Below, in pieces: positions 1 through 49,194 of a stretch of 49,194 bases of DNA (its first letter is position 1; every line of letters starts with the position of its first letter). The stretch comes from a virus, in the IMG/VR virus record IMGVR_UViG_3300045957_000036, positions 1 through 49,194 of that record; one strand, written 5' to 3'. The position numbers and the translations under genes are program-made. The notes under the pieces are model-generated. The model made no database searches and was not told where the DNA came from. It was given only the letters and a program-made list of their open reading frames with translations.

Positions 1-203
1 GTCCCATCAAGCTCGTAGTCGGTGACCGCCGGGTTCGCCCCCGCGGCGTCGCGGACGATGGCCCGAAGGAAGTAGGTGCCGTCGGTGTCACGCATGACGA
101 CCGTGTCGGACTCGTTGGTGAGACCACCACCGCCACCACCGCCCGAGGGCGACAAGGTGGCCGAGGCCGACGTCGGCTGCGGGGCGGACTGTGCGATGAC
201 CAT
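1..203 (-). CDS. Partial ORF downstream of the capsid genes, cut by window edge
   Basis: An ATG at 203 has GGAG 6 nt upstream and the frame stays open to the window edge (67 codons visible). The product starts MVIAQSAPQP, has seven consecutive Gly at about residues 21-27, then a segment containing VVMRDTDGTYFLRAIVRD. It follows the capsid-associated gene by 25 nt in the same direction, so a head or head-tail role is likely. This is inference from position only; no family is recognised. Confidence 0.6.
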   Translation of the reverse strand, partial: MVIAQSAPQPTSASATLSPSGGGGGGGLTNESDTVVMRDTDGTYFLRAIVRDAAGANPAVTDYELDG

Positions 204-228
204 GACGGTCTCCTTCAGGTCGTGCGGA

Positions 229-1167
229 TCAGGTCAGGTCGCCCATCGTGTTGATCGGGAGGCCGGTGTGGAGGCAGCCGTCCCAGAACGCCACGGCGGT
301 CCGGTGGGCGATGTACGCCTCGTCGTTCTCGCGGAAGTCGAACGCCTGAGCGTCCGGGTCGGTCCCCCGGATCTCGCCGCCGGGAGGGTTGACCCGCACT
401 TCGCCGAGCAGGTACTGGACGGGGGAGGTGATGTAGGCCCAGTGGACGTCATCGTCAGCGTCGGGCGTGTTGTCGGGCCCGGAGCCGGTGTACCCCGACC
501 CGGCCACGACGACATGGCCTCCGACGACGGTGACGAGGCGGGCGCCCTCTTCCTTCAGGGCTCCGGTCATGTGCCAGGCGGCGACGGTGGCGGCGGTCGC
601 GTGGATCATGGACCGCTGCCCGGACGTCGACCGGGCCGCGGCCTGGATGAGGGAGATGAGCCCGAGACGGGGGGTCGTGATCGCCGTGGTGATCGGGCCG
701 GAGTCGGTGAAGGTGTTCGAGTCGGTGAGCTGCAGGTTCCCGTCGGCGGCGAGCGCTTCGACGCCTGCGGTGCGGCCCTCCCACAGCTCGTACTCCATCG
801 CCTTCCCTGTCCCGGCCTCCAGGATCCGTTCGGCCCGGTCGGCGAAGTCGATCGCCTGCCGGGACTGGGTGTCGCACTCGAACTCGGCCTGGAGCTGGTA
901 CGGGGTGAAGTTCAGGAAGTCGTCCGGGTAGCCCGGTTCGGAGCCCGGTGTGGCCGCGGCGCCGGGGCCCTCGGTTCCGGCCGGGCCGACGCAGGGAATG
1001 ACCCACGTCTCCGGGTCGGAGCAGTTCTCGGGCAGGAACCCGAATCCGATCTCCCATCGGCCCTGCGGGTCGGTGGCCTGGTGAGGGTGGACGGTGGCCG
1101 CGGTGATGAGGCCATGCTTCGGGGGAGTCGTCGGCGGAGCGTCGATCAACGTTCTCGGGGCTACCAC
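229..1167 (-). CDS. Putative capsid-associated virion protein
   Basis: 312 aa from a GTG start with GGAG 8 nt upstream. It lies 146 nt downstream of the major capsid gene. Visible features are Cys at about 49, 59 and 98, a helical stretch around FTPYQLQAEF (about 87-96), and a C-terminal half with VVGGHVVVAGSGYTGSGP followed by WAYITSPVQYLLGEVRV. Proteins with this C-terminal pattern recur next to capsid genes in actinobacterial prophages (from memory, not searched). No enzymatic motif is seen. It could be a capsid decoration, second head protein or connector component. The virion assignment is inferred from position. Confidence 0.65.
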   Translation of the reverse strand: MVAPRTLIDAPPTTPPKHGLITAATVHPHQATDPQGRWEIGFGFLPENCSDPETWVIPCVGPAGTEGPGAAATPGSEPGYPDDFLNFTPYQLQAEFECDTQSRQAIDFADRAERILEAGTGKAMEYELWEGRTAGVEALAADGNLQLTDSNTFTDSGPITTAITTPRLGLISLIQAAARSTSGQRSMIHATAATVAAWHMTGALKEEGARLVTVVGGHVVVAGSGYTGSGPDNTPDADDDVHWAYITSPVQYLLGEVRVNPPGGEIRGTDPDAQAFDFRENDEAYIAHRTAVAFWDGCLHTGLPINTMGDLT

Positions 1168-1313
1168 TTGTCAGACTCCTGATGTTGATTGTCGATGGAC
1201 AGGGGCGGGGTTTCCCCGGGAGAGGCCAACCCTGCTGGCGCACCACATCACGCCACCGGACCGGAATCGGACCGGGTGCAGGGTCAGCCCCTCCCGAAGG
1301 GCAGGGCGCCTGA

Positions 1314-3173
1314 CTAGCAGGCGAGAGCCGTCACACCGACGGGAGCGGTGCCGTCGGGGCAGAGGGTGTGGTCGTAGGCGTTGATCTCGCAGCCCACGTT
1401 GGCGATCTCCACCCACTGCTCGGCGAACAGCTCGACGTCGTTGGTCCGGTTGAGGGCCGAGTCACGGACCGGGCCGACATCGAGGGTTCCGGCGTCGAGA
1501 CGGACGATCGAGCCCGGCGCGTAGACGTAGGACCGGACCACGGTCGGCAGATCCTGCCAGGCGGTCCCGACCCCGTTGTGCTCCGAGCTGGGGAAGGCCC
1601 CGTCGGTGCCGTCGTAGTAGTACCAGCCGATGTTGAGGCGGGCCTTGCGGGCCAGCACCTCGGCCAGGTTCCCACCGGGACCGGCGGCCACGGACATGCC
1701 GACCGAGGCGTCGTTGGTCATGTCGATGGCCAGGATCTCCTGGACGACGTCGGGGAGCAGGATGTCGAGGACGGCGTCCGTCGACATGTTGTTCCGCTTC
1801 CGGTAGTTGTGGCCGATGGTCAGCAGCTCCCGGTACAGCGACCGGACGGCGCCGTAGGCCGGGGCCGTGGCGGTGGCGATGTCGACCGCAGCGGTGCTGA
1901 GGTCGTCGATCCGGTCCAGGTAGTAGATCTCCTTGGCCCGGGTGTGCATCGTCTGGACCTGCTCCAGGAAGTCCCGGACCTGCTCCGGGAAGACCCGGAA
2001 GTTGAGGTTGTCGAACGTCACGCACCAGCTGACGGCGGCGACGGTCACCTCGGTCTCGGTCGGGCAGGTGACCCGCGAGCAGTTCTTGTCGACCCACCCG
2101 GCGCCCGGCGTGGTCGCCAGAGCGGTCGAGTCCTTGGTGTCGATCGCAGCACCGGCCTCGGTGGAGAGCCCAGGGGGGTCGATGAACCGGATGCCGCCAC
2201 GGGGGGCGCCGACGGTCGGGAGGAACGCCTCCAGGGGCCGCTGCGGGCTGAAGCACTGGAAGAAGTTGTACGTCGGCATCAGCGGGGCGCACGGGCCACC
2301 CGAGGCGACGAGGACGTCCTGCTCCTCCTGGTAGTGGCGCTGGGCGTCACGGAGGATCGGGTAGTTCTCGTTCGGGGCCTGCGTCAGCATCTCCCCGTCG
2401 CCGAACTGCCAGAGCGCACGGAACGCCCGCTCCATCTCCCGGTTGCCCTGCCAGCCGGTCAGGTTGTGGAGCCGCTCGGTGAGCAGCTCGGCCATCCGGT
2501 CGAGATCGACGACGGTGCCGGGGTCGACGTCGGCCGAGCCGAGCTGGCTCGTGGTCCGCATCATCCGCTCGACGCTGGCGTTCCCACCGGCACCGGGGGT
2601 CTCGTCGGAGGCCCTGGAGGCCGACATGGCACGGGTGACCGCCGAGGCCGAAGCGGTGGCCGGGGCAGCTGCGCCATCGTCACCAGGCTGCTCGGCGGGC
2701 TCCGTTGCGGCGGCCGGAGCGTCACCGGTCGCGGCCTCGGCGGCGGGGGCGTCACCGGCGGGAGCCGGGTCGGCGGCATCAGCGACCGGGGCGTCAGCGG
2801 CCGGGTCGGTCGACAGCTCCTGGTCGGCGGGGGTCGAAGCCTCGGCCGGGTCATCGGCGGGCTCCTCGTCCTCCTCGCCGTCCTCGTCGTCATCCGGGTC
2901 GTCAGCGAAGCGGCCCATGACCTCATCGCGGCGGGTCTGCTCGGCGGCGGCGGTGGCGTCCCGCTCCTCCAGCTCGGCCTCGATCAGCTCCTTGGCGTCG
3001 GCCAGCGCTTCGAGCTGGTCCAGGCCGGAGGGGACCTCAGCGGAGTCCTCGGTGGCGGCGACCGCGGGAGCGTCCGGGTCGATGGTCTTGGCGGTCTCGA
3101 TGATGGTCGAGAGCTGCCCACGCAGGGCAGCATCGGACAGGTTCTTCCAGTTGGGAAGCAGGGCGAAAAGCAC
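1314..3173 (-). CDS. Major capsid protein with N-terminal scaffold-like domain
   Basis: 619 aa. GTG start at 3173 with a GGAGG-type site 6-7 nt upstream. Residues 1-90 are helical and charged. Residues 91-200 are a low-complexity Asp/Glu/Ala/Pro linker, as expected of a scaffold or delta domain removed on maturation. From about 240 the sequence looks like an HK97-type major capsid protein, with RDFLEQVQTMHTRAKEIYYL at about 400-420 as an E-loop or spine-helix style segment. At least eight Cys are visible (295, 307, 365, 370, 384, 595, 605 and the last residue 619), suggesting disulfide or metal stabilisation. It is followed by another virion-like gene; the protease-like protein is encoded upstream at 9.4-11.7 kb with unrelated small genes between. 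Confidence 0.85.
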   Translation of the reverse strand: MLFALLPNWKNLSDAALRGQLSTIIETAKTIDPDAPAVAATEDSAEVPSGLDQLEALADAKELIEAELEERDATAAAEQTRRDEVMGRFADDPDDDEDGEEDEEPADDPAEASTPADQELSTDPAADAPVADAADPAPAGDAPAAEAATGDAPAAATEPAEQPGDDGAAAPATASASAVTRAMSASRASDETPGAGGNASVERMMRTTSQLGSADVDPGTVVDLDRMAELLTERLHNLTGWQGNREMERAFRALWQFGDGEMLTQAPNENYPILRDAQRHYQEEQDVLVASGGPCAPLMPTYNFFQCFSPQRPLEAFLPTVGAPRGGIRFIDPPGLSTEAGAAIDTKDSTALATTPGAGWVDKNCSRVTCPTETEVTVAAVSWCVTFDNLNFRVFPEQVRDFLEQVQTMHTRAKEIYYLDRIDDLSTAAVDIATATAPAYGAVRSLYRELLTIGHNYRKRNNMSTDAVLDILLPDVVQEILAIDMTNDASVGMSVAAGPGGNLAEVLARKARLNIGWYYYDGTDGAFPSSEHNGVGTAWQDLPTVVRSYVYAPGSIVRLDAGTLDVGPVRDSALNRTNDVELFAEQWVEIANVGCEINAYDHTLCPDGTAPVGVTALAC

Positions 3174-3467
3174 GGCAGTCCTCCAGGGACATACAGAGGG
3201 TTGGTTCTGTCACCGCGGTTCGACCTGCCGTCGAGCACCACTCACCCTTGGCCTCGGCCCTGGGGCTGCGGCACATAGTAGCCACGCCTCCCGGTCGGGT
3301 GTGGTTCTCCCGGCTACTTCGGGTTATACCGACGTCGGCCCGTCATCGGTCCTATGTCCTCATAGGTGCCGTTCCCCTCGAATCGTCGCGGCCCGTCACC
3401 AGGTTGTAATATTTTTCGTGTATCTGAACGGCCCCCCTGAGGCGTCTTCTACACACAGGACCGGCCG
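3174..3467 (-). other. 294-nt non-coding leader upstream of the capsid gene
   Basis: No convincing ORF on either strand. On the minus strand a TATAAC (plus 3323-3328) directly abuts a 10-bp palindrome CCGACGTCGG (3329-3338), and a TACTAT lies about 100 nt before the capsid start. Neither has a TTGACA-like -35 at the right distance. An AT-rich patch (about 3405-3420) stands out from the GC-rich surroundings. A capsid promoter with a long 5' leader is the simplest reading. Confidence 0.35.
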
Positions 3468-3677
3468 CTACCAGCCGTCCGTGACATCCGGGGTCCAGGG
3501 CAGCTCACGACGGCAGTCGTCGCACCACACCCGCCGATGAATCTCCCTCGGCCGCCCGGCGATCTCCAGGAGGAACACGCCGCACACCAGCGACGGGAAC
3601 TGGCAGTGGTCACACCAGCCGCCCGTGACCGTCACCAGCGGCCAGTAGGCGACCTGCACCCGATGAGATCTAGCCAT
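3468..3677 (-). CDS. Small hypothetical protein with two Cys pairs
   Basis: 69 aa starting MARSHRVQV. Two pairs, WCDHC and WCDDC, plus a lone Cys between them suggest a small zinc-binding fold; this is inference. Its ATG overlaps the upstream gene by 8 nt (ATGGCTAG). It is the last of four coupled short genes read from 4413. Function unknown. Confidence 0.6.
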   Translation of the reverse strand: MARSHRVQVAYWPLVTVTGGWCDHCQFPSLVCGVFLLEIAGRPREIHRRVWCDDCRRELPWTPDVTDGW

Positions 3678-3894
3678 CGGCCTGCGCCGGGGACCGCTCG
3701 GTCACCACATCGGCGTCGTCGCAGAACAGGATGACGTGACGGCCGTTGTCGTGGCCATCCGGGTCGAACCGCAGCTCCGACGGGCCTCGGATCTCGATCC
3801 GGTCGGCCCACTCGACCCCGCCACCGTCCCTGGAGATGAACAGCGGTGGCCGACCTTGGCCCCGGGCCCGGAGGTCGACCCAGATCCTAGCCAT
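3670..3894 (-). CDS. Small hypothetical protein
   Basis: 74 aa, MARIWVDLRARGQG onward, with a WADRIEIRGPSEL and VILFCDDADVV core suggesting a small beta-rich domain. The internal ATG at 3894 is chosen over longer upstream starts because it forms the same 8-nt ATGGCTAG overlap with the preceding gene as is used at the next junction. Family not recognised. Confidence 0.55.
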   Translation of the reverse strand: MARIWVDLRARGQGRPPLFISRDGGGVEWADRIEIRGPSELRFDPDGHDNGRHVILFCDDADVVTERSPAQADG

Positions 3895-4135
3895 GCGCCG
3901 CGGCGGCTTCGCCCTCGGTGCCCTCCAGCTCCCAGCGCTTGTGGTGGTTGCACCACACCTCGGTGTGAGTCTCCCGGCAGCCCTCGCACTCCCGCTCCCG
4001 AGTGATCTTCGTGGCCGCCCGCTGTCGGGCCTTCCGGACCGACGGGGGCAGGGCCAGTCCGGGCGTGACGACACCCCGGCGGGCTCCACCAGAGCCGACC
4101 GGGGTGATCCTCGACGTGCCTTTGGGGCGGGTCAC
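3887..4135 (-). CDS. Small hypothetical protein with CxxC and HH motifs
   Basis: 82 aa. GTG start at 4135 overlaps the stop of the upstream gene as GTGA. The basic N terminus (MTRPKGTSRIT) is followed by CEGCRETHTEVWCNHHKRW, a Cys/His cluster that could bind zinc, similar in style to HNH or zinc-ribbon mini-proteins but too short to call. Part of the 4413-3468 operon. Confidence 0.55.
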   Translation of the reverse strand: MTRPKGTSRITPVGSGGARRGVVTPGLALPPSVRKARQRAATKITRERECEGCRETHTEVWCNHHKRWELEGTEGEAAAAHG

Positions 4136-4413
4136 GCCGCCTTGCTGGCCTCGTGCTCGGCCAGACGGTCCTCGACCCGGCGGGCGATGATCCGGTTGGC
4201 GTCACGAGGGTCCTCGGTCGAGTACCGCTTCGCCCAGTCACGCAGCTGGGTGACGTTCAGGGCGTCGACCGCGGCCAGCACCTTCACCGTCGGGTCACCG
4301 GCCTCCTTCGAGACGGGCTCGTCCGGCCGGGCGGCGGCCTTCGACTTGTTCTTCCGGGACAGCTTCTTCGCCTTGTCGGCGCGCAGCTCCTGCGGGGTCT
4401 TCTTCTTGGCCAT
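4132..4413 (-). CDS. Small basic hypothetical protein
   Basis: 93 aa, MAKKKTPQELRADKAKKL onward. The first 35 residues are very Lys/Arg-rich and the C terminus is helical (DWAKRYSTEDPRDANRI). Nucleic-acid binding is plausible but inferred. Start at ATG 4413: a TATCCT -10-like box ends 8 nt before it with no Shine-Dalgarno between, so the transcript is probably leaderless. First gene of a four-gene operon. Confidence 0.6.
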   Translation of the reverse strand: MAKKKTPQELRADKAKKLSRKNKSKAAARPDEPVSKEAGDPTVKVLAAVDALNVTQLRDWAKRYSTEDPRDANRIIARRVEDRLAEHEASKAA

Positions 4414-4427
4414 GGCCGCACAGGATA
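4414..4427 (-). promoter_or_regulatory. Candidate -10 for a leaderless start at 4413
   Basis: Minus strand TATCCT (plus 4422-4427) with 8 nt to the ATG. No clear -35 and no GTRG-N9-CTAC repeat, unlike the other leaderless promoters here. Confidence 0.35.
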
Positions 4428-4454
4428 GACCCAGGCCGAGATGGCCAGCGGGTT

Positions 4455-4685
4455 CTACCCGAGCAAGACGACCGGGTGATCCTGAGGCATCAGGCACCAC
4501 ACGCCCTCATGCCGGTCAGTCCACACGGAGAACCCGACCTTGCCCTCATGGTGGCGAGGGGTGGAGTTGACCCGGCCGACGACCCACCGGTCATCGAGGT
4601 ACAGCTCGACCATCTGGCCACGGCCCACGAACAGGGCCTCGGTGTCGACGTTGGGCTTCCGGAAGGTGGTGGTGGTGTTGGTCAT
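4455..4685 (-). CDS. Small hypothetical protein (MTNT-start family)
   Basis: 76 aa beginning MTNTTTTFRKP. Compact beta-rich appearance (MVELYLDDRWVVGRV, then GFSVWTDRHEGVWCLM). ATG 4685 is chosen because a TTGACT-N16/17-TACGTT promoter ends 7 nt upstream of it, implying a leaderless mRNA. Longer upstream starts would run through that promoter. Function unknown. Confidence 0.6.
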   Translation of the reverse strand: MTNTTTTFRKPNVDTEALFVGRGQMVELYLDDRWVVGRVNSTPRHHEGKVGFSVWTDRHEGVWCLMPQDHPVVLLG

Positions 4686-4692
4686 ACGGCGG

Positions 4693-4720
4693 AACGTAGC
4701 ACCTAGTACCACGCAGTCAA
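4693..4720 (-). promoter_or_regulatory. Leaderless promoter with GTRG-N9-CTAC operator-like repeat
   Basis: -35 TTGACT (plus 4715-4720), -10 TACGTT (4693-4698), 7 nt to the ATG at 4685. The 17-bp repeat GTGG-N9-CTAC covers 4696-4712 and shares its right arm with the -10. The end of the upstream gene overlaps it. Confidence 0.7.
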
Positions 4721-4963
4721 GGAAGACCCCTTGGGGTGCCCGGTGCGGCCATCGAGCCCCGCGGCCTCCCGATCCCGGTACGTAGGGGAGAGCGGCCCGG
4801 CCCGCCACAGGGTGTGGAACGGGTGGTCGAAGTCGTCCAAGGCGTTCAGCATGTCGGCCTGATGCCTCCGGTAGGCCCGGTCGGCGCCGGACTCGTAGCC
4901 CTCCGCGATGGCCTCCTCATCGTCCGGCGCCGTGCCGTCCCAGAACCCAGCCCAGAACGGCAT
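4703..4963 (-). CDS. Small acidic hypothetical protein
   Basis: 86 aa, MPFWAGFWDGTAPDD onward, with acidic helix DDEEAIAEGYESGADRAYRRH. Start joined to the previous gene as TAATG. The 3' end runs into the promoter of the next gene. No family recognised. Confidence 0.55.
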   Translation of the reverse strand: MPFWAGFWDGTAPDDEEAIAEGYESGADRAYRRHQADMLNALDDFDHPFHTLWRAGPLSPTYRDREAAGLDGRTGHPKGSSLTAWY

Positions 4964-5676
4964 TACCGGTCCCGCATCTCCAGCACCTGACCGGCCGTCA
5001 CGTAGACGATCCGGCGGTGCATGTCCTCGCCCATGTAGCCGACGATGTCACCGTCGATCACGATGTGGGCCACGACCTCGGCCCGGCCGCTGGCCTTCAC
5101 GTAGGCCAGCTCCGCGGTGGTCTGCTCGGCCCCGAAGTCCATCACCAGACGGCGACCCCGGGCGTACCAGGGGCGGACGGTGGCGATCCCGTCCCGGATC
5201 CAGCCGAGCAGCTCGGCCTGCTCCCGGAGGAGCTTGGCCTGCGCCTCGGCATCCTCGGCGGCCTTGATGTAGCCCTCGACCGTCTTCCCGGCCTCGTGGG
5301 CCGTGGTCTCGTCGAACTTCTCGGAGTGCTTCTCGGCGTAGGCCGGGGCCACGGATTGGATCTCGTCCCGCACCGCCGCCCGTGCGTTGTCAGTGCCCTT
5401 GGCCATGCTCCCAGGGACCCGGAGGGTGTCATACCCCCGATCGGCCTTCCAGAGGCCAGGGGACTCTTCCACGACGGCGGCGCACATCCGGTAGAGCTTC
5501 CCGTTGATCGTGACTTCCTCGGCCTCGTCGTCGCCGTAGTTCTCACCGCCGAACTTGATCCGACGGCGGCCGTGGTGGTCGCGGTCGAACCGCACGGAGA
5601 CGGTGCCCTTCATCCGGGAGGGGCGCAGCTCGTGCTGCACGAACTCGATCACCGGCTGCTCGGCCAGGGTGCTCAT
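4963..5676 (-). CDS. Hypothetical protein with central coiled coil
   Basis: 237 aa from ATG 5676 (MSTLAEQPVIEFVQ), coupled to the upstream stop as ATGA. The N-terminal beta-rich part includes VSVRFDRDHHGRRRIKFGG. The middle (about 110-165) is helical and Glu/Ala-rich (EGYIKAAEDAEAQAKLLREQ), a likely coiled coil. The C terminus again looks beta-rich (VAHIVIDGDIVGYM). No catalytic motif. Function unknown. Confidence 0.65.
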   Translation of the reverse strand: MSTLAEQPVIEFVQHELRPSRMKGTVSVRFDRDHHGRRRIKFGGENYGDDEAEEVTINGKLYRMCAAVVEESPGLWKADRGYDTLRVPGSMAKGTDNARAAVRDEIQSVAPAYAEKHSEKFDETTAHEAGKTVEGYIKAAEDAEAQAKLLREQAELLGWIRDGIATVRPWYARGRRLVMDFGAEQTTAELAYVKASGRAEVVAHIVIDGDIVGYMGEDMHRRIVYVTAGQVLEMRDR

Positions 5677-6080
5677 CGCTCGACCCCGTGAGTCTCGATC
5701 ATCCAGTGCTCGTCGGGGGTGCGGTCGAAGAACATGGCGACCGCTTCCATGGTGTCGAGCGGCTGGTCGGGCCACTCGGGGTCCCAACCGTCGTCGATGT
5801 ACTTGCCGAGCTGAGCGTGGGCCAGCTCACGGGACCCGTGCAGGGTCACGTTGACGCCGTGCCGGTGGGTGACGGTCAGCACGTAGACGTCGGGCTCCTC
5901 CTGGGTCAGCCGGTCTTCGACGATCCATTCCTCGTCGAAGTGGTCCAGCTCCTCTTTCATGTCGGTGAACCACTCGACGAACCCCTTGCGGGTGTCGCCG
6001 TTGGCCACCTCGTACTGCCAGGAGGCAACGTCGTCCTGGTCGGCCCCTTCGGGCATGTGGGATGCGGGAAGGTTGCTCAC
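5673..6080 (-). CDS. Acidic hypothetical protein
   Basis: 135 aa. GTG start overlapping the upstream stop as GTGA. Asp/Glu-rich throughout, with FVEWFTDMKEELDHFDEEW, then a beta segment VYVLTVTHRHGVNVTLHG. Second gene of the operon started at 6454. Family not recognised. Confidence 0.6.
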   Translation of the reverse strand: MSNLPASHMPEGADQDDVASWQYEVANGDTRKGFVEWFTDMKEELDHFDEEWIVEDRLTQEEPDVYVLTVTHRHGVNVTLHGSRELAHAQLGKYIDDGWDPEWPDQPLDTMEAVAMFFDRTPDEHWMIETHGVER

Positions 6081-6454
6081 TGCTGGGCCTCGGCCTTCCG
6101 CTTCAGGTCGGACAGGAGGTTCTCGATGCCGTGGAGAGCGTCGATCTGGTGCTGCTGCAGGTTGCCGTGGTCCGAGAGGCGGCCGACGACGCCGAGCTGC
6201 TTGCCCAGGTCGCTGATGCCGACGACGGTGGACACCTCGGCGGTGGCCTGCTCGTCCTCAGCGTCGGACAGCCAGGCCCGAACCAGGTGCTCCTGGGAGG
6301 GTGGGAGCTGGTCGAGGATGCCAGGGTCGGCGTCGGTCATCCGCTTGCAGATGTGCCAGGCGCTGGCCCCGTGCTGGTCGAACAGGACAGCCACGACGAA
6401 CGCGCCGTCGCTGGTGGTCATCGGGTGGTCTGTGGTGCTTCTGGTGTTGGTCAT
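6077..6454 (-). CDS. Hypothetical protein (MTNT-start family)
   Basis: 125 aa beginning MTNTRSTTDHPMT. Contains FVVAVLFDQHGASAWHICKR and an extended helical C terminus (IDALHGIENLLSDLKRKAEAQ). ATG 6454 lies 7 nt from a strong TTGACT/TACGAT promoter, so a leaderless transcript is inferred. First gene of a three- or four-gene operon. Confidence 0.65.
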   Translation of the reverse strand: MTNTRSTTDHPMTTSDGAFVVAVLFDQHGASAWHICKRMTDADPGILDQLPPSQEHLVRAWLSDAEDEQATAEVSTVVGISDLGKQLGVVGRLSDHGNLQQHQIDALHGIENLLSDLKRKAEAQQ

Positions 6455-6461
6455 ACCGACC

Positions 6462-6489
6462 ATCGTAGCATCCTGACCTACACAGTCAA
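6462..6489 (-). promoter_or_regulatory. Leaderless promoter with GTRG-N9-CTAC repeat
   Basis: -35 TTGACT (plus 6484-6489), extended -10 TGCTACGAT (-10 hexamer at 6462-6467), 7 nt to ATG 6454. Inverted repeat GTAG-N9-CTAC at 6465-6481. Confidence 0.75.
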
Positions 6490-6512
6490 CATGTGAGGGC
6501 AGTAGACGCGTC

Positions 6513-6550
6513 GAGGCCCCACAGCGGGCGGCGACATGCTGCGGGGCCTC
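6513..6550 (-). terminator. Strong hairpin upstream of the 6454 promoter
   Basis: Arms 6513-6525 and 6538-6550 pair over 13 positions with one mismatch (GAGGCCCC...GGGGCCTC ends), 12-nt loop. It lies between the end of the 7075-6674 gene and the next promoter. No U-tract, so a factor-assisted terminator or insulating hairpin is most likely. Confidence 0.6.
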
Positions 6551-6636
6551 AACCAATCCCGGGTGCGGTGGCCGGACCGACGATCTCGGCGAGGAGCGTC
6601 ATGGCCCGCCCCCCGGGGACGATCGACATGCTACAA

Positions 6637-6656
6637 CACCAGCCCGACAGCTGGTG
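6637..6656 (-). terminator. Perfect 7-bp hairpin just past a stop codon
   Basis: CACCAGC and GCTGGTG arms separated by 6 nt, 18 nt downstream of the stop at 6674. With the stronger hairpin at 6513-6550 it may form a tandem terminator. Confidence 0.5.
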
Positions 6657-6673
6657 CCTATGAGGCGAATCGC

Positions 6674-7075
6674 CTACAACCGGTCGACCGTCTGCCCGTT
6701 CTCACCGAGCAGATAGACGTTCGTGTCCGATGGCAGGACCCACACCTCGGAGCGGCCCGCCTTGTGGCCGATGAACGCTGTCCCGACCCGATCGTCGGGG
6801 GTGAAGTCGCCGACGTGGACCTGCCCGAAGCCGTGCTCCGGGTACCAGTCGAACGCCTTCCTGGCGGCCACCCACGGGTTCAGGGAGCCGCTCTCGTCGT
6901 CGTCCTCTTCGGGGATGATGCTGAACTGGCCGACTTCGAGCACCGACTCGAACCCGGCGTGCCACTCGGTCATCGCACCGGCCCACCGGCGGGGGAACCA
7001 GTCGGCTCCGTTCACTCCCTCCGGCATCTCAGGCTCGGAAGGGCGGACGCGGCCGACGATCTTGATGGTCAACAT
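6674..7075 (-). CDS. Hypothetical protein
   Basis: 133 aa from ATG 7075 with GGAG 8 nt upstream, one of the few genes here with a classic Shine-Dalgarno. MLTIKIVGRVRPSEPEMP, then an acidic patch EEDDDES near 57-63 and a C-terminal beta stretch SEVWVLPSDTNVYLL. Separated from the upstream gene by a strong hairpin. Function unknown. Confidence 0.6.
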   Translation of the reverse strand: MLTIKIVGRVRPSEPEMPEGVNGADWFPRRWAGAMTEWHAGFESVLEVGQFSIIPEEDDDESGSLNPWVAARKAFDWYPEHGFGQVHVGDFTPDDRVGTAFIGHKAGRSEVWVLPSDTNVYLLGENGQTVDRL

Positions 7076-7095
7076 GGGGTGTCTCCTGTCTTTCT

Positions 7096-7136
7096 GTCTG
7101 CGAGGGCCCCGACTCTCGATGAGGCCACTCGCAGAC
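7096..7136 (-). terminator. Intergenic hairpin, possible attenuator
   Basis: Nine-bp perfect outer stem (GTCTGCGAG and CTCGCAGAC) plus inner GGCC/GGCC pairing, in the 68-nt gap between two co-oriented genes. It sits just before the Shine-Dalgarno of the 7075 gene, so it may terminate partially or set the relative level of that gene. Confidence 0.6.
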
Positions 7137-7143
7137 TACAGGA

Positions 7144-7572
7144 TCAGCACCCCATCCGCCGCTCCTGCGCTTCGGCAGCTCGGAGGGACCACTCGGCCTC
7201 GATCGACGCCTGGATCTCGGCGATGGCCTCGGGGGTGGAGTGGACGGTGACGATCTCGACCACGTTGGCCCCGTTGCACTCCGGGCAGATCCCGTCGTAG
7301 CGGCCGTCCATGTAGCCGTCCTGGTCATCGGGGTCCAGCTCGGCCCACTCGGAGGCGGTGAAGGAGCAGGCATCGCCGCGGCCCCAACCGTGCCAGGTGG
7401 TGCCCTTCCCGTCGCAGCAGCCGCACACCTCTCGGCGGTCGGTGAAGCGGAGCGGGGCGTCTTCGAGGCCGTTTTCGGCGAGGTCGAGCGCCAGATCCTG
7501 GCGGCTCTTGCCCCAGTCGGAGGGCAGCTCGATGCTGGTGGGGCGGTCGGTGGGGATCTCGGTGGTGGTCAT
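7144..7572 (-). CDS. DnaJ-like zinc-finger hypothetical protein
   Basis: 142 aa starting MTTTEIPTDRP. Two DnaJ-type repeats, CGCCDGKG (about 50-57) and CPECNGANV (about 95-103), would together form one four-Cys zinc site. No J domain is present, so it is not a DnaJ chaperone. Such CxxCxGxG mini-proteins are common in actinophages. ATG 7572 is 6 nt from a TACGAT -10, implying a leaderless mRNA. Confidence 0.7.
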   Translation of the reverse strand: MTTTEIPTDRPTSIELPSDWGKSRQDLALDLAENGLEDAPLRFTDRREVCGCCDGKGTTWHGWGRGDACSFTASEWAELDPDDQDGYMDGRYDGICPECNGANVVEIVTVHSTPEAIAEIQASIEAEWSLRAAEAQERRMGC

Positions 7573-7578
7573 ACCGAC

Positions 7579-7607
7579 ATCGTAGGAAACCTACCCCATG
7601 TTGTCAA
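7579..7607 (-). promoter_or_regulatory. Leaderless promoter embedded in the upstream stop codon
   Basis: -35 TTGACA (plus 7602-7607), 17-nt spacer, -10 TACGAT (7579-7584), 6 nt to ATG 7572. The TGA stop of the upstream gene lies inside the -35 hexamer. The repeat here is the compressed form GTAGG-N3-CCTAC (7582-7594), the only N5 variant. Confidence 0.75.
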
Positions 7608-8422
7608 CCCGTGGGGACAAGTTGGCGTTGAGGGTCAGGGACAGCGTCAGCCGTCTTCCGCATCACCGTCAACTCCGAGTAGTTCCGCCGAGCGTGCTCC
7701 TGCACCACCCGTTCCCCATCCGCCCTCGACCGAGGTGGCTGCTGCACCGGCCGGTACTGCCGGATGAACGTGTCCACGTGCTCCCACCCGTGCCCCTCCA
7801 ACAGGTTCGTCACCCGCCGCGGCTGGTCATGGAACCGCTTCGACGCCACCTGAGGCTGGCACTTGATGAGCAGATACCCGCCGATCTCGACGGTCTCACC
7901 AGTGGCCAGGGCCCCGACGAACAGCTTCGCCATCCTGGCCAGGTTCGGGTCGTCACCATCGAGCCCGTACCGGTCGAGCATGATCCGGTTCGTCCCGGAC
8001 AGCTTGAAGTCGGGGTCGAACACCGCGGCCCCGAACTTGGCGACCAGCTCGGCCGGGACCGGCTCGGAGAACCAGTCCCACCGGTGATCGGCCTCCCGGC
8101 GCTCGTCGATGTCGTTCGTCACGAGCAGGTCAGGCCGCCAGTACTTCCAGAACACCCCTCGGGACACGGTGGCATCGAACGTGGGGACCTCCGGCGCGAG
8201 GTAGGGCAGCTCGGACGCGGCGATGGCCGCCATCAGCTCACCCCAGTCCCGCCAGTACGGGAACTCCGGTGGCCCCTGGCCGTAGGTCGCCTCGAACCAT
8301 TCGAGCTGCTGGGGGACGAACCGGGAGATCATCGCTCGGAGCCGGTCCCAGTAGCGCGGGCGGCCCGAGACGCCGCCGAGCGACATCATCGGGGGGATCG
8401 TCTCGGCCTCGGTCACGCCCAT
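7604..8422 (-). CDS. Hypothetical protein, 272 aa
   Basis: Start ATG 8422 (MGVTEAETIPPMMS) overlaps the end of the small membrane gene upstream. Rich in aromatic residues (FEATYGQGPPEFPYWRDW, WKYWRPDLLV). The C-terminal third is basic. No recognisable catalytic motif or membrane segment. Its TGA stop is part of the -35 box of the next promoter. Longer in-frame starts exist but would overlap two upstream genes. Confidence 0.65.
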   Translation of the reverse strand: MGVTEAETIPPMMSLGGVSGRPRYWDRLRAMISRFVPQQLEWFEATYGQGPPEFPYWRDWGELMAAIAASELPYLAPEVPTFDATVSRGVFWKYWRPDLLVTNDIDERREADHRWDWFSEPVPAELVAKFGAAVFDPDFKLSGTNRIMLDRYGLDGDDPNLARMAKLFVGALATGETVEIGGYLLIKCQPQVASKRFHDQPRRVTNLLEGHGWEHVDTFIRQYRPVQQPPRSRADGERVVQEHARRNYSELTVMRKTADAVPDPQRQLVPTG

Positions 8423-8580
8423 CGGTCCAGGCCCTTCCAGAAGCTGACGCACAGCACAGCAGCGATCGTCCCGCCAATCATCGGTTCCCACTGGCCGGAC
8501 AAGGCCGACACCCCGGCCCCGAAGGCCCAGACGAACAGCCCGAGCCGCCAGATGGGGACGCCGTCCATCCGGCTGGTCAT
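8413..8580 (-). CDS. Small two-helix membrane protein
   Basis: 55 aa, MTSRMDGVPIWRLGLFVWA onward; two predicted transmembrane segments (about 12-28 and 34-49). ATG 8580 overlaps the upstream stop as ATGA, and its own 3' end overlaps the start of the 8422 gene by 10 nt, so it sits tightly in a coupled operon. This supports a real gene despite its size. A holin-like role is possible, but nothing beyond topology supports it. Confidence 0.6.
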   Translation of the reverse strand: MTSRMDGVPIWRLGLFVWAFGAGVSALSGQWEPMIGGTIAAVLCVSFWKGLDRWA

Positions 8581-8858
8581 CGCCGTCGGCGGTCGGCCCG
8601 GTTGGGTCGACCACCGGCCGGGGCCTTGGCGGCCATGTCGGAGATCACCTTCTGCCGGAACATCGCCATGGTCATGGCGTGGAACTCGACGGCCATCTCC
8701 TCGGCCGTGGCGTCGGAGAACCCCTCCTCGGAGACCAGCTGGTCCCGGTACGCGCCGGTGGCCTGCCGGATGACGGCCGTTCCTTCGACGAGCTGCATGA
8801 GCCCTTCGACCTGGGAGACCGCGGCCTTGAGTTGGTCCATGTCTGGTTGTTCAGTCAT
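8577..8858 (-). CDS. Small hypothetical protein
   Basis: 93 aa from ATG 8858 (MTEQPDMDQLKAAVSQVEG), mostly helical with a basic C terminus (RPNRADRRRR). The start is placed 6 nt downstream of a TACGGT -10, with no Shine-Dalgarno, so leaderless. First gene of the 8858-7604 operon. Confidence 0.65.
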   Translation of the reverse strand: MTEQPDMDQLKAAVSQVEGLMQLVEGTAVIRQATGAYRDQLVSEEGFSDATAEEMAVEFHAMTMAMFRQKVISDMAAKAPAGGRPNRADRRRR

Positions 8859-8864
8859 CCCGCC

Positions 8865-8884
8865 ACCGTAGCACAACCGGCTAC
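8865..8884 (-). promoter_or_regulatory. Leaderless promoter with GTAG-N9-CTAC repeat, no TTGACA
   Basis: -10 TACGGT (plus 8865-8870) 6 nt before ATG 8858; repeat at 8868-8884 overlaps the TAG stop of the preceding gene. No good -35 hexamer, showing that the repeat is conserved independently of the -35. Confidence 0.6.
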
Positions 8885-9402
8885 GTCATGGGCGGTGGTC
8901 TCGGATCGTACTCCGCGGCCCCCAGCATCGCCCCGAACAGACCGAGCACCCCGATCCGGGTCCACGGCGGCCCCCCGCCCGGCCACACCCCGGCCGCCAC
9001 CGCCGTCAGGCACAGCACCCACCAGCCGAGCCCGGCCACGAGCAACAGCCCATCGGCCAACGGGTCGTGCGGCTGCTCGCCCTCCTCCCGGACCAGCACC
9101 ACCCGCCCGAACGCCCCCATGCGCTGCTGGGAGTGCAACAGCTCCCGTTCGCCGCCAGGCAGCTTCCAGGCGACCAGGAGACCCTGAGGGGCGATCCAGG
9201 CCAGGACCAGGAGCCGCCACCCGAGAGACCAGCCACCGCCGTCCCACCCGGCCAGGAGCCCGCCCGCGGCGACGACGGCCCCGATCGACGCGGCCACCCG
9301 CCTGCTCCCGCCGAACAGTTCCCGGATGATCCAATGGGCGACGAGGACCGGCCACCACAGCCAGCACGCCGCTCGGAGAGCTACACCCGCATCCTGCGTC
9401 AA
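8881..9402 (-). CDS. Polytopic membrane protein
   Basis: 173 aa, about five hydrophobic helices (for example 10-27, 36-52, 62-82, 115-138, 146-161). The apparent TTG start at 9402 overlaps the stop of the capsid-protease-like gene (TTGA), a coupling also used at 33221. It follows head genes, so it may be expressed with them. Holin, assembly or superinfection-exclusion roles are all possible and unproven. Confidence 0.6.
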   Translation of the reverse strand: MTQDAGVALRAACWLWWPVLVAHWIIRELFGGSRRVAASIGAVVAAGGLLAGWDGGGWSLGWRLLVLAWIAPQGLLVAWKLPGGERELLHSQQRMGAFGRVVLVREEGEQPHDPLADGLLLVAGLGWWVLCLTAVAAGVWPGGGPPWTRIGVLGLFGAMLGAAEYDPRPPPMT

Positions 9403-11690
9403 CCGCTACAGCACGAACCGCCGCAGTCGCACGACTCCCCAGCGAGGCGGGCCAGGACAGCCTCCTTGCGGGCGGTCAGCACAGGAGACTCGGTCGCTGC
9501 GGCAAGACGACCGAGGTGCTCCGGGACGGGCTGATCCAGGGCAGACAGAGCGGCCACCTTACGGGCGGCTAGGGCCGACAGGGCCGGGGTCCAGTTGGTT
9601 CCCACGATGGCCTGGTCGTCGACCGGGACCGTGCTGTCGTCCAGCTCGGGCCCGCCGGAAGCGACAAGACCGAGGTTGAACCCCGAGACGGGGACGGCCA
9701 GGACCCCGACGACACCTCGGCCGCCGGTCGCGGTGGCCCTAGGCCGCCAGTCGGGGGACAGGTCAGCGGCCCGGAGCTTCACGAGCTGCTCGTCGGTGAC
9801 GCCCGGCATGATCCAGCCACGCAGCTGGAGACCGTGGGCGTCCTCGAACAGTCGGGCCTGGGCCACGAGGGAGCCGGTGTCGGCGTAGTGCGCCGCAGCG
9901 TCAGACGCCTTGGCTCGGAGCGACGGGTGGACGGTGTCCATCACGATCGGCCCGGCCTTCACCCTGGAGCCGTCGTCGCAGAGCACTTCCCCGGCGACCT
10001 GCGGGCCCTGGAACGAGTCGTAGTCCAGGCCGCGGGGCACTTCGACGCAGCGGCCCGAGAACCCGATGTGGCACGAGCCCCACATGGCGATGTGCCCGTG
10101 GATCTGCCGGAACCCGTTGTCGTCGGGCTCGCCGATCTCGAACGGGGTCGGCCGGTCGTAGTGCGCGGCCTCGAACCATTCGAGCGGCGGGCAGGCCCCA
10201 CCGGCAGCGACCACGGGATCGTCGCTGTCGTCGAGGTACCGGATCCCGCCCTTCGGGGCCATCTCGGTGACCGGCTCGCCTTCGTCGTTGCGGATCAGGA
10301 GCCCTTCCTGGCGGGTCCCGTCGGTGTCGACGTGGAGGTAGTGGCCGTACTGCTCCATGATCTCCCCAGCGGTCAGGCCGGGGCCGACATCGGTGGCCCG
10401 CCACCCGAGGCTGGTGGTGACCCCGTCGGGCCCGGTGCTGGCGGCCTGCTCGTACCAGATCAGCACCGGCCGCCCTGCCCGAGCGTCCGCCAGGGCCGCC
10501 TCGACCTCGGCCTGCAGCTCATCGTCGTCGGCGGGGATCTCGACCAGGTGGGCGGCCAGGTCATCGCCGGTCTCGTCCGGGTACTGGCCCTCGGCCAGCT
10601 CCGAGATCGACGCCCACTGGATCTGCTCGACGTGCTCCTGCCCGTCCGGCCCGGAAGCGACGAACCCGGCCTCGATGGTCTCGATCGGGATGATGACCGT
10701 CAGCTTCAGGTCCGACGGGAGCGCACCGGCCGAAGCGACCAGAGCGTCCGGCTGGATCTCGGAGACGTCCCCGACGATCTGGAGGCGGGCGCCCTCGAAC
10801 GCTGGGATCGACACGAGCGTCGCGGCCCCGATGCGGGCGGCGAGGATCACGAGGAGCCCGTCGCCGAGCAAGATCTCGATCAGCTCGTCCGGGTCGTCCG
10901 GCAGGTCCAACACGACCTCGGTCAGATCAACGCTGACGCCCTGCTTGGTGCCCTCCGACATCCGGCGGCGAGCGTTCTGCCCGTCCTCGCCGGAGTCGAA
11001 GAACCCCTCACCACGGATCTCGTTGCCGTCCCGGAAGATGTTCGTGATCGGCCCCGCGGCCACGGCACCGTCATGGCCGGGCTGCGACAGAAGCTGGTCC
11101 TGGAGCGTGATCGGCAGGTCCCGCCACGTGAGCGCCCCGGCCCGGATCAGACGCCGATCCGAGGTTTCGATCTCCTCCAGGGTGAGGACACCGGCCCACT
11201 CGGGGCGGCGGCCCTCGAACTCATTGAACGTGGCCACGCTGGCCCACTCGTCGGCCACGAGGGGGCGCTGCTGGAACGTCGGCAGCGGGCGGCGGCCTTC
11301 GACGATGGCCAGGGCCGTGTCGCGCTGGTCGGCCTCGGCGTCGAGCCGGAGCAGCCCGTCACCGGTCGACTCGTCGGCGGCCTCCTCCTCGTTGTGGTTC
11401 CGGACGTAGGTCGCGGCCCACGCCTTCCCGTCGTCCCCGCCGAGCATCTCCCACGCGATCCGCTCAGCGGTCGGCTCGCTGGTGGCGAAGAACCCGTCGG
11501 TGCCGCGCAGGTGCTCGTGGTTCTCGAACCAGCGGTTCACCCGCATGATCGTGGCCGGGCGCTTGTTCGACGCGACGGTCCGAGCGAACGTCACCATCCA
11601 CTGCTCGCACAGCGTCCGGCGGTCGGTGTACTCCTGGTGCCAGTCCAGCGCCTGGCGGCACGCAGCGATGATCTTGTCGGTCGGCTTCAC
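9399..11690 (-). CDS. Capsid maturation protease-like head protein
   Basis: 763 aa; GTG 11690 with GGAG 7 nt upstream. It lies between the MuF-like gene and the capsid, where actinophages encode the capsid maturation protease. The central part (about 120-290) has HK97-protease-like features: a beta-rich block with ITLQDQLLSQPGHDGAVAAG, the substrate-loop-like EIRGEGFFDS and SEGTKQGVSVDL. It continues into IPAFEGARL. The C-terminal 400 residues include VIIPIETIEAGF and HIAMWGSCHIGFSGRCVEVP, and end in the Cys-rich tail CDCGGSCCSG. The long N-terminal and C-terminal extensions are larger than usual. The catalytic residues are not assigned with certainty. Confidence 0.65.
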   Translation of the reverse strand: MKPTDKIIAACRQALDWHQEYTDRRTLCEQWMVTFARTVASNKRPATIMRVNRWFENHEHLRGTDGFFATSEPTAERIAWEMLGGDDGKAWAATYVRNHNEEEAADESTGDGLLRLDAEADQRDTALAIVEGRRPLPTFQQRPLVADEWASVATFNEFEGRRPEWAGVLTLEEIETSDRRLIRAGALTWRDLPITLQDQLLSQPGHDGAVAAGPITNIFRDGNEIRGEGFFDSGEDGQNARRRMSEGTKQGVSVDLTEVVLDLPDDPDELIEILLGDGLLVILAARIGAATLVSIPAFEGARLQIVGDVSEIQPDALVASAGALPSDLKLTVIIPIETIEAGFVASGPDGQEHVEQIQWASISELAEGQYPDETGDDLAAHLVEIPADDDELQAEVEAALADARAGRPVLIWYEQAASTGPDGVTTSLGWRATDVGPGLTAGEIMEQYGHYLHVDTDGTRQEGLLIRNDEGEPVTEMAPKGGIRYLDDSDDPVVAAGGACPPLEWFEAAHYDRPTPFEIGEPDDNGFRQIHGHIAMWGSCHIGFSGRCVEVPRGLDYDSFQGPQVAGEVLCDDGSRVKAGPIVMDTVHPSLRAKASDAAAHYADTGSLVAQARLFEDAHGLQLRGWIMPGVTDEQLVKLRAADLSPDWRPRATATGGRGVVGVLAVPVSGFNLGLVASGGPELDDSTVPVDDQAIVGTNWTPALSALAARKVAALSALDQPVPEHLGRLAAATESPVLTARKEAVLARLAGESCDCGGSCCSG

Positions 11691-11754
11691 GACGGGGCTC
11701 CTAGGAACGAGGACGGGGCCCACAGTAGCCCCGCCGGGTCGGTGGTCTGGTGCT

Positions 11755-12504
11755 TCAGTCGACGCCGACGACGTAGAACGAGCACCGGCAGTTCCCTCTC
11801 ATGTTCAGCGACAACGATGCGGCCCCCGGGTAGTCCGCCTCCTCGCCGCCCACCTCGAACAGCTGGTCCAGCGGCACCTCCTGACCGGACGCCTCCCGAT
11901 GCTCCGGGCGGGTCCGCCCGTCGGGGGTGGCCAGCCAGATCTTCCTGGCTCTCGGCCCGGCCGCAGCCCGCGCCCCGATCATCGCCGCGCCGTTCCCGGC
12001 GGACACCATCTCCGTCCTGGCCACCAGCTCCGCAGCCCGAGGGCGCATGTCCCCAGCCACGAGCATCTTCGCTGTCCGGTCGATCGACGCCCCATCCCGG
12101 AACGCGTCGGTCAACGTGGTCTGGACGTGAAGTCGGGCCTCGTCGCCGTACGCCTCGATCTCGGCCAGGTGCTCGGCCACGATCTCGGCCACGAACGGCT
12201 GCTGGATCCGGGCCGTCAGGCCAACACGGCGCATCTCGTCAACGACGAACTCGCCGATCAGCTCCTCGGAGTCGGCCACCGCCGCGGCCCACAGGGCCTC
12301 GTCGAACATGCCGGTCGGGTCCACCTCCGGCGTCGGGAGATCCCCGACCGCCATCGACACCCGACGGCGGGCCTGGGCCATGAACCGGGTCTGCGCCTGG
12401 TGGCCGATCTCGTCGATCGCGTCACCGATGACAGGGCCGACCACATCCGCCGCTGCCACCGCTCGACGGCGCCGAGCGTGCCCCTTCCCCCTGCTGGTCG
12501 TCAC
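11755..12504 (-). CDS. Phage minor head protein (MuF/F-like)
   Basis: 249 aa starting MTTSRGKGHARRRR. The C-terminal part carries the Mu gpF signature: TEMVSAGN, then KIWLATPDGRTRPEHREASGQ, a proline-glycine segment YPGAAS, and NCRCSFYV at the end. This family joins portal and capsid during head assembly and may hold ejected DNA. Placement immediately after the portal, with a 4-nt ATGA-type overlap, fits. Confidence 0.85.
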   Translation of the reverse strand: MTTSRGKGHARRRRAVAAADVVGPVIGDAIDEIGHQAQTRFMAQARRRVSMAVGDLPTPEVDPTGMFDEALWAAAVADSEELIGEFVVDEMRRVGLTARIQQPFVAEIVAEHLAEIEAYGDEARLHVQTTLTDAFRDGASIDRTAKMLVAGDMRPRAAELVARTEMVSAGNGAAMIGARAAAGPRARKIWLATPDGRTRPEHREASGQEVPLDQLFEVGGEEADYPGAASLSLNMRGNCRCSFYVVGVD

Positions 12505-14684
12505 GCAGTGACCAGTTCGAGGTGGCGGGCCACAGACTCCTCCACGATCCCGTCGGGGAAGTACAGGCCGTCGGGAAGCTGACGGAGCGGCCTCTGGTAG
12601 GCGGCCAGGTACAACTCATCGAGCTTGGCCACGACCTCCGAAGCGACCCGGTGTGCTGCGTCGTCGGCGTTCAGGTGAGACATGCGGAGGGTGTCCTCGA
12701 AGTACGACCGGAGCCACGTCACCGTCAGCCCCTGGAACTGGACCCACGGGCGGGCCACGACCTTCGACGGGTCGACCGCCATCTTCCGCCAGTCTGAAGC
12801 CGGGATCGCAGGGAGAACCTCCAGCTTGGCCAGGGCCCGCACCCGGTCCTTCGTGTCGAGCGAGTCCCGCGGGATCCGTTGGATCACCAGCCCTGCGGCC
12901 CGTTCCACGGTGGCCTTCAGCCGTTCGGAGGCGGCCACCCTGACCCGTTCCTGGATGCGGGCCAGCTCCTCCGGGCCGGTCGTCACCGGGGTCTCGGTCC
13001 CGCCGGGCGCGGTGTCGGCCTCCTCCTGGGCGATGGCGTCCTCGTTCGCTCCCTCTTCACCGGCCTCAGCCGGGTCCTCGTCCGGGCCTTCGCCGTCCTC
13101 GGCCACGATCGCTGACGGCTGGAGCAGCGCGTCGGCGGCGTCGGGGTCCATGCCCATCTCGACGAGGACGTCCTTCGTGAGGCCGAGCGCAGCCAGGAAC
13201 GGCTTGTTCGTGACCGACGCAGCCAGGGCGATGGCTTCGACGTACCGGCGGAACCGCTCCTCGTCCTTCGGCTTGTCCTTGTCGGGGTCGAACCCGTGAG
13301 CCCGGAGGCGGGCGTCGTCCGACAGGACCCGGTCCTTCCACAGCGAGTCGGCGGAAGCGGCGGCGTCGGACCGGGACAGGAGAGAGCTGGCGTCGAACTC
13401 GAACTCGAACCGCTCGGCCCTGGCCTCGTCCCACCCTTCGGCGATCATCAGGAACCGCCGCAGGTAGGCGATCGTCAGGAACTGGACGATCCGGTCGCCT
13501 GCCGGGATGACGTGCTTCTCGATGAAGTCCTTCGAGACCGTGGCACCGGTCCAGTGGTTGAGGGACCCCATCCCGGTCATCGTCTCCGGCGGCACATCCA
13601 CGCCAGTGGCGATCCGCCCGAGGGCGTTCTCCCGGAGGTTGATGATCCGCTCCGGGTCCATCCGCTCGGCGTCGAGCTTCACGAGCTTCAGGGCCTTGTC
13701 GAGCACCTCAGCCGGGGCGTTCAACAGGAGCGGCACCAGCGAAGCGGCCGACTGTCGGTCCTCGATCGGGGCCGACAGGTGCTCGGTCAGCACCTCCAGG
13801 AGCGGGTCGACCTCTTCGTCGTCATCGACCGACTCGTCCTCGGTCCCCGCCGGGAGAGACAGCTCGTCGGCCACGAGCAGGATGCCAGCCGGGATGTGCG
13901 ACTTGATGGTCGCCTCGATCAGCTGCGTGAGGAGGACAACCTCACGGCACGCCGCCGCCACCCGCCGCATCGAGGAGGTGGCATCACCGGAGTGCCGGGG
14001 GTCGCGGCGGTGGTACCGGGAGATGTACGTGTCTTCGTCCAGCTCCTCGACCTTCGAGTCGCCGGTCCCGCCGTGCTGACCGGACTGGATCGCGTGACGA
14101 CGACGGGCCTTCTTCCCCGACTGGCGGTCCTCGACGACCTCCATGATCGACAGGAACTCCCAGGCGATCTGGCCCTTCCGGTCCGTCTTGGTGTCGATCC
14201 CCTTCCCGGGCGGGATCTTGTCGAGCGGGGTGCCGACCAGGTGCCCCTCACCGGCGATGAAGTCCGCCTCGGCGATCGACCGGATGATGGCCTTGTGGTC
14301 ACCGGCCGGGCCCCGCAGAGCCAGGAGGGCCTTCTCGGCGACGGCCCGGTCGCCTTCGATGATGTCGTCGCCCTCGTCGTTCTTCTTCGGGACGATGACG
14401 TCGCCGGTCTCCAGGTCCCGCTCGACGATCTTGATGTCCGCCCTGGCGACCACGTCAGCGATCTGGCCGGTCACGTACCCGACTTCGCCGATGAAGTCGA
14501 CGTGGCCGTACGCCTCCTCCTGCCACTTCTGGCGTTCCAGCTTCCGGGGTTCCTGGTCCTTGATCTTCCGGGTCGCGGCGGTCGACAGCTGCCCCACACC
14601 AGTGGGGACCTCGATCGCCAGCGCAGCCCGAGCCCGCTTGACCTTGCGGGTCGAGCGTGGGGGAGTGGTGGTTGCGGCGGCCAT
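12501..14684 (-). CDS. Phage portal protein
   Basis: 727 aa, larger than typical HK97 portals (about 400-500). The N terminus is basic (RSTRKVKRARAALAIE), then the clip/stem region with GYVTGQIADVVARADIKIVER. Around residue 380 is PPETMTGMGSLNHWTGA, a motif common in actinophage portals, followed by HVIPAGDRIVQFLTIAYLRRF. From about 540 there is an acidic low-complexity linker and a helical tail. The last 4 nt overlap the MuF-like gene. Terminase, its packaging partner, is about 28 kb away. Confidence 0.88.
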   Translation of the reverse strand: MAAATTTPPRSTRKVKRARAALAIEVPTGVGQLSTAATRKIKDQEPRKLERQKWQEEAYGHVDFIGEVGYVTGQIADVVARADIKIVERDLETGDVIVPKKNDEGDDIIEGDRAVAEKALLALRGPAGDHKAIIRSIAEADFIAGEGHLVGTPLDKIPPGKGIDTKTDRKGQIAWEFLSIMEVVEDRQSGKKARRRHAIQSGQHGGTGDSKVEELDEDTYISRYHRRDPRHSGDATSSMRRVAAACREVVLLTQLIEATIKSHIPAGILLVADELSLPAGTEDESVDDDEEVDPLLEVLTEHLSAPIEDRQSAASLVPLLLNAPAEVLDKALKLVKLDAERMDPERIINLRENALGRIATGVDVPPETMTGMGSLNHWTGATVSKDFIEKHVIPAGDRIVQFLTIAYLRRFLMIAEGWDEARAERFEFEFDASSLLSRSDAAASADSLWKDRVLSDDARLRAHGFDPDKDKPKDEERFRRYVEAIALAASVTNKPFLAALGLTKDVLVEMGMDPDAADALLQPSAIVAEDGEGPDEDPAEAGEEGANEDAIAQEEADTAPGGTETPVTTGPEELARIQERVRVAASERLKATVERAAGLVIQRIPRDSLDTKDRVRALAKLEVLPAIPASDWRKMAVDPSKVVARPWVQFQGLTVTWLRSYFEDTLRMSHLNADDAAHRVASEVVAKLDELYLAAYQRPLRQLPDGLYFPDGIVEESVARHLELVTA

Positions 14685-14731
14685 ACGGCCACCACTCTAA
14701 GCGCACACCGCGGAGCGGGTGGTCCTCTCGG

Positions 14732-15064
14732 TCAGGCCGCGGCCTTCTTCCGAGACCGTTTCGGCTTCGACGGGTCCGACATGCGAGTCAGGTACCCGAC
14801 CAGGGCCTTCACGAACACGGCGGCCAGCTGGTCCTGGCTCATCGTCCCGATCTTCCAGCCGGTGTCGTCACCGACCATCGCATCGACGAGCGGCACCCAC
14901 TGGGCGGGGTCGCCGGTGACAGACCCGTAGTAGTGCTTCAAGATCCCGCCGAGCGCCTCGTTCGCGCCCTCGGCTCGGGAGTGGCCACCGACGATCCGGG
15001 CCTTGGCCCGCTGGTCAGCCCACCCGTAGAACGACTCGGGTGCGATCTCATGCAACCTGCCCAT
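14732..15064 (-). CDS. Small hypothetical protein upstream of portal
   Basis: 110 aa, MGRLHEIAPESFYGWADQ onward, C terminus very basic (KPKRSRKKAAA). Joined to the upstream gene as TGATG; 47 nt separate it from the portal. The helical core with QDQLAAVFVKALVGYL and the location could fit an assembly or DNA-binding role, but no family is recognised. Confidence 0.6.
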   Translation of the reverse strand: MGRLHEIAPESFYGWADQRAKARIVGGHSRAEGANEALGGILKHYYGSVTGDPAQWVPLVDAMVGDDTGWKIGTMSQDQLAAVFVKALVGYLTRMSDPSKPKRSRKKAAA

Positions 15065-15558
15065 CAGTGCCTCCTTGGTCCGGCTGTTTGCGCCTTGAGA
15101 GCTTCCCAGAGATCGAGGGCCACAGATGGGGCCTGGCCGCCGTCCGAAACGGGCAGGGCCTGGTAGTACGCCTCCACGTCCCGGATCTCTCGGGTGATGG
15201 CCGCGGCCACCTCGGGGTGCTGCCACCGCATCTGCAGGGCCTCGGCCACGACCCGGCCGTCCAGGCGGCCGTCGTCACCGATCCACGAGCGCTCGACGAT
15301 GGCGAGCGCCAGGTCCAGGTGCCACGCCACACCGGGCTTCTCCATCCCGGCCGAGTACAGCTGGTACCCGTAGCCGGTGGTCTTTCCGGCCAGGCCGCAC
15401 ACCTTGTTGAGGGAGATCAGCTCGCCGGTCTCCCGGAAGTGCCGGAGCCCGTGCTCGATCAGCACGCCTCGGGCGAACTGCTTCGGCTTCCTGGTGTGCT
15501 TGACCTCGGGCCGGATCTCCGGTTCCCGTCGCAGGTCACGGTGGTTCGTCATGGTCAC
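15064..15558 (-). CDS. Hypothetical protein with possible HTH segment
   Basis: 164 aa; GTG 15558 overlapping the upstream stop (GTGA); an ATG two codons later is an alternative. A basic N terminus precedes GELISLNKVCGLAGKTTGYG, which has the spacing of a helix-turn-helix, and YQLYSAGMEKPGVAWHLDLA. DNA binding is inferred from this pattern only. Confidence 0.55.
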   Translation of the reverse strand: MTMTNHRDLRREPEIRPEVKHTRKPKQFARGVLIEHGLRHFRETGELISLNKVCGLAGKTTGYGYQLYSAGMEKPGVAWHLDLALAIVERSWIGDDGRLDGRVVAEALQMRWQHPEVAAAITREIRDVEAYYQALPVSDGGQAPSVALDLWEALKAQTAGPRRH

Positions 15559-16340
15559 ATCTCCTCGATCTCGTAGCCGACCACCGCCAGGCGAACCAGC
15601 TCTTGCAACGCTTCGGACGGGGCACGCACCCCGACCTTCCGACCGACACGCTTGCCGACCGCCTCGAACACCCCGGGGTGAAGGCCGATCTGTTCCAGCA
15701 GCGGCTTCAGCTCCTCCAGGCGCTCGACTTCCAGCTCGTACCGGGCCGAGTGCTGCTCGACCTCGGCGTCCCGCTCAGCACGAGCCGCGGCCCGCTCGGC
15801 GTCCTCCCGCTCTCGACGGTCGACCATCGACTGGTGCCGCTTGCACAGCCCCGACTCAGTGGCCAGACCATGGCAGTCCTGCGTGGCCATCGTCCGGAAC
15901 CGGGTCCATGAGCACGGGCGGCCCTCGACCCACTTCAGGGGAGCCGAGTCGCCGTCGTCGCCCTTCCGGCGCCGCCACTTCGGGATCTCCACGGAGGCGG
16001 GAACCCACAGCCCGTCGAACGCCTGACCAACAGGACGCATCCACGGGCCGTGGACTCCACGAGCTTCGGCGGCCGGGACCACGTCATCCCAGGTTCGCCA
16101 CCCGGCCTTGTAGCCGTCCGACCCGTCGGACAGGTGACCGGAGTAGACCTCGGCGTAGTGCAGCCGACCACCGGCGGCCAGGTACCAGTACGGGCTCGCA
16201 TTCGAGAACCCCGACTTCCCGGGTGGGGCCTGATACCTCAGGTTGGGGATCCCGGCCTCGGTCAGCTTGACCTGGATGTCCCAGGTGTTGATCGCGTAGC
16301 CGAACCGGTCGATCGCCGACTCACGCTTCGGGCGGCTCAT
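15555..16340 (-). CDS. Hypothetical protein, 261 aa
   Basis: ATG 16340 (MSRPKRESAIDRFGYAI), coupled as ATGA. The first half is aromatic and globular. Around 130-165 are Cys/His pairs (GRPCSWTRFR, TQDCHG, GLCKRHQ) like a small zinc site. From about 165 a long Glu/Ala/Arg coiled coil (EREDAERAAARAERDAE) follows. Unknown function. Confidence 0.62.
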   Translation of the reverse strand: MSRPKRESAIDRFGYAINTWDIQVKLTEAGIPNLRYQAPPGKSGFSNASPYWYLAAGGRLHYAEVYSGHLSDGSDGYKAGWRTWDDVVPAAEARGVHGPWMRPVGQAFDGLWVPASVEIPKWRRRKGDDGDSAPLKWVEGRPCSWTRFRTMATQDCHGLATESGLCKRHQSMVDRREREDAERAAARAERDAEVEQHSARYELEVERLEELKPLLEQIGLHPGVFEAVGKRVGRKVGVRAPSEALQELVRLAVVGYEIEEM

Positions 16341-16657
16341 CGCTCCCACCCCCGAAGGAAGTCGGCGGCCCACTGCCGCTGAGCGGCCTCTCGGGCCTCG
16401 TGCTTCTCGATCGTGTCTCGCTGCCACCGGATGAACCGGGCGACAGCCATCTGATGCCAGAACCAGGCGAACGCCATCCACCACAGCCCAGAGGACTCCA
16501 AGGCGGCGGCGACAAGCATCCCACCGATCGGGGCGGCTCCCACGAGGAACCCGAAGACCTGTCCGGCGTACCCGAACCATCGGAGGACCCGGTCATCGCC
16601 GTACCGGCCACGAGCCCAGAGGATCGGCCGGTCGAACAGTCGCTTCACCTGGCTCAT
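16337..16657 (-). CDS. Two-helix membrane protein
   Basis: 106 aa, MSQVKRLFDRPILWAR onward. Two hydrophobic helices (about 28-50 and 53-72) sit between a basic N terminus and a charged helical tail. ATG 16657 overlaps the previous stop as ATGA. No further assignment. Confidence 0.62.
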   Translation of the reverse strand: MSQVKRLFDRPILWARGRYGDDRVLRWFGYAGQVFGFLVGAAPIGGMLVAAALESSGLWWMAFAWFWHQMAVARFIRWQRDTIEKHEAREAAQRQWAADFLRGWER

Positions 16658-17190
16658 CGCTTCCTCTCCTTCTTCCGGGGGCGGCTGTTGTACTCGTCGG
16701 TCCACTCAGCGATCCGGTCAGCCCAGTAGTCGGGGGCCTCGTGGCCAGGGACCGGAGCATCGACATGCCACACCCCGTACACGCAGCGGGTGCCGCCCCG
16801 GGAAGCGTCGTAGGTGTCGTGGAGGACACCGTCGATCACGGCCACGAGATGGCGGGTGACTCGGGCGATGATCCTGCCGCCGGGCAGCTCGTCGCCGTGG
16901 AGGTGGACCCGGCAGCCGGAGCCGACCTGCATGAGGGGCTCCCACTCGAACAGGTCGTCGAGGAACTCCTTGTCGCCGCCCCGGCCGCCTTTGCTGATCG
17001 CTCCGTTCCGTGCGGAGCGGGGCAGGCCGTGGTGCCAGTTCATCGCGGCGACCAGGTCATAGCACTGCCGGTAGGGGACCTCGGTGGCGATGGCCAGGGC
17101 CCGGGACACGCAGTCCCCGGTCTTGCCCTGAAACCCGGCCTCGGCCCGGCCGCCGTCGGTGATGACGACCGCTGGCGCCAGGGCGGTCAC
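16654..17190 (-). CDS. Cysteine-peptidase-like protein (papain-like fold, putative)
   Basis: 178 aa; GTG 17190 coupled as GTGA. FQGKTGDCVSRALAIAT places Cys27 at the start of a helix, as in papain-like enzymes. RHLVAVIDGVLHDTYDAS supplies His114 on a strand and an Asp (125 or 128) next to it, giving a credible Cys-His-Asp triad. RCVYGVW follows. Similar short proteins occur in phages and plasmids, generally unannotated (from memory). It could instead be an inactive or transferase relative. Basic tail PRKKERKR. Confidence 0.55.
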   Translation of the reverse strand: MTALAPAVVITDGGRAEAGFQGKTGDCVSRALAIATEVPYRQCYDLVAAMNWHHGLPRSARNGAISKGGRGGDKEFLDDLFEWEPLMQVGSGCRVHLHGDELPGGRIIARVTRHLVAVIDGVLHDTYDASRGGTRCVYGVWHVDAPVPGHEAPDYWADRIAEWTDEYNSRPRKKERKR

Positions 17191-17669
17191 CGGGCCAGCT
17201 CCCGGATGTCGGAGCTGCTGATGTCGGCGGGCTCGAACCCGATGGTCTCGCAGACCCAGGCGGTCTCACCGATCACGACGATGTCACCCATCGACATCGA
17301 CCGGTGCTGGAACCCCTCGGGGTGCCCGGCGTTGAGCCTGCAGTAGAACCGCTCGCACAGGTCATGAGCGACCCGCTTGGCGTTGACCTCGTAGGACAGG
17401 GCCTGGACTTCGACGTCCTCGACCCAGACCTCCAGGAGGGGATCGCCGGGGTGGTAGCAGGAGTCGCCGGACAGCATCCGGGAGAACGCTGGCATCACGG
17501 CCCCGGACTTCCGTAGGTCGCCGTCGATCTCCGACATCCGCTTGCCGGGGAAGGCTTCCTCGGCGTCGGACTGCCGGTTGACGACTGCGTCGTTGTAGAG
17601 CACACGGACGGTGAGCTGCGCTGGTGGCGCTCCCGCGGTGTGAGGGTTGATGTCTGTGGTGTTGGTCAT
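17187..17669 (-). CDS. Hypothetical protein (MTNT-start family)
   Basis: 160 aa starting MTNTTDINPHTAG. LTVRVLYNDAVVNRQ and EVWVEDVEVQALSYEV look like strands of a beta-rich domain. ATG 17669 lies 6 nt from a TACGGT -10 with TTGACA at -35, so leaderless. It opens the operon running through 14732 and probably into the portal. Confidence 0.62.
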   Translation of the reverse strand: MTNTTDINPHTAGAPPAQLTVRVLYNDAVVNRQSDAEEAFPGKRMSEIDGDLRKSGAVMPAFSRMLSGDSCYHPGDPLLEVWVEDVEVQALSYEVNAKRVAHDLCERFYCRLNAGHPEGFQHRSMSMGDIVVIGETAWVCETIGFEPADISSSDIRELAR

Positions 17670-17675
17670 AAAGTT

Positions 17676-17705
17676 ACCGTAGCATCCTGTCCCACGGCCT
17701 GTCAA
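17676..17705 (-). promoter_or_regulatory. Leaderless promoter with GTRG-N9-CTAC repeat
   Basis: TTGACA (plus 17700-17705), 18-nt spacer, TACGGT (17676-17681), 6 nt to ATG 17669. Repeat GTGG-N9-CTAC at 17679-17695. This is the nearest recognised promoter upstream of the portal-head gene block. Confidence 0.75.
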
Positions 17706-17736
17706 CAACAGGGGACAACAGGCTGGACGCGACAGA

Positions 17737-17775
17737 GCCCCGGCCACCGCGGAGGGCTATCCCGGCGACCGAGGC
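17737..17775 (-). terminator. 12-bp hairpin between operons
   Basis: Minus-strand arms GCCTCGGTCGCC and GGTGGCCGGGGC pair over 12 positions with three G-U pairs, 15-nt loop. It separates the 18156-17803 gene from the 17669 promoter. Confidence 0.55.
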
Positions 17776-17802
17776 CCCATCGGACCCTGGATGGTCGATC
17801 TG

Positions 17803-18156
17803 TCAGCCGTAGACCACCTCACCGAACAGGCCGATCTGCAGGAGAGCGTCGGCCGTGTCGGCATCGAAATCCAGCTCGGGGTCGGCGTCGAGCATCTGGT
17901 TCACCTGGCCGATGAACCGAGGTGCGATCTGCGGGTTCGACTTGACCGCTGCGATCGCAGTGCGGATGGTGTCGAGGTCGACCTGGTGCTCCTCGCCGTC
18001 GTCCTCTTCCTGGTCGTAGACGAGCACCCGACCCTCGTCGGGGTCGTAGTTGGCGACGGCGGCCCAGTAGTTGATGCCGCCTTCGACGGCGGTGATGACG
18101 ATGTCCTTGAGGAGCTGCTCGTCGAGATCTGCGGTCAGTGCTGAGGTGTTGGTCAT
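17803..18156 (-). CDS. Acidic hypothetical protein (MTNT-start family)
   Basis: 117 aa starting MTNTSALTADLDEQ. Strongly acidic (YDPDEGRVLVYDQEEDDGEE; DADPELDFDAD). Single-gene unit with its own leaderless promoter upstream and a hairpin downstream. High acidity with a compact size is seen in DNA-mimic and anti-host proteins, but that is only a suggestion here. Confidence 0.65.
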   Translation of the reverse strand: MTNTSALTADLDEQLLKDIVITAVEGGINYWAAVANYDPDEGRVLVYDQEEDDGEEHQVDLDTIRTAIAAVKSNPQIAPRFIGQVNQMLDADPELDFDADTADALLQIGLFGEVVYG

Positions 18157-18162
18157 GCGATC

Positions 18163-18192
18163 ACCGTAGCTTTACATCCTACAGCCTGTCAA
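18163..18192 (-). promoter_or_regulatory. Leaderless promoter with GTAG-N9-CTAC repeat
   Basis: TTGACA (plus 18187-18192), 18-nt spacer, TACGGT (18163-18168), 6 nt to ATG 18156. Repeat at 18166-18182. Confidence 0.75.
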
Positions 18193-18220
18193 CATGGGAG
18201 GACGGTTGGACGACCGCCCC

Positions 18221-18246
18221 CGGGTTCCTGGTGACACTGGAACCCG
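18221..18246 (-). terminator. Perfect 8-bp hairpin
   Basis: CGGGTTCC and GGAACCCG arms, 10-nt loop, between the end of the MerR-like gene and the next promoter. Confidence 0.55.
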
Positions 18247-18352
18247 AGAGCGATCGATTTCCGCCAGGGTCGGGCACGGAGGGGACTCTGATGCCGCATC
18301 GCCCCCAGGAGCCCGAGCGACCGGACGGCGAACTCCAGTGTAGCCGTGGATC

Positions 18353-18808
18353 CTACGACGGGTCTACCTGCAACGCCAAGGAGGCTGCGTCGGCCCGGCG
18401 AGCGTTCACCCGAGCCCGGACAGCGTCCACATCGATCATCGTCCACGACGCCGTCCCAGCCGGAGCCTTCGCCACCTGCTCGACCAGCTCCGTCGTCGAA
18501 GCCACGTTCACGAACCGGCCACCGATCAACGCCAGCAGCTGCACCTGATCGGCCAGCATGTCCAGCAGCTGGTCCCGGTGCTCCCGGAACGCATCGAGGC
18601 ACGACGTGGCCCCGTTGTCGGCCGACTGGGCTTCCTCGACGATGGCCATGAGCAGCACCTCGTCGGACGAGAACCGGCGCCTCGACCCGGACCCGGCTGC
18701 GGTGTCCGGCAGGACCCCGGTCCGGGACCAGTAGTCGAGCTTCCTGAACGTCACTCCGGCGAGGGCCGCGGCCCGCTTCGAGGAGTAGCTATCCACTGCC
18801 GTGGGCAT
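18353..18808 (-). CDS. MerR-family-like transcriptional regulator
   Basis: 151 aa starting MPTAVDSYSSKRAAAL. Residues 8-55 form a MerR-type winged HTH: AALAGVTFRKLDYWSRTGVL, then a basic wing GSGSRRRFSSDEVLLM. The C terminus has LLDMLADQVQLLALIGGRFV and is not a known effector domain. A TACACT -10 ends 8 nt before the ATG, so leaderless translation is likely. Candidate regulator of the nearby operons or of itself. Confidence 0.72.
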   Translation of the reverse strand: MPTAVDSYSSKRAAALAGVTFRKLDYWSRTGVLPDTAAGSGSRRRFSSDEVLLMAIVEEAQSADNGATSCLDAFREHRDQLLDMLADQVQLLALIGGRFVNVASTTELVEQVAKAPAGTASWTMIDVDAVRARVNARRADAASLALQVDPS

Positions 18809-19232
18809 GGGTACCTAGTGTAGGTGCTCCATGCTCCGGCTGGTCGGATGCGGCCACGGCAGGCTTGCCCCGGCCGCGCTTCCGTTCCCACGTGCCGACC
18901 AGCTCCCGAAGCTCGGCCTCCAGGGCCTCCGGGTCGGCCTCCCACTTCGGCTGACGGCACAGCACCTGGTAGCCCTCGGCGCCGAGCAGCTGGAGCACCT
19001 CCGGCGGCACCCGATCGAGGTCGATCAGATCCCACCCGCCCCCGCACGTCTCGGCCACCGCAGCCGACAGGGGCCCGGCGTCGTCCACGGCCACGAGGTA
19101 CAGGGCGTCGAACTGGTTGAACATCGCCTCCCAGTCGGCCGCGGCCTCCAGGGCCTCCCGGTCGTCGGTGAGCCCATCGGTCGAAGCGACCCCCGGCCAC
19201 GCCATGTGCCGGACGAGCTGCCAGCGGGTCAT
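18789..19232 (-). CDS. Hypothetical protein
   Basis: 147 aa, ATG 19232 coupled to the upstream stop as ATGA. Helical and acidic in the middle (DREALEAAADWEAMFNQF), GGGWDLIDLDRVPPEVLQLL, then a basic stretch WERKRGRGK. Its 3' end overlaps the start of the MerR-like gene by 20 nt, so that gene's promoter lies inside this ORF. Confidence 0.58.
   Translation of the reverse strand: MTRWQLVRHMAWPGVASTDGLTDDREALEAAADWEAMFNQFDALYLVAVDDAGPLSAAVAETCGGGWDLIDLDRVPPEVLQLLGAEGYQVLCRQPKWEADPEALEAELRELVGTWERKRGRGKPAVAASDQPEHGAPTLGTHAHGSG
18809..18822 (-). promoter_or_regulatory. Candidate -10 for the MerR-like gene
   Basis: TACACT (plus 18817-18822) with 8 nt to ATG 18808; lies within the upstream coding region. 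No matching TTGACA and no GTRG-N9-CTAC repeat. Confidence 0.35.
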
Positions 19233-19552
19233 GACGCCGCGGCCCTGGTCGAGCCCCTCGGTCGCCCGCCGTTCCGGCCGACCCGGAGGACGTTGACCTT
19301 CCGGGCGGTCGTGATGATCGGGTTGTGCCGCTGGTCACCGGCCAGCAGGTCGGGGGCGTGGAGCGCCATGGCTTCCAGAAACGCTGACTTCGAGATCCCG
19401 GCCTCGGCCAGGGCGTCTTCGAGGACGTCCATGGCCCCGTCGGTCAGGTTGGCGTGGAGCGGCCGTTTCGGGCCCTCACCGCCGATGTTGACCTGCCCGT
19501 CCGGGATCACCGGGACGGCTCCGGTGAAGCTGATGTCGATGTACTGGCCCAT
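19229..19552 (-). CDS. Hypothetical protein
   Basis: 107 aa starting MGQYIDISFTGAVPVIPDG. A helical middle with DGAMDVLEDALAEAGISKSA could be a small ribbon-helix or HTH domain. The C terminus is basic. ATG 19552 is chosen for the AAAGGTGGG Shine-Dalgarno-like site about 8 nt upstream. It has a conventional promoter and a short 5' leader, unlike most operons here. Confidence 0.6.
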   Translation of the reverse strand: MGQYIDISFTGAVPVIPDGQVNIGGEGPKRPLHANLTDGAMDVLEDALAEAGISKSAFLEAMALHAPDLLAGDQRHNPIITTARKVNVLRVGRNGGRPRGSTRAAAS

Positions 19553-19594
19553 CGTTGGACCCACCTTTCGTTGTCGGTACTGCTTGCACCGCCA

Positions 19595-19640
19595 ACGATA
19601 ACCCATGGGGACACTCAGGCCAAGGATGTAGTCGCGACTA
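19595..19640 (-). promoter_or_regulatory. Promoter plus perfect 12-bp palindrome (operator candidate)
   Basis: -35 TTGGCC (plus 19618-19623), 17-nt spacer, -10 TATCGT (19595-19600), giving a leader of about 35 nt before ATG 19552. A perfect palindrome TAGTCGCGACTA lies 5 nt upstream of the -35 (19629-19640). The spacer contains GTCCCCATG, a string also seen at 28991. Confidence 0.55.
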
Positions 19641-19714
19641 GCGGCGGGTCAGTCGGAACACGAGGCGCGCCGGGGCCCACCACACCGCCACCACCCACTC
19701 GACCGCCGCCGAGA

Positions 19715-19918
19715 TCAGGCGTGCCGCTGGATGCGATCCTTCAGCATGAACACCACCCACGCCGACGCGGCCCCTCCGTAGACCGTCCAGTTCGACGAAG
19801 GGTCGTTCAGCGCGGTGGCCAACAGCACGGCCAGGGCCAGGAGCACCACCGCCAACGCCAACCCGGCGTAGAGCCGGACCTGCGAGATCGGAATCCCCTG
19901 GGATCGGTGGGCAGCCAT
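19715..19918 (-). CDS. Small two-helix membrane protein
   Basis: 67 aa from ATG 19918 (MAAHRSQGIPISQVRL), with GGGAG about 10 nt upstream. Hydrophobic helices at about 16-37 and 45-58. Followed by about 110 nt with no gene before the next promoter. Holin-like size and topology, but no other support. Confidence 0.58.
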   Translation of the reverse strand: MAAHRSQGIPISQVRLYAGLALAVVLLALAVLLATALNDPSSNWTVYGGAASAWVVFMLKDRIQRHA

Positions 19919-19983
19919 CAACGAATCACTCCCTTGACCCGCACACCCGCGATGCTACTCCGACAAACATCAACCGCCCAGGA

Positions 19984-20385
19984 TCAGGTCCGCTCGCGGC
20001 CCATCGGTGCGCCGTCGAGCAGCGGATCGAGGATCCTGGCCGCCTCCTCCCACAGCGCCGAGAACGCTTCGTGGTGGTGGTCGATCTGGGCCACGGAGCA
20101 GATCCCATCGATCATGTCGGCGGCCACGGCGTGGGCGTTCCGGCCTCGGATGGCCACCGAGATCGTGAACGACCCATCGTCGTTGGTCCGCTTCGACCGG
20201 GACCGGCCAGGCTCACGAGGCGGGGACCGGAACGCGATCCGGGCGCCGATCCGGTTGCGGGCGGCCTCGGCCAGCAGACTCCTGGCCAACGAGGCGAACA
20301 TCACCGAGGTCAGCTCCGTGAACGTCCTCGCCGGGCCAGCGTCAGCGTCCCGGGGTGGTTCAGTCTGAGGGGGCCGGTCAGGCAC
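19984..20385 (-). CDS. Hypothetical protein
   Basis: 133 aa; GTG 20385 overlaps the upstream gene by 8 nt. The N-terminal third is Pro/Asp-rich; then FTELTSVMFASLARSLLAEA and a conserved-looking FTISVAIRGRNAHAVAADMI. The C-terminal helix includes HHHEAFSALWEEAARIL. Last gene of the operon from 21521. Unknown function. Confidence 0.58.
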   Translation of the reverse strand: MPDRPPQTEPPRDADAGPARTFTELTSVMFASLARSLLAEAARNRIGARIAFRSPPREPGRSRSKRTNDDGSFTISVAIRGRNAHAVAADMIDGICSVAQIDHHHEAFSALWEEAARILDPLLDGAPMGRERT

Positions 20386-20917
20386 GTCCGAACCTCCGAA
20401 AGATCAACAGACCAGCCGAGGCCACAGCGACGGTGACGGACCCTGCAGCCACACCGATCACGGTTCCCCCGACGGAGCTACCGACGGCGGCGACACCGAT
20501 CGGAGCGCAGATGAACGCCACGAGAGCCAGCCAGGCCCCCATAGGGTCCCGGTCGAACCACTGGGAGTACCAGGTGCGCTCGAACCAGGCGGTCAGGCCC
20601 TGGACCCGGACTTCGCCACGAGTCAGACCGACCGGAGCGCCGGGGCACTCCTCCTGGTGGATGTGCTGCTCGGCAGCCATGAACGACGTGAACACGGTCC
20701 AGCAGTCCGGGCAGGTGGCCCGGTAGCCGAGCGGGCGCCACCGGTTCAGGGCCCAGTTCCGCAGGCCCCACAGGATCGTCACGTTGAGCGCGATCCACCC
20801 GGGGATGATGAACGCCATGTCCCACGGCTCCTCGGCCCACGCCTCGACCGCGGCCCGCGCTCCCCACCCGGCCAGGGCGTACAGCCACCACTCCGGGATC
20901 TCTCGGCGGGTCCTCAT
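20378..20917 (-). CDS. Membrane protein with zinc-finger-like insert
   Basis: 179 aa starting MRTRREIPEWWLY. One hydrophobic helix at about 32-52, then CPDCWTVFTSFMAAEQH with further His and Cys (HQEEC) giving a C2HC-type zinc site. Two more hydrophobic helices near the C terminus (about 122-170), Gly/Val/Ala-rich. The zinc module would lie between membrane segments. Coupled upstream as ATGA to the HicA-like gene. Confidence 0.6.
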   Translation of the reverse strand: MRTRREIPEWWLYALAGWGARAAVEAWAEEPWDMAFIIPGWIALNVTILWGLRNWALNRWRPLGYRATCPDCWTVFTSFMAAEQHIHQEECPGAPVGLTRGEVRVQGLTAWFERTWYSQWFDRDPMGAWLALVAFICAPIGVAAVGSSVGGTVIGVAAGSVTVAVASAGLLIFRRFGRA

Positions 20918-21120
20918 AGCTCCAGCCCTGCTCTCTTCAGGCGCGCCCGGATGTTCCGGACAGCGCGGTAGTCGGACAACGTCTTCCCCGATCGGACGAG
21001 CTGCCCGTCCGGGCCGAGCCACTTCAGGTGCCCACCCGACGTCATCTCGACGGTCCAGCCGCGCTCGTGAGCGCAGCGGATCATGGGCAACAGATCCCGG
21101 GACACCCCGCCTCGGATCAT
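20914..21120 (-). CDS. Orphan HicA-like protein
   Basis: 68 aa, MIRGGVSRDLLPMIRC onward. It resembles the HicA mRNA-interferase fold: a helix, a strand with SGGHLKWLGPDG (His31 at the position of the catalytic His), and a C-terminal helix YRAVRNIRARLKRAG. No HicB antitoxin is adjacent; neighbours are coupled genes of unknown function. Such stand-alone HicA-like proteins are common in actinophages and may not be toxins. Confidence 0.62.
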   Translation of the reverse strand: MIRGGVSRDLLPMIRCAHERGWTVEMTSGGHLKWLGPDGQLVRSGKTLSDYRAVRNIRARLKRAGLEL

Positions 21121-21521
21121 CGGGTCACCTCAGCCAGCCAGGCCGCGGCCCGACCGAGCCCGGGGATCCCGGCAGTGACGTCCGCGGCCACCTCGGAGGG
21201 GCGGCGGGTCTGCACCTCGGGCCACCAGCAGAACATGTCGATCGAAGTTCTCGACCAGACGGTGAAGGCCAGCGGGGACCGGCGGTCCCACGAGTTGATG
21301 ACCTGCTCCGAGTGGTAGTTGGCCCGGCGGGCCTCGTGGTCGTCGGCCTCGATCGAGTCGACGTCCATGGCCTCGTGCCACTCGACGAGGATCTCCTCGA
21401 AGGGGGCGAGCCGGAACTCGTGCCGTAGGTCGCCGAGGTCTTCGGCGGTGCGGGTGGTGCGGTCGAACCGGATCAGGTGCCCCTGGAACCGAGTGGTCGT
21501 GTCATGCGTGGTGTTGGTCAT
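21117..21521 (-). CDS. Hypothetical protein (MTNT-start family)
   Basis: 134 aa starting MTNTTHDTTTRFQGHLI. Aromatic and acidic, with FAPFEE-like LAPFEEILVEWHEAMDV and WSRTSIDMFCWWPE. First gene of a five-gene coupled operon with a leaderless start 6 nt from a TACGAT -10. Not recognised. Confidence 0.62.
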   Translation of the reverse strand: MTNTTHDTTTRFQGHLIRFDRTTRTAEDLGDLRHEFRLAPFEEILVEWHEAMDVDSIEADDHEARRANYHSEQVINSWDRRSPLAFTVWSRTSIDMFCWWPEVQTRRPSEVAADVTAGIPGLGRAAAWLAEVTR

Positions 21522-21527
21522 ACCCGC

Positions 21528-21557
21528 ATCGTAGCACCATTACCTACAAGGTGTCAA
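21528..21557 (-). promoter_or_regulatory. Leaderless promoter with GTAG-N9-CTAC repeat
   Basis: TTGACA (plus 21552-21557), 18-nt spacer, TACGAT (21528-21533), 6 nt to ATG 21521. Repeat at 21531-21547. GTCCCCA lies just upstream of the -35. Confidence 0.75.
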
Positions 21558-21569
21558 CACGTGGGGACT

Positions 21570-21599
21570 GGCCCCGGGGAGGGAAGGAACCCCGGGGCC
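21570..21599 (-). terminator. Terminator-like hairpin after the Rep gene
   Basis: Perfect 10-bp GGCCCCGGGG/CCCCGGGGCC stem with 10-nt loop, between the Rep stop at 21619 and the 21521 promoter. Confidence 0.6.
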
Positions 21600-21618
21600 G
21601 TCCACCTGTCACGTCGAA

Positions 21619-22023
21619 TCAAGCAGCGGCGGCCCCTTCCTCGACCGACCCATCGTCGGCCGCCTCGCCATCGTCCTCGACCGCGGCCACCGGCTTCGGG
21701 GCCACCGTCTTGCCCTGCCGGGCGTCGTTGATCTCCAGGGCCATCTTCAGGAGCGGACCCTGGATGCCGCCCATCTCGGCCATCTGCTGGACGATCACGG
21801 TCTCCCAGCGGGACTGGAGGGCGTCGTCGCCGAAGTCGATCACGGCCTCGTGCAGGTCCCCGGCCGCGGCCCGCAGGTCCCGGGTCGACTTGGCCCGAGA
21901 GTCGGAGTCGACGACGGCGCCGAGCAGCTCCTTGCGGTGCTTCTCGTTCTCGGCCTGGTCCAGGGTCATCTCCAGGATCCGGCGTCGGCCGTCATCGGCC
22001 GGACTGCTGTTGGTGTTTCGCAT
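21619..22023 (-). CDS. Possible internal in-frame product of the Rep gene
   Basis: ATG 22023 (Rep codon 452) has a strong AAGGAG 7 nt upstream, in a stretch (ADQPTTRSNAMRNTN) that reads like a spacer. The 134-aa product MRNTNSSPADDGRRR is helical and ends in an acidic Ala/Glu/Asp tail. Either Rep is a fusion of two once-separate genes, or both full-length and short forms are made. Confidence 0.45.
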   Translation of the reverse strand: MRNTNSSPADDGRRRILEMTLDQAENEKHRKELLGAVVDSDSRAKSTRDLRAAAGDLHEAVIDFGDDALQSRWETVIVQQMAEMGGIQGPLLKMALEINDARQGKTVAPKPVAAVEDDGEAADDGSVEEGAAAA

Positions 22024-23376
22024 GGCATTGCTCCTTGTGGTTGGTTGGTCTGCTTGCGATCGTGCGGCCGAAGGGTGCTCGGCCAGGTCAGACGGTCGAC
22101 CCAGGATCGGGCAGCCGTCCTCGGTGTGCCGTTCGACGGCCACCGGTTCGTCCAAGTGCATCTCGGCCACGGCCGCGGCCCCGATGGGGTCGCTGACGGC
22201 CAGCTCGATGACGTCGCCCAACGTCGGGGAGCCCTGCCGCTGGTGCAGCTCCAGTAGGGCGGCCAGCTGAGGGTGAATCCACACCCTGGCCCCGCCCTCC
22301 CCCGGAGTCGACCACGGGTCCGGCATGTCGACCGGGCCGTACAAGCGGCGGACGTGCTGGAACCCCGACGGGATCCGCCTCCGGTTGGCCAACGAGGTGA
22401 GGTACTCCGTGAAGACAGCCAGGGCCTGCGTGTTCCCCCTGTGGGCCGCAGGAGCGACCTGAGAGAACACTTCCAGCGGCCCGTCCCCAAGAGGGCCCGA
22501 CGGGTCGAGCGGGCCGCCAGGGTCCATGGGACCGTCCCACCGGCCAGGGCCAGGCTCCGGGCCCCGGTCGCCGTCGAGCGGGTCCTGGTCGCCGAGCGGG
22601 TCGTCCTTCGGGGCCCGGCACTTCGGGCAGCCCTTGTGCTTCGGGTGACGGCAGTCGTTCTTCGGGTGGAGCGGGTCGTCCGGCTTGCAGTACTTCCAGA
22701 ACCCGAGCGAGGTGAACACCAGCTCGGAGTGCGCCGACCGGGGCGACGTCCGCCGCCCGGTGACCTTCTCGGCGTTGATCCGCCACGCCACCCGAACCTG
22801 GTCCCCGAACCAGTCGGCGTCGGCCGGGTCCCCGACGCAGAGCCACGCCACGTGCAGGTGCGGGTGCCAGCCGTGCTCCTTCGACCACAGGATCTGCAGC
22901 ACCGTGATCGCCGTCAGCACCTTCGCCCGACGGCGAGCGGCCCGGAACAGGCGCTGGTCCTTCAAGCGCCGCCACGACCCGAACAGCTGCCCGGTGACCA
23001 GGTCGAGCGAGTCGAGCTTCCGGTGAGGGACCGTCAACGCCGAGTGGACGATCCACCCGCCCGCGGCCTGATGCCTGCGGAGGTACTCGGCGCCCTCCTG
23101 CTCGGCGAGCTGCCACTGCATCGGGGAACACCAGGCGCACCGCAACGGCGACCGGCAGGCGACGAGCTGGCCGCCGACCATCCGCCCGGCCTCGGTCAGG
23201 AGCAGGCCGGGCCCGTCTTCCTGCCCGCCGATCGGGAGCCCGCACTGGGCCAACGTCGTGCAGTCCGGGTGGTCTCGGCACAGGCGACGGCCGAGGGCCC
23301 GCATCGCTGCTCTCGTGCCAGGCCCGAACCCGGTATCGGGCCTCGTCCTGGTCCCAACGGTCGCTGTGGTCGTCAC
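21619..23376 (-). CDS. HUH replication initiator (RepSA/Rep_1-like) with C-terminal extension
   Basis: 585 aa from GTG 23376. CRSPLRCAWCSP (about 74-85) is a Cys-rich entry motif typical of actinobacterial rolling-circle Reps. IVHSALTVPHRK (about 109-120) fits Rep motif 1, and HPHLHVAWL (171-179) is a clear HUH metal motif. Downstream come a Cys/His cluster around KYCKPDD to KGCPKCRAP, a Gly/Pro/Asp linker (260-300) and EYLTSLANRRR. The catalytic Tyr is not assigned. From Met452 a separate helical domain follows, with its own ribosome binding site upstream of that Met. Rep probably nicks the element's origin to start rolling-circle replication. It ends the FtsK/Tra operon, as in AICEs. Confidence 0.8.
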   Translation of the reverse strand: MTTTATVGTRTRPDTGFGPGTRAAMRALGRRLCRDHPDCTTLAQCGLPIGGQEDGPGLLLTEAGRMVGGQLVACRSPLRCAWCSPMQWQLAEQEGAEYLRRHQAAGGWIVHSALTVPHRKLDSLDLVTGQLFGSWRRLKDQRLFRAARRRAKVLTAITVLQILWSKEHGWHPHLHVAWLCVGDPADADWFGDQVRVAWRINAEKVTGRRTSPRSAHSELVFTSLGFWKYCKPDDPLHPKNDCRHPKHKGCPKCRAPKDDPLGDQDPLDGDRGPEPGPGRWDGPMDPGGPLDPSGPLGDGPLEVFSQVAPAAHRGNTQALAVFTEYLTSLANRRRIPSGFQHVRRLYGPVDMPDPWSTPGEGGARVWIHPQLAALLELHQRQGSPTLGDVIELAVSDPIGAAAVAEMHLDEPVAVERHTEDGCPILGRPSDLAEHPSAARSQADQPTTRSNAMRNTNSSPADDGRRRILEMTLDQAENEKHRKELLGAVVDSDSRAKSTRDLRAAAGDLHEAVIDFGDDALQSRWETVIVQQMAEMGGIQGPLLKMALEINDARQGKTVAPKPVAAVEDDGEAADDGSVEEGAAAA

Positions 23377-23397
23377 GTCGCATCGTCCATCACCGGC

Positions 23398-23634
23398 TCA
23401 GGTGAGCTTGAACTTGTCGAGCAGGGAACGGGGCTCGCCCCCGAAGGGCTTCACCTCGCGGCCCGAGTGGTCACCGAACTCTCGGACCTCTCGGGAGTCG
23501 TCGAGCGGGGGCCGGAACGTCCCGAAGATCGACAGCGACTCGGACGTCTTGGCCCAGAACCCGGCGCCCTCCGTGCGCTCCTCCCAGATCCCCATCTTCT
23601 CCTTGTCGGTGAACTCGCCACGGCTGTTCGGCAT
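23398..23634 (-). CDS. Small hypothetical protein upstream of Rep
   Basis: 78 aa starting MPNSRGEFTDKEKMG. Charged, no Cys, no membrane segment. Start joined to the previous gene as TGATG; 21 nt before the Rep start. Part of the Tra-Rep operon; unknown function. Confidence 0.58.
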   Translation of the reverse strand: MPNSRGEFTDKEKMGIWEERTEGAGFWAKTSESLSIFGTFRPPLDDSREVREFGDHSGREVKPFGGEPRSLLDKFKLT

Positions 23635-23849
23635 CAGTCGACCTCCATCGATTCCTGCTCGGCCATCCACCGATCCGACTCGGCCTCTTCCCGCCAGAAC
23701 TCGGCCGACCCGGGTTCGCCTTCGGCCGCGGCCTGAGCGGCCATCGCCCCTGCCCACGAAGCGTGACGCCGGTAGAACGACGCCTCGGCCTCGCCGGGCT
23801 TGGGCCACAGCGGCTCCTTCCACGCCAGAAACATGTCCCCACTGCTCAC
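23634..23849 (-). CDS. Small hypothetical protein
   Basis: 71 aa; GTG 23849 coupled as GTGA (an ATG five codons later is possible). WKEPLWPKPGEAEASFYRR and a helical acidic tail (FWREEAESDRWMAEQ). Coupled on both sides within the Tra-Rep operon. Not recognised. Confidence 0.55.
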   Translation of the reverse strand: MSSGDMFLAWKEPLWPKPGEAEASFYRRHASWAGAMAAQAAAEGEPGSAEFWREEAESDRWMAEQESMEVD

Positions 23850-24082
23850 GAGAACCACCCCCGGTCGCGGCCCTCGGTGAACGCAGCCGCGGCCTGACCT
23901 TCCGGGCCCGGGATGTCGGAGCGCCCGGCGCCCTTCATGTCCCAGAACCGGCCCGAGTCGTCCTGAGCCCACACCGACCAGCCGGTGCCGTCCTCGTGAC
24001 CGAGGATCTCCAGCGGAGACCCGTCGGCGCCGACAGCCCGCATCTGGGTGCCACCCCACTCGGCCTCGTCCTCAGCGGCCAC
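23846..24082 (-). CDS. Small acidic hypothetical protein
   Basis: 78 aa from GTG 24082. MAAEDEAEWGGTQMRA, then a WSVWAQDDSGRFWDM strand-rich core. Coupled to its downstream neighbour as GTGA and 3 nt from the upstream stop. Unknown. Confidence 0.55.
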   Translation of the reverse strand: MAAEDEAEWGGTQMRAVGADGSPLEILGHEDGTGWSVWAQDDSGRFWDMKGAGRSDIPGPEGQAAAAFTEGRDRGWFS

Positions 24083-24085
24083 CGG

Positions 24086-24334
24086 TCAGTCCTCCCACCA
24101 TTCGGCATCGACGATGTCGCCGCCCGCGCCGCTCCCGGCCCCGTCGCCGGTGACGTCGGACAGGACCCACGCGCCGCCGGTGCCGTCGTCCCAGATCGAC
24201 GGGTCGTCGTTGTTCGAGCCGGGCTCGACCCACACCGACTGGACGGTCTGCACGGTCCCACCGGAGTCGATGGTCTCCCAGTACGACTGCACGGCATCGG
24301 CCGCTGCGGTGTTCCCGCCGTGCGGCTGACTCAT
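24086..24334 (-). CDS. Small acidic hypothetical protein
   Basis: 82 aa starting MSQPHGGNTAAADAVQ. Low-complexity, Asp/Gly-rich (VTGDGAGSGAGGDIVDAEW). ATG coupled to the upstream stop. Possibly disordered. Part of the Tra-Rep operon. Confidence 0.52.
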   Translation of the reverse strand: MSQPHGGNTAAADAVQSYWETIDSGGTVQTVQSVWVEPGSNNDDPSIWDDGTGGAWVLSDVTGDGAGSGAGGDIVDAEWWED

Positions 24335-24534
24335 GACGTCAGGTTGGTGAACGACTCGCCAACCCCTCCGACGACCTCGCCTCCGAAGTCGAGGATCGAG
24401 CCGGTCAGCTCGCCCCCGCCGAACGCCAGGTCGACACCGAGGATGGCCATGGGGAGCGTGCGGGAGAGGTTCAAGTCCTCCCACATGTCGTCCAACGTGA
24501 CCATCTCGAACATGCCTTTGTCGCTGATGCTCAT
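24331..24534 (-). CDS. Small hypothetical protein with strong ribosome binding site
   Basis: 67 aa starting MSISDKGMFEMVTLDD. AAGGAGGTG lies about 6 nt upstream of ATG 24534, one of the best Shine-Dalgarno sites in the window, suggesting high translation. The C-terminal half is Gly-rich and mildly hydrophobic (LGVDLAFGGGELTGSIL). About 90 nt with no gene separate it from the GIY-YIG-like gene. Confidence 0.55.
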   Translation of the reverse strand: MSISDKGMFEMVTLDDMWEDLNLSRTLPMAILGVDLAFGGGELTGSILDFGGEVVGGVGESFTNLTS

Positions 24535-24625
24535 CGCAGAGCACCTCCTTCCGCGCCGGTCAGGGCGCGCTCGTGCCCGCCCCGCGGCCTGATGCCCAGG
24601 GGTCGGGGGTCTGCTTGCGTTGCTG

Positions 24626-25183
24626 CTACAGCAGGACGGGGATCGCCGCGGCCAGCCCGGCCACGACAGCGGCTGCGGCCACCAGGAACGGCACCGCTTC
24701 CGACACCGCCTGCAGAGCGGTGGCCAGGGGAGGGTCGCCGACGTAGACCGGCGAGTGACCGCCCATCCCGTCGGGCCCGTAGATCGCCTGGATCAGCGAG
24801 ATCAGCTCGGCCCCGGCGTTCCCGTTGTGATGATGGTTCGCCAGGGTGCCGTACCGGTCCCGGACCTCGTCGTACTCCCCGATGGCCTTGGCCTCGATCT
24901 TCGCGGCCTGCCACTTGAACATCGGCTTCCCGCCGTTCAACAGCACGGTCTCCGTGAGGGAGTGATCTACGAGCGGCCACCACAGCGACGTGGGGGGCCG
25001 GTCGGCCTCCTCCTGCCATCGCTCGGTGAACGGCCGCATCGTGATCCCCACGTACAGGCGGGAGCCCCGCTGGATCCCGAGGTTGGAGTCCCCGACGGCG
25101 AACAGCCGGTACATCCCGAACACTGCGAACGTCTCGTCGCCTACAGCTTCCGGACCCATCGGGGTTGACTGCTCCGTGTCCAT
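24626..25183 (-). CDS. GIY-YIG-like nuclease with C-terminal membrane anchor
   Basis: 185 aa from ATG 25183 (a GTG three codons upstream is possible). GMYRLFAV (23-30) and LYVGITMRPFTERW (43-56) match the GIY and YIG halves with the conserved Arg; Glu97 in KIEAKAI is a candidate metal ligand. After about 145 the sequence becomes hydrophobic (AVSEAVPFLVAAAAVVAGLA), predicting a C-terminal membrane anchor. In the Tra-Rep operon it could process transferred DNA or act against competing elements; this is inference. It could also be an inactive relative. Confidence 0.62.
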   Translation of the reverse strand: MDTEQSTPMGPEAVGDETFAVFGMYRLFAVGDSNLGIQRGSRLYVGITMRPFTERWQEEADRPPTSLWWPLVDHSLTETVLLNGGKPMFKWQAAKIEAKAIGEYDEVRDRYGTLANHHHNGNAGAELISLIQAIYGPDGMGGHSPVYVGDPPLATALQAVSEAVPFLVAAAAVVAGLAAAIPVLL

Positions 25184-25222
25184 TGATCTCACCGTCGTTG
25201 CTCACCGTACTACAAGCCCGGG

Positions 25223-26329
25223 TCACGACGCCTCCCGGGTGCCCCACAGCGGCTGCGTGGGGTCGGCGGCGGCCGGGTTCTCCGGCCAGGACGGGTCGAA
25301 CGGCTCGGCCGGTTCGGTGGTCGGGTCGGGCCCGGGGCGGACGTGGGGCCGGAGCCCGGACGCCCGCTCCTGCTCGGACCTGATCCACGACAGCGGCGAG
25401 CGGAGCATGTCCTTCCAGCCCCGCCCGGGGCCGCGGCCTGGGCCGCCGAACCCTTCGACGTAGTCGCGGGGCTTGAAGTGGATCCGCATGAACGCCGTGG
25501 TCGCGAAGTTGCTGCCGGACCGGTCGGGCCAGATCAGCTCGATCGAGTTCGTGGAGTCGGACACCTGGGGGAACTGGGCCGACAGCTCGTCGAGGACGTC
25601 GAGCAGCTCCTGGAGGCCACGGCCGGGGGTGCGGAACGCCCGCACGGTGACAGTGTGCCCGTCGTACGAAGCGATGGGCCACAGGCCCGGGGCTTCGAGG
25701 ATCGGCCGGTTGGTGGCCACCTCGGACACGGTGTCCTCCGGCTGGGTGTCGAACGACTGCACCTTCGGGGACTTCCCAGCCAGGATCGCCCACTGGACAG
25801 GCAGCTCCCGCCTGAAGCTGGCGTACTGCCGTCGGACCCACCACTGCTCCATGACCATCCCGAGGCGGATGTCGGCCACCCACAGGACAGGGACGAGGAC
25901 GTGGACGAGGATCATGACGATCGGGTGGAGCGTCCACCAGGCAGCGAAGTACCCGGCGACGGTGACGAACGCTCGGGCGATCTTCCCGGTGGCGATCTGG
26001 AAGAACGCCGACACGTTGTCGCGCTTGTAGACGCCGTAGGCGGCCAGCAGACCGAGGAGCACGGCCCCGATCCGGGACTTCGGGATGGCCGACCAGAACG
26101 TGGCCGCCACTCCGAAGAGGGCCCCGAAGGGGACGAGCATCCACAGCTGGATGACGGGGATGCCGTAGACGACGAGCCAGGTCAGCCCGATGGCGGACAT
26201 GACGAGCGGCCAGCCGTACCCGAACCAGTAGACCCACCGGAGGAACAGGCCGAGGCGGGCGCCGTGGGGGAACCGGCGGGCCAGCGCAGCGAAGTAGTGC
26301 CGGTTCGAGGTGATCGACCCGGGCCTCAT
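25223..26329 (-). CDS. Polytopic membrane protein of the transfer module
   Basis: 368 aa starting MRPGSITSNRHYF. About five or six hydrophobic helices in residues 20-170 (for example LGLFLRWVYWFGYGW, IGLTWLVVYGIPVIQLW, IGAVLLGLLAAYGVY). The cytoplasmic C-terminal half has RAFRTPGRGLQELLDVLDEL and FMRIHFKPRDYVEGFG. Adjacent to the FtsK/Tra translocase, like Spd-type membrane proteins of actinobacterial conjugative plasmids. The Spd comparison rests on topology and context, not sequence. Confidence 0.65.
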   Translation of the reverse strand: MRPGSITSNRHYFAALARRFPHGARLGLFLRWVYWFGYGWPLVMSAIGLTWLVVYGIPVIQLWMLVPFGALFGVAATFWSAIPKSRIGAVLLGLLAAYGVYKRDNVSAFFQIATGKIARAFVTVAGYFAAWWTLHPIVMILVHVLVPVLWVADIRLGMVMEQWWVRRQYASFRRELPVQWAILAGKSPKVQSFDTQPEDTVSEVATNRPILEAPGLWPIASYDGHTVTVRAFRTPGRGLQELLDVLDELSAQFPQVSDSTNSIELIWPDRSGSNFATTAFMRIHFKPRDYVEGFGGPGRGPGRGWKDMLRSPLSWIRSEQERASGLRPHVRPGPDPTTEPAEPFDPSWPENPAAADPTQPLWGTREAS

Positions 26330-26736
26330 GACCGGTGCCTCCGATCGTGCTCGGAGAGGGCGTTGGCCAGGATGAGCCCGAACCCGCAGATGAGGAGCGC
26401 AGCGGCTGCGATCCCTGCGATGAGGGGCGGGGTCCCGAAGCTGATCGTGACAGCCAGCAGAGCGTTGGCCAGGATCACGATGACGATCGAGACGAGCAGC
26501 GGGAACCGGCGCCGCCGGGGGGCTCGGACGGCGACGGGCTGGCGGGGCTCGGCCCGCAGCAGGACGGGATCGGTGAACGGCGCCGGACGCTCCGACACCC
26601 ACTGCTCGGGGACCGGGCCGGTGCGAGGCACAGGCCGGGCCGCCGGGCGGGCGACGGGCAGGTCGACACCGCTCGTGTCGAACACGGCGTCGGGGCGGAC
26701 GATCGGATGGTCGGTCGGGTGGTGGTGGTTGGTCAT
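26326..26736 (-). CDS. Two-helix membrane protein of the transfer module
   Basis: 136 aa starting MTNHHHPTDHPIV, with GGAG 6 nt upstream of ATG 26736. A Pro/Arg-rich N-terminal region (residues 1-70) precedes two hydrophobic helices (about 80-102 and 106-126). It lies between the FtsK gene and the polytopic membrane protein, with ATGA coupling to the latter. Probably a transfer-complex accessory (inferred). Confidence 0.62.
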   Translation of the reverse strand: MTNHHHPTDHPIVRPDAVFDTSGVDLPVARPAARPVPRTGPVPEQWVSERPAPFTDPVLLRAEPRQPVAVRAPRRRRFPLLVSIVIVILANALLAVTISFGTPPLIAGIAAAALLICGFGLILANALSEHDRRHRS

Positions 26737-26747
26737 GGTCGGCTCCT

Positions 26748-28616
26748 TCAGGCCAGGGTCGTCACGACGACGACGGCGAACACGAGCACCACGCCAGCGA
26801 GGCACGGTGCGATGATGAGACCGGGGGTCACTTCCCTCCGGGCGGTGACCGGCTTCGGAGTCCGGTCGGCGTAGTACGACAGGGCGAACACGTCGGCCGA
26901 GGCCCCGATGAGGCCGCAGACAGCGCACGCCCATCCGAGGGCACCGCCGAGCCATGGGGCGGCCACGAGGAACGCCACGAACAGCGGGATGCACGCCTTC
27001 AGGATCCGGCGCTGGGCGACGGTGAGCGGCTCCCGGCCTCCGTTGGTCCACTCGGCCGGAGCGGCGATCGGGTCGGCCAGCACCTGCTCGACCGGTGGCG
27101 GCCCGTGGGTAGCGGGCTCGCCGGGGACGACAGGGTGGGAGGGCTCGATCAGCTCGGGCGGCGTCATCGCCGGGTCGAGGGAATGCAGCTCAGCGTCCAC
27201 CCGGTCCGGGACCAGCTCCACGTTCGGGCGGGCATCGAGCGACGGGGGGTCGACCCACACGTCACCCGGGTCGTGCTCGCCGTCGGCCTCGACAACGGTC
27301 AGCACCGGGGGGACGTCATCGTTGCGGCCCTCGTCGAGCCACGCCTCCCGAGCCTCCTGCTCGAAGTAGGCCAGCTGCACCGGGGTGTCATCGACGACAC
27401 CGCCGAACTCGTTGTCCGGGGGCTTAGCGCCACGGGCCACGGCCCGGCCCCGCTTCGTCGCCGGGTTCGACAGCACCGCAGGGATCGCCGTGCTGGTCGA
27501 GTTCTCGAACACGACCGGGAACCACGTCGAGGCCAGGGCCCGCACCGCGACGACCAGGCCCATGTTCCGCAGGGCCTTCCCGCCGCCGACCGCGTCGACA
27601 TTCGGGTTCTGGGTCATGTCGATCAGGTGATGCCGGACCTTCGCGCCCTTCGCTGCGTGCTTGGCGTGCAACGCCCGGATCTGCTTCTTGCACTCCAGCG
27701 CGACCTCGGAATCAACGGCCCCGTCGGGCTCGAAGAAGTCCCCGCACTCGTCGGTGATGATGAGCGTCGGACGGCCGATCCACTGGACCCCGTCGCGCTC
27801 CATCCCCCACGTGTTGCACCGATGCTGGGCCTTCTCGCCCTCCCGCCGGTGCATCTCCTCGTCCAACGACTGCCAGACCGCAGCCGCCCGCTTGTAGTCC
27901 TCGTCGGTCGAGCCGAGCACCACGTCCTCGGGGCACAGCTCAGCGAACTTCAGGAACGTCGGGTCGTCGACCGTCGGGGAGATGATGACGATCCGCCAGC
28001 CCTTCTTCCACGCCTGAGCCGCGATCGCAGCAGCGGTCTCCGACTTACCGGACCGGGTCTTCCCGACCAGCAGCGCGTGCGGGTTCTCGACCGACGTGTC
28101 CCAGATCAGATCGGAGCCCTCCGACAGGCGACCCAGGTAGAACTGGTCGGCCGACGACGGCACCCTGGTCAGGTCGAAGATCTCCAGCTCGGGGAGCCGG
28201 AAGTACGACAGCACGACCCGCATGACGGGCATGTCACCGAGGCCCCGCTCACGCAGCAGCGGAGCGACCTGCTCGGGTGGCGCCATCAACGTCACCTGCG
28301 CCTCGGCGCCCTTCGACGACTTCAGGAAGTCCGGGATCTCAGTCCTCGGCTGCTGAGCGTCGAACGCCCCCGGCAGCCCGATGTCGAAGTACTCGACCTG
28401 CCGGTCCTCGTCCTTCCACCACCGCAGCAACGGCGGCACGTAGAACGTGCCCCGCTCGGCCGGGAGCACCTTCTTCATCCGGGAGCACCAGTCCGGCCAC
28501 TCGTACAGCATCCACTCCCACGCCGTCGCCCGATCAGACGGGAGAGCCCGCTGCTTCGGGTGGACCAGCTCGCCCAGCTCGAACTGGGTCAGCCCCGGCG
28601 AGTCATGACTGCTCAT
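26748..28616 (-). CDS. FtsK/SpoIIIE-like DNA translocase (Tra-type)
   Basis: 622 aa from ATG 28616 (MSSHDSPGLTQFEL). Walker A GKTRSGKS at 185-192 and Walker B LIITDECGDFF at 285-295. DMTQNPNVDAVGG after 330 fits the sensor region of the FtsK/TraB family. In Streptomyces plasmids and AICEs such proteins move double-stranded DNA between mycelial cells. Unusually, hydrophobic helices lie at the C terminus (about 540-575 and 595-620), not the N terminus. The gene heads a coupled operon with membrane proteins and Rep. It could also support particle-independent spread. Confidence 0.85.
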   Translation of the reverse strand: MSSHDSPGLTQFELGELVHPKQRALPSDRATAWEWMLYEWPDWCSRMKKVLPAERGTFYVPPLLRWWKDEDRQVEYFDIGLPGAFDAQQPRTEIPDFLKSSKGAEAQVTLMAPPEQVAPLLRERGLGDMPVMRVVLSYFRLPELEIFDLTRVPSSADQFYLGRLSEGSDLIWDTSVENPHALLVGKTRSGKSETAAAIAAQAWKKGWRIVIISPTVDDPTFLKFAELCPEDVVLGSTDEDYKRAAAVWQSLDEEMHRREGEKAQHRCNTWGMERDGVQWIGRPTLIITDECGDFFEPDGAVDSEVALECKKQIRALHAKHAAKGAKVRHHLIDMTQNPNVDAVGGGKALRNMGLVVAVRALASTWFPVVFENSTSTAIPAVLSNPATKRGRAVARGAKPPDNEFGGVVDDTPVQLAYFEQEAREAWLDEGRNDDVPPVLTVVEADGEHDPGDVWVDPPSLDARPNVELVPDRVDAELHSLDPAMTPPELIEPSHPVVPGEPATHGPPPVEQVLADPIAAPAEWTNGGREPLTVAQRRILKACIPLFVAFLVAAPWLGGALGWACAVCGLIGASADVFALSYYADRTPKPVTARREVTPGLIIAPCLAGVVLVFAVVVVTTLA

Positions 28617-28936
28617 CGCAGAGCCTCGATCTTCACGACCAGCTCCCCCGCACGAGCCGCACGCGACTTCAGCGCACCGACCAAGAACTCCATCGCCTGA
28701 CGCAACGCCACCGAATCCCGATCCGTCGCATCCACGAGCAGCGGCGCCCCGTGCAGCAACTGAGCCCCGACCTCGGGGCCAACATCGAACGCAGCGGCCA
28801 GCAACTCCGGCCCCGTCATCCGCCGACCGGTCATCGCCTCGACCAACTCGTCGAGCGCATCCCGGTACCGAACCGCCTCCGAATGCGCCAGATCGAGGCA
28901 CACCGTGCGGTCGAGATCAGTGGTGGTGGTCGTCAT
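28613..28936 (-). CDS. Small helical hypothetical protein before FtsK
   Basis: 107 aa starting MTTTTTDLDRTVCLDL, with GGAAGGA 7 nt upstream of ATG 28936. Helical, with AVRYRDALDELVEAMTG, and a basic C terminus. First gene of the Tra-Rep operon, ATGA-coupled to FtsK. Synonymous codon choice differs from most neighbours. Unknown function. Confidence 0.6.
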   Translation of the reverse strand: MTTTTTDLDRTVCLDLAHSEAVRYRDALDELVEAMTGRRMTGPELLAAAFDVGPEVGAQLLHGAPLLVDATDRDSVALRQAMEFLVGALKSRAARAGELVVKIEALR

Positions 28937-28978
28937 GGTGGAGTCCTTCCCAGGGCCCCGACCCGTCCGGATCAGGGG

Positions 28979-29007
28979 TTGATTCACCTTGTCCCCATGA
29001 GTATACT
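28979..29007 (+). promoter_or_regulatory. Divergent promoter, TTGATT-N17-TATACT
   Basis: -35 TTGATT (28979-28984), 17-nt spacer containing GTCCCCATGAG, -10 TATACT (29002-29007). The AGTATACT palindrome also offers TATACT on the minus strand (29000-29005) for the Tra-Rep operon, with a poor -35 (TTGCAC) 17 nt away. Overlapping divergent promoters would link the two operons. Confidence 0.6.
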
Positions 29008-29012
29008 AGATC

Positions 29013-29032
29013 ATGCAAGGCCGTGCAAGACC
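29013..29032 (+). repeat. Tandem 10-bp repeats RTGCAAGRCC
   Basis: Two adjacent copies (ATGCAAGGCC, GTGCAAGACC) in phase with one helical turn, directly downstream of the divergent -10. Suited to cooperative binding by a regulator such as the DUF5753 protein; binding is inferred. Confidence 0.5.
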
Positions 29033-29296
29033 CACTCAACCACCACCCTGACACCCACCACCTGACGCACACCACCCAAACCCACCAACCCGAGCACGGA
29101 CCCCGAAACCCAAGCCCCCACGCACACTGGCCCCGGCGCGCCCAACGCAGCGCGACCCCAAGCCATCCCAAACAGTCGCCTAGGCCCGTCCGAGCAAGGT
29201 CACGCACGATGGTGTAGCGTGTGGCCTGAGATCCCACGCTTGCGTAGCATTGCAAGCAAGAGCCCGAACCACGGGCTACTGGGAAGGCAGAGACCG

Positions 29297-29557
29297 ATGT
29301 TCGAGAACACCAAGCTCATCAAGCGAGACTCCAGCTGCGTCGGAGGCGACTGCGCCGCGGTGCTGGCCGTGAACGACACCCCCGTGGCGTTCGAGCGGGC
29401 CGGAGAGCCCGGGTACCTGGTTCAGGGCCAGGTCGACCTGACCGGCGACGAACGAGAGGCCGCCCGCATGGCGTTCGAGGCCAAGGGCATCGGGCAGGCC
29501 GACACCGAGGGCATCGTGTGGGTGCCCGCCAACGTGCTCGACGAGCGCGACGACTGA
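29297..29557 (+). CDS. Small protein of DUF5753/DUF6879 regulatory operon
   Basis: 86 aa starting MFENTKLIKRDSSCVGGDC, with GGAAGG about 12 nt upstream. GDCAAVLAVNDT, a YLVQGQVDLTGDE strand and VWVPANVL match the pattern of short actinobacterial proteins commonly encoded beside DUF5753 regulators (CP.V...D....VQG, then a valine-rich end), from memory. Function unknown. Confidence 0.62.
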   Translation: MFENTKLIKRDSSCVGGDCAAVLAVNDTPVAFERAGEPGYLVQGQVDLTGDEREAARMAFEAKGIGQADTEGIVWVPANVLDERDD

Positions 29558-29569
29558 AGGAGGACCCCG

Positions 29570-30097
29570 ATGGGGCTGGAGCTGAAGGACAGGCAGGATC
29601 TGTGGTCGAGCGTCGACCGGTCCATGTTCCACTTCGAGTGCCAGCGCGACTACGGCACCGAGTCGGAGACCCTCCGGGCGTGGCTCAACGACCCGACCTC
29701 GGTCCCGTCGCTCCGTGACGCCGAGCCCGGGTTCGACGGGTGGCTCGACATGGTCGAGTCCCACGTCGCTCGGGGCGTCACGGTGTCCAGGGTCCGGGTG
29801 TACGACTGGCCGATGACCGACTACCAGCGGTTCGAGGCGCACTTCGCTCGGGAGAACCTGGAGGCCGGAGAGACGATCCGGGTGATCGACCGGCGCCAGG
29901 CCGAGCAGTACGGGATCCTCCCCGCTGCTGGGCCGTGCGACTGGTGGATCCTGGACGACTCGACCGTCCTGGTGCAGCCGTTCGTGGACGGCCGAGTCGA
30001 AGGAGCGTTCCTGATCGACGACCCGGTCCTGGTCGGCCCCTACCTGGGGTGGCGTCGGGATCTGGTCGCCGCGGCCACGGCTGTCGGCGGCAACTGA
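29570..30097 (+). CDS. DUF6879 family protein
   Basis: 175 aa with strong GAAGGAGG before ATG 29570. The signature is the VSRVRVYDWPMTDYQRFEAHF block (about 66-86), then AGETIRVIDRR, DWWILDD and VQPFVDGRVEGAFLI. DUF6879 proteins are widespread in Streptomyces beside DUF5753 helix-turn-helix proteins, and their biochemical role is not established. The stop overlaps the next start as TGATG. Confidence 0.75.
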   Translation: MGLELKDRQDLWSSVDRSMFHFECQRDYGTESETLRAWLNDPTSVPSLRDAEPGFDGWLDMVESHVARGVTVSRVRVYDWPMTDYQRFEAHFARENLEAGETIRVIDRRQAEQYGILPAAGPCDWWILDDSTVLVQPFVDGRVEGAFLIDDPVLVGPYLGWRRDLVAAATAVGGN

Positions 30098-30960
30098 TGG
30101 ACAACCCGCTGCTGACGCAGTGGCTGACGCAGCCGGGGGGCCTGGCCCGACGTCTCGCCGACATGGCAGAACGGGCCGGGCTCAACGGCGCTGACCTGGC
30201 CAACCTCGTCGGCCGGGACCCCGGGACGATCTCCCGGTACCTGAACGGCCGAGTCGTCCCACCGGTCGAGGTGATCCGGGCGTGGTGCGAGGTGTGCGAC
30301 CAGGTCGAGCAGACGCAGGTGCTGTTGGACCTGCAGGCCGAGGCCGACGCGAAGAACATCCCGTGGCGGCGCAGGGTGGCCATCGGCGTCGAGGGCACTC
30401 AGGAGGCGTTCACCGTCCTCCACCGGCGCTCCACGCTGGTGCGGATGCACTCAGGCCCGTACATCCCAGGGCCTCTCCAGACCGGGGGATATGCGGCGGC
30501 GATGCTGGAGGCGTATGCACGCTCGGTCGCTGCGCCGGTAGAGGGGATCCGGGAAGCCGTGGAGCATCGGATGGCCAGGGCCGAGCTGGTCGGCACGACT
30601 GGCCACGACTACCGGTTCGTGATCCACGAGGCCGCCCTGATCTCGGGGCCGCCGTCCCACGAGACCCTCCTGGAGCAGGCCAACCACCTGATGGCCATGC
30701 TTCCGGAGTGCGACATCAGGATCCTCCCGCTGCGGGGCGGGCTCCCCGTGGTCGGCATGTCCACGTACGCGATCTACACGATCGACGACAGCCCGTTCGT
30801 GATCGAGGAGACCACGACCGACGACCACGAGTGGCAGACCGTCACCGAGGTCCAGGCGTTCGAGGCGCACTTCGAGCGGATGACCGACGCGTGCGTCCCG
30901 GTCGAGGAGACCAGGGACGTGATCGACCTGGCCCGACGGCGCCTCGCAGCCCTCATCTGA
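30097..30960 (+). CDS. XRE-type HTH regulator with DUF5753 domain
   Basis: 287 aa. The N-terminal HTH (about 15-55) has LADMAERAGLNGADLANLVG and DPGTISRYLNGR. The DUF5753 domain follows, with HSGPYIPGPLQTGGYAAAML (about 125-144) and a basic-acidic HRMARAELV helix, then IHEAALI and ILPLRGGLPVVGMSTYAI. This family includes Scr1-type antitoxin-like regulators of Streptomyces. It is transcribed divergently from the Tra-Rep operon, so repression of transfer and replication is the most natural role (inference). Confidence 0.85.
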   Translation: MDNPLLTQWLTQPGGLARRLADMAERAGLNGADLANLVGRDPGTISRYLNGRVVPPVEVIRAWCEVCDQVEQTQVLLDLQAEADAKNIPWRRRVAIGVEGTQEAFTVLHRRSTLVRMHSGPYIPGPLQTGGYAAAMLEAYARSVAAPVEGIREAVEHRMARAELVGTTGHDYRFVIHEAALISGPPSHETLLEQANHLMAMLPECDIRILPLRGGLPVVGMSTYAIYTIDDSPFVIEETTTDDHEWQTVTEVQAFEAHFERMTDACVPVEETRDVIDLARRRLAALI

Positions 30961-30971
30961 GAACCACACGA

Positions 30972-31002
30972 CCCCGACCACACCGGGAGGGAAAGTCGGT
31001 GG
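30972..31002. terminator. Candidate bidirectional terminator between convergent genes
   Basis: CCCCGAC pairs with GTCGG-T-GG around a 16-nt loop, with one bulged T. It lies in the 71-nt gap between the convergent 30960 and 31032 stops. Confidence 0.4.
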
Positions 31003-31031
31003 GGCCGGGGCCGGGCGATCGGGGGGAGGAT

Positions 31032-31325
31032 TCACATGCGGCGGGGCGGGTGCCGCGGCGGGCGGCGGTGTGAGATCCAGGCCGGGTGGTTGAGGCGGGC
31101 CAGCTCCACCCGGAACAACGGCTCATGGTACGACAACGGTGTCCGCCCGCCAAGCGGATTGGGGTGTTTCGCCTCCCGGATCTCGCCGATCGACTGTAGG
31201 ACGTCGCGGAGAGCCCGGAACGCTTCACACAACCGCTCCCAAGCCTCACACACGACGTCACGGACCCGGGCGAACATCGCCCTCAGCTCGTCCAGATCCA
31301 CGGCAGCGAGTTCGTCGTCGGTCAC
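31032..31325 (-). CDS. Hypothetical protein
   Basis: 97 aa; GTG 31325 coupled as GTGA. Acidic N-terminal helix TDDELAAVDLDELRAMFAR, Trp/Glu helix VVCEAWERLCEAFRALRDV and a basic C terminus RPPRHPPRRM. Last gene of the long accessory operon from 36.9 kb. Unknown. Confidence 0.55.
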   Translation of the reverse strand: MTDDELAAVDLDELRAMFARVRDVVCEAWERLCEAFRALRDVLQSIGEIREAKHPNPLGGRTPLSYHEPLFRVELARLNHPAWISHRRPPRHPPRRM

Positions 31326-31591
31326 CACTCGTACTCTGCCACGTGCTGCAGCCACGCGTCGCCATCCATCGGCGTGGTCCCAGCCCAGTACGGCGGGTGG
31401 CCCTCCATCTCGACCCGCCAGGTGCCACGACCGAACCAGCGGACCACGTCCTCACGCAGCTCGGAGGCGTAGTGGGCCACCGGGCAGCCGTCCGTGCAGC
31501 CGGTCGGGTGGAACACGTCGATCTGGTCGAGGCCGTCGGGGCGGGCCCAGATCTGCAGGATGTGCGCCTCGGTGGTCCACGTCTTCGGCAT
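31322..31591 (-). CDS. Hypothetical protein
   Basis: 89 aa starting MPKTWTTEAHILQIW. Contains GCTDGCPVAHYASELRED, a Cys pair that could bind metal. Coupled to the HAD-like gene as TGATG. Unknown function. Confidence 0.55.
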   Translation of the reverse strand: MPKTWTTEAHILQIWARPDGLDQIDVFHPTGCTDGCPVAHYASELREDVVRWFGRGTWRVEMEGHPPYWAGTTPMDGDAWLQHVAEYEW

Positions 31592-32157
31592 CAGAGATCG
31601 TCCGGCGGGGCCTCGTCCCCCACGACAGCCGGGCGGACGGGGACAGGCTGAGCAGCGAGGGCCCGCCACTCGGCCGCCCACATGAAGTCCAGCCCGGCGG
31701 CCTCAGCGCACGCTTCGTCCTCGGGGCGGTCGCCGACCATGAGCCCCATGTGAGGCGGGTAGGTCTCGCCGATCTGCCCGCGGTTGCGTAGCTGGTTCGC
31801 GGCCTCTGCGATGGCGCCCGCTGAGGGTTTCCGGCACCAGCAGCGGGCGTCGATCGGGACCGGGGCGTCGGGGTGGTGGAGGCAGACGTGGACGGCGTCG
31901 AGCAGGCCCTCACACTGGGCTCGGGTCTCGGTGATCGCGTCCCACACCTGGTCGACCCCGACGAGACCGAGGGCGGGGCCGCCCTGGTTCGTGACGGCGA
32001 CGATCAGGCCGCCGTCGTCCTTCCAGCGGCGCATCATCACGAGCGCCTCGGGGAACACCTCCACGTCCTCCGGGCCGTTCACGAACCGGCCCAGCTCCGT
32101 CTTGCCCTTCCGGACGGTGCCGTCCAGGTCGACGTACAGCACGGCCACGTCACCCAT
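31591..32157 (-). CDS. HAD-IIIA phosphatase (GmhB-like)
   Basis: 188 aa. HAD motif I DLDGT (10-14, nucleophile Asp10), motif II TNQGG (56-60), a zinc-binding loop with Cys92, His94/95, Cys106 and Cys108 followed by RKP (109-111), and motif IV GDRPED (142-147). These features match GmhB/HisB-type histidinol- or heptose-bisphosphate phosphatases. In phages, HAD-III relatives also occur as polynucleotide 3'-phosphatases. The substrate cannot be chosen from sequence. Overlaps the upstream gene by 8 nt (ATGGGTGA). Confidence 0.8.
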   Translation of the reverse strand: MGDVAVLYVDLDGTVRKGKTELGRFVNGPEDVEVFPEALVMMRRWKDDGGLIVAVTNQGGPALGLVGVDQVWDAITETRAQCEGLLDAVHVCLHHPDAPVPIDARCWCRKPSAGAIAEAANQLRNRGQIGETYPPHMGLMVGDRPEDEACAEAAGLDFMWAAEWRALAAQPVPVRPAVVGDEAPPDDL

Positions 32158-32575
32158 CGGAGCCGTCCTCGGCCGCGGCCAGCTCCTCGGAGATCGCCAC
32201 GGTCCGGTCGGTCATCGACCGGTCGTCCTGGTCGAGCCAGGCGTAGATCTTCCCGGCGAGCTGCGACACGTCGGAGTCGAACCCGATGTGGACCTCCCGC
32301 CACTGGTTCCGGGAGTTCGGGTCCCGGACCAGGATCACCTTCGGGTCCTCCGGATGCGAGGGCCCGTCGCCAGGCTGGAACACCTGGAAGTCGGGGCGGC
32401 GGAACGCCAGCGAGCAGAGGAACCCGAGCACGGCTTCAGCGTCCTCGGCCTTCGTCTTCCAGAACTGGGCTTGCTTCTCCCAGTCCGGGTCGGCCCGGTC
32501 CTCGACGAGGGGGTGGCGGCCACTGGTTCGGGCGAGCGCTTGGTCGAGCAGGCCCGGTTCGGGGTGTTGCGTCAT
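32150..32575 (-). CDS. Hypothetical protein
   Basis: 141 aa starting MTQHPEPGLLDQAL; AAGGAGAGA 4 nt upstream of ATG 32575 fixes the start. Helical DWEKQAQFWKTKAEDAEAVLG, then beta-like VILVRDPNSRNQWREVHIG, and an acidic tail. Upstream 62-nt gap contains TTGCGTTGCT-type sequence similar to that at 24610. Unknown. Confidence 0.58.
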   Translation of the reverse strand: MTQHPEPGLLDQALARTSGRHPLVEDRADPDWEKQAQFWKTKAEDAEAVLGFLCSLAFRRPDFQVFQPGDGPSHPEDPKVILVRDPNSRNQWREVHIGFDSDVSQLAGKIYAWLDQDDRSMTDRTVAISEELAAAEDGSDG

Positions 32576-32637
32576 CGGATCTCTCCTTGCGTTGCTTGTA
32601 GCAGACCGTACTGCAGACGGAGGGTCAGTCGTCGCGA

Positions 32638-32997
32638 TCAGGTCTCGCCCATGGCCTTGAGGCCGCCGGGGGCTCGGAGCGGGAACGACCACTTCAGCAT
32701 CATGGCCAGCACGTCAGCGTGGCAGTGCTCCGTAAGAGGGCAGTAGCACGCCAACCCCACAGCGTCACGGAGCGGGTCGAGCCACGTGGGGTCGGCCTCC
32801 AGGCAGGCCCTGGCGTACGCCTTGTAGCAGGCCAACGACATCGCCCTGGTGATCTCGAACTCGGTCACGTTGCCCTGGTAGGCGACCCCGGTGGCCCCGC
32901 CGATCTTCCACGGGTTCCCCCACCTCGATGGCCTGGCCACGAGCCGATAGCCGTCGGGGAGGGGCTGGCCACGGCGGTGCTGGTGACGGTGCTTCAT
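32638..32997 (-). CDS. DUF4326 domain protein
   Basis: 119 aa starting MKHRHQHRRGQPLPDG. VARPSRWGNPWKIGG (about 21-35) and ACYCPLTEHCHADVLAMML (about 82-100) are the two conserved DUF4326 blocks, including the Cys/His set. DUF4326 is frequent in phages, mobile elements and bacteria, with unknown biochemical function. ATG coupled to the previous stop as ATGA. Confidence 0.78.
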   Translation of the reverse strand: MKHRHQHRRGQPLPDGYRLVARPSRWGNPWKIGGATGVAYQGNVTEFEITRAMSLACYKAYARACLEADPTWLDPLRDAVGLACYCPLTEHCHADVLAMMLKWSFPLRAPGGLKAMGET

Positions 32998-33221
32998 CCG
33001 TTCCACCACCACCGGCCGATGCTGAGCAGGAGCGCCCCAGCGATGGCCACAACCATGGGGACGAGGACGCCGTAGGCGAACAGGCCCCACCCGAACCGCT
33101 GAGCTGCTGGCTCGCTGTCGGAGAACATGCGGAGCGGGTCCCACCGCTCGGCCACGACCCCGCCGAACAGAATCCAGGCCAGGACGGCGCCGATCGTCAG
33201 GCCACGGCCGGTGCGGGTCAA
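32994..33221 (-). CDS. Two-helix membrane protein
   Basis: 75 aa from a TTG at 33221 that overlaps the previous stop (TTGA), the same unusual junction as at 9402. Hydrophobic helices at about 8-24 and 45-68; ends RWWWNG. Unknown function. Confidence 0.55.
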   Translation of the reverse strand: MTRTGRGLTIGAVLAWILFGGVVAERWDPLRMFSDSEPAAQRFGWGLFAYGVLVPMVVAIAGALLLSIGRWWWNG

Positions 33222-33625
33222 TGGACGCCGTCCTTCAGCTGGACAGCGCCGGAGACGTCCGACCGGACCCTGGCCGAGACCCATTCGACCGCACGGACCC
33301 GATCAGCCTCCGGGAGGGACGAGATCAGCTGGTAGACCTCGGACATCACCTGCACCTCCCGGTCGGCCCGCGGTGCCTCGTCGATCACGACGATCGACTG
33401 ATCCATGGTGGTCAGGTGCGACCGGTAGCCCCGGTCCCACACGAGCTGTTCCAGAACGTCGACCTGGCTCAGCTCCAGCTCGCCGTCATCGACGAGGACT
33501 CCGACCAGGCGGGTGTGCGGGTCGACATCGCAGAACTCCAGGAGGTTCCACTCGACCTCGATGCTCATCTCGGCCACCACCTCCCCGTTGTTGAGGAGGC
33601 GGACAGCCTGCTTGCGGTCGGTCAT
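33218..33625 (-). CDS. Hypothetical protein
   Basis: 135 aa starting MTDRKQAVRLLNNGEV. Beta-rich N-terminal half (EMSIEVEWNLLEFCDV, LVGVLVDDGELELS), helical C terminus (LISSLPEADRVRAVEWV). ATGA-coupled to the Gp37/Gp68 gene. Not recognised. Confidence 0.58.
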   Translation of the reverse strand: MTDRKQAVRLLNNGEVVAEMSIEVEWNLLEFCDVDPHTRLVGVLVDDGELELSQVDVLEQLVWDRGYRSHLTTMDQSIVVIDEAPRADREVQVMSEVYQLISSLPEADRVRAVEWVSARVRSDVSGAVQLKDGVH

Positions 33626-34836
33626 CGGTGAGCCTCCATGTGCTCGATCAGCTGGTCTGGGTAGGCGTCGTGGACGAAATCGTCCAGCTCGCGGCCGTGG
33701 AACTTCCCGGGCCGCCACTTGAACACCCACTCGTCGTCACCGGACTCGCCGGTGAAGTACCCGAGATGGTTCGACAGGGACCCGTCGGCGGTGCCCCGCC
33801 GGTTCCGGCCGTTCCGGTTCGCGATGAGGATCCCGGGCTCGGAGCCGGACCCGCCATTGTCGAGCCAGTCCTGGAGATTGCCGAGCGGCTCCCAGTTGCC
33901 CCACTGCTTGAACAGCAACGCCACCGAGTGCTCCGGGTAGTCGCCCCACTGGCCGGTCACGCACCCCGGCTCCTCGACGCAGCCCATCGAGCAGGTCCCC
34001 GGCCCGTACCCGCCTTCCATGCCAGGAGCGTCGAGCGGGTGGCCGAGCTTCTGATGCCGGTAGTACGGGCACTGGCCGTGCGCCCACTCGTAGTTGTGAG
34101 CATCGACAGCGTCCCGGATCTCGCGGACCCACTCAGGGTGCATCGGCCGGATGCGCCGCATGGCGTCCTCACCGCCCCTGGTGATCGACTCACCGCCCAC
34201 GATGACCCAATGGATGCCCGAGTAGTCGAGGGACTCCACAGGGGCCACCAGCGGCTCCAGGGACAGGAACCGGGTCGGCCAGTCGATGGCCCTCAGGACG
34301 TCGGCCCGCTCGGCGAACGCATCCGAGCCGATCGACGTGCCGAGCCACACGTTCGGAAGCGGCCAGACCTCGGCGCCGACCATCTCGATGAACTCGGTGT
34401 CGGCCATCAGCGCCGCCATCCTGGTCGGCCGCTTCGTCAGGATCTGGAAGACGTGCCGCGGGCGGGACGCCATCACCTTGAACACCTCGGCCACGAACTC
34501 CCGACTGACGGAGCCGTGGAACAGGTCCGACATCGAGTTGACGAACACGAGCTTCGGGTCCTTCCAGTCGGCCACCTGGAGCCGGTCGGGCAGCTCGTTC
34601 ACTCGACCGGACCAGTCCAACTCCTCACCGATCACTTCCAGGCTCCCGGGCCTGCGGATCTCCTTCTCGACCGTCGTGCCCTCGTACGCCTGGCCGCCCT
34701 TGCCGCCCATCAGCTGGATCCGGTGCGCCTGCGGGATCGCGTAGCAGTTGGCGCACGCCGGGTCGTTCCCGACCTTCGAGCAGCCCACCGTCGGATTCCA
34801 CGTCTTGTCCGTCCACTCGATCGCTGTGTCACCCAT
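33622..34836 (-). CDS. Phage Gp37/Gp68 family protein (DUF5131)
   Basis: 404 aa. Starts MGDTAIEWTDKTWNPTVGC, the typical opening of Gp37/Gp68 proteins, with a Cys19-x8-Cys28-x2-Cys31 cluster like a radical-SAM or metal site. Other family features are VFVNSMSDLFH, VFQILTKRPTRM, LPNVWLGTSI, LSLEPLVAPV and IHWVIVGGES. An extra Cys-rich insert (CPYYRH, CSMGCVEEPGC) lies at about 260-295. Found in phages, mobile elements and bacteria; no agreed activity, although the Cys cluster suggests DNA or nucleotide chemistry. Confidence 0.85.
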   Translation of the reverse strand: MGDTAIEWTDKTWNPTVGCSKVGNDPACANCYAIPQAHRIQLMGGKGGQAYEGTTVEKEIRRPGSLEVIGEELDWSGRVNELPDRLQVADWKDPKLVFVNSMSDLFHGSVSREFVAEVFKVMASRPRHVFQILTKRPTRMAALMADTEFIEMVGAEVWPLPNVWLGTSIGSDAFAERADVLRAIDWPTRFLSLEPLVAPVESLDYSGIHWVIVGGESITRGGEDAMRRIRPMHPEWVREIRDAVDAHNYEWAHGQCPYYRHQKLGHPLDAPGMEGGYGPGTCSMGCVEEPGCVTGQWGDYPEHSVALLFKQWGNWEPLGNLQDWLDNGGSGSEPGILIANRNGRNRRGTADGSLSNHLGYFTGESGDDEWVFKWRPGKFHGRELDDFVHDAYPDQLIEHMEAHR

Positions 34837-35335
34837 CGTCGGGCCCTCCTGCAGTCAGTTGCGGAGCCCCCCACTGGAGCCCCTGAATCGCTGTTCCTTC
34901 TTCGATGGCCCGCTCGACCTGCGGGATCACGGTCTCGGCCACCGTCCGCCCGTCCGGGCCGATCAGCCACGGCAGGAACGCCTCATCGAACGAGGCGATC
35001 CCGGTCTCCGACATCTCGAACGCGGTCTTCACGGCCAGCAGGACACACCGCCACCTGCGCCGCATCTCGGCCTGGACCCGCTCCTCGATCTGCGAGGCCG
35101 ACCGCTTCTGGTTCTTCCCGGTGTGCGTGATGAACCGCTCCGTGCCGGTCGGGTGATCGAACCCGATCTGGACGCCGCGGCCGTTGGCCCGGAACTGGAC
35201 CCCGGAGCGGCCTTTCAGCGGGTCGGAGACCGACATCACCGGCGCCCCAGGGGCGTAGCCCTGGATGGTGCGCTCGATCTCGGCCTTCGACCGCTCGACC
35301 GACACCCCAGTGCCCTCTGCGTACATCTTCGTCAC
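34829..35335 (-). CDS. Conserved actinophage hypothetical protein
   Basis: 168 aa; GTG 35335 coupled as GTGA. VSVERSKAEIERTIQGYA, GVQIGFDHPTG, a basic helix AEMRRRWRCVLLAVKTAFE (about 90-108) and FDEAFLPWLIGPDGRTVAE match a hypothetical family recurrent in actinophages and mobile elements (from memory). Function not known. Confidence 0.7.
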   Translation of the reverse strand: MTKMYAEGTGVSVERSKAEIERTIQGYAPGAPVMSVSDPLKGRSGVQFRANGRGVQIGFDHPTGTERFITHTGKNQKRSASQIEERVQAEMRRRWRCVLLAVKTAFEMSETGIASFDEAFLPWLIGPDGRTVAETVIPQVERAIEEGTAIQGLQWGAPQLTAGGPDDG

Positions 35336-35730
35336 TGGGCCGACCTCGCCCTCGCTTGCAGCCTGCGGACCCCGGCCGCGGTCGCGGCCTCCCGGAGCGC
35401 CGAGATCGGGTCGGAGTCAGAGCGCTCAGCGTGCGACTCGCCGATCGTGACGTTGCAGGTCACCTTCTGGCCCTCCGCAGCCCACTCGAACGTGGCGGCA
35501 ATGTCGGCCGGGTTCTCCCGGTCGAGGATCGGGAGCGGCATGACGCAGTCGTCAGGGCCCAGCTCGGCGCCGTGATGCCAGATCGACACCTCGTCCGGGT
35601 GGACGCTCGAAGCGAAATCGATCAGCAGCGCCTTCTCGGTGCCGTCCTCGTAGAGGAACACGCCCATCTGGCCGAGCAACACCGGGGTGCCGTCCCGCCA
35701 GGTCGGGTGCTTCCAGTCGACCGACGTCAT
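35332..35730 (-). CDS. Hypothetical protein
   Basis: 132 aa starting MTSVDWKHPTWRDGTP. Beta-rich (VFLYEDGTEKALLIDF, VSIWHHGAELG), Cys-containing VTCNVTIGESH and a basic helical end. ATGA-coupled upstream. Unknown. Confidence 0.58.
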   Translation of the reverse strand: MTSVDWKHPTWRDGTPVLLGQMGVFLYEDGTEKALLIDFASSVHPDEVSIWHHGAELGPDDCVMPLPILDRENPADIAATFEWAAEGQKVTCNVTIGESHAERSDSDPISALREAATAAGVRRLQARARSAQ

Positions 35731-36011
35731 GACGCTGCGACCTCCAACGCGGCCCGGAGGCGGCCCTTGAACTGCGGGGCCCCGGGGACACCCCAGTGCG
35801 GGTCGAGGCCGAGGGCCACGACAGCATCGACGGCCTGGTCCATCGTGATGAACGCCCGGCCGTTGCCGGACAGGCGCACATCGAGATCGTGGCCATCGAG
35901 GACGGGCTGCGGGTTCGAGGCCGGTGAGCCCCGCCATCGCAGCTGGAACTTCCGGCCGTGCTTGACCAGCTCCCACACCGGGGAGCTGGCGTACATCGTG
36001 GTGGTCGTCAT
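35727..36011 (-). CDS. Hypothetical protein
   Basis: 94 aa starting MTTTTMYASSPVWEL, ATGA-coupled. HGRKFQLRWRGSPAS, a strand-turn region AFITMDQAVDAVVALGL and a helical tail. Small AP2-like or beta-grasp-type module possible, not assignable. Confidence 0.55.
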   Translation of the reverse strand: MTTTTMYASSPVWELVKHGRKFQLRWRGSPASNPQPVLDGHDLDVRLSGNGRAFITMDQAVDAVVALGLDPHWGVPGAPQFKGRLRAALEVAAS

Positions 36012-36331
36012 GCTTCTTCTCCTTCTGGCCAGGTCCACCCGGCCACCTTGTCGGGCCCGGCCAGCTGGGCCATGCCCAGCGACAGGTTCCCGTCGTTCCA
36101 GTAGTCCCTGGCCGCCATCCCGGCGGCCAGCGCGGCCTCGTCGTACGGGAGGCTGGCCCGCTGCGGGATCGTGGCCCGCAGCACGAGCAGCCGGACGGTC
36201 GGGAACCACTCGGCCCAGAACACCCGCCCGCCCCGCCGTTTCGGTGTCTCGTGGGTCGACATGGTGGCCACGTGCATGAACGGCGACGGGCAGGTGACCG
36301 GGATGGCCACCTCGATCCGCTGCCAGCTCAC
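36008..36331 (-). CDS. Hypothetical protein
   Basis: 107 aa; GTG 36331 coupled as GTGA. IPVTCPSPFMHVATMSTH, then FWAEWFPTVRLLVLRATIP and a helical AALAAGMAARDYWND. A small globular protein of unknown role in the operon starting at 36879. Confidence 0.55.
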   Translation of the reverse strand: MSWQRIEVAIPVTCPSPFMHVATMSTHETPKRRGGRVFWAEWFPTVRLLVLRATIPQRASLPYDEAALAAGMAARDYWNDGNLSLGMAQLAGPDKVAGWTWPEGEEA

Positions 36332-36879
36332 TCGACCTCCAGCCACTCGATGTCGCCGGACCAGGGGCCGTCCTTGGGGATGGTGACTGCGAACTCCCGG
36401 GTGGCGCCAATCGAGGTGCCGAGGGTGACCCAGACGGGCCCGGGGAGATCGTCGATCTGGACCGAACCGGTCTCGCCGGAGGCCAGCTGAGCATCCACGT
36501 AGCCGTCGTAGTGGTAGATCTCGGTGATCCGGATGGTGGTCCCGATGCGGGTGACCGGCACCGAGGCCACGGTCTCGTTCCACTTGAACACCGAGTCGAT
36601 GGCGGCGTGCATGACCTTGTCGCCGTGGGCGGTGTCGACCTGGTCGAGGTAGCCGTCCTCGTCGAACGAGCCCTCGATGACCTCGGCCTTCACGAGGGCC
36701 CCGTAGATCCGCCACTGCCAGTCCGAGTTGTCGACCGGCCGCTTCCCGGAGAAGTTCTCGCCGTCCCGCCACAGGTTCGTGACGGCCAGGCACAGGTACC
36801 GGCGGACGGTCAGCTCTCCTTCGCCCATCGGGGCGTTGAGAGCGCGGTCGATGGTTTTCTGATCGATGGTGTTTGCCAT
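36328..36879 (-). CDS. Conserved actinophage-type hypothetical protein
   Basis: 183 aa starting MANTIDQKTIDRAL. ELTVRRYLCLAVTNLWRDGE and GKRPVDNSDWQWRIYGALV (about 27-65) resemble a recurring actinophage/plasmid motif (from memory). The C-terminal half is beta-rich, with VWVTLGTSIGATREFAV. ATG lies 8 nt from a TACAGT -10, leaderless. Opens the long operon that runs to 31032. Confidence 0.65.
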   Translation of the reverse strand: MANTIDQKTIDRALNAPMGEGELTVRRYLCLAVTNLWRDGENFSGKRPVDNSDWQWRIYGALVKAEVIEGSFDEDGYLDQVDTAHGDKVMHAAIDSVFKWNETVASVPVTRIGTTIRITEIYHYDGYVDAQLASGETGSVQIDDLPGPVWVTLGTSIGATREFAVTIPKDGPWSGDIEWLEVE

Positions 36880-36887
36880 ACCCCCGC

Positions 36888-36907
36888 ACTGTAGCACAGC
36901 AGGCTAC
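36888..36907 (-). promoter_or_regulatory. Leaderless promoter with GTAG-N9-CTAC repeat, no TTGACA
   Basis: -10 TACAGT (plus 36888-36893), 8 nt to ATG 36879; repeat at 36891-36907. No -35 match. It would drive the operon containing HAD, DUF4326 and Gp37/Gp68. Confidence 0.6.
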
Positions 36908-36932
36908 GTGCTGGGTAGTGGGATCGGCTACA

Positions 36933-37526
36933 TCACCAGTTGATCTCGACCAACCACTTCGCCCGATCACCCACCACCGCGTACCGCACCACCGCCTCCA
37001 GGATGTCAGCCTCCCGGAGCAGCAGAGACGCAGCCGGTTCGAGAGCATCCACCGCGGCCTCCCGGCGGCCGTGAGCCGCGGACACCAGATCGTTCACGAG
37101 CTGCTCGACCTCGACCCCGAGACGAGACGGGGCGTCACCCTGGCCACGAGGAATCCACCCGGCGTGCAGCAGAGCCTTCCGGTACACCCGCCAGTCGTGA
37201 CCGGCGTCCTGCCACAACGTCGCCAGCGTCGTGTTGCCCTGATCGAGACGAGGCGGATCGGCCTTCATCCCGGCCCGGCGGCACCGCTCCTCTTCGCCCT
37301 TCACCCGCTCCACGATCGCCTCGTAGTCAGGGATCCGGTACCCGGCCGCCACGAGCGCAGCGAGCAGCTCCAGGAACCCCCGTCGGGTGTGAACGAACCA
37401 CGTCTCGTTCGTGTCGGCCAGCATCACCGAGTAGTTCGAGTCCCACCCCTCAGCAAGATCGACCGGGTTCGGTGCAGAGTGGAACGCGTAGATGTCGCAG
37501 TCAGGCGACCACTGGGTGTACGTCAT
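36933..37526 (-). CDS. Hypothetical protein, 197 aa
   Basis: Starts MTYTQWSPDCDIYAFHS, with GGAG 7 nt upstream of ATG 37526. TWFVHTRRGFLELLAALVAAG and a helical DYEAIVERVKGEEERCRR. The C terminus mentions ILEAVVRYAVVGDR. No catalytic motif recognised. Ends 26 nt before the next operon's GTAG repeat, without room for a strong terminator. Confidence 0.6.
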   Translation of the reverse strand: MTYTQWSPDCDIYAFHSAPNPVDLAEGWDSNYSVMLADTNETWFVHTRRGFLELLAALVAAGYRIPDYEAIVERVKGEEERCRRAGMKADPPRLDQGNTTLATLWQDAGHDWRVYRKALLHAGWIPRGQGDAPSRLGVEVEQLVNDLVSAAHGRREAAVDALEPAASLLLREADILEAVVRYAVVGDRAKWLVEINW

Positions 37527-37593
37527 CGGGAGGCTCCTGGGCAGGCGACGCGGCAACCACCAGTCTGGCCCCAGGGCCCGAGGATGCGGGCGA

Positions 37594-38211
37594 TCAGATC
37601 CGCCCAGCAGCGATGTCGTCCAAGATCGACCGCATCGCCTTCGACCGAGGCGTCTCGACTCCGATGTAGCCCCGGGGCGTCTCGTGGTAGAGCCGCTCGA
37701 ACAGCGCGGCCCGGTCACGCATCGAGGCGACGATCAGCTCCTGGTGGGCCTCAGCGAACGCCTGCAGCTCCAGGCCGACCCGGATGGCCAGCTGGTGCTC
37801 CTCGTCAGCCGCGGCCCGCAGAGCCTCGTGGATGGTGTCCATCGACGCCTGGAACTGGGCGCCGGTCTTCCCGAACGACTCGAACAGGCCAGCACCCCCG
37901 CCCCCGGAGCGCTCGACAGCGTCGGCCACCGGCTCTCGTGCGTCCTCGGCCAGGTCCCGAGGCGGATCGGTCCACCAGTGCGGCGGCTGAGCCTCCTGCT
38001 GGGCTCGGACCGTCTTGGCGTACCCGAGCGGCACACCACGAATGGCCCTGGCGGTGTCGGGATCGGTGATCTCGCCCTCGATCTCGGCCGACCCGTCAGC
38101 CCGAATCTCGACCTTGGCGGTTCCGACCTGACGGCCAGCGTCATCCCGGATGGGGACCGGGTCGGCGGCCACGTCGGTGGCCACGACCTCCTGGAATCCT
38201 TCGTCAGCCAT
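37594..38211 (-). CDS. Hypothetical protein with helical C terminus
   Basis: 205 aa starting MADEGFQEVVATDVA. N-terminal beta region (VGTAKVEIRADGSAEIEG), then GYAKTVRAQQEAQPP, a Gly-rich loop and a long helix (FGKTGAQFQASMDTIHEAL). Overlaps the upstream gene by 8 nt (ATGGCTGA). Could be structural or scaffold-like, but unproven. Confidence 0.58.
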   Translation of the reverse strand: MADEGFQEVVATDVAADPVPIRDDAGRQVGTAKVEIRADGSAEIEGEITDPDTARAIRGVPLGYAKTVRAQQEAQPPHWWTDPPRDLAEDAREPVADAVERSGGGGAGLFESFGKTGAQFQASMDTIHEALRAAADEEHQLAIRVGLELQAFAEAHQELIVASMRDRAALFERLYHETPRGYIGVETPRSKAMRSILDDIAAGRI

Positions 38212-38698
38212 CGTCGTCCTCCTCGGCGAACTTGCGGAGCGCCTCAGCCAGCGGCGACTCACCCGCCGACATGGCCACCACCCCGTCCCGGACCATGATC
38301 GCGTACGGCTCGGCCCGCATCCGCTGCCAGTGAGCCTCCAGCATCGCCGGGTAAGAGCCGTACAGAAGCGCCACCATCGCCCGCTCGTGCCAGATGGCAT
38401 GAACCACCCCAGCGTCCTTCGGCAGCTCGGCCAAGGCCCTGTTGGTGATCTCCACGGCCTCCATGACCCGATCGGCCGGGCGGACCATCGGAGGCTGCGG
38501 CTTCAGGCGGTCGTGGCGGTACAGGCCGTAGGCGTCAGCCACGGCCAGCTCGTAGTCGGAGGCCAGGCCGAGCACAGCCCGGCGTTCCTGCTGGACGGCC
38601 ATGTTGACCAGCTCGCGGGCCATCTGCGACTCGATGTCCATGATCGACCGGTCCACCGCGGCGACGGCTGTGGCCAGGTCCAGGTGCGAAGGGGTCAT
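38204..38698 (-). CDS. Helical hypothetical protein
   Basis: 164 aa starting MTPSHLDLATAVAAVD. Mostly helical (IESQMARELVNMAVQQERRA), several Met, acidic tail EEDDDG. ATGA-coupled to the upstream gene. Unknown. Confidence 0.58.
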   Translation of the reverse strand: MTPSHLDLATAVAAVDRSIMDIESQMARELVNMAVQQERRAVLGLASDYELAVADAYGLYRHDRLKPQPPMVRPADRVMEAVEITNRALAELPKDAGVVHAIWHERAMVALLYGSYPAMLEAHWQRMRAEPYAIMVRDGVVAMSAGESPLAEALRKFAEEDDDG

Positions 38699-39219
38699 GC
38701 GTCGTCTCCGAGTGCTGCGTCGAGGTCGAACAGGCCGTGCGCCAGCATCGCAGCGTCCGTAGCCAGGTTGTACCACCAGTCCGAGGACCGGGGCTCCAGA
38801 ATCTGCGGGTCGCGGGCGTACTTCAGGAACAGGAACCGGACCGCCTTCGGCTGAGACTCCACCCGGGTGACGCCCTCCATCGAGCAGACGATCCCGAACG
38901 CCTCAGCGAACCACTCCGGCCCCACCTCCTTGGCGGCCAGCCGCCCGGTGAGCTTGCGGAGCAGCGCCTCCTCACCGATCCCCTTCAGGAACTCGGTGCG
39001 GACCTGGATCCGTTCGAAGTTCTCGGCCAGGCCCATCCCATGCTGGTCGGCCACCTCCCGGAACGCCTTCTCGAAGTCGGGCCAATGCTCGGCGCACAGG
39101 AAGAACGTCCGCAGCCCAGCCGATTCAGGGACGGACGCCGAGTGAGCCACGGGGTTGAGGCAGTCACGGCCTCCGGGTTCGATGCAGCACACAGCGTCGG
39201 GCGGATACGAGCCGGGCAT
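38695..39219 (-). CDS. Cys-rich hypothetical protein
   Basis: 174 aa starting MPGSYPPDAVCCIEPGG. N-terminal Cys at about 11, 12 and 20 with FFLCAEHWPDF (about 45) suggest a zinc site. The rest is helical (FEKAFREVADQHGMG) with VRTEFLKGIGEEALL. TGATG coupling. Not recognised. Confidence 0.58.
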   Translation of the reverse strand: MPGSYPPDAVCCIEPGGRDCLNPVAHSASVPESAGLRTFFLCAEHWPDFEKAFREVADQHGMGLAENFERIQVRTEFLKGIGEEALLRKLTGRLAAKEVGPEWFAEAFGIVCSMEGVTRVESQPKAVRFLFLKYARDPQILEPRSSDWWYNLATDAAMLAHGLFDLDAALGDDA

Positions 39220-39758
39220 CAGAGCTGGCCTTCGTCGATGACGAGCGCCTCGGACCGGGGGAAGGTCGTGCCGACCACCCGGATCCGTTCCAGCTCGATC
39301 GCGGCGTCCACCACCGCGGCGGACCGGTCGGACTCGTCGGCGGCTCGGACGTGGGAGAACAGCTGCCACCCGAACCCGTCGGTGTCGTTGCCCATCTGGG
39401 GCCACAGGTCGGGGACGTCGATCCGGCCCGGCCAGTCGTCCCCGAAGTAGCCGTTCAGCTCGCTGGACGCCACGGAGACCCGCCAGGTGGTGGTCTCGGT
39501 CACCTCGAACACGATGAACTGGGGGATCCGGCACGGGATCCGGCGGCCTGGGTAGTGCTCGGCCACGATCCGGTCCCGGTCCGGGAGGTCGGGGTGGAGG
39601 CACTGATGCCACCCTGTCGCGGTCATCACCGAGTTGGCGATTCCGACCGCCTGGTCCTGGTCTTCGGCTTCGACCACGAGCAGATCATCCGGCCCGGCGC
39701 CGAGCGGGTGCTCCTCGGTCGCGAACCGCTGGGGCACGGAGAACAGGTACTCGCTCAT
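39219..39758 (-). CDS. Hypothetical protein, 179 aa
   Basis: Starts MSEYLFSVPQRFATEE. Beta-rich sequence with LLVVEAEDQDQAVGIAN, FIVFEVTETTTWRVSV and WPGRIDVPDLWPQM. ATGA-coupled. Unknown function. Confidence 0.58.
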   Translation of the reverse strand: MSEYLFSVPQRFATEEHPLGAGPDDLLVVEAEDQDQAVGIANSVMTATGWHQCLHPDLPDRDRIVAEHYPGRRIPCRIPQFIVFEVTETTTWRVSVASSELNGYFGDDWPGRIDVPDLWPQMGNDTDGFGWQLFSHVRAADESDRSAAVVDAAIELERIRVVGTTFPRSEALVIDEGQL

Positions 39759-40348
39759 GCCGGGACCGCCTTGGCCCCGAACTCGGGCATGAGCGACCAC
39801 TCTTCCAGCTGGGGGGCGACCCGAACGTCGAGCAGGTTCCCGTCGGAGTTGGGCTGTCGGCGGGGGACGACGGACACGATGTCGTCGAGCCGTTCGCCGT
39901 GCATGTCCATCCGGAAGCAATCGCCGATCGGCAGCTCGCCGTCGGGCCGGTCTTCCAGGATGATCCGCAGGATCCGGTTCAGCTCGGCCACGAGGCCCAT
40001 CGCCTTGCCCTTGTCGCCGATCGGGTGGGCGGTGGCGAACACGGTGCGCCACTGGATCGAGCGGGCCTCGATCGGGATGATCTCGCCCAGCTCATGCGGC
40101 TGGGGGTCGCCCTTGCGGGCGGTCATGATGAACGGGGCCAGGTCCCACGGATCGATCACCTCTTCGCCGTGGTCCCGTGCGTCATCGGTCTGCCGCTCGG
40201 CGTCATCAGCGTGAGGGTCGACCAGCACTTGGCCGGGCCACAGCACGACGATCCCTTCGACGGTGTCGGCCTCGATCTTGCGGAGCGTCGCGGCCGAGAC
40301 GGGTTCGAGGAACTCAATCGAGCCGTTGCACTCGTAGTAGTAGCTCAC
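39755..40348 (-). CDS. Hypothetical protein, 197 aa
   Basis: GTG 40348 coupled as GTGA. MSYYYECNGSIEFLEPV opens; EGIVVLWPGQVLVDPH and IILEDRPDGELPIGD follow. Contains IEARSIQWRTVFATAH. No family recognised. Confidence 0.55.
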   Translation of the reverse strand: MSYYYECNGSIEFLEPVSAATLRKIEADTVEGIVVLWPGQVLVDPHADDAERQTDDARDHGEEVIDPWDLAPFIMTARKGDPQPHELGEIIPIEARSIQWRTVFATAHPIGDKGKAMGLVAELNRILRIILEDRPDGELPIGDCFRMDMHGERLDDIVSVVPRRQPNSDGNLLDVRVAPQLEEWSLMPEFGAKAVPA

Positions 40349-40854
40349 GAGTCGTGCGCCCCCTCGGTCGTCAGGGACACGGAGGTGCCGGGCTGGACCC
40401 ACACGGTCAGCTCGGAGGAGTACGAGCACCCGGGGTCCTGGCGGGCCACGGCAGGCATCGGCCGGAACTCCCAGTCGGGCTCCAGATCGGAGCCGAGATG
40501 GTGGCCCACGGAGAACGACCACGAGCCGTTGTAGTGCGCCCAGACGCAGAACTTGCCATAGTCAGGCTGGTCGATCACCCACCCGCCGTACCGCAAGACC
40601 GACACCTCCCGGAGGTCCGTGGTGTTCGGGTCGTCGTCCGGGACGATCTGCTCGATCTGCTCGGCGTAGCCGTCGGGGACCCGCAGATAGATCAGGTCGT
40701 CCGAGGCCCCCGAGAACGAGATCGGGACCAGGCCGCTGGTCGGCGGCGGGGGGTGTGGCGCTTGATGGGGCATGGGTTCTCCTTCGCTGTCGAGCCCGGC
40801 CAGGGCGGCGCGGGCGGCTTGCATCCGCCGGTGGTACTCGGCGGTGGAGGTCAC
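40345..40854 (-). CDS. Hypothetical protein, 169 aa
   Basis: GTG 40854 coupled as GTGA. Pro-rich segment HQAPHPPPPTSG near 32, then LIYLRVPDGYAEQIEQIVP and FCVWAHYNGSWSFSVGHH. Unknown role; member of the operon begun near 41438. Confidence 0.55.
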   Translation of the reverse strand: MTSTAEYHRRMQAARAALAGLDSEGEPMPHQAPHPPPPTSGLVPISFSGASDDLIYLRVPDGYAEQIEQIVPDDDPNTTDLREVSVLRYGGWVIDQPDYGKFCVWAHYNGSWSFSVGHHLGSDLEPDWEFRPMPAVARQDPGCSYSSELTVWVQPGTSVSLTTEGAHDS

Positions 40855-41438
40855 GACCGGCGAGCGAGGCGCTCCTCGCGGGCGACCCGGTCGGCCTCGT
40901 CCTGGTCACGGATCACCTGCTCGGCGTCCCGCTGGATCTCCCGGATCCGCTCCGAGAAGCTCTCGATCGTCGCCTGGTCCCGCATCATCCGAATCGCTGA
41001 GGTCAGCGACGAGGCGGCCCGGTCGACGACGTTGCGGGCTTCGACCCGGGCGGCATCCTCGGCCCGGTCGAGCATGGTGGAGATCTCGTGGTCCACGACC
41101 CGGGCGTCGATCCAGTGCGCCGACGGGGTGTCGTACGAGGACCCGGACCCGATCTGGGGCATCTCGGACTTCCACTCGGACGCCCGGGAGAACCGCACCA
41201 GGTCAGGAGGATCGGTGTCACGGCGACGGATGTCGACCGTCACCTGGGTCTTCGTGGTCTTGGTGACCGGCAGGACCCGGCGGTTCCGGCCGCGGCCCGA
41301 GATGACCAGCACCTTGTCCCCGGCTTCGATGTCGTCGAGGCGGGTGCGGTACCGGTCGGGGTCGACGCCGTGCTCGGCGAGCCAGTCGGCCCGCATATCG
41401 TCGGTGATCCGCTCATCGGTGTCTCTTGAGAGGTACAT
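40851..41438 (-). CDS. Hypothetical protein with C-terminal coiled coil
   Basis: 195 aa starting MYLSRDTDERITDDM, GAAAGGA about 9 nt upstream. N-terminal small beta domain (AGDKVLVISGRGRNRR, VTKTTKTQVTVDI), then a long charged helix from about 115 to the end (ERIREIQRDAEQVIRDQ). A DNA- or nucleotide-related SH3-like N terminus is possible; unproven. Confidence 0.6.
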   Translation of the reverse strand: MYLSRDTDERITDDMRADWLAEHGVDPDRYRTRLDDIEAGDKVLVISGRGRNRRVLPVTKTTKTQVTVDIRRRDTDPPDLVRFSRASEWKSEMPQIGSGSSYDTPSAHWIDARVVDHEISTMLDRAEDAARVEARNVVDRAASSLTSAIRMMRDQATIESFSERIREIQRDAEQVIRDQDEADRVAREERLARRS

Positions 41439-41485
41439 CGGGATAGTTCCTTTCGTCGTGGTGGTGGTGGGGAGGTGATCGACCG

Positions 41486-41550
41486 GGCCCGGGGCGGGGG
41501 GAGGGGGCCGCCTGGCAACCACCACAGAAGCGGCGGCCGGGCCCCGGGCC
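41486..41550 (-). terminator. Nested hairpin between 41562 and 41438 genes
   Basis: Outer arms GGCCCGGGGC/GCCCCGGGCC (10 bp, 41486-41495 with 41541-41550) enclose inner arms GGCCGCC/GGCGGCC (41506-41512 with 41532-41538). Immediately follows the stop at 41562. Confidence 0.6.
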
Positions 41551-41561
41551 ACGGTCGAGAA

Positions 41562-41963
41562 CTAGTGGCCCTCGACCGAGTTGGTCTGCCCGGACATGGG
41601 CAGATGCTCGGACTTGGGCAGCAGACGGGGGCGGGGCGCTCCGGCCCAGCGGGCGGTCACGAAGTACGCCTCGGCCCGGTCCTTGGGGCCGCAGGGCTCC
41701 CAGACCTGAAGCCGGAAGGTCTTCTGGCCCTGGTAGGGGCGGTCGAGGTCGGGTTGGACGATGTCGTCCTGGCCCGGCCGGTCCTGGACCTGGATGGTCT
41801 CGTTGGTGAACTCCTGCACGGTCACCGACTTCCCGGACTTTGAGACCCTTTCGACTCGGTAGAACGTGGCGTTGGTCTGGTCGTAGCCCCAGTGGGCCAG
41901 GAACCAGTCGCCGGGCTCGATGTCGAAGCGGTGGCCGATGGACTGTTCTGTGGTGGTGGTCAT
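41562..41963 (-). CDS. Conserved mobile-element hypothetical protein
   Basis: 133 aa starting MTTTTEQSIGHRFDI. PGDWFLAHWGYDQTNATFYR followed by SKSGKSVTVQEF is a motif recurrent in small proteins of phages and plasmids (from memory, not searched). Leaderless: TACAGT -10 ends 6 nt before ATG 41963. Confidence 0.68.
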   Translation of the reverse strand: MTTTTEQSIGHRFDIEPGDWFLAHWGYDQTNATFYRVERVSKSGKSVTVQEFTNETIQVQDRPGQDDIVQPDLDRPYQGQKTFRLQVWEPCGPKDRAEAYFVTARWAGAPRPRLLPKSEHLPMSGQTNSVEGH

Positions 41964-41969
41964 GACGTT

Positions 41970-41999
41970 ACTGTAGCCTTTCGTCCTACGAGATGTCAA
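41970..41999 (-). promoter_or_regulatory. Leaderless promoter with GTAG-N9-CTAC repeat
   Basis: TTGACA (plus 41994-41999), 18-nt spacer, TACAGT (41970-41975), 6 nt to ATG 41963; repeat at 41973-41989. Confidence 0.75.
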
Positions 42000-42020
42000 C
42001 TTGTGATTACAAGACCCGGG

Positions 42021-42065
42021 GGCGGGGCCGCGGCCAACCGCCGCACGGACAACCGCGGCCCCGCC
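42021..42065 (-). terminator. Perfect 13-bp hairpin
   Basis: GGCGGGGCCGCGG (42021-42033) and CCGCGGCCCCGCC (42053-42065), 19-nt loop, between the stop at 42094 and the 41963 promoter. No U-tract. Confidence 0.65.
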
Positions 42066-42093
42066 AACGCAACCCCATCGGGGGGCAGCGCTC

Positions 42094-42330
42094 TCAAGCA
42101 GCGACGAACGGATCGTCGTGCCCGTAGTTCCCAGGGTGACCGCCCCGCCACACCACATCGGCGCGGTCGAAGATGCGGTCAGCGTGCTCCAGGCCGAACA
42201 AGGCCACGGTGCAGTTCCAGCTGATCCGGCCGACCTTCCGGCCAGGCGAGTCAGCGGTCTCGACGACCACCTGGTAGCCGTCGGGGAAGGTGTGGACAGC
42301 CACGTCCCGCTCGATGTCGACGATGGTCAC
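42094..42330 (-). CDS. Hypothetical protein
   Basis: 78 aa; GTG 42330 coupled as GTGA. TIVDIERDVAVHTFPDGYQ, then ISWNCTVALFGLEHADRIF. Unknown function. Confidence 0.58.
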   Translation of the reverse strand: MTIVDIERDVAVHTFPDGYQVVVETADSPGRKVGRISWNCTVALFGLEHADRIFDRADVVWRGGHPGNYGHDDPFVAA

Positions 42331-42614
42331 GACATCCGCCCGATCTCGGGGAGGGCAGTGCCACCGTCGAGCAGGTTGCTGGCGATCCGGTACTGGCACC
42401 CGGTGAACTCCATCGAGCAGCGGGTGATGAACCAGACCCACGGGTGGTCCTCGCGTTGGGTGTCGATGAACCGCTCACGGAGCCTCGCTTCGGAGTGCTC
42501 GGTGAAGACCATCATGGTGTCGCCGTCGGTGTTCTGGAAGTGGACCTCGAACCATTCGGCGGGGATCTCGGTGAGGTTCTTGTTGCTGTTGTTGACGGTG
42601 GTGGTGGTTGCCAT
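42327..42614 (-). CDS. Hypothetical protein
   Basis: 95 aa starting MATTTTVNNSNKNLTE. EWFEVHFQNTDGDTMMVFTE and WVWFITRCSMEFTGC. ATG 6 nt from TACGTT, leaderless. First of a two-gene operon. Confidence 0.6.
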   Translation of the reverse strand: MATTTTVNNSNKNLTEIPAEWFEVHFQNTDGDTMMVFTEHSEARLRERFIDTQREDHPWVWFITRCSMEFTGCQYRIASNLLDGGTALPEIGRMS

Positions 42615-42620
42615 GCCGAC

Positions 42621-42648
42621 AACGTAGCACCTTGAACTACGGTGTCAA
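42621..42648 (-). promoter_or_regulatory. Leaderless promoter with GTAG-N9-CTAC repeat
   Basis: TTGACA (plus 42643-42648), 16-nt spacer, TACGTT (42621-42626), 6 nt to ATG 42614; repeat at 42624-42640. GTCCCCA just upstream of the -35 overlaps the stop region of the preceding gene. Confidence 0.75.
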
Positions 42649-42658
42649 CAGTTGGGGA

Positions 42659-43051
42659 CTAGATTCCCATGGCCTTGGCCACGAACGCCGGAGGCTCGAT
42701 CCGAGTACCGATCGTCTCCAGGGCCGGGTCGTCAGAATCCAGGTCCCACGGGTAGCACTCCGGCGACAGAGGCAGGATCACGACCTGAGCGAACTCGGGC
42801 CACCAGTCCATCCGCTGCCACCGCATCGGGTCAGGGTCCACGCCGACCTGCCGAAGCCACGCCTGCACTTCGGCCTGCGCTCGACGCCCGATCAGCCGCC
42901 AGTTGTCGCAGTCGACCGAGTACCACGGGTCCCCGAGCCCGAGCGTCTCACCGCCCTCAGACGCATCCGAGGGGCCAGCACCAATCACGACCGACGCTGC
43001 AGCTGCAGCAGCGCCTAGAGGGCCAGCACGAAGGAATCCACGGCGATCCAT
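42659..43051 (-). CDS. Tat-signal exported protein of unknown function
   Basis: 130 aa. The N terminus MDRRGFLRAGPLGAAAAA is a twin-arginine (Tat) signal (RRGFL), then a hydrophobic Ala/Val stretch, and a plausible cleavage near PSDASEG (about 28-33). The mature part has Cys in DCDNWR, two Trp/Arg-rich helices (RWQRMDWWPEFAQVV) and PLSPECYPWDL. Sits 10 nt after the large terminase stop. Export of a small protein from the terminase operon is unusual. Function unknown. Confidence 0.68.
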   Translation of the reverse strand: MDRRGFLRAGPLGAAAAAASVVIGAGPSDASEGGETLGLGDPWYSVDCDNWRLIGRRAQAEVQAWLRQVGVDPDPMRWQRMDWWPEFAQVVILPLSPECYPWDLDSDDPALETIGTRIEPPAFVAKAMGI

Positions 43052-43061
43052 GGTGACGAAG

Positions 43062-44699
43062 CTACCCGACCTGCCGGGACGCAGCCGAACGAGCCCTCGA
43101 TCGGCGCTTCGGGGCCAGGATCAGCTGGTTGAACGCCAGAGACCCGGCGTCGACCTGATCGTCATGCGAAGCGGCGCCCTCGACGTCGAACTGGGCGTGC
43201 TCCCTCACGAACGCAGCGTTCCAATCGGCCCGCACCAGGTGGATCTGGCCACGCTGCTGCGCCGCGGCGTACGCCTCGGCCCGGTACGTCTTCGAGCCCT
43301 TCGGGGGGACCAGGTCGTGCGGGTGCCCGGCGAGGATCTCCCGCTGCCACCGTCGCCGCCACGCCTTCCCAGCCGCCCCCGGCTGGTCCTCGATCGCTTG
43401 CCGGAGGAACGGGCCCCCGAAGTCCTCGCCGTCCTCGTCGGCCGTGTCGGAGACCGTCTGCTCGACCTTCGCTGAGCCCCACTGGCCGCGGCGGACATCG
43501 ATGATGAACAGGTCGCCGGTGGTGCGGGACTGGGCCATCAGGACGCCGACGGTGTAGTCGCCGCCGTCCTCGGTGGCGGCCAGGTCCCAACCGCGGCGCA
43601 GGATCAGATCCGAGGGGAGCTGGTGACGGTCGATGTACTTCCACATCTCCCGCCGGAACATCGTCCCCTCGATGCTGTCGGTGTCGTGCTGCTTCTCCGA
43701 CAGGAACGCCGCGAGGCCCTCGTCGAGGAGCTGCTGGTTCGACACCTCGATCCCGAGCACATCCGGCCACGTCGGCGTCCCGGACACGATCCGGTGGCGG
43801 GTCAGGCCCTGCTCGTCCTCGTACGTCTCGGTGACCAGGTCTTCGATCTGGGGGATGGGGCCGACCATGAGCCGGTCGCCGAGGAAGTCGGCCCGCCCGT
43901 CGAGCATCCTGGCCATGATCGAATCCGAGTGGATCTTGTTCTGGATGTAGAAGATCACGGCGTTGGTCGCCGCGGCGGGGATGATCGACCTCGTGAGCAC
44001 ATCGATCCGCTTCTGAGTCATGTACGGGGTGTCGACGTACTCCTCGATGTCGTCCAGGACGATGATCCCGGGCCGCATCTCGTCGACCTTCACGCCACGC
44101 ATCCCCTGGTCCATCCCGAACGCATCGAGCGTGAAATCGGAGTTGGTGCGGATCCTGGAGCGGCGCCAGTCCCGCTTCGTGCCGGTGCCGGTCTCGTACA
44201 TCTGCGAGACCTCCGGGTAGATCGACCCCACGGCGTTCGAGACGAGCAGCTCCCCGACCGCGGCGACCTTGTCCTCCACCGCCGACTGGGCCAGGCCCAC
44301 GTAGATCCCGTAGTTCCGCATCCGGTAGCACGCCAGATACAGCAGGGCCAGCTGCACCGAGGTGGTCTTCCCGCCGCCACGAGGCCAGCACGCAACCAGC
44401 GGCCTCGGGCGCTTCTCGTCGAGGCGGACGAGCCAGTTCCAGAACTGCCGCTGGTACGTCGAGAACCCCGACACGTACCCGGGGGCCAGGGACTGGAGCC
44501 ACAGCTCCCACCAGCCGACCTCGCCCATCACGTAGACCAGGTCGCACTCCTCAGCGTCCCGGTTCGGGCCCGACGGCATCGCGAAGACCCGCTCGGCCTG
44601 GTCGAGGATGGCCATGGCCAGCTCGGACTCCAGGTCGACCGTCCCATCCTCCAGACGAGGGACGAGGACCCGATCAGGAGGGGCTTCGAGGAGCGTCAC
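43062..44699 (-). CDS. Large terminase subunit
   Basis: 545 aa, GTG 44699, 2 nt after the small terminase stop. Walker A WPRGGGKTT (106-113); Walker B IIVLDDIEEY (about 212-221); C-terminal nuclease part with RGWDLAATEDGGDYTVG and ASHDDQVDAGSLAFNQL, the late Asp motif. A two-domain packaging motor and nuclease for phage DNA. Length is in the normal range. The portal it docks on is encoded 28 kb away. Confidence 0.92.
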   Translation of the reverse strand: MTLLEAPPDRVLVPRLEDGTVDLESELAMAILDQAERVFAMPSGPNRDAEECDLVYVMGEVGWWELWLQSLAPGYVSGFSTYQRQFWNWLVRLDEKRPRPLVACWPRGGGKTTSVQLALLYLACYRMRNYGIYVGLAQSAVEDKVAAVGELLVSNAVGSIYPEVSQMYETGTGTKRDWRRSRIRTNSDFTLDAFGMDQGMRGVKVDEMRPGIIVLDDIEEYVDTPYMTQKRIDVLTRSIIPAAATNAVIFYIQNKIHSDSIMARMLDGRADFLGDRLMVGPIPQIEDLVTETYEDEQGLTRHRIVSGTPTWPDVLGIEVSNQQLLDEGLAAFLSEKQHDTDSIEGTMFRREMWKYIDRHQLPSDLILRRGWDLAATEDGGDYTVGVLMAQSRTTGDLFIIDVRRGQWGSAKVEQTVSDTADEDGEDFGGPFLRQAIEDQPGAAGKAWRRRWQREILAGHPHDLVPPKGSKTYRAEAYAAAQQRGQIHLVRADWNAAFVREHAQFDVEGAASHDDQVDAGSLAFNQLILAPKRRSRARSAASRQVG

Positions 44700-44701
44700 G
44701 G

Positions 44702-45223
44702 TCAGTTCTGCGAGGCTTTCTCACGCCGAGCGCCGAGAAGCGGGCCGAGGGCCGTCTCGACCCCGGTCACCGACGTCCGCATCGGGCCACCGCCAGGGCC
44801 GGAGTGCTCCAGCCGCTGAGCAGCCGGACGGAAGTTCTCCGGGTCGATCATCTCCAACAACCGGGCCGCGGCCCGCCAGTCGTCCCTCGCGGCGCCACGC
44901 ATCAACGTCATCAGCTCCACCACCGAGTTGCTCCTCGCGCGCGTGAATGCCTGCACGAAATGCACGTACATGCGGTGGTTCTTGGGGACTTGTTTCATGT
45001 CGAATGGGTCGGCGTCTGGTTGTTGGTCGAGGTAGTGGCGTCCGCGGGAGAGCCAGTTGGCGAGTGCCCGGTCGGAGACGCCTGCGTATCCGGCGGCGTG
45101 GGTTTGGAAGTTCCCGATGCGGAGGGCGTCGAGGATCTTGGCGCCTTTGCTGCCTTCGGCCCATTCTCCGGTCTTGGGGTTGTAGCCGTCCGCCAGGTCG
45201 GGTCGTCGTCCTCGGGTGGCCAT
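44702..45223 (-). CDS. Small terminase subunit
   Basis: 173 aa starting MATRGRRPDLADG, with GGAG about 5 nt upstream of ATG 45223. Residues 20-60 form an HTH: SKGAKILDALRIGNFQTHAA, then AGVSDRALANWLSRGR. This recognises the pac/cos site in related systems. The central HFVQAFTRARSNSVVEL suggests the oligomerisation helix. A change in synonymous codon use (CAA, CCA, AAA, CGC early; CAG, CGG later) occurs near 44,945 within the gene. Confidence 0.8.
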   Translation of the reverse strand: MATRGRRPDLADGYNPKTGEWAEGSKGAKILDALRIGNFQTHAAGYAGVSDRALANWLSRGRHYLDQQPDADPFDMKQVPKNHRMYVHFVQAFTRARSNSVVELMTLMRGAARDDWRAAARLLEMIDPENFRPAAQRLEHSGPGGGPMRTSVTGVETALGPLLGARREKASQN

Positions 45224-45256
45224 GGTGCTCCTGTCGGGGTGTCGGGGTGTGTCGTC

Positions 45257-45269
45257 TATCGTGCCACGC
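45257..45269 (+). promoter_or_regulatory. Candidate -10 for PIG-L gene, leaderless
   Basis: TATCGT at 45257-45262, then 7 nt to GTG 45270. Located 46 nt from the oppositely oriented small terminase start; no clear -35. Confidence 0.45.
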
Positions 45270-45947
45270 GTGATTTGCGATTCGTTGATGGTGCTGGCCC
45301 CGCATTGTGATGATGAGACGATCGGGTGTGGCGGGCTGATCGCTCGGGTGTTGCGTGAGGGGGGCAGGGCGACGGTAGCTGTGCTGCGGGACGAGGGGCC
45401 GGTGAGGTGGGCTGAGATGGACGCCGCGGCCGGTGTGTACCGGCGGTCGGGTGGGGTGTTCCACGTTGAGCGTGCGGTGGTCCCGGAGTTGCAGGTCACC
45501 CTGTCGGACTGGTTGAACAGCTACCGGACGGATCTGCTGGTGAAGATCATCGAGGGGTTCCTGGAGCGGGACCGGCCGGAGTTGGTGGTCATCCCGTCCC
45601 CGGCCGAGACGCACCAGGAGCACAAGGCGGTCTACGAGGCGGCGATGATCGCGATGCGCCCGTCGGGTGGGACGGACAGGTGGCGGCCACCGAGGATCGT
45701 GACGTTCGAGCACCTCGCCGACGCCTGGCGCAGGACGACTCCGGTGGTTCCGGCGTCGTGGTACGTCGAGCTGAAGCTCCCCGACATCGTGATCCAGGGG
45801 GAAGCGATGGCAGCCCACGAGTCGCAGGTTCGGCCACCGCCCTCAGAGCGGTCCTTGGAGGCACTCCAGAACCTGGCCAAGGTCAGAGGGGCCGAGGCCG
45901 GGGTGGAGTGGGCAGAGGCGTTCGCTGTGCTCCGGTGGCTGTCGTGA
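45270..45947 (+). CDS. PIG-L family (N-acetyl-sugar) deacetylase
   Basis: 225 aa from GTG 45270 (ATG 45288 is an alternative). The family motif is APHCDDETIGCGGL (10-23; His12, Asp14/15 zinc and catalytic residues) with the second metal motif ETHQEHKAVYEA at about 113-124. PIG-L enzymes deacetylate N-acetylglucosamine-type sugars or related amides. Coupled (GTGA) to the WbqC-like gene. Together with the nearby glycosyltransferase this suggests amino-sugar chemistry; the target (DNA base or a surface glycan) is unknown. Confidence 0.82.
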   Translation: MICDSLMVLAPHCDDETIGCGGLIARVLREGGRATVAVLRDEGPVRWAEMDAAAGVYRRSGGVFHVERAVVPELQVTLSDWLNSYRTDLLVKIIEGFLERDRPELVVIPSPAETHQEHKAVYEAAMIAMRPSGGTDRWRPPRIVTFEHLADAWRRTTPVVPASWYVELKLPDIVIQGEAMAAHESQVRPPPSERSLEALQNLAKVRGAEAGVEWAEAFAVLRWLS

Positions 45948-46615
45948 CCACCGTCTGCGTGGTCCAACCGAGGATCCTGCCGCCCCTGTACTTCCTGAGG
46001 CGGATGGTCGACGCCGACATCACGGTGTTCCTGACGACCGCCCAGTACACGAGGAAGTCGAAGGGCCCGGACGGGAGAGCCGAGTTCACCGGGCAGTCCC
46101 ACTTCCGGATGACGAACGAGTGGGTCGGGGTGCCTCTGTTTGGGCCGCGGCGGGCCCCGCTCGACCAGGTGAAGGTGTCCAGGGAACCGCAGGCCCTCGG
46201 GAAGCTGGAGATGGCGGTCCGACCGATGGACGAGCACGCCCAGTGGTTCATGGGTCACGTCCGCCGGGCCGGGACCCTGGCCCAGCTCGGAGTCGCTCAC
46301 CTTCAGGATCTGAACGACCAGCTCGGCCTGGGGCTGGTCATGGCGACCGACCGGGAGATCGGGGTCACCGCAGACCAGCACGAAGGCACCGACTGGATGC
46401 TGGCCATCGCGAAGGCCGTCGGAGCGACCGTCTACTCGGCAGGCGGGTCCGCGGTCATCCACTACCTCGATCCCCTGAAGTTCGAGGACGCAGGAGTCAG
46501 AGTCGAGATCCAACGCTGGGACGAGCAGACAGCCCCGACCGTTGCTGTGCCGGGGCTGTCCGTGTTCGAGTGGATGAGGTGGGCGCCGCTCGATCTCGCC
46601 GAGCGGCTCGCCTAG
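45944..46615 (+). CDS. WbqC-like family protein
   Basis: 223 aa; GTG 45944 overlaps the PIG-L stop. CVVQPRILPPLYFLRRMVDAD and TTAQYTRKS match the WbqC N-terminal block, and ADQHEGTDWMLAIAKAVGATVY plus IHYLDPLKFEDAGVRVEIQRW the C-terminal part. WbqC members occur in O-antigen and sugar-modification clusters; their reaction is poorly defined. Converges on the next gene, sharing a 4-nt CTAG stop overlap. Confidence 0.75.
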   Translation: MTTVCVVQPRILPPLYFLRRMVDADITVFLTTAQYTRKSKGPDGRAEFTGQSHFRMTNEWVGVPLFGPRRAPLDQVKVSREPQALGKLEMAVRPMDEHAQWFMGHVRRAGTLAQLGVAHLQDLNDQLGLGLVMATDREIGVTADQHEGTDWMLAIAKAVGATVYSAGGSAVIHYLDPLKFEDAGVRVEIQRWDEQTAPTVAVPGLSVFEWMRWAPLDLAERLA

Positions 46616-47229
46616 CAGATCGTGCCCTGCAAGCCCTGGGCCACGGCCTCCTTGCCCTGCAGCTTCGCCGTGTCCTCCGAGTAGCCCCGCATCACGATCT
46701 CCAGGTACGGGTTCGGGATGTCAGCCTCGTTCTCCAGCTTGCACGCCTCCTCGAACCAGTGATCGATCCCCCGACCCATCCGGCGGCCCTCGGCGGTGTG
46801 CATGTCGAGGCAGTAGTCCGGGACCTCCGGGTCGAGCAGGTCGGTCTGCGCGTAGGTCGCCCAGATCGCATCGTCGATCACCCTGGACTTGGGGCAGTGG
46901 ACGAGCATGTGGACGGCGTGGATCAGCATGAGCCGCTCGGGGTGGTTCGGGTTGTTCTTGGCCTTCTGCTCCTGCCAGGTGTCGTACAGGGCCCGGATGT
47001 CGCCGACGAACCCGGGAGGGGCGGCCGGGCCGATGTCCTCGGAGACGATCACGAGGATCCGGCCCCACAGGTACTTGCCCTGCCCTGACTGGTCCAGCTC
47101 GACCGCATGGGTCAAGGCGAGATCGAGGTTCCCTCGGCGGACGGCCTTCTGGAAGATGCTGGTGGACTTCCCGACCGTCGAGCCCCTGAGGGTCGGCTGG
47201 CCGAAGAAGGGATATTTGGCGTTTGTCAT
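46612..47229 (-). CDS. Stand-alone MgsA/WHIP C-terminal-like domain
   Basis: 205 aa starting MTNAKYPFFGQPTLRG. TSIFQKAVRRGNLDLALTHA, YLWGRILVIVSEDIG (about 53-67) and LIHAVHMLVHCPKSRVIDDA resemble the clamp-loader-type C-terminal domain of MgsA (RarA/WHIP) proteins, but no AAA ATPase domain is encoded. It may modulate host fork-repair or replication complexes; this is inference from similarity by eye. Leaderless: 7 nt from a TACGTT -10. Confidence 0.58.
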   Translation of the reverse strand: MTNAKYPFFGQPTLRGSTVGKSTSIFQKAVRRGNLDLALTHAVELDQSGQGKYLWGRILVIVSEDIGPAAPPGFVGDIRALYDTWQEQKAKNNPNHPERLMLIHAVHMLVHCPKSRVIDDAIWATYAQTDLLDPEVPDYCLDMHTAEGRRMGRGIDHWFEEACKLENEADIPNPYLEIVMRGYSEDTAKLQGKEAVAQGLQGTIC

Positions 47230-47236
47230 ACCGACG

Positions 47237-47256
47237 AACGTAGCATCCTGTGCCAC
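47237..47256 (-). promoter_or_regulatory. Leaderless promoter with GTRG-N9-CTAC repeat, no TTGACA
   Basis: -10 TACGTT (plus 47237-47242), 7 nt to ATG 47229; repeat GTGG-N9-CTAC at 47240-47256. No -35 match. Divergent from the 47288 promoter. Confidence 0.6.
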
Positions 47257-47287
47257 GGCTGGGGCGGGTGAGTCCCACAATTTTCGC

Positions 47288-47301
47288 TACCGTCCCCCAT
47301 C
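47288..47301 (+). promoter_or_regulatory. Candidate -10 for ParB-like gene, leaderless
   Basis: TACCGT at 47288-47293, preceded by GC as in the other -10 boxes, then 8 nt to ATG 47302. No GTRG arm at the usual distance. Confidence 0.45.
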
Positions 47302-47967
47302 ATGCCCGACAAGCCAGCCGTAGCCGCCGACGACATCGAGATCGTGGACATCGACAGCCTCGTCCTCGACCCGCACAACGCCCGCCGCGGGTCGATCGCG
47401 AAGATCGTCGAGTCGATCGAGGAACACGGGCAGCACCGGCCCGCGGTGTGCCGACGAGAGGACCGCACGGTCACCGTCGGGAACCACATGATCCAGGCGA
47501 TGCTCCAGCTCGGCTACACGCAAGTCGTGGTCTGGTGGAAGGACGACGACGAAACCGAGGCGACCCGTAGGAGCCTGTCCGACAACATGTCCGGGGATCA
47601 GGCCACGTGGGACGTCCCCGGCCTCAAGGAGCTGCTCGACTCCGTCGGCCCCGACATCGCAGGCGGGGACGACGACCTGATCGCCCGCATCATGGCCGAG
47701 ACCGCCGCCGACGACCCGATCGACCGGCCCGAGTACCCGATCCAGGCCCGACCGGGCGAGGAGTACGACTACATCCTGGTGTGGGCCGACAACCAGATCG
47801 ACAAAGCGTGGCTGGAGACCTACTTCGGGACGAAGGTGAGGGGCTACAAGAACACCGCCACGAAGCGCACCCACATGTACGGCGTCTCCGAGCTGCAGGA
47901 ACGCATCGCGAGGATGGTGGCCGACGGGGCGCTCCCGGAGATCGAGGAGGCAGACGATGCCGAGTAG
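47302..47967 (+). CDS. ParB/Srx-fold nuclease-like protein
   Basis: 221 aa. ParB-type core: EIVDIDSLVLDPHNARRG (12-30), SIEEHGQHRPAVCR and TVGNHMIQAMLQLGYTQVV (57-76). The C-terminal region LETYFGTKVRGYKN is not a typical HTH, so a plasmid partition role is unlikely. ParB-like proteins of this kind are common in phages beside DNA-modification or methyltransferase genes. No ParA is encoded nearby. Stop overlaps the glycosyltransferase start. Confidence 0.8.
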   Translation: MPDKPAVAADDIEIVDIDSLVLDPHNARRGSIAKIVESIEEHGQHRPAVCRREDRTVTVGNHMIQAMLQLGYTQVVVWWKDDDETEATRRSLSDNMSGDQATWDVPGLKELLDSVGPDIAGGDDDLIARIMAETAADDPIDRPEYPIQARPGEEYDYILVWADNQIDKAWLETYFGTKVRGYKNTATKRTHMYGVSELQERIARMVADGALPEIEEADDAE

Positions 47968-48730
47968 CACCGACCTGTTCCAGATGGTCATTCTGTCGGC
48001 CGGTCGCGCCGAAGACGTGAAGACGCAGACGGTGTTCCCCACCGAGGAGCTGGTGCTCGTCTGCCCGGCGCACGAAGAGGACGCCTACCGGGACCACAAC
48101 CCCGACCTGGAGATCGTGGCCCTCCCCGAGGGGTTCCCGGCCGGTGAGGCCCCGGTGCGGCAGTGGATCATGGACCGGTGGCCATCGAGCATCCAGCTCG
48201 ACGACGACCTGGTCTACTTCCACAACATGGAGTCGCTCGACGGCAAAGCGATCAGGAAGCTCGGGCCCGATGAGGCGTTCGCCGTGATGCTGGAGATCGC
48301 CGGGATGGCCAGAGACGCCGGGATCTACCTGTACGGGCTGACCCCGTGGCCGCACCCGACCGCCTACCACTGCCAGATCCCGTTCCGGATCACCGGGTTC
48401 GTCATCGGCGGCGTCGTCGGGATCCACGAGGGCTCGAAGCTCAGGTTCAACCACCAGCTCACCGCCGCGTCGGACTACTGGCTGTCCGGCCTGAACGCCC
48501 ACTACCACCGGATGTGCCTCGTCGACTTCCGGCACTGCTGTTGGGACAAGGCCGGAACCTTCAGCCAACCGGGGGGCCAGCAGATGCACCGGTCGCTCGA
48601 CACCGAGGCCGAGGACACCCGCCTCCTCACGAAAGCGTTCGGCAGGGACGTCATCCGCCCGAAGAAGGGCAGCTCGATCAGCTCGCAGACGTCGTTCGGG
48701 TCGCAGCGGGTGCTGCAGATGCCGTTCTGA
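47957..48730 (+). CDS. GT-A-like glycosyltransferase (TET-associated type, putative)
   Basis: 257 aa. VILSAGRAEDVKTQ (11-24) and LVCPAHEEDAYRDHNP (34-49) give the nucleotide-sugar-binding half of a GT-A fold. APVRQWIMDRW precedes IQLDDDLVYF (79-88), a DxD-like metal motif. The order and spacing resemble the TAGT glycosyltransferases that Iyer, Aravind and co-workers described next to phage TET/JBP genes. It would add a sugar to a base or other acceptor. No TET is in the window; it could lie beyond the right edge. Confidence 0.62.
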   Translation: MPSSTDLFQMVILSAGRAEDVKTQTVFPTEELVLVCPAHEEDAYRDHNPDLEIVALPEGFPAGEAPVRQWIMDRWPSSIQLDDDLVYFHNMESLDGKAIRKLGPDEAFAVMLEIAGMARDAGIYLYGLTPWPHPTAYHCQIPFRITGFVIGGVVGIHEGSKLRFNHQLTAASDYWLSGLNAHYHRMCLVDFRHCCWDKAGTFSQPGGQQMHRSLDTEAEDTRLLTKAFGRDVIRPKKGSSISSQTSFGSQRVLQMPF

Positions 48731-48741
48731 CAGGAGGAACC

Positions 48742-49194
48742 ATGGACGAACCGACCAACCCCGTCTTCGCCGACTTCTACGGCTACGCCGACCGGCACGA
48801 CAAGCTCCACCGGATGAACGGCTGGAACACCCCGGAGGCCGCCCAGGCCCGACTGGTCGCCATCGCCGAAGCGGGGATCGGGGGCAGAGTGGTGGAGATC
48901 GGGTGCGGAACGGGTGCGCTCGCCCACCACGGCGACATCACCGTCTACGACGGGTGGGACATGAGGCAGGCCGTCCTGGCCAAGGCCCAAGACGGGCGCC
49001 CGCAGATCGGCGGGGCCAGCGAGTCCTGCCGGTTCCACCACGGAGACGGCCTTGCAGCCCTGTCATCGATCTCCGAGGGCACCGTGGATTGGGTGGTGGC
49101 CTTCGGGGTGTTCAGCCTGCTCCCGACCGATGACGACCCGGTGGAAGCCATGTACCTGCTCTACACGCAGGCCGCCCGCATCGGCGCCAACGTC
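48742..49194 (+). CDS. Class I SAM-dependent methyltransferase, truncated by window edge
   Basis: 151 codons visible from ATG 48742, with AGGAGGAA 2 nt upstream. Motif I VEIGCGTG (51-58) with acidic residues in ITVYDGWDM, then DGLAALSSISEGTVDWVVAFGVF as motif IV-like. It is a small-molecule or sugar type Rossmann methyltransferase by appearance, without a DNA-methylase NPPY motif in the visible part. Follows the glycosyltransferase by 11 nt. Confidence 0.75.
   Translation, partial: MDEPTNPVFADFYGYADRHDKLHRMNGWNTPEAAQARLVAIAEAGIGGRVVEIGCGTGALAHHGDITVYDGWDMRQAVLAKAQDGRPQIGGASESCRFHHGDGLAALSSISEGTVDWVVAFGVFSLLPTDDDPVEAMYLLYTQAARIGANV

Follow-up and report, generated by a model that had tools for sequence, protein, structure and literature searches.

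A plasmid-like replication and transfer cassette among the genes of a tailed-phage contig

To which kind of mobile element does a block of replication and transfer genes belong when it lies inside a phage genome, and what might it do there? We ask this of positions 21619-30960 of a 49,194-bp IMG/VR record, a fragment classed as linear; by the window we mean this whole stretch of DNA. A preliminary description had reported an HUH Rep, an FtsK/Tra translocase, two membrane proteins and a divergent DUF5753 operon in the block, had placed it between phage operons with terminase, portal and capsid genes outside, and had likened it to an AICE. Gene calls, homology and Pfam searches bear out the gene content and the coordinates, and the position among phage operons holds as well (Table 1). 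The likeness to AICEs stands in part, as described below.

The block and its phage surroundings

The contig has a G+C content of mostly 66-73%, and a codon-usage gene caller finds 83 genes in it, nearly all on the minus strand. Judged from its head, portal and terminase genes, its identity as a tailed phage is clear. The host is probably an actinobacterium, a phylum to which the regulators and the relatives of the contig point, and the head genes are related to those of actinobacterial plasmids of 58-104 kb that are themselves probable phage-plasmids. No terminal repeats are found at the ends of the 49,194-bp fragment. No tail genes are recognised on it, so the phage genome is incomplete, and a linear fragment of this kind does not establish that the virus itself lacks an integrase or tail genes.

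Table 1. Features of the block and of the head and packaging genes around it.
Feature	Position	Strand	Basis
Major capsid/head protein	1314-3173		PHROG, E 9e-52
Head-maturation-like protein	9399-11690		
Head-morphogenesis protein	11755-12444		
Portal	12501-14684		PHROG, E 4e-73
Strong GC hairpin directly after Rep	21563-21600	-	fold z -4.0
Predicted HUH rolling-circle Rep, 561 aa	21619-23304	-	tblastn, alignment, profile, AF2, Foldseek
Five small ORFs, 66-82 aa, no known families	23398-24534	-	gene calls
185 aa protein, GIY-YIG-like pattern (GMY...LYVGIT), C-terminal transmembrane segment	24626-25183	-	
368 aa membrane protein, three N-terminal hydrophobic segments	25223-26329	-	hydrophobicity
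136 aa protein, two transmembrane segments	26326-26736	-	gene call, hydrophobicity
FtsK/Tra-type DNA translocase ATPase, 622 aa	26748-28616	-	PHROGs, profiles, hydrophobicity
107 aa protein, first gene of the transfer/replication operon	28613-28936	-	gene call
Divergent intergenic region, 360 bp, G-poor C/A-rich tract	28937-29296	.	sequence
Divergent regulator operon	29297-30960	+	Pfam
terL	43062-44699		PHROG, E 7e-53
terS	44702-45223		

The block is contiguous, and all of its ORFs are intact. The gene of the 107 aa protein overlaps that of the ATPase by 4 nt, and the gene of the 136 aa protein overlaps the next one by the same length. The 368 aa protein, for which we find no homologue and no family in Pfam, PHROGs or NCBIfam, is possibly an Spd-like protein or a split membrane subunit of the translocase; a weak match to one genome (G139) was judged to be chance. 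The 185 aa protein has no Pfam match at E<=1 and ends in a hydrophobic segment (residues 167-185), and its assignment as a putative GIY-YIG-like nuclease was made by eye. Four of the five small ORFs, all except 24331-24534, were scanned and have no match in Pfam or PHROGs. The regulator operon encodes an 86 aa protein that looks faintly DUF397-like by eye, a DUF6879 protein (29570-30097, Pfam E 6.8e-40) and an HTH-DUF5753 regulator (30097-30960, Pfam E 7.8e-27), and it also gives a match to the NCBIfam Sco1979-type regulator that is below the cut-off. The intergenic region between the two operons includes a single promoter-like site (28979-29007) and is a candidate control and origin region.

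Phage operons adjoin the block at both edges. On the left, the hairpin downstream of Rep is the boundary and a candidate insulator of the cassette, and just past it a phage promoter, TTGACA...TGCTACGAT at 21557-21528, serves the next phage operon; on the right, the block meets a convergent phage operon. The repeats listed at the block ends are short and imperfect and none brackets it, and at the DNA level the block matches nothing when searched against plasmids or phages.

The terminase genes and the portal and major capsid genes lie on opposite sides of the block. One rival reading is that a plasmid sequence was wrongly joined into a phage contig during assembly. The cassette is known from one virus record only, and our searches find no independent copy. 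Since phage genes stand on both sides of it, such a chimera needs two false joins, and two features run through both flanks. One is a leaderless promoter type, TTGACA-N17-TGCTACGNT-N6-ATG. Exact copies of TGCTACNNT stand just ahead of a start codon, by a few nucleotides, at eight sites where 0.26 are expected in shuffles, and many of these are preceded by a TTGAC(A) box at a distance of about 17 nt; five are left of the block (4685, 6454, 8858, 17669 and 21521), three are right of it (36879, 42614 and 47229), and none is inside 21619-30960. The other is codon usage, which does not change across the junctions, the distance from the block to either flank being like that between the flanks themselves. 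The shared promoter type and the uniform codon usage argue against a simple chimera, and together with the placing of head genes on one side and terminase on the other they make the two flanks look like one genome. We consider a chimera distinctly unlikely. On this one assembled contig, then, the head and packaging genes of a phage occur with a plasmid-type replication gene.

Rep and the FtsK/Tra-type ATPase

Aligned with the Reps of rolling-circle replication (RCR) plasmids, the Rep has the conserved cysteines, the LTVPH sequence, the HUH motif GWHPHLHV and, in the motif 3 region, Tyr205. The catalytic motifs of an RCR-plasmid-type HUH Rep are thus present, with irregular surroundings in motif 3: the tyrosine lies within WKYCKP where the family has YxxK, and full activity is therefore not assured. 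The protein scores 88 bits with a profile of 26 relatives. In its AF2 model an HUH core at about residues 65-185 has a pLDDT above 90, and the best Foldseek matches of this core are nuclease domains of AAV Rep, with parvoviral NS1 also listed, none of which reaches an E-value of 0.001. Motifs 1 and 2 and the predicted fold are clear, and they indicate an HUH protein.

By tblastn, the Rep matches small rolling-circle plasmids of Nocardia, Bifidobacterium, Streptomyces and others. Among 50,697 phage records, the same search finds a related Rep in one filamentous phage (Inoviridae) only and in no tailed phage.

The ATPase consists of an N-terminal region of about 170 aa, a motor domain (residues 178-404) and C-terminal transmembrane segments. 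Its Walker A sequence is GKTRSGKS, near residue 184, and its Walker B sequence is IITDECGDFF. PHROGs classifies it as FtsK/SpoIIIE-like (E 3.5e-6, residues 158-392), it matches an AICE FtsK with 28 bits by phmmer, and with PF01580 (FtsK_SpoIIIE) it reaches 13.1-13.8 bits against a cut-off of 24. No C-terminal wHTH, the DNA-reading domain of TraB-type proteins, is recognised in it. AF2 of the ATPase alone gives an unusable model (pLDDT 43).

Many of the Rep relatives in IMG/VR are on contigs of about 5-8 kb whose genes look like those of inoviruses, and the single phage-record match of Rep is to an Inoviridae phage. This raises the question of whether the block is a nested inovirus genome, made up of Rep, genes for small coat proteins and an assembly ATPase of the pI/Zot type. 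We compared the ATPase with two profiles, one of five plasmid and AICE TraB/FtsK proteins and one, inovirus-type, built from 23 short Walker-A ATPases that those IMG/VR contigs encode. It scores 40.6 bits over residues 178-404 with the former and 11.2 bits, for the first part of the motor only, with the latter, and hhalign agrees in preferring TraB/FtsK; both profiles are built from few proteins, not all of the contigs need be inoviruses and the E-values were obtained with tiny databases, which is why we rely on the contrast only. The Walker A motif at residue 184 also differs from those of the ATPases of these contigs, which are at residues 7-72, no coat-like genes are recognised in the block, and it has no other gene in common with those contigs except for one weak small-ORF match. 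The inovirus reading fails on the ATPase profiles and we regard it as very improbable; the block is plasmid-like and not inovirus-like.

Comparison with AICEs, plasmids and phages

AICEs have been searched for by integrase, by RepSA, RepAM or Prim-Pol, and by FtsK_SpoIIIE (PMC3218068). Those of the pSAM2 type (L010 and L011 in our comparison) likewise have an FtsK-type transfer protein, an HUH Rep and a divergent regulator, and it is this gene order that survives of the proposed likeness. The integrase and Rep markers do not: the block has neither integrase nor excisionase, and Rep has no Pfam match at E<=1 and so fits none of the three AICE families, aligning instead with RCR plasmid Reps. 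The ATPase is only remotely related to AICE FtsK, with a PF01580 score below the cut-off and 40.6 bits with the TraB/FtsK profile. On its marker families we do not place the block among the AICEs. A simple nested AICE, with an integrase and att sites nearby, had been named as the finding that would overturn the original interpretation; there is no tyrosine (PF00589) or serine (PF07508) integrase domain anywhere in the contig, itself a fragment, and no convincing repeats bracket the block. In replication and transfer, the block may still work as an AICE does.

The closest organisation is that of small actinobacterial rolling-circle plasmids, a better match than AICEs. In Nocardia pYS1 (NC_013448), Bifidobacterium pB21a (NC_010930) and a 9.9 kb plasmid of S. 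longwoodensis (NZ_CP107818), FtsK/Tra lies upstream of a homologous HUH Rep, and the block has the two genes in the same order and orientation. The S. longwoodensis plasmid reads divergent regulator, Tra, small gene, SpdB, two small genes and Rep. The block is much alike, and its five small ORFs stand where that plasmid has its small genes, after Spd and before Rep. The block differs from these plasmids in lying in a phage contig, in having DUF5753/DUF6879 regulators where they have GntR, in the C-terminal membrane segments of its ATPase and in membrane genes that are unrelated in sequence. Spd genes are reported to be highly diverse (PMC4170104), and the absence of homology for the membrane proteins is therefore uninformative.

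Phages and phage-like plasmids give partial parallels. The Streptomyces plasmid-phage pFP4, as PMC4170104 relates it from Chen et al. 2012, is an episome that propagates, conjugates and makes particles; we liken it to our contig by that description only. Spread by both routes therefore has a reported precedent. The tailed Bacillus phages Pavlov (Pagevirus) and Novomoskovsk (Andromedavirus) have FtsK/SpoIIIE beside a plasmid replication gene, in which their authors see a hint of a temperate or former plasmid-prophage life (PMC4559737, PMC9658697). They differ in host, in a Rep that is Replic_Relax and not HUH, and in having no Spd-like genes noted. With its rolling-circle rep-tra cassette of the HUH kind, the tailed phage described here extends the theme of conjugating plasmid-phages and Bacillus FtsK phages to the HUH type.

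These phages also bear on whether Rep and the ATPase might serve lytic growth, Rep by starting rolling-circle replication of the genome and the ATPase by moving phage DNA inside the cell, in a phage that has neither a plasmid state nor conjugation. In Mycobacterium phage WXIN and other tailed phages, FtsK-type genes occur without an annotated plasmid rep gene next to them, and FtsK has no established role in the Bacillus phages (PMC4559737). A purely lytic role seems quite unlikely to us: the gene order and the regulators are those of plasmids, and the tblastn search places related Reps in no tailed phage.

The relatives of the head genes carry no such cassette. Streptomyces pS1D4-14.2 and a plasmid of Micromonospora sp. 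NBC_00855 have related portal, head-maturation and capsid-region genes in an order similar to that of the contig, with no matching Rep and no FtsK domain, and unlike the contig they have integrases. Neither a related Rep nor any FtsK domain occurs in eight phages and plasmids with related portals, in which search the Rep profile finds its positive controls. When IMG/VR is scanned with one protein at a time (FtsK, Rep, portal, terL or capsid), no close relative appears, and none of our searches finds a relative that bears the cassette; the portal and FtsK alignments are too divergent to scan with. A match in Arthrobacter was judged to be chance.

A phage genome that merely hosts the cassette as a passenger would account for these relatives, for the clean boundaries and own regulation, for the irregular motif 3 of Rep and for the lack of any exact phage-type promoter inside. 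We think a passenger unlikely, given that no flanking repeats clearly mark an insertion, that every ORF is intact and that the codon usage is that of the phage.

How the cassette may work

The explanation to which we give about even chances is that a tailed phage took up the replication and transfer backbone of a small actinobacterial RCR plasmid as one self-regulated cassette between its own operons. In the prophage state, the HUH Rep would nick a double-strand origin, within the cassette or close to it, and start rolling-circle replication, which would keep the element as a plasmid. The DUF5753/DUF6879 regulators would act as repressors of the divergent rep-tra operon. The FtsK-type motor, which its C-terminal segments and the adjacent membrane proteins would anchor at the membrane, would pump double-stranded DNA through septa or into mycelium that touches its own, as does TraB, which alone suffices for Streptomyces conjugation and recognises 8-bp repeats (PMC4170104). 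Extrachromosomal maintenance of the prophage by Rep is the likeliest role; conjugative or intramycelial spread by the ATPase is possible. Several observations count against uptake of a plasmid backbone: the fragment has no end repeats, no cassette-bearing relative is found and the phage-plasmid and phage relatives are without the cassette, Rep has KYCKP, PF01580 stays below its cut-off, no TraB-type DNA-reading domain is recognised in the ATPase, no ParA is seen and the ParB-like gene lies by probable DNA-modification genes, and there is no sign of a clt-like cluster. For the last, a search for clustered exact 8-mer repeats finds none in 21619-30960, an exact search being one that misses degenerate repeats.

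A bolder version, which we hold to be improbable, is a probably DNA-modifying tailed actinophage whose prophage is an RCR plasmid and which, by the FtsK-type motor and its membrane partners, also passes double-stranded DNA between mycelia with no particle involved. If true, one element would use viral and conjugative transmission both. FtsK-type conjugation reportedly needs a single motor protein (PMC4170104), which places it among the cheapest transfer systems for a phage to acquire. A complete rolling-circle rep-tra cassette in a phage would make particle-borne and cell-to-cell transfer testable in one element, and would also let an HUH Rep be studied alongside phage packaging.

The right end of the contig carries a ParB-like gene at 47302, with no ParA seen to accompany it. 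It adjoins genes for a TET-associated glycosyltransferase and for PIG-L-like and WbqC-like proteins, a group that is probably a DNA-modification cluster.

A recurrent promoter

The promoter TTGACA-N17-TGCTACGNT recurs across the window, together with near matches, and lies about 6-8 nt upstream of the start codon, which implies that the first genes of many phage operons are leaderless.

Features and their coordinates
Feature	Location
TTGACA-N17-TGCTACGNT sites	window 4685, 6454, 8858, 17669, 21521, 36879, 42614, 47229
Gene with GIY-YIG-like pattern	window 24626-25183
C/A-rich tract	window 29010-29180
Right-end cluster	window 45381-49194
Region with Rep relative	L077 1-6501

Transfer operon, intergenic tract and a related Rep

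One gene within the transfer operon encodes a C-terminal membrane segment fused to a GIY-YIG-like pattern, the latter without HMM support in this product. The tract separating the divergent operons is G-poor and strongly C/A-rich, and may serve as an origin or for control. An IMG/VR record of 39.5 kb that contains tailed-phage genes (L077, G398:C1:1-19900) has an integrase, a possible mobilisation protein and a relative of the window's HUH Rep at one edge.

Right-end gene cluster

The clustered PIG-L-like, WbqC-like, MgsA_C-like ATPase, ParB-like, TET-associated glycosyltransferase (TAGT) and methyltransferase genes, truncated by the contig end, probably form a phage DNA hypermodification locus.

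Follow-up and report, generated by a model that had tools for sequence, protein, structure and literature searches.

A terminase-linked phage gene cassette with a TAGT-family glycosyltransferase, a PIG-L-type deacetylase and a WbqC-family protein, predicted to modify DNA with a tailored aminosugar

Introduction

A phage pathway of 5hmC glycosylation that couples TET and TAGT enzymes was reportedly described by Burke et al. in 2021. The locus analysed here shares with that pathway the TAGT, a ParB neighbour and PIG-L, all of which are found in its members Indlovu, Bolt007, L091, L115 and L124. It differs from the pathway in that TET/JBP is missing from the window and from 17 relatives, in that its transferase falls in a separate TAGT clade, and in that an MgsA_C-like protein and either a WbqC or an ATP-grasp protein are present instead. 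A further described relative is the beta-glucosyl-HMC-alpha-glucosyltransferase of phage T6, a TAGT that adds glucose to glucosyl-hmC in DNA (PMC13216743). The T6 enzyme belongs to the same family, PF20691, and has the same conserved DDD as the window TAGT; in T6, however, the enzyme places a second glucose on glucosyl-hmC whose synthesis depends on a dCMP hydroxymethylase, and a pathway of that kind was not found in the window.

Results

The window is the whole stretch of DNA analysed and takes up one entire virus record, which is 49,194 bases long, is classed as linear, is likely to be a fragment and ends at position 49194. At its right end lie, as conserved neighbours on the minus strand, TerL (43062..44699; PF17289 1.6e-6, phrog_38 7e-53) and TerS (44702..45223; phrog_4102), homologues of the latter also adjoining the cassette in the relatives L074 and L075. 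These are followed on the plus strand by a PIG-L-type N-deacetylase (45270..45947), predicted to act on an N-acetylamino sugar and recognised by both its profile (PF02585 1.6e-13) and its metal-binding motif, and by a WbqC-family protein (45935..46615; PF08889 1.2e-10), whose predicted substrate is the amine so released. An antisense gene (46612..47229, minus strand) comes next and encodes a RarA/MgsA C-terminal-domain-like protein (PF12002 1.2e-5, below the cut-off; phrog_33349 1.7e-12). The plus strand then carries a ParB-like protein (47302..47967; phrog_723 1.6e-25, Pfam ParB_N just 0.032), a TAGT-family (GT-A) glycosyltransferase (47957..48730; PF20691 2.7e-11, above the cut-off) and a class I SAM methyltransferase (48742..49194; PF13649 9e-6, slightly below the cut-off), a predicted tailoring enzyme whose 3' end is lost at the contig end. 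The reading frames of PIG-L and WbqC share 13 bp and those of ParB and TAGT 11 bp; the PIG-L metal motif (HCDDE, HQEH), the DDD of TAGT and the glycine motif of the methyltransferase are all intact. The five genes that the earlier note had placed here, namely PIG-L, WbqC, ParB-like, TAGT and methyltransferase, are all matched by Pfam or PHROG profiles at the positions it gave; its five-gene cassette was nevertheless incomplete, the antisense MgsA_C-like gene having been overlooked as a sixth member.

Profile comparison of 47957-48730, proposed earlier as a check on the transferase, returned the TAGT family PF20691 at 44.2 bits against a cut-off of 27.5, and the DDD at residues 82-84 is invariant among nine aligned members, including that of T6. 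The window TAGT is thus a TAGT-family GT-A enzyme, for which DNA glycosylation is predicted. Searches with single sequences gave no close relatives of TAGT or TerL in IMG/VR, no TAGT relative in the genome collection and, at E 1e-5, no match for TAGT or WbqC in the phage collection; a two-sequence TAGT alignment likewise found nothing, while a nine-sequence alignment gave matches. A tree was built from 74 TAGT sequences, surface-glycan enzymes not being among them. Specifically, the window TAGT and those of loci with PIG-L and MgsA_C-like genes (type P) formed one branch (100/99), the TAGTs of minimal ParB-TAGT modules (type M) a second group (98/83) and five TET-linked TAGTs a third (100/97), so that the P clade agrees with the gene set of its loci. 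The T6 TAGT sits on a very long branch and its placement is unsure; the branch of the window TAGT is itself long, and its exact position inside P is uncertain.

A PIG-L-anchored search of IMG/VR yielded 52 loci, among which PIG-L, ParB, TAGT and MgsA_C-like genes were clustered in 17 contigs; these include near-duplicates, represent about eight lineages on the tree and are mostly fragments. In ten contigs besides the window, all of PIG-L, WbqC, ParB, TAGT and MgsA_C-like are found together, and in eight of the ten they form a single co-oriented run. Terminase-like genes adjoin the cassette in 10/10 examined neighbourhoods, TerS being confirmed by BLAST in two of these loci and the other terminase-like genes recognised by eye. 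The relative L074 has BLAST counterparts of PIG-L, WbqC, MgsA_C-like, ParB, TAGT, methyltransferase and TerS, the methyltransferase homologue following directly after the TAGT (4e-5); beside its TerS lies a TerL, but one without BLAST similarity to the window TerL. Since this set of genes is found again and again in contigs that are unrelated, its combination in the cassette is not accidental.

The best conserved cassette member is the MgsA_C-like protein, which is present in 17/17 relatives and 48% identical to its L074 homologue. Its match to PF12002, the RarA/MgsA C-terminal region, reaches 7.7e-14 in the relative L099, compared with 1.2e-5 in the window. A clamp-binding-like QxxLF motif is found at the C-terminus of 9 of the 20 listed MgsA_C-like proteins and is absent from that of the window. 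The protein is predicted to be an adaptor associated with DNA or replication.

The window PIG-L is 40% identical to the PIG-L of L074 and L075. For WbqC, a single-sequence search of the phage collection gave no relatives even at E 1, and its structural model is of low confidence (pLDDT 69), without a significant PDB match; weak HUP-type structural neighbours of this model (pantothenate synthetase, TyrRS, FAD synthetase) provide a lead only. Among the 17 relatives, WbqC is present in ten and an ATP-grasp protein in seven, with both in none (11 versus 7 with the window included). The ATP-grasp proteins are of two kinds, one group strong in Pfam (6.6e-24) and the other weak (0.0077, 0.017). A gene adjoining the weak type had been guessed by eye to be a phosphatidylserine decarboxylase, and this was dropped as a Pfam match was absent. 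From the replacement of WbqC by ATP-grasp in the slot of sister loci, we infer that WbqC acylates the freed amine.

The AlphaFold model of the ParB-like protein (pLDDT 80) combines an N-terminal ParB fold with a C-terminal beta-alpha-beta-alpha element. It matches ParB/Noc structures, including CTP/CDP-bound ParB, at 2e-6, in keeping with an N-terminal ParB CTPase fold, and the C-terminal element gave no structural match of its own. The Pfam scan of the window did not find the ParA family.

The link of this protein to TAGT extends beyond the cassette. The nearest phage match of the window TAGT, in Streptococcus prophage Javan291 (2e-5), has a ParB-like gene before it and terminase genes after it, and searches extended from this sequence reached six loci in bacterial genomes and, once an alignment was used, 49 in IMG/VR. 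Of the 56 minimal loci, 50 carry a ParB-like gene upstream of TAGT, usually with an overlap of 4 or 11 bp; the remaining six have a TAGT that begins less than 350 bp from a contig end, so that all 50 loci with readable upstream DNA have the pair. Terminase families dominate downstream of these TAGTs, and L019 and the L045/46/48 group have a methyltransferase lying between ParB and TAGT. None of the 50 minimal records, searched whole, contained TET, thymidylate synthase, C5 methyltransferase, PIG-L or WbqC, the TET search being one without its own positive control, although the model used in it matched five TET records in another search. In L010, a genome locus that is not among these 50, a C5 methyltransferase containing an intein lies close to the ParB-TAGT pair.

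Genes of other known or predicted DNA-modifying enzymes occupy the same place. Shambre1 encodes a ParB-N6/N4 methylase fusion adjoining terminase genes, and Gordonia phage Ligma a ParB together with an ABC-GNAT protein and a formyltransferase, also adjoining terminase genes; for a pair of the ABC-GNAT kind, modification of DNA bases has been predicted (PMC7824862). Both loci resemble the cassette in having the ParB slot immediately ahead of the terminase genes and differ in having a methylase or ABC-GNAT where the cassette has a glycosyltransferase. In Indlovu and L115, the enzyme at the ParB slot beside the terminase is TET.

A source of hydroxylated base was looked for in the window and its relatives. 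The Pfam scan of the 66 other window proteins gave no TET/JBP, thymidylate synthase or DNA methyltransferase. TET/JBP was likewise found in neither the window nor the 17 relatives, contigs that are fragments, in a search that did match five TET-type records; PF00303 (thymidylate synthase) was equally missing from all of them, its sole match being IME392, a hydroxymethyluracil-type locus with PIG-L (HMUDK_hel 3e-35 plus thymidylate synthase). PF00145 (C5 methyltransferase) is absent from the window, and its only matches among 33 records were two that form a related pair. The view that the acceptor is an already modified base, put forward in the earlier note, is thus not supported.

PIG-L, TAGT and TET/JBP occur together in five loci, with TET matches that are weak and below the family cut-off in Indlovu and Bolt007 (4.5e-5 and 1.4e-7 per genome) and strong in L091, L115 and L124 (4.7e-29 to 6e-20). 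An MgsA_C-like match was found in none of these five, and a TET match in none of the 18 P-type loci; for loci that are related and mostly fragments, this 18:5 split of 23 has naive odds of 1 in 33,649. We read the MgsA_C-like and TET loci as putative alternative forms of one kind of pathway, and not as proof that the MgsA_C-like protein replaces TET.

PIG-L relatives in isolated phages were the route to a wider pattern, in which Vibrio, Arthrobacter and Stenotrophomonas phages carry versions with a GT-B transferase. Vibrio phage V-YDF132 has the order PIG-L, WbqC, MgsA_C-like candidate (one 48-residue profile match only, 2.8e-4), methyltransferase, second WbqC, GT-B transferase and ParB, and in its relative PG28 TerL is the second gene after ParB. 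Arthrobacter phage DanielleIgnace combines MgsA_C-like, a glycosyltransferase, PIG-L, WbqC, a second glycosyltransferase, ParB and methyltransferase in about 8 kb, and Stenotrophomonas phage DLP3 has PIG-L, WcaG, WecE, methyltransferase, glycosyltransferase, ParB, a hypothetical protein and TerL. Thus DLP3 and Summit (Delepquintavirus) and the Vibrio phages V-YDF132, PG28 and KarBoss share with the cassette the order PIG-L, methyltransferase, glycosyltransferase, ParB and terminase, as well as WbqC in V-YDF132 and PG28 and the MgsA_C-like gene in KarBoss and Summit. They are unlike it in having a GT-B in place of TAGT and, in DLP3, Summit and KarBoss, WcaG/WecE sugar enzymes. DLP3 DNA resisted all 15 restriction enzymes tried, for a cause left unexplained by the authors, who proposed LPS modification for the DLP3 glycosyltransferase (PMC7326821). 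This resistance is supporting and not decisive, because that glycosyltransferase is no TAGT and other DLP3 genes could cause it.

Discussion

All together, these data suggest, with a probability of about two in three, that the cassette makes a phage DNA modification, in which the DNA would be glycosylated with a deacetylated, N-acylated and perhaps methylated aminosugar. The ParB-like and MgsA_C-like proteins would bring TAGT to newly replicated or about-to-be-packaged DNA, where TAGT would take an amino sugar, which is probably N-acetylated, from its nucleotide-sugar donor and attach it to a base. PIG-L would deacetylate this sugar, either on the DNA or while it is still on the donor, the free amine would be acylated or aminoacylated by WbqC, or by ATP-grasp in sister loci, and the methyltransferase would cap a product that may protect the DNA from restriction and CRISPR systems or label it for the terminase. 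We consider DNA modification the best-supported explanation because PIG-L joins TAGT and ParB in TET-type loci, because the window TAGT falls in a phage TAGT clade defined by the same gene set, and because a phage with the GT-B version has restriction-resistant DNA. The earlier proposal of a transferase adding an N-acetyl sugar that PIG-L deacetylates and other enzymes decorate is thus the best-supported reading, apart from its pre-modified acceptor base. Against DNA modification stand the lack of any known hydroxylated-base source in the window and 17 relatives, which are mostly fragments, the truncation of the window contig, the use of a GT-B transferase in DLP3, and the fact that TAGT-family members could act on another acceptor. 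Tentatively, and more doubtfully than the general reading, the P and M TAGTs may need neither TET nor hydroxymethyl precursors to glycosylate DNA. They would place the sugar directly on an unmodified base or use an acceptor made by one of the cassette proteins, for example the MgsA_C-like protein, and the DNA would then carry N-acylated aminosugars.

An unlikely alternative is that proteins of the capsid or tail are the target of the transferase and the tailoring enzymes, with a change in antigenicity or adsorption as the outcome. Phage transferases do glycosylate virions in actinophages, the sugar-tailoring enzymes would be equally suitable and the cassette adjoins packaging genes; these neighbours, however, are terminase and not tail genes, the ParB-like and MgsA_C-like proteins conserved with TAGT belong to DNA-associated families, a TAGT relative acts on DNA, and the DNA of a GT-B relative is restriction-resistant. 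Quite improbable is a modification of cell-surface glycans for superinfection exclusion or seroconversion: WbqC and PIG-L are also found in polysaccharide pathways and the DLP3 authors favoured LPS, but the transferase has its match in the TAGT family and none among surface-glycan glycosyltransferase families, clusters with phage TAGTs (in a tree without surface-glycan enzymes) and is linked to ParB and terminase, and the Pfam scans of the window revealed no flippase, polymerase or membrane glycosyltransferase family.

We regard it as very improbable that ParB-TAGT forms a separate system linked to packaging and that PIG-L, WbqC and the methyltransferase are carried along as cargo with no relation to it. 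The minimal module does stand without PIG-L or WbqC in 50 records, and the antisense gene separates PIG-L/WbqC from ParB/TAGT in the window; yet the recurrence of PIG-L, WbqC, ParB, TAGT and the MgsA_C-like gene together in ten more contigs, mostly in one co-oriented run, and the neighbourhood of PIG-L and TAGT in TET loci speak against it. Accidental carriage of PIG-L and WbqC, as read from those 50 records, was overturned by the PIG-L-anchored search.

The enzymes are members of known families, and the pathway is similar to that of TET-TAGT hypermodification. No description of the cassette gene combination was found in open-access texts, a search that did not include the most relevant earlier papers and leaves novelty provisional. 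What appears to be new, provisionally, is the TET-less gene set with an MgsA_C-like protein and WbqC or ATP-grasp, tied to a separate TAGT clade.

In conclusion, the cassette leads us to predict a class of phage DNA glycosylation that is independent of TET and uses tailored aminosugars, highlights the MgsA_C-like protein as a conserved, unstudied component, and gives WbqC a plausible role in amine acylation. Related loci are available in cultured phages, namely the Arthrobacter phages DanielleIgnace and KellEzio as well as V-YDF132, KarBoss, DLP3 and Summit, and the locus of DLP3 is a candidate for the genetic basis of its unexplained resistance to restriction.

Two genes in the TET-type loci that carry PIG-L and TAGT appear under other names in the annotation. 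Gp2 of Indlovu (L064, 809-1687), annotated as a queuine tRNA-ribosyltransferase, and gp65 of Bolt007 (L066, 3308-4252), annotated as an oxidoreductase, each gave a Tet_JBP match under the family cut-off; both are likely misannotated TET/JBP dioxygenases. The V-YDF132 gene at L065 5989-6666, named endolysin in the published description (PMC9413028), encodes a product that aligns with PIG-L deacetylases.

Among the MgsA_C-like proteins listed, 9 of 20 end in a QxxLF motif (for example in loci L103, L116, L067 and L084), a motif that resembles those of sliding-clamp binders; the window's protein lacks it.

In Gordonia phage Ligma (L062, 1-4172), ParB, an ABC-ATPase/GNAT fusion and a formyltransferase directly precede the terminase, a further predicted DNA modification locus in the ParB slot. 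Between PIG-L and ParB, loci L105, L112 and L123 carry an ATP-grasp-like gene followed by a phosphatidylserine decarboxylase lookalike, recognised by eye, for which a Pfam search returned no match.

Amid its head genes, the window contains a gene that resembles replication initiators and bears an HPHLHV motif (21619-23304, minus strand), an FtsK/Tra-like ATPase (26748-28616, minus strand) and an XRE-DUF5753 regulator adjoined by a DUF6879 gene (29297-30960, plus strand). The first two identities were assigned by eye, the Pfam search of both proteins giving no match. Together these genes may mark the window as an actinobacterial hybrid, of the phage-plasmid or the integrative-element kind.
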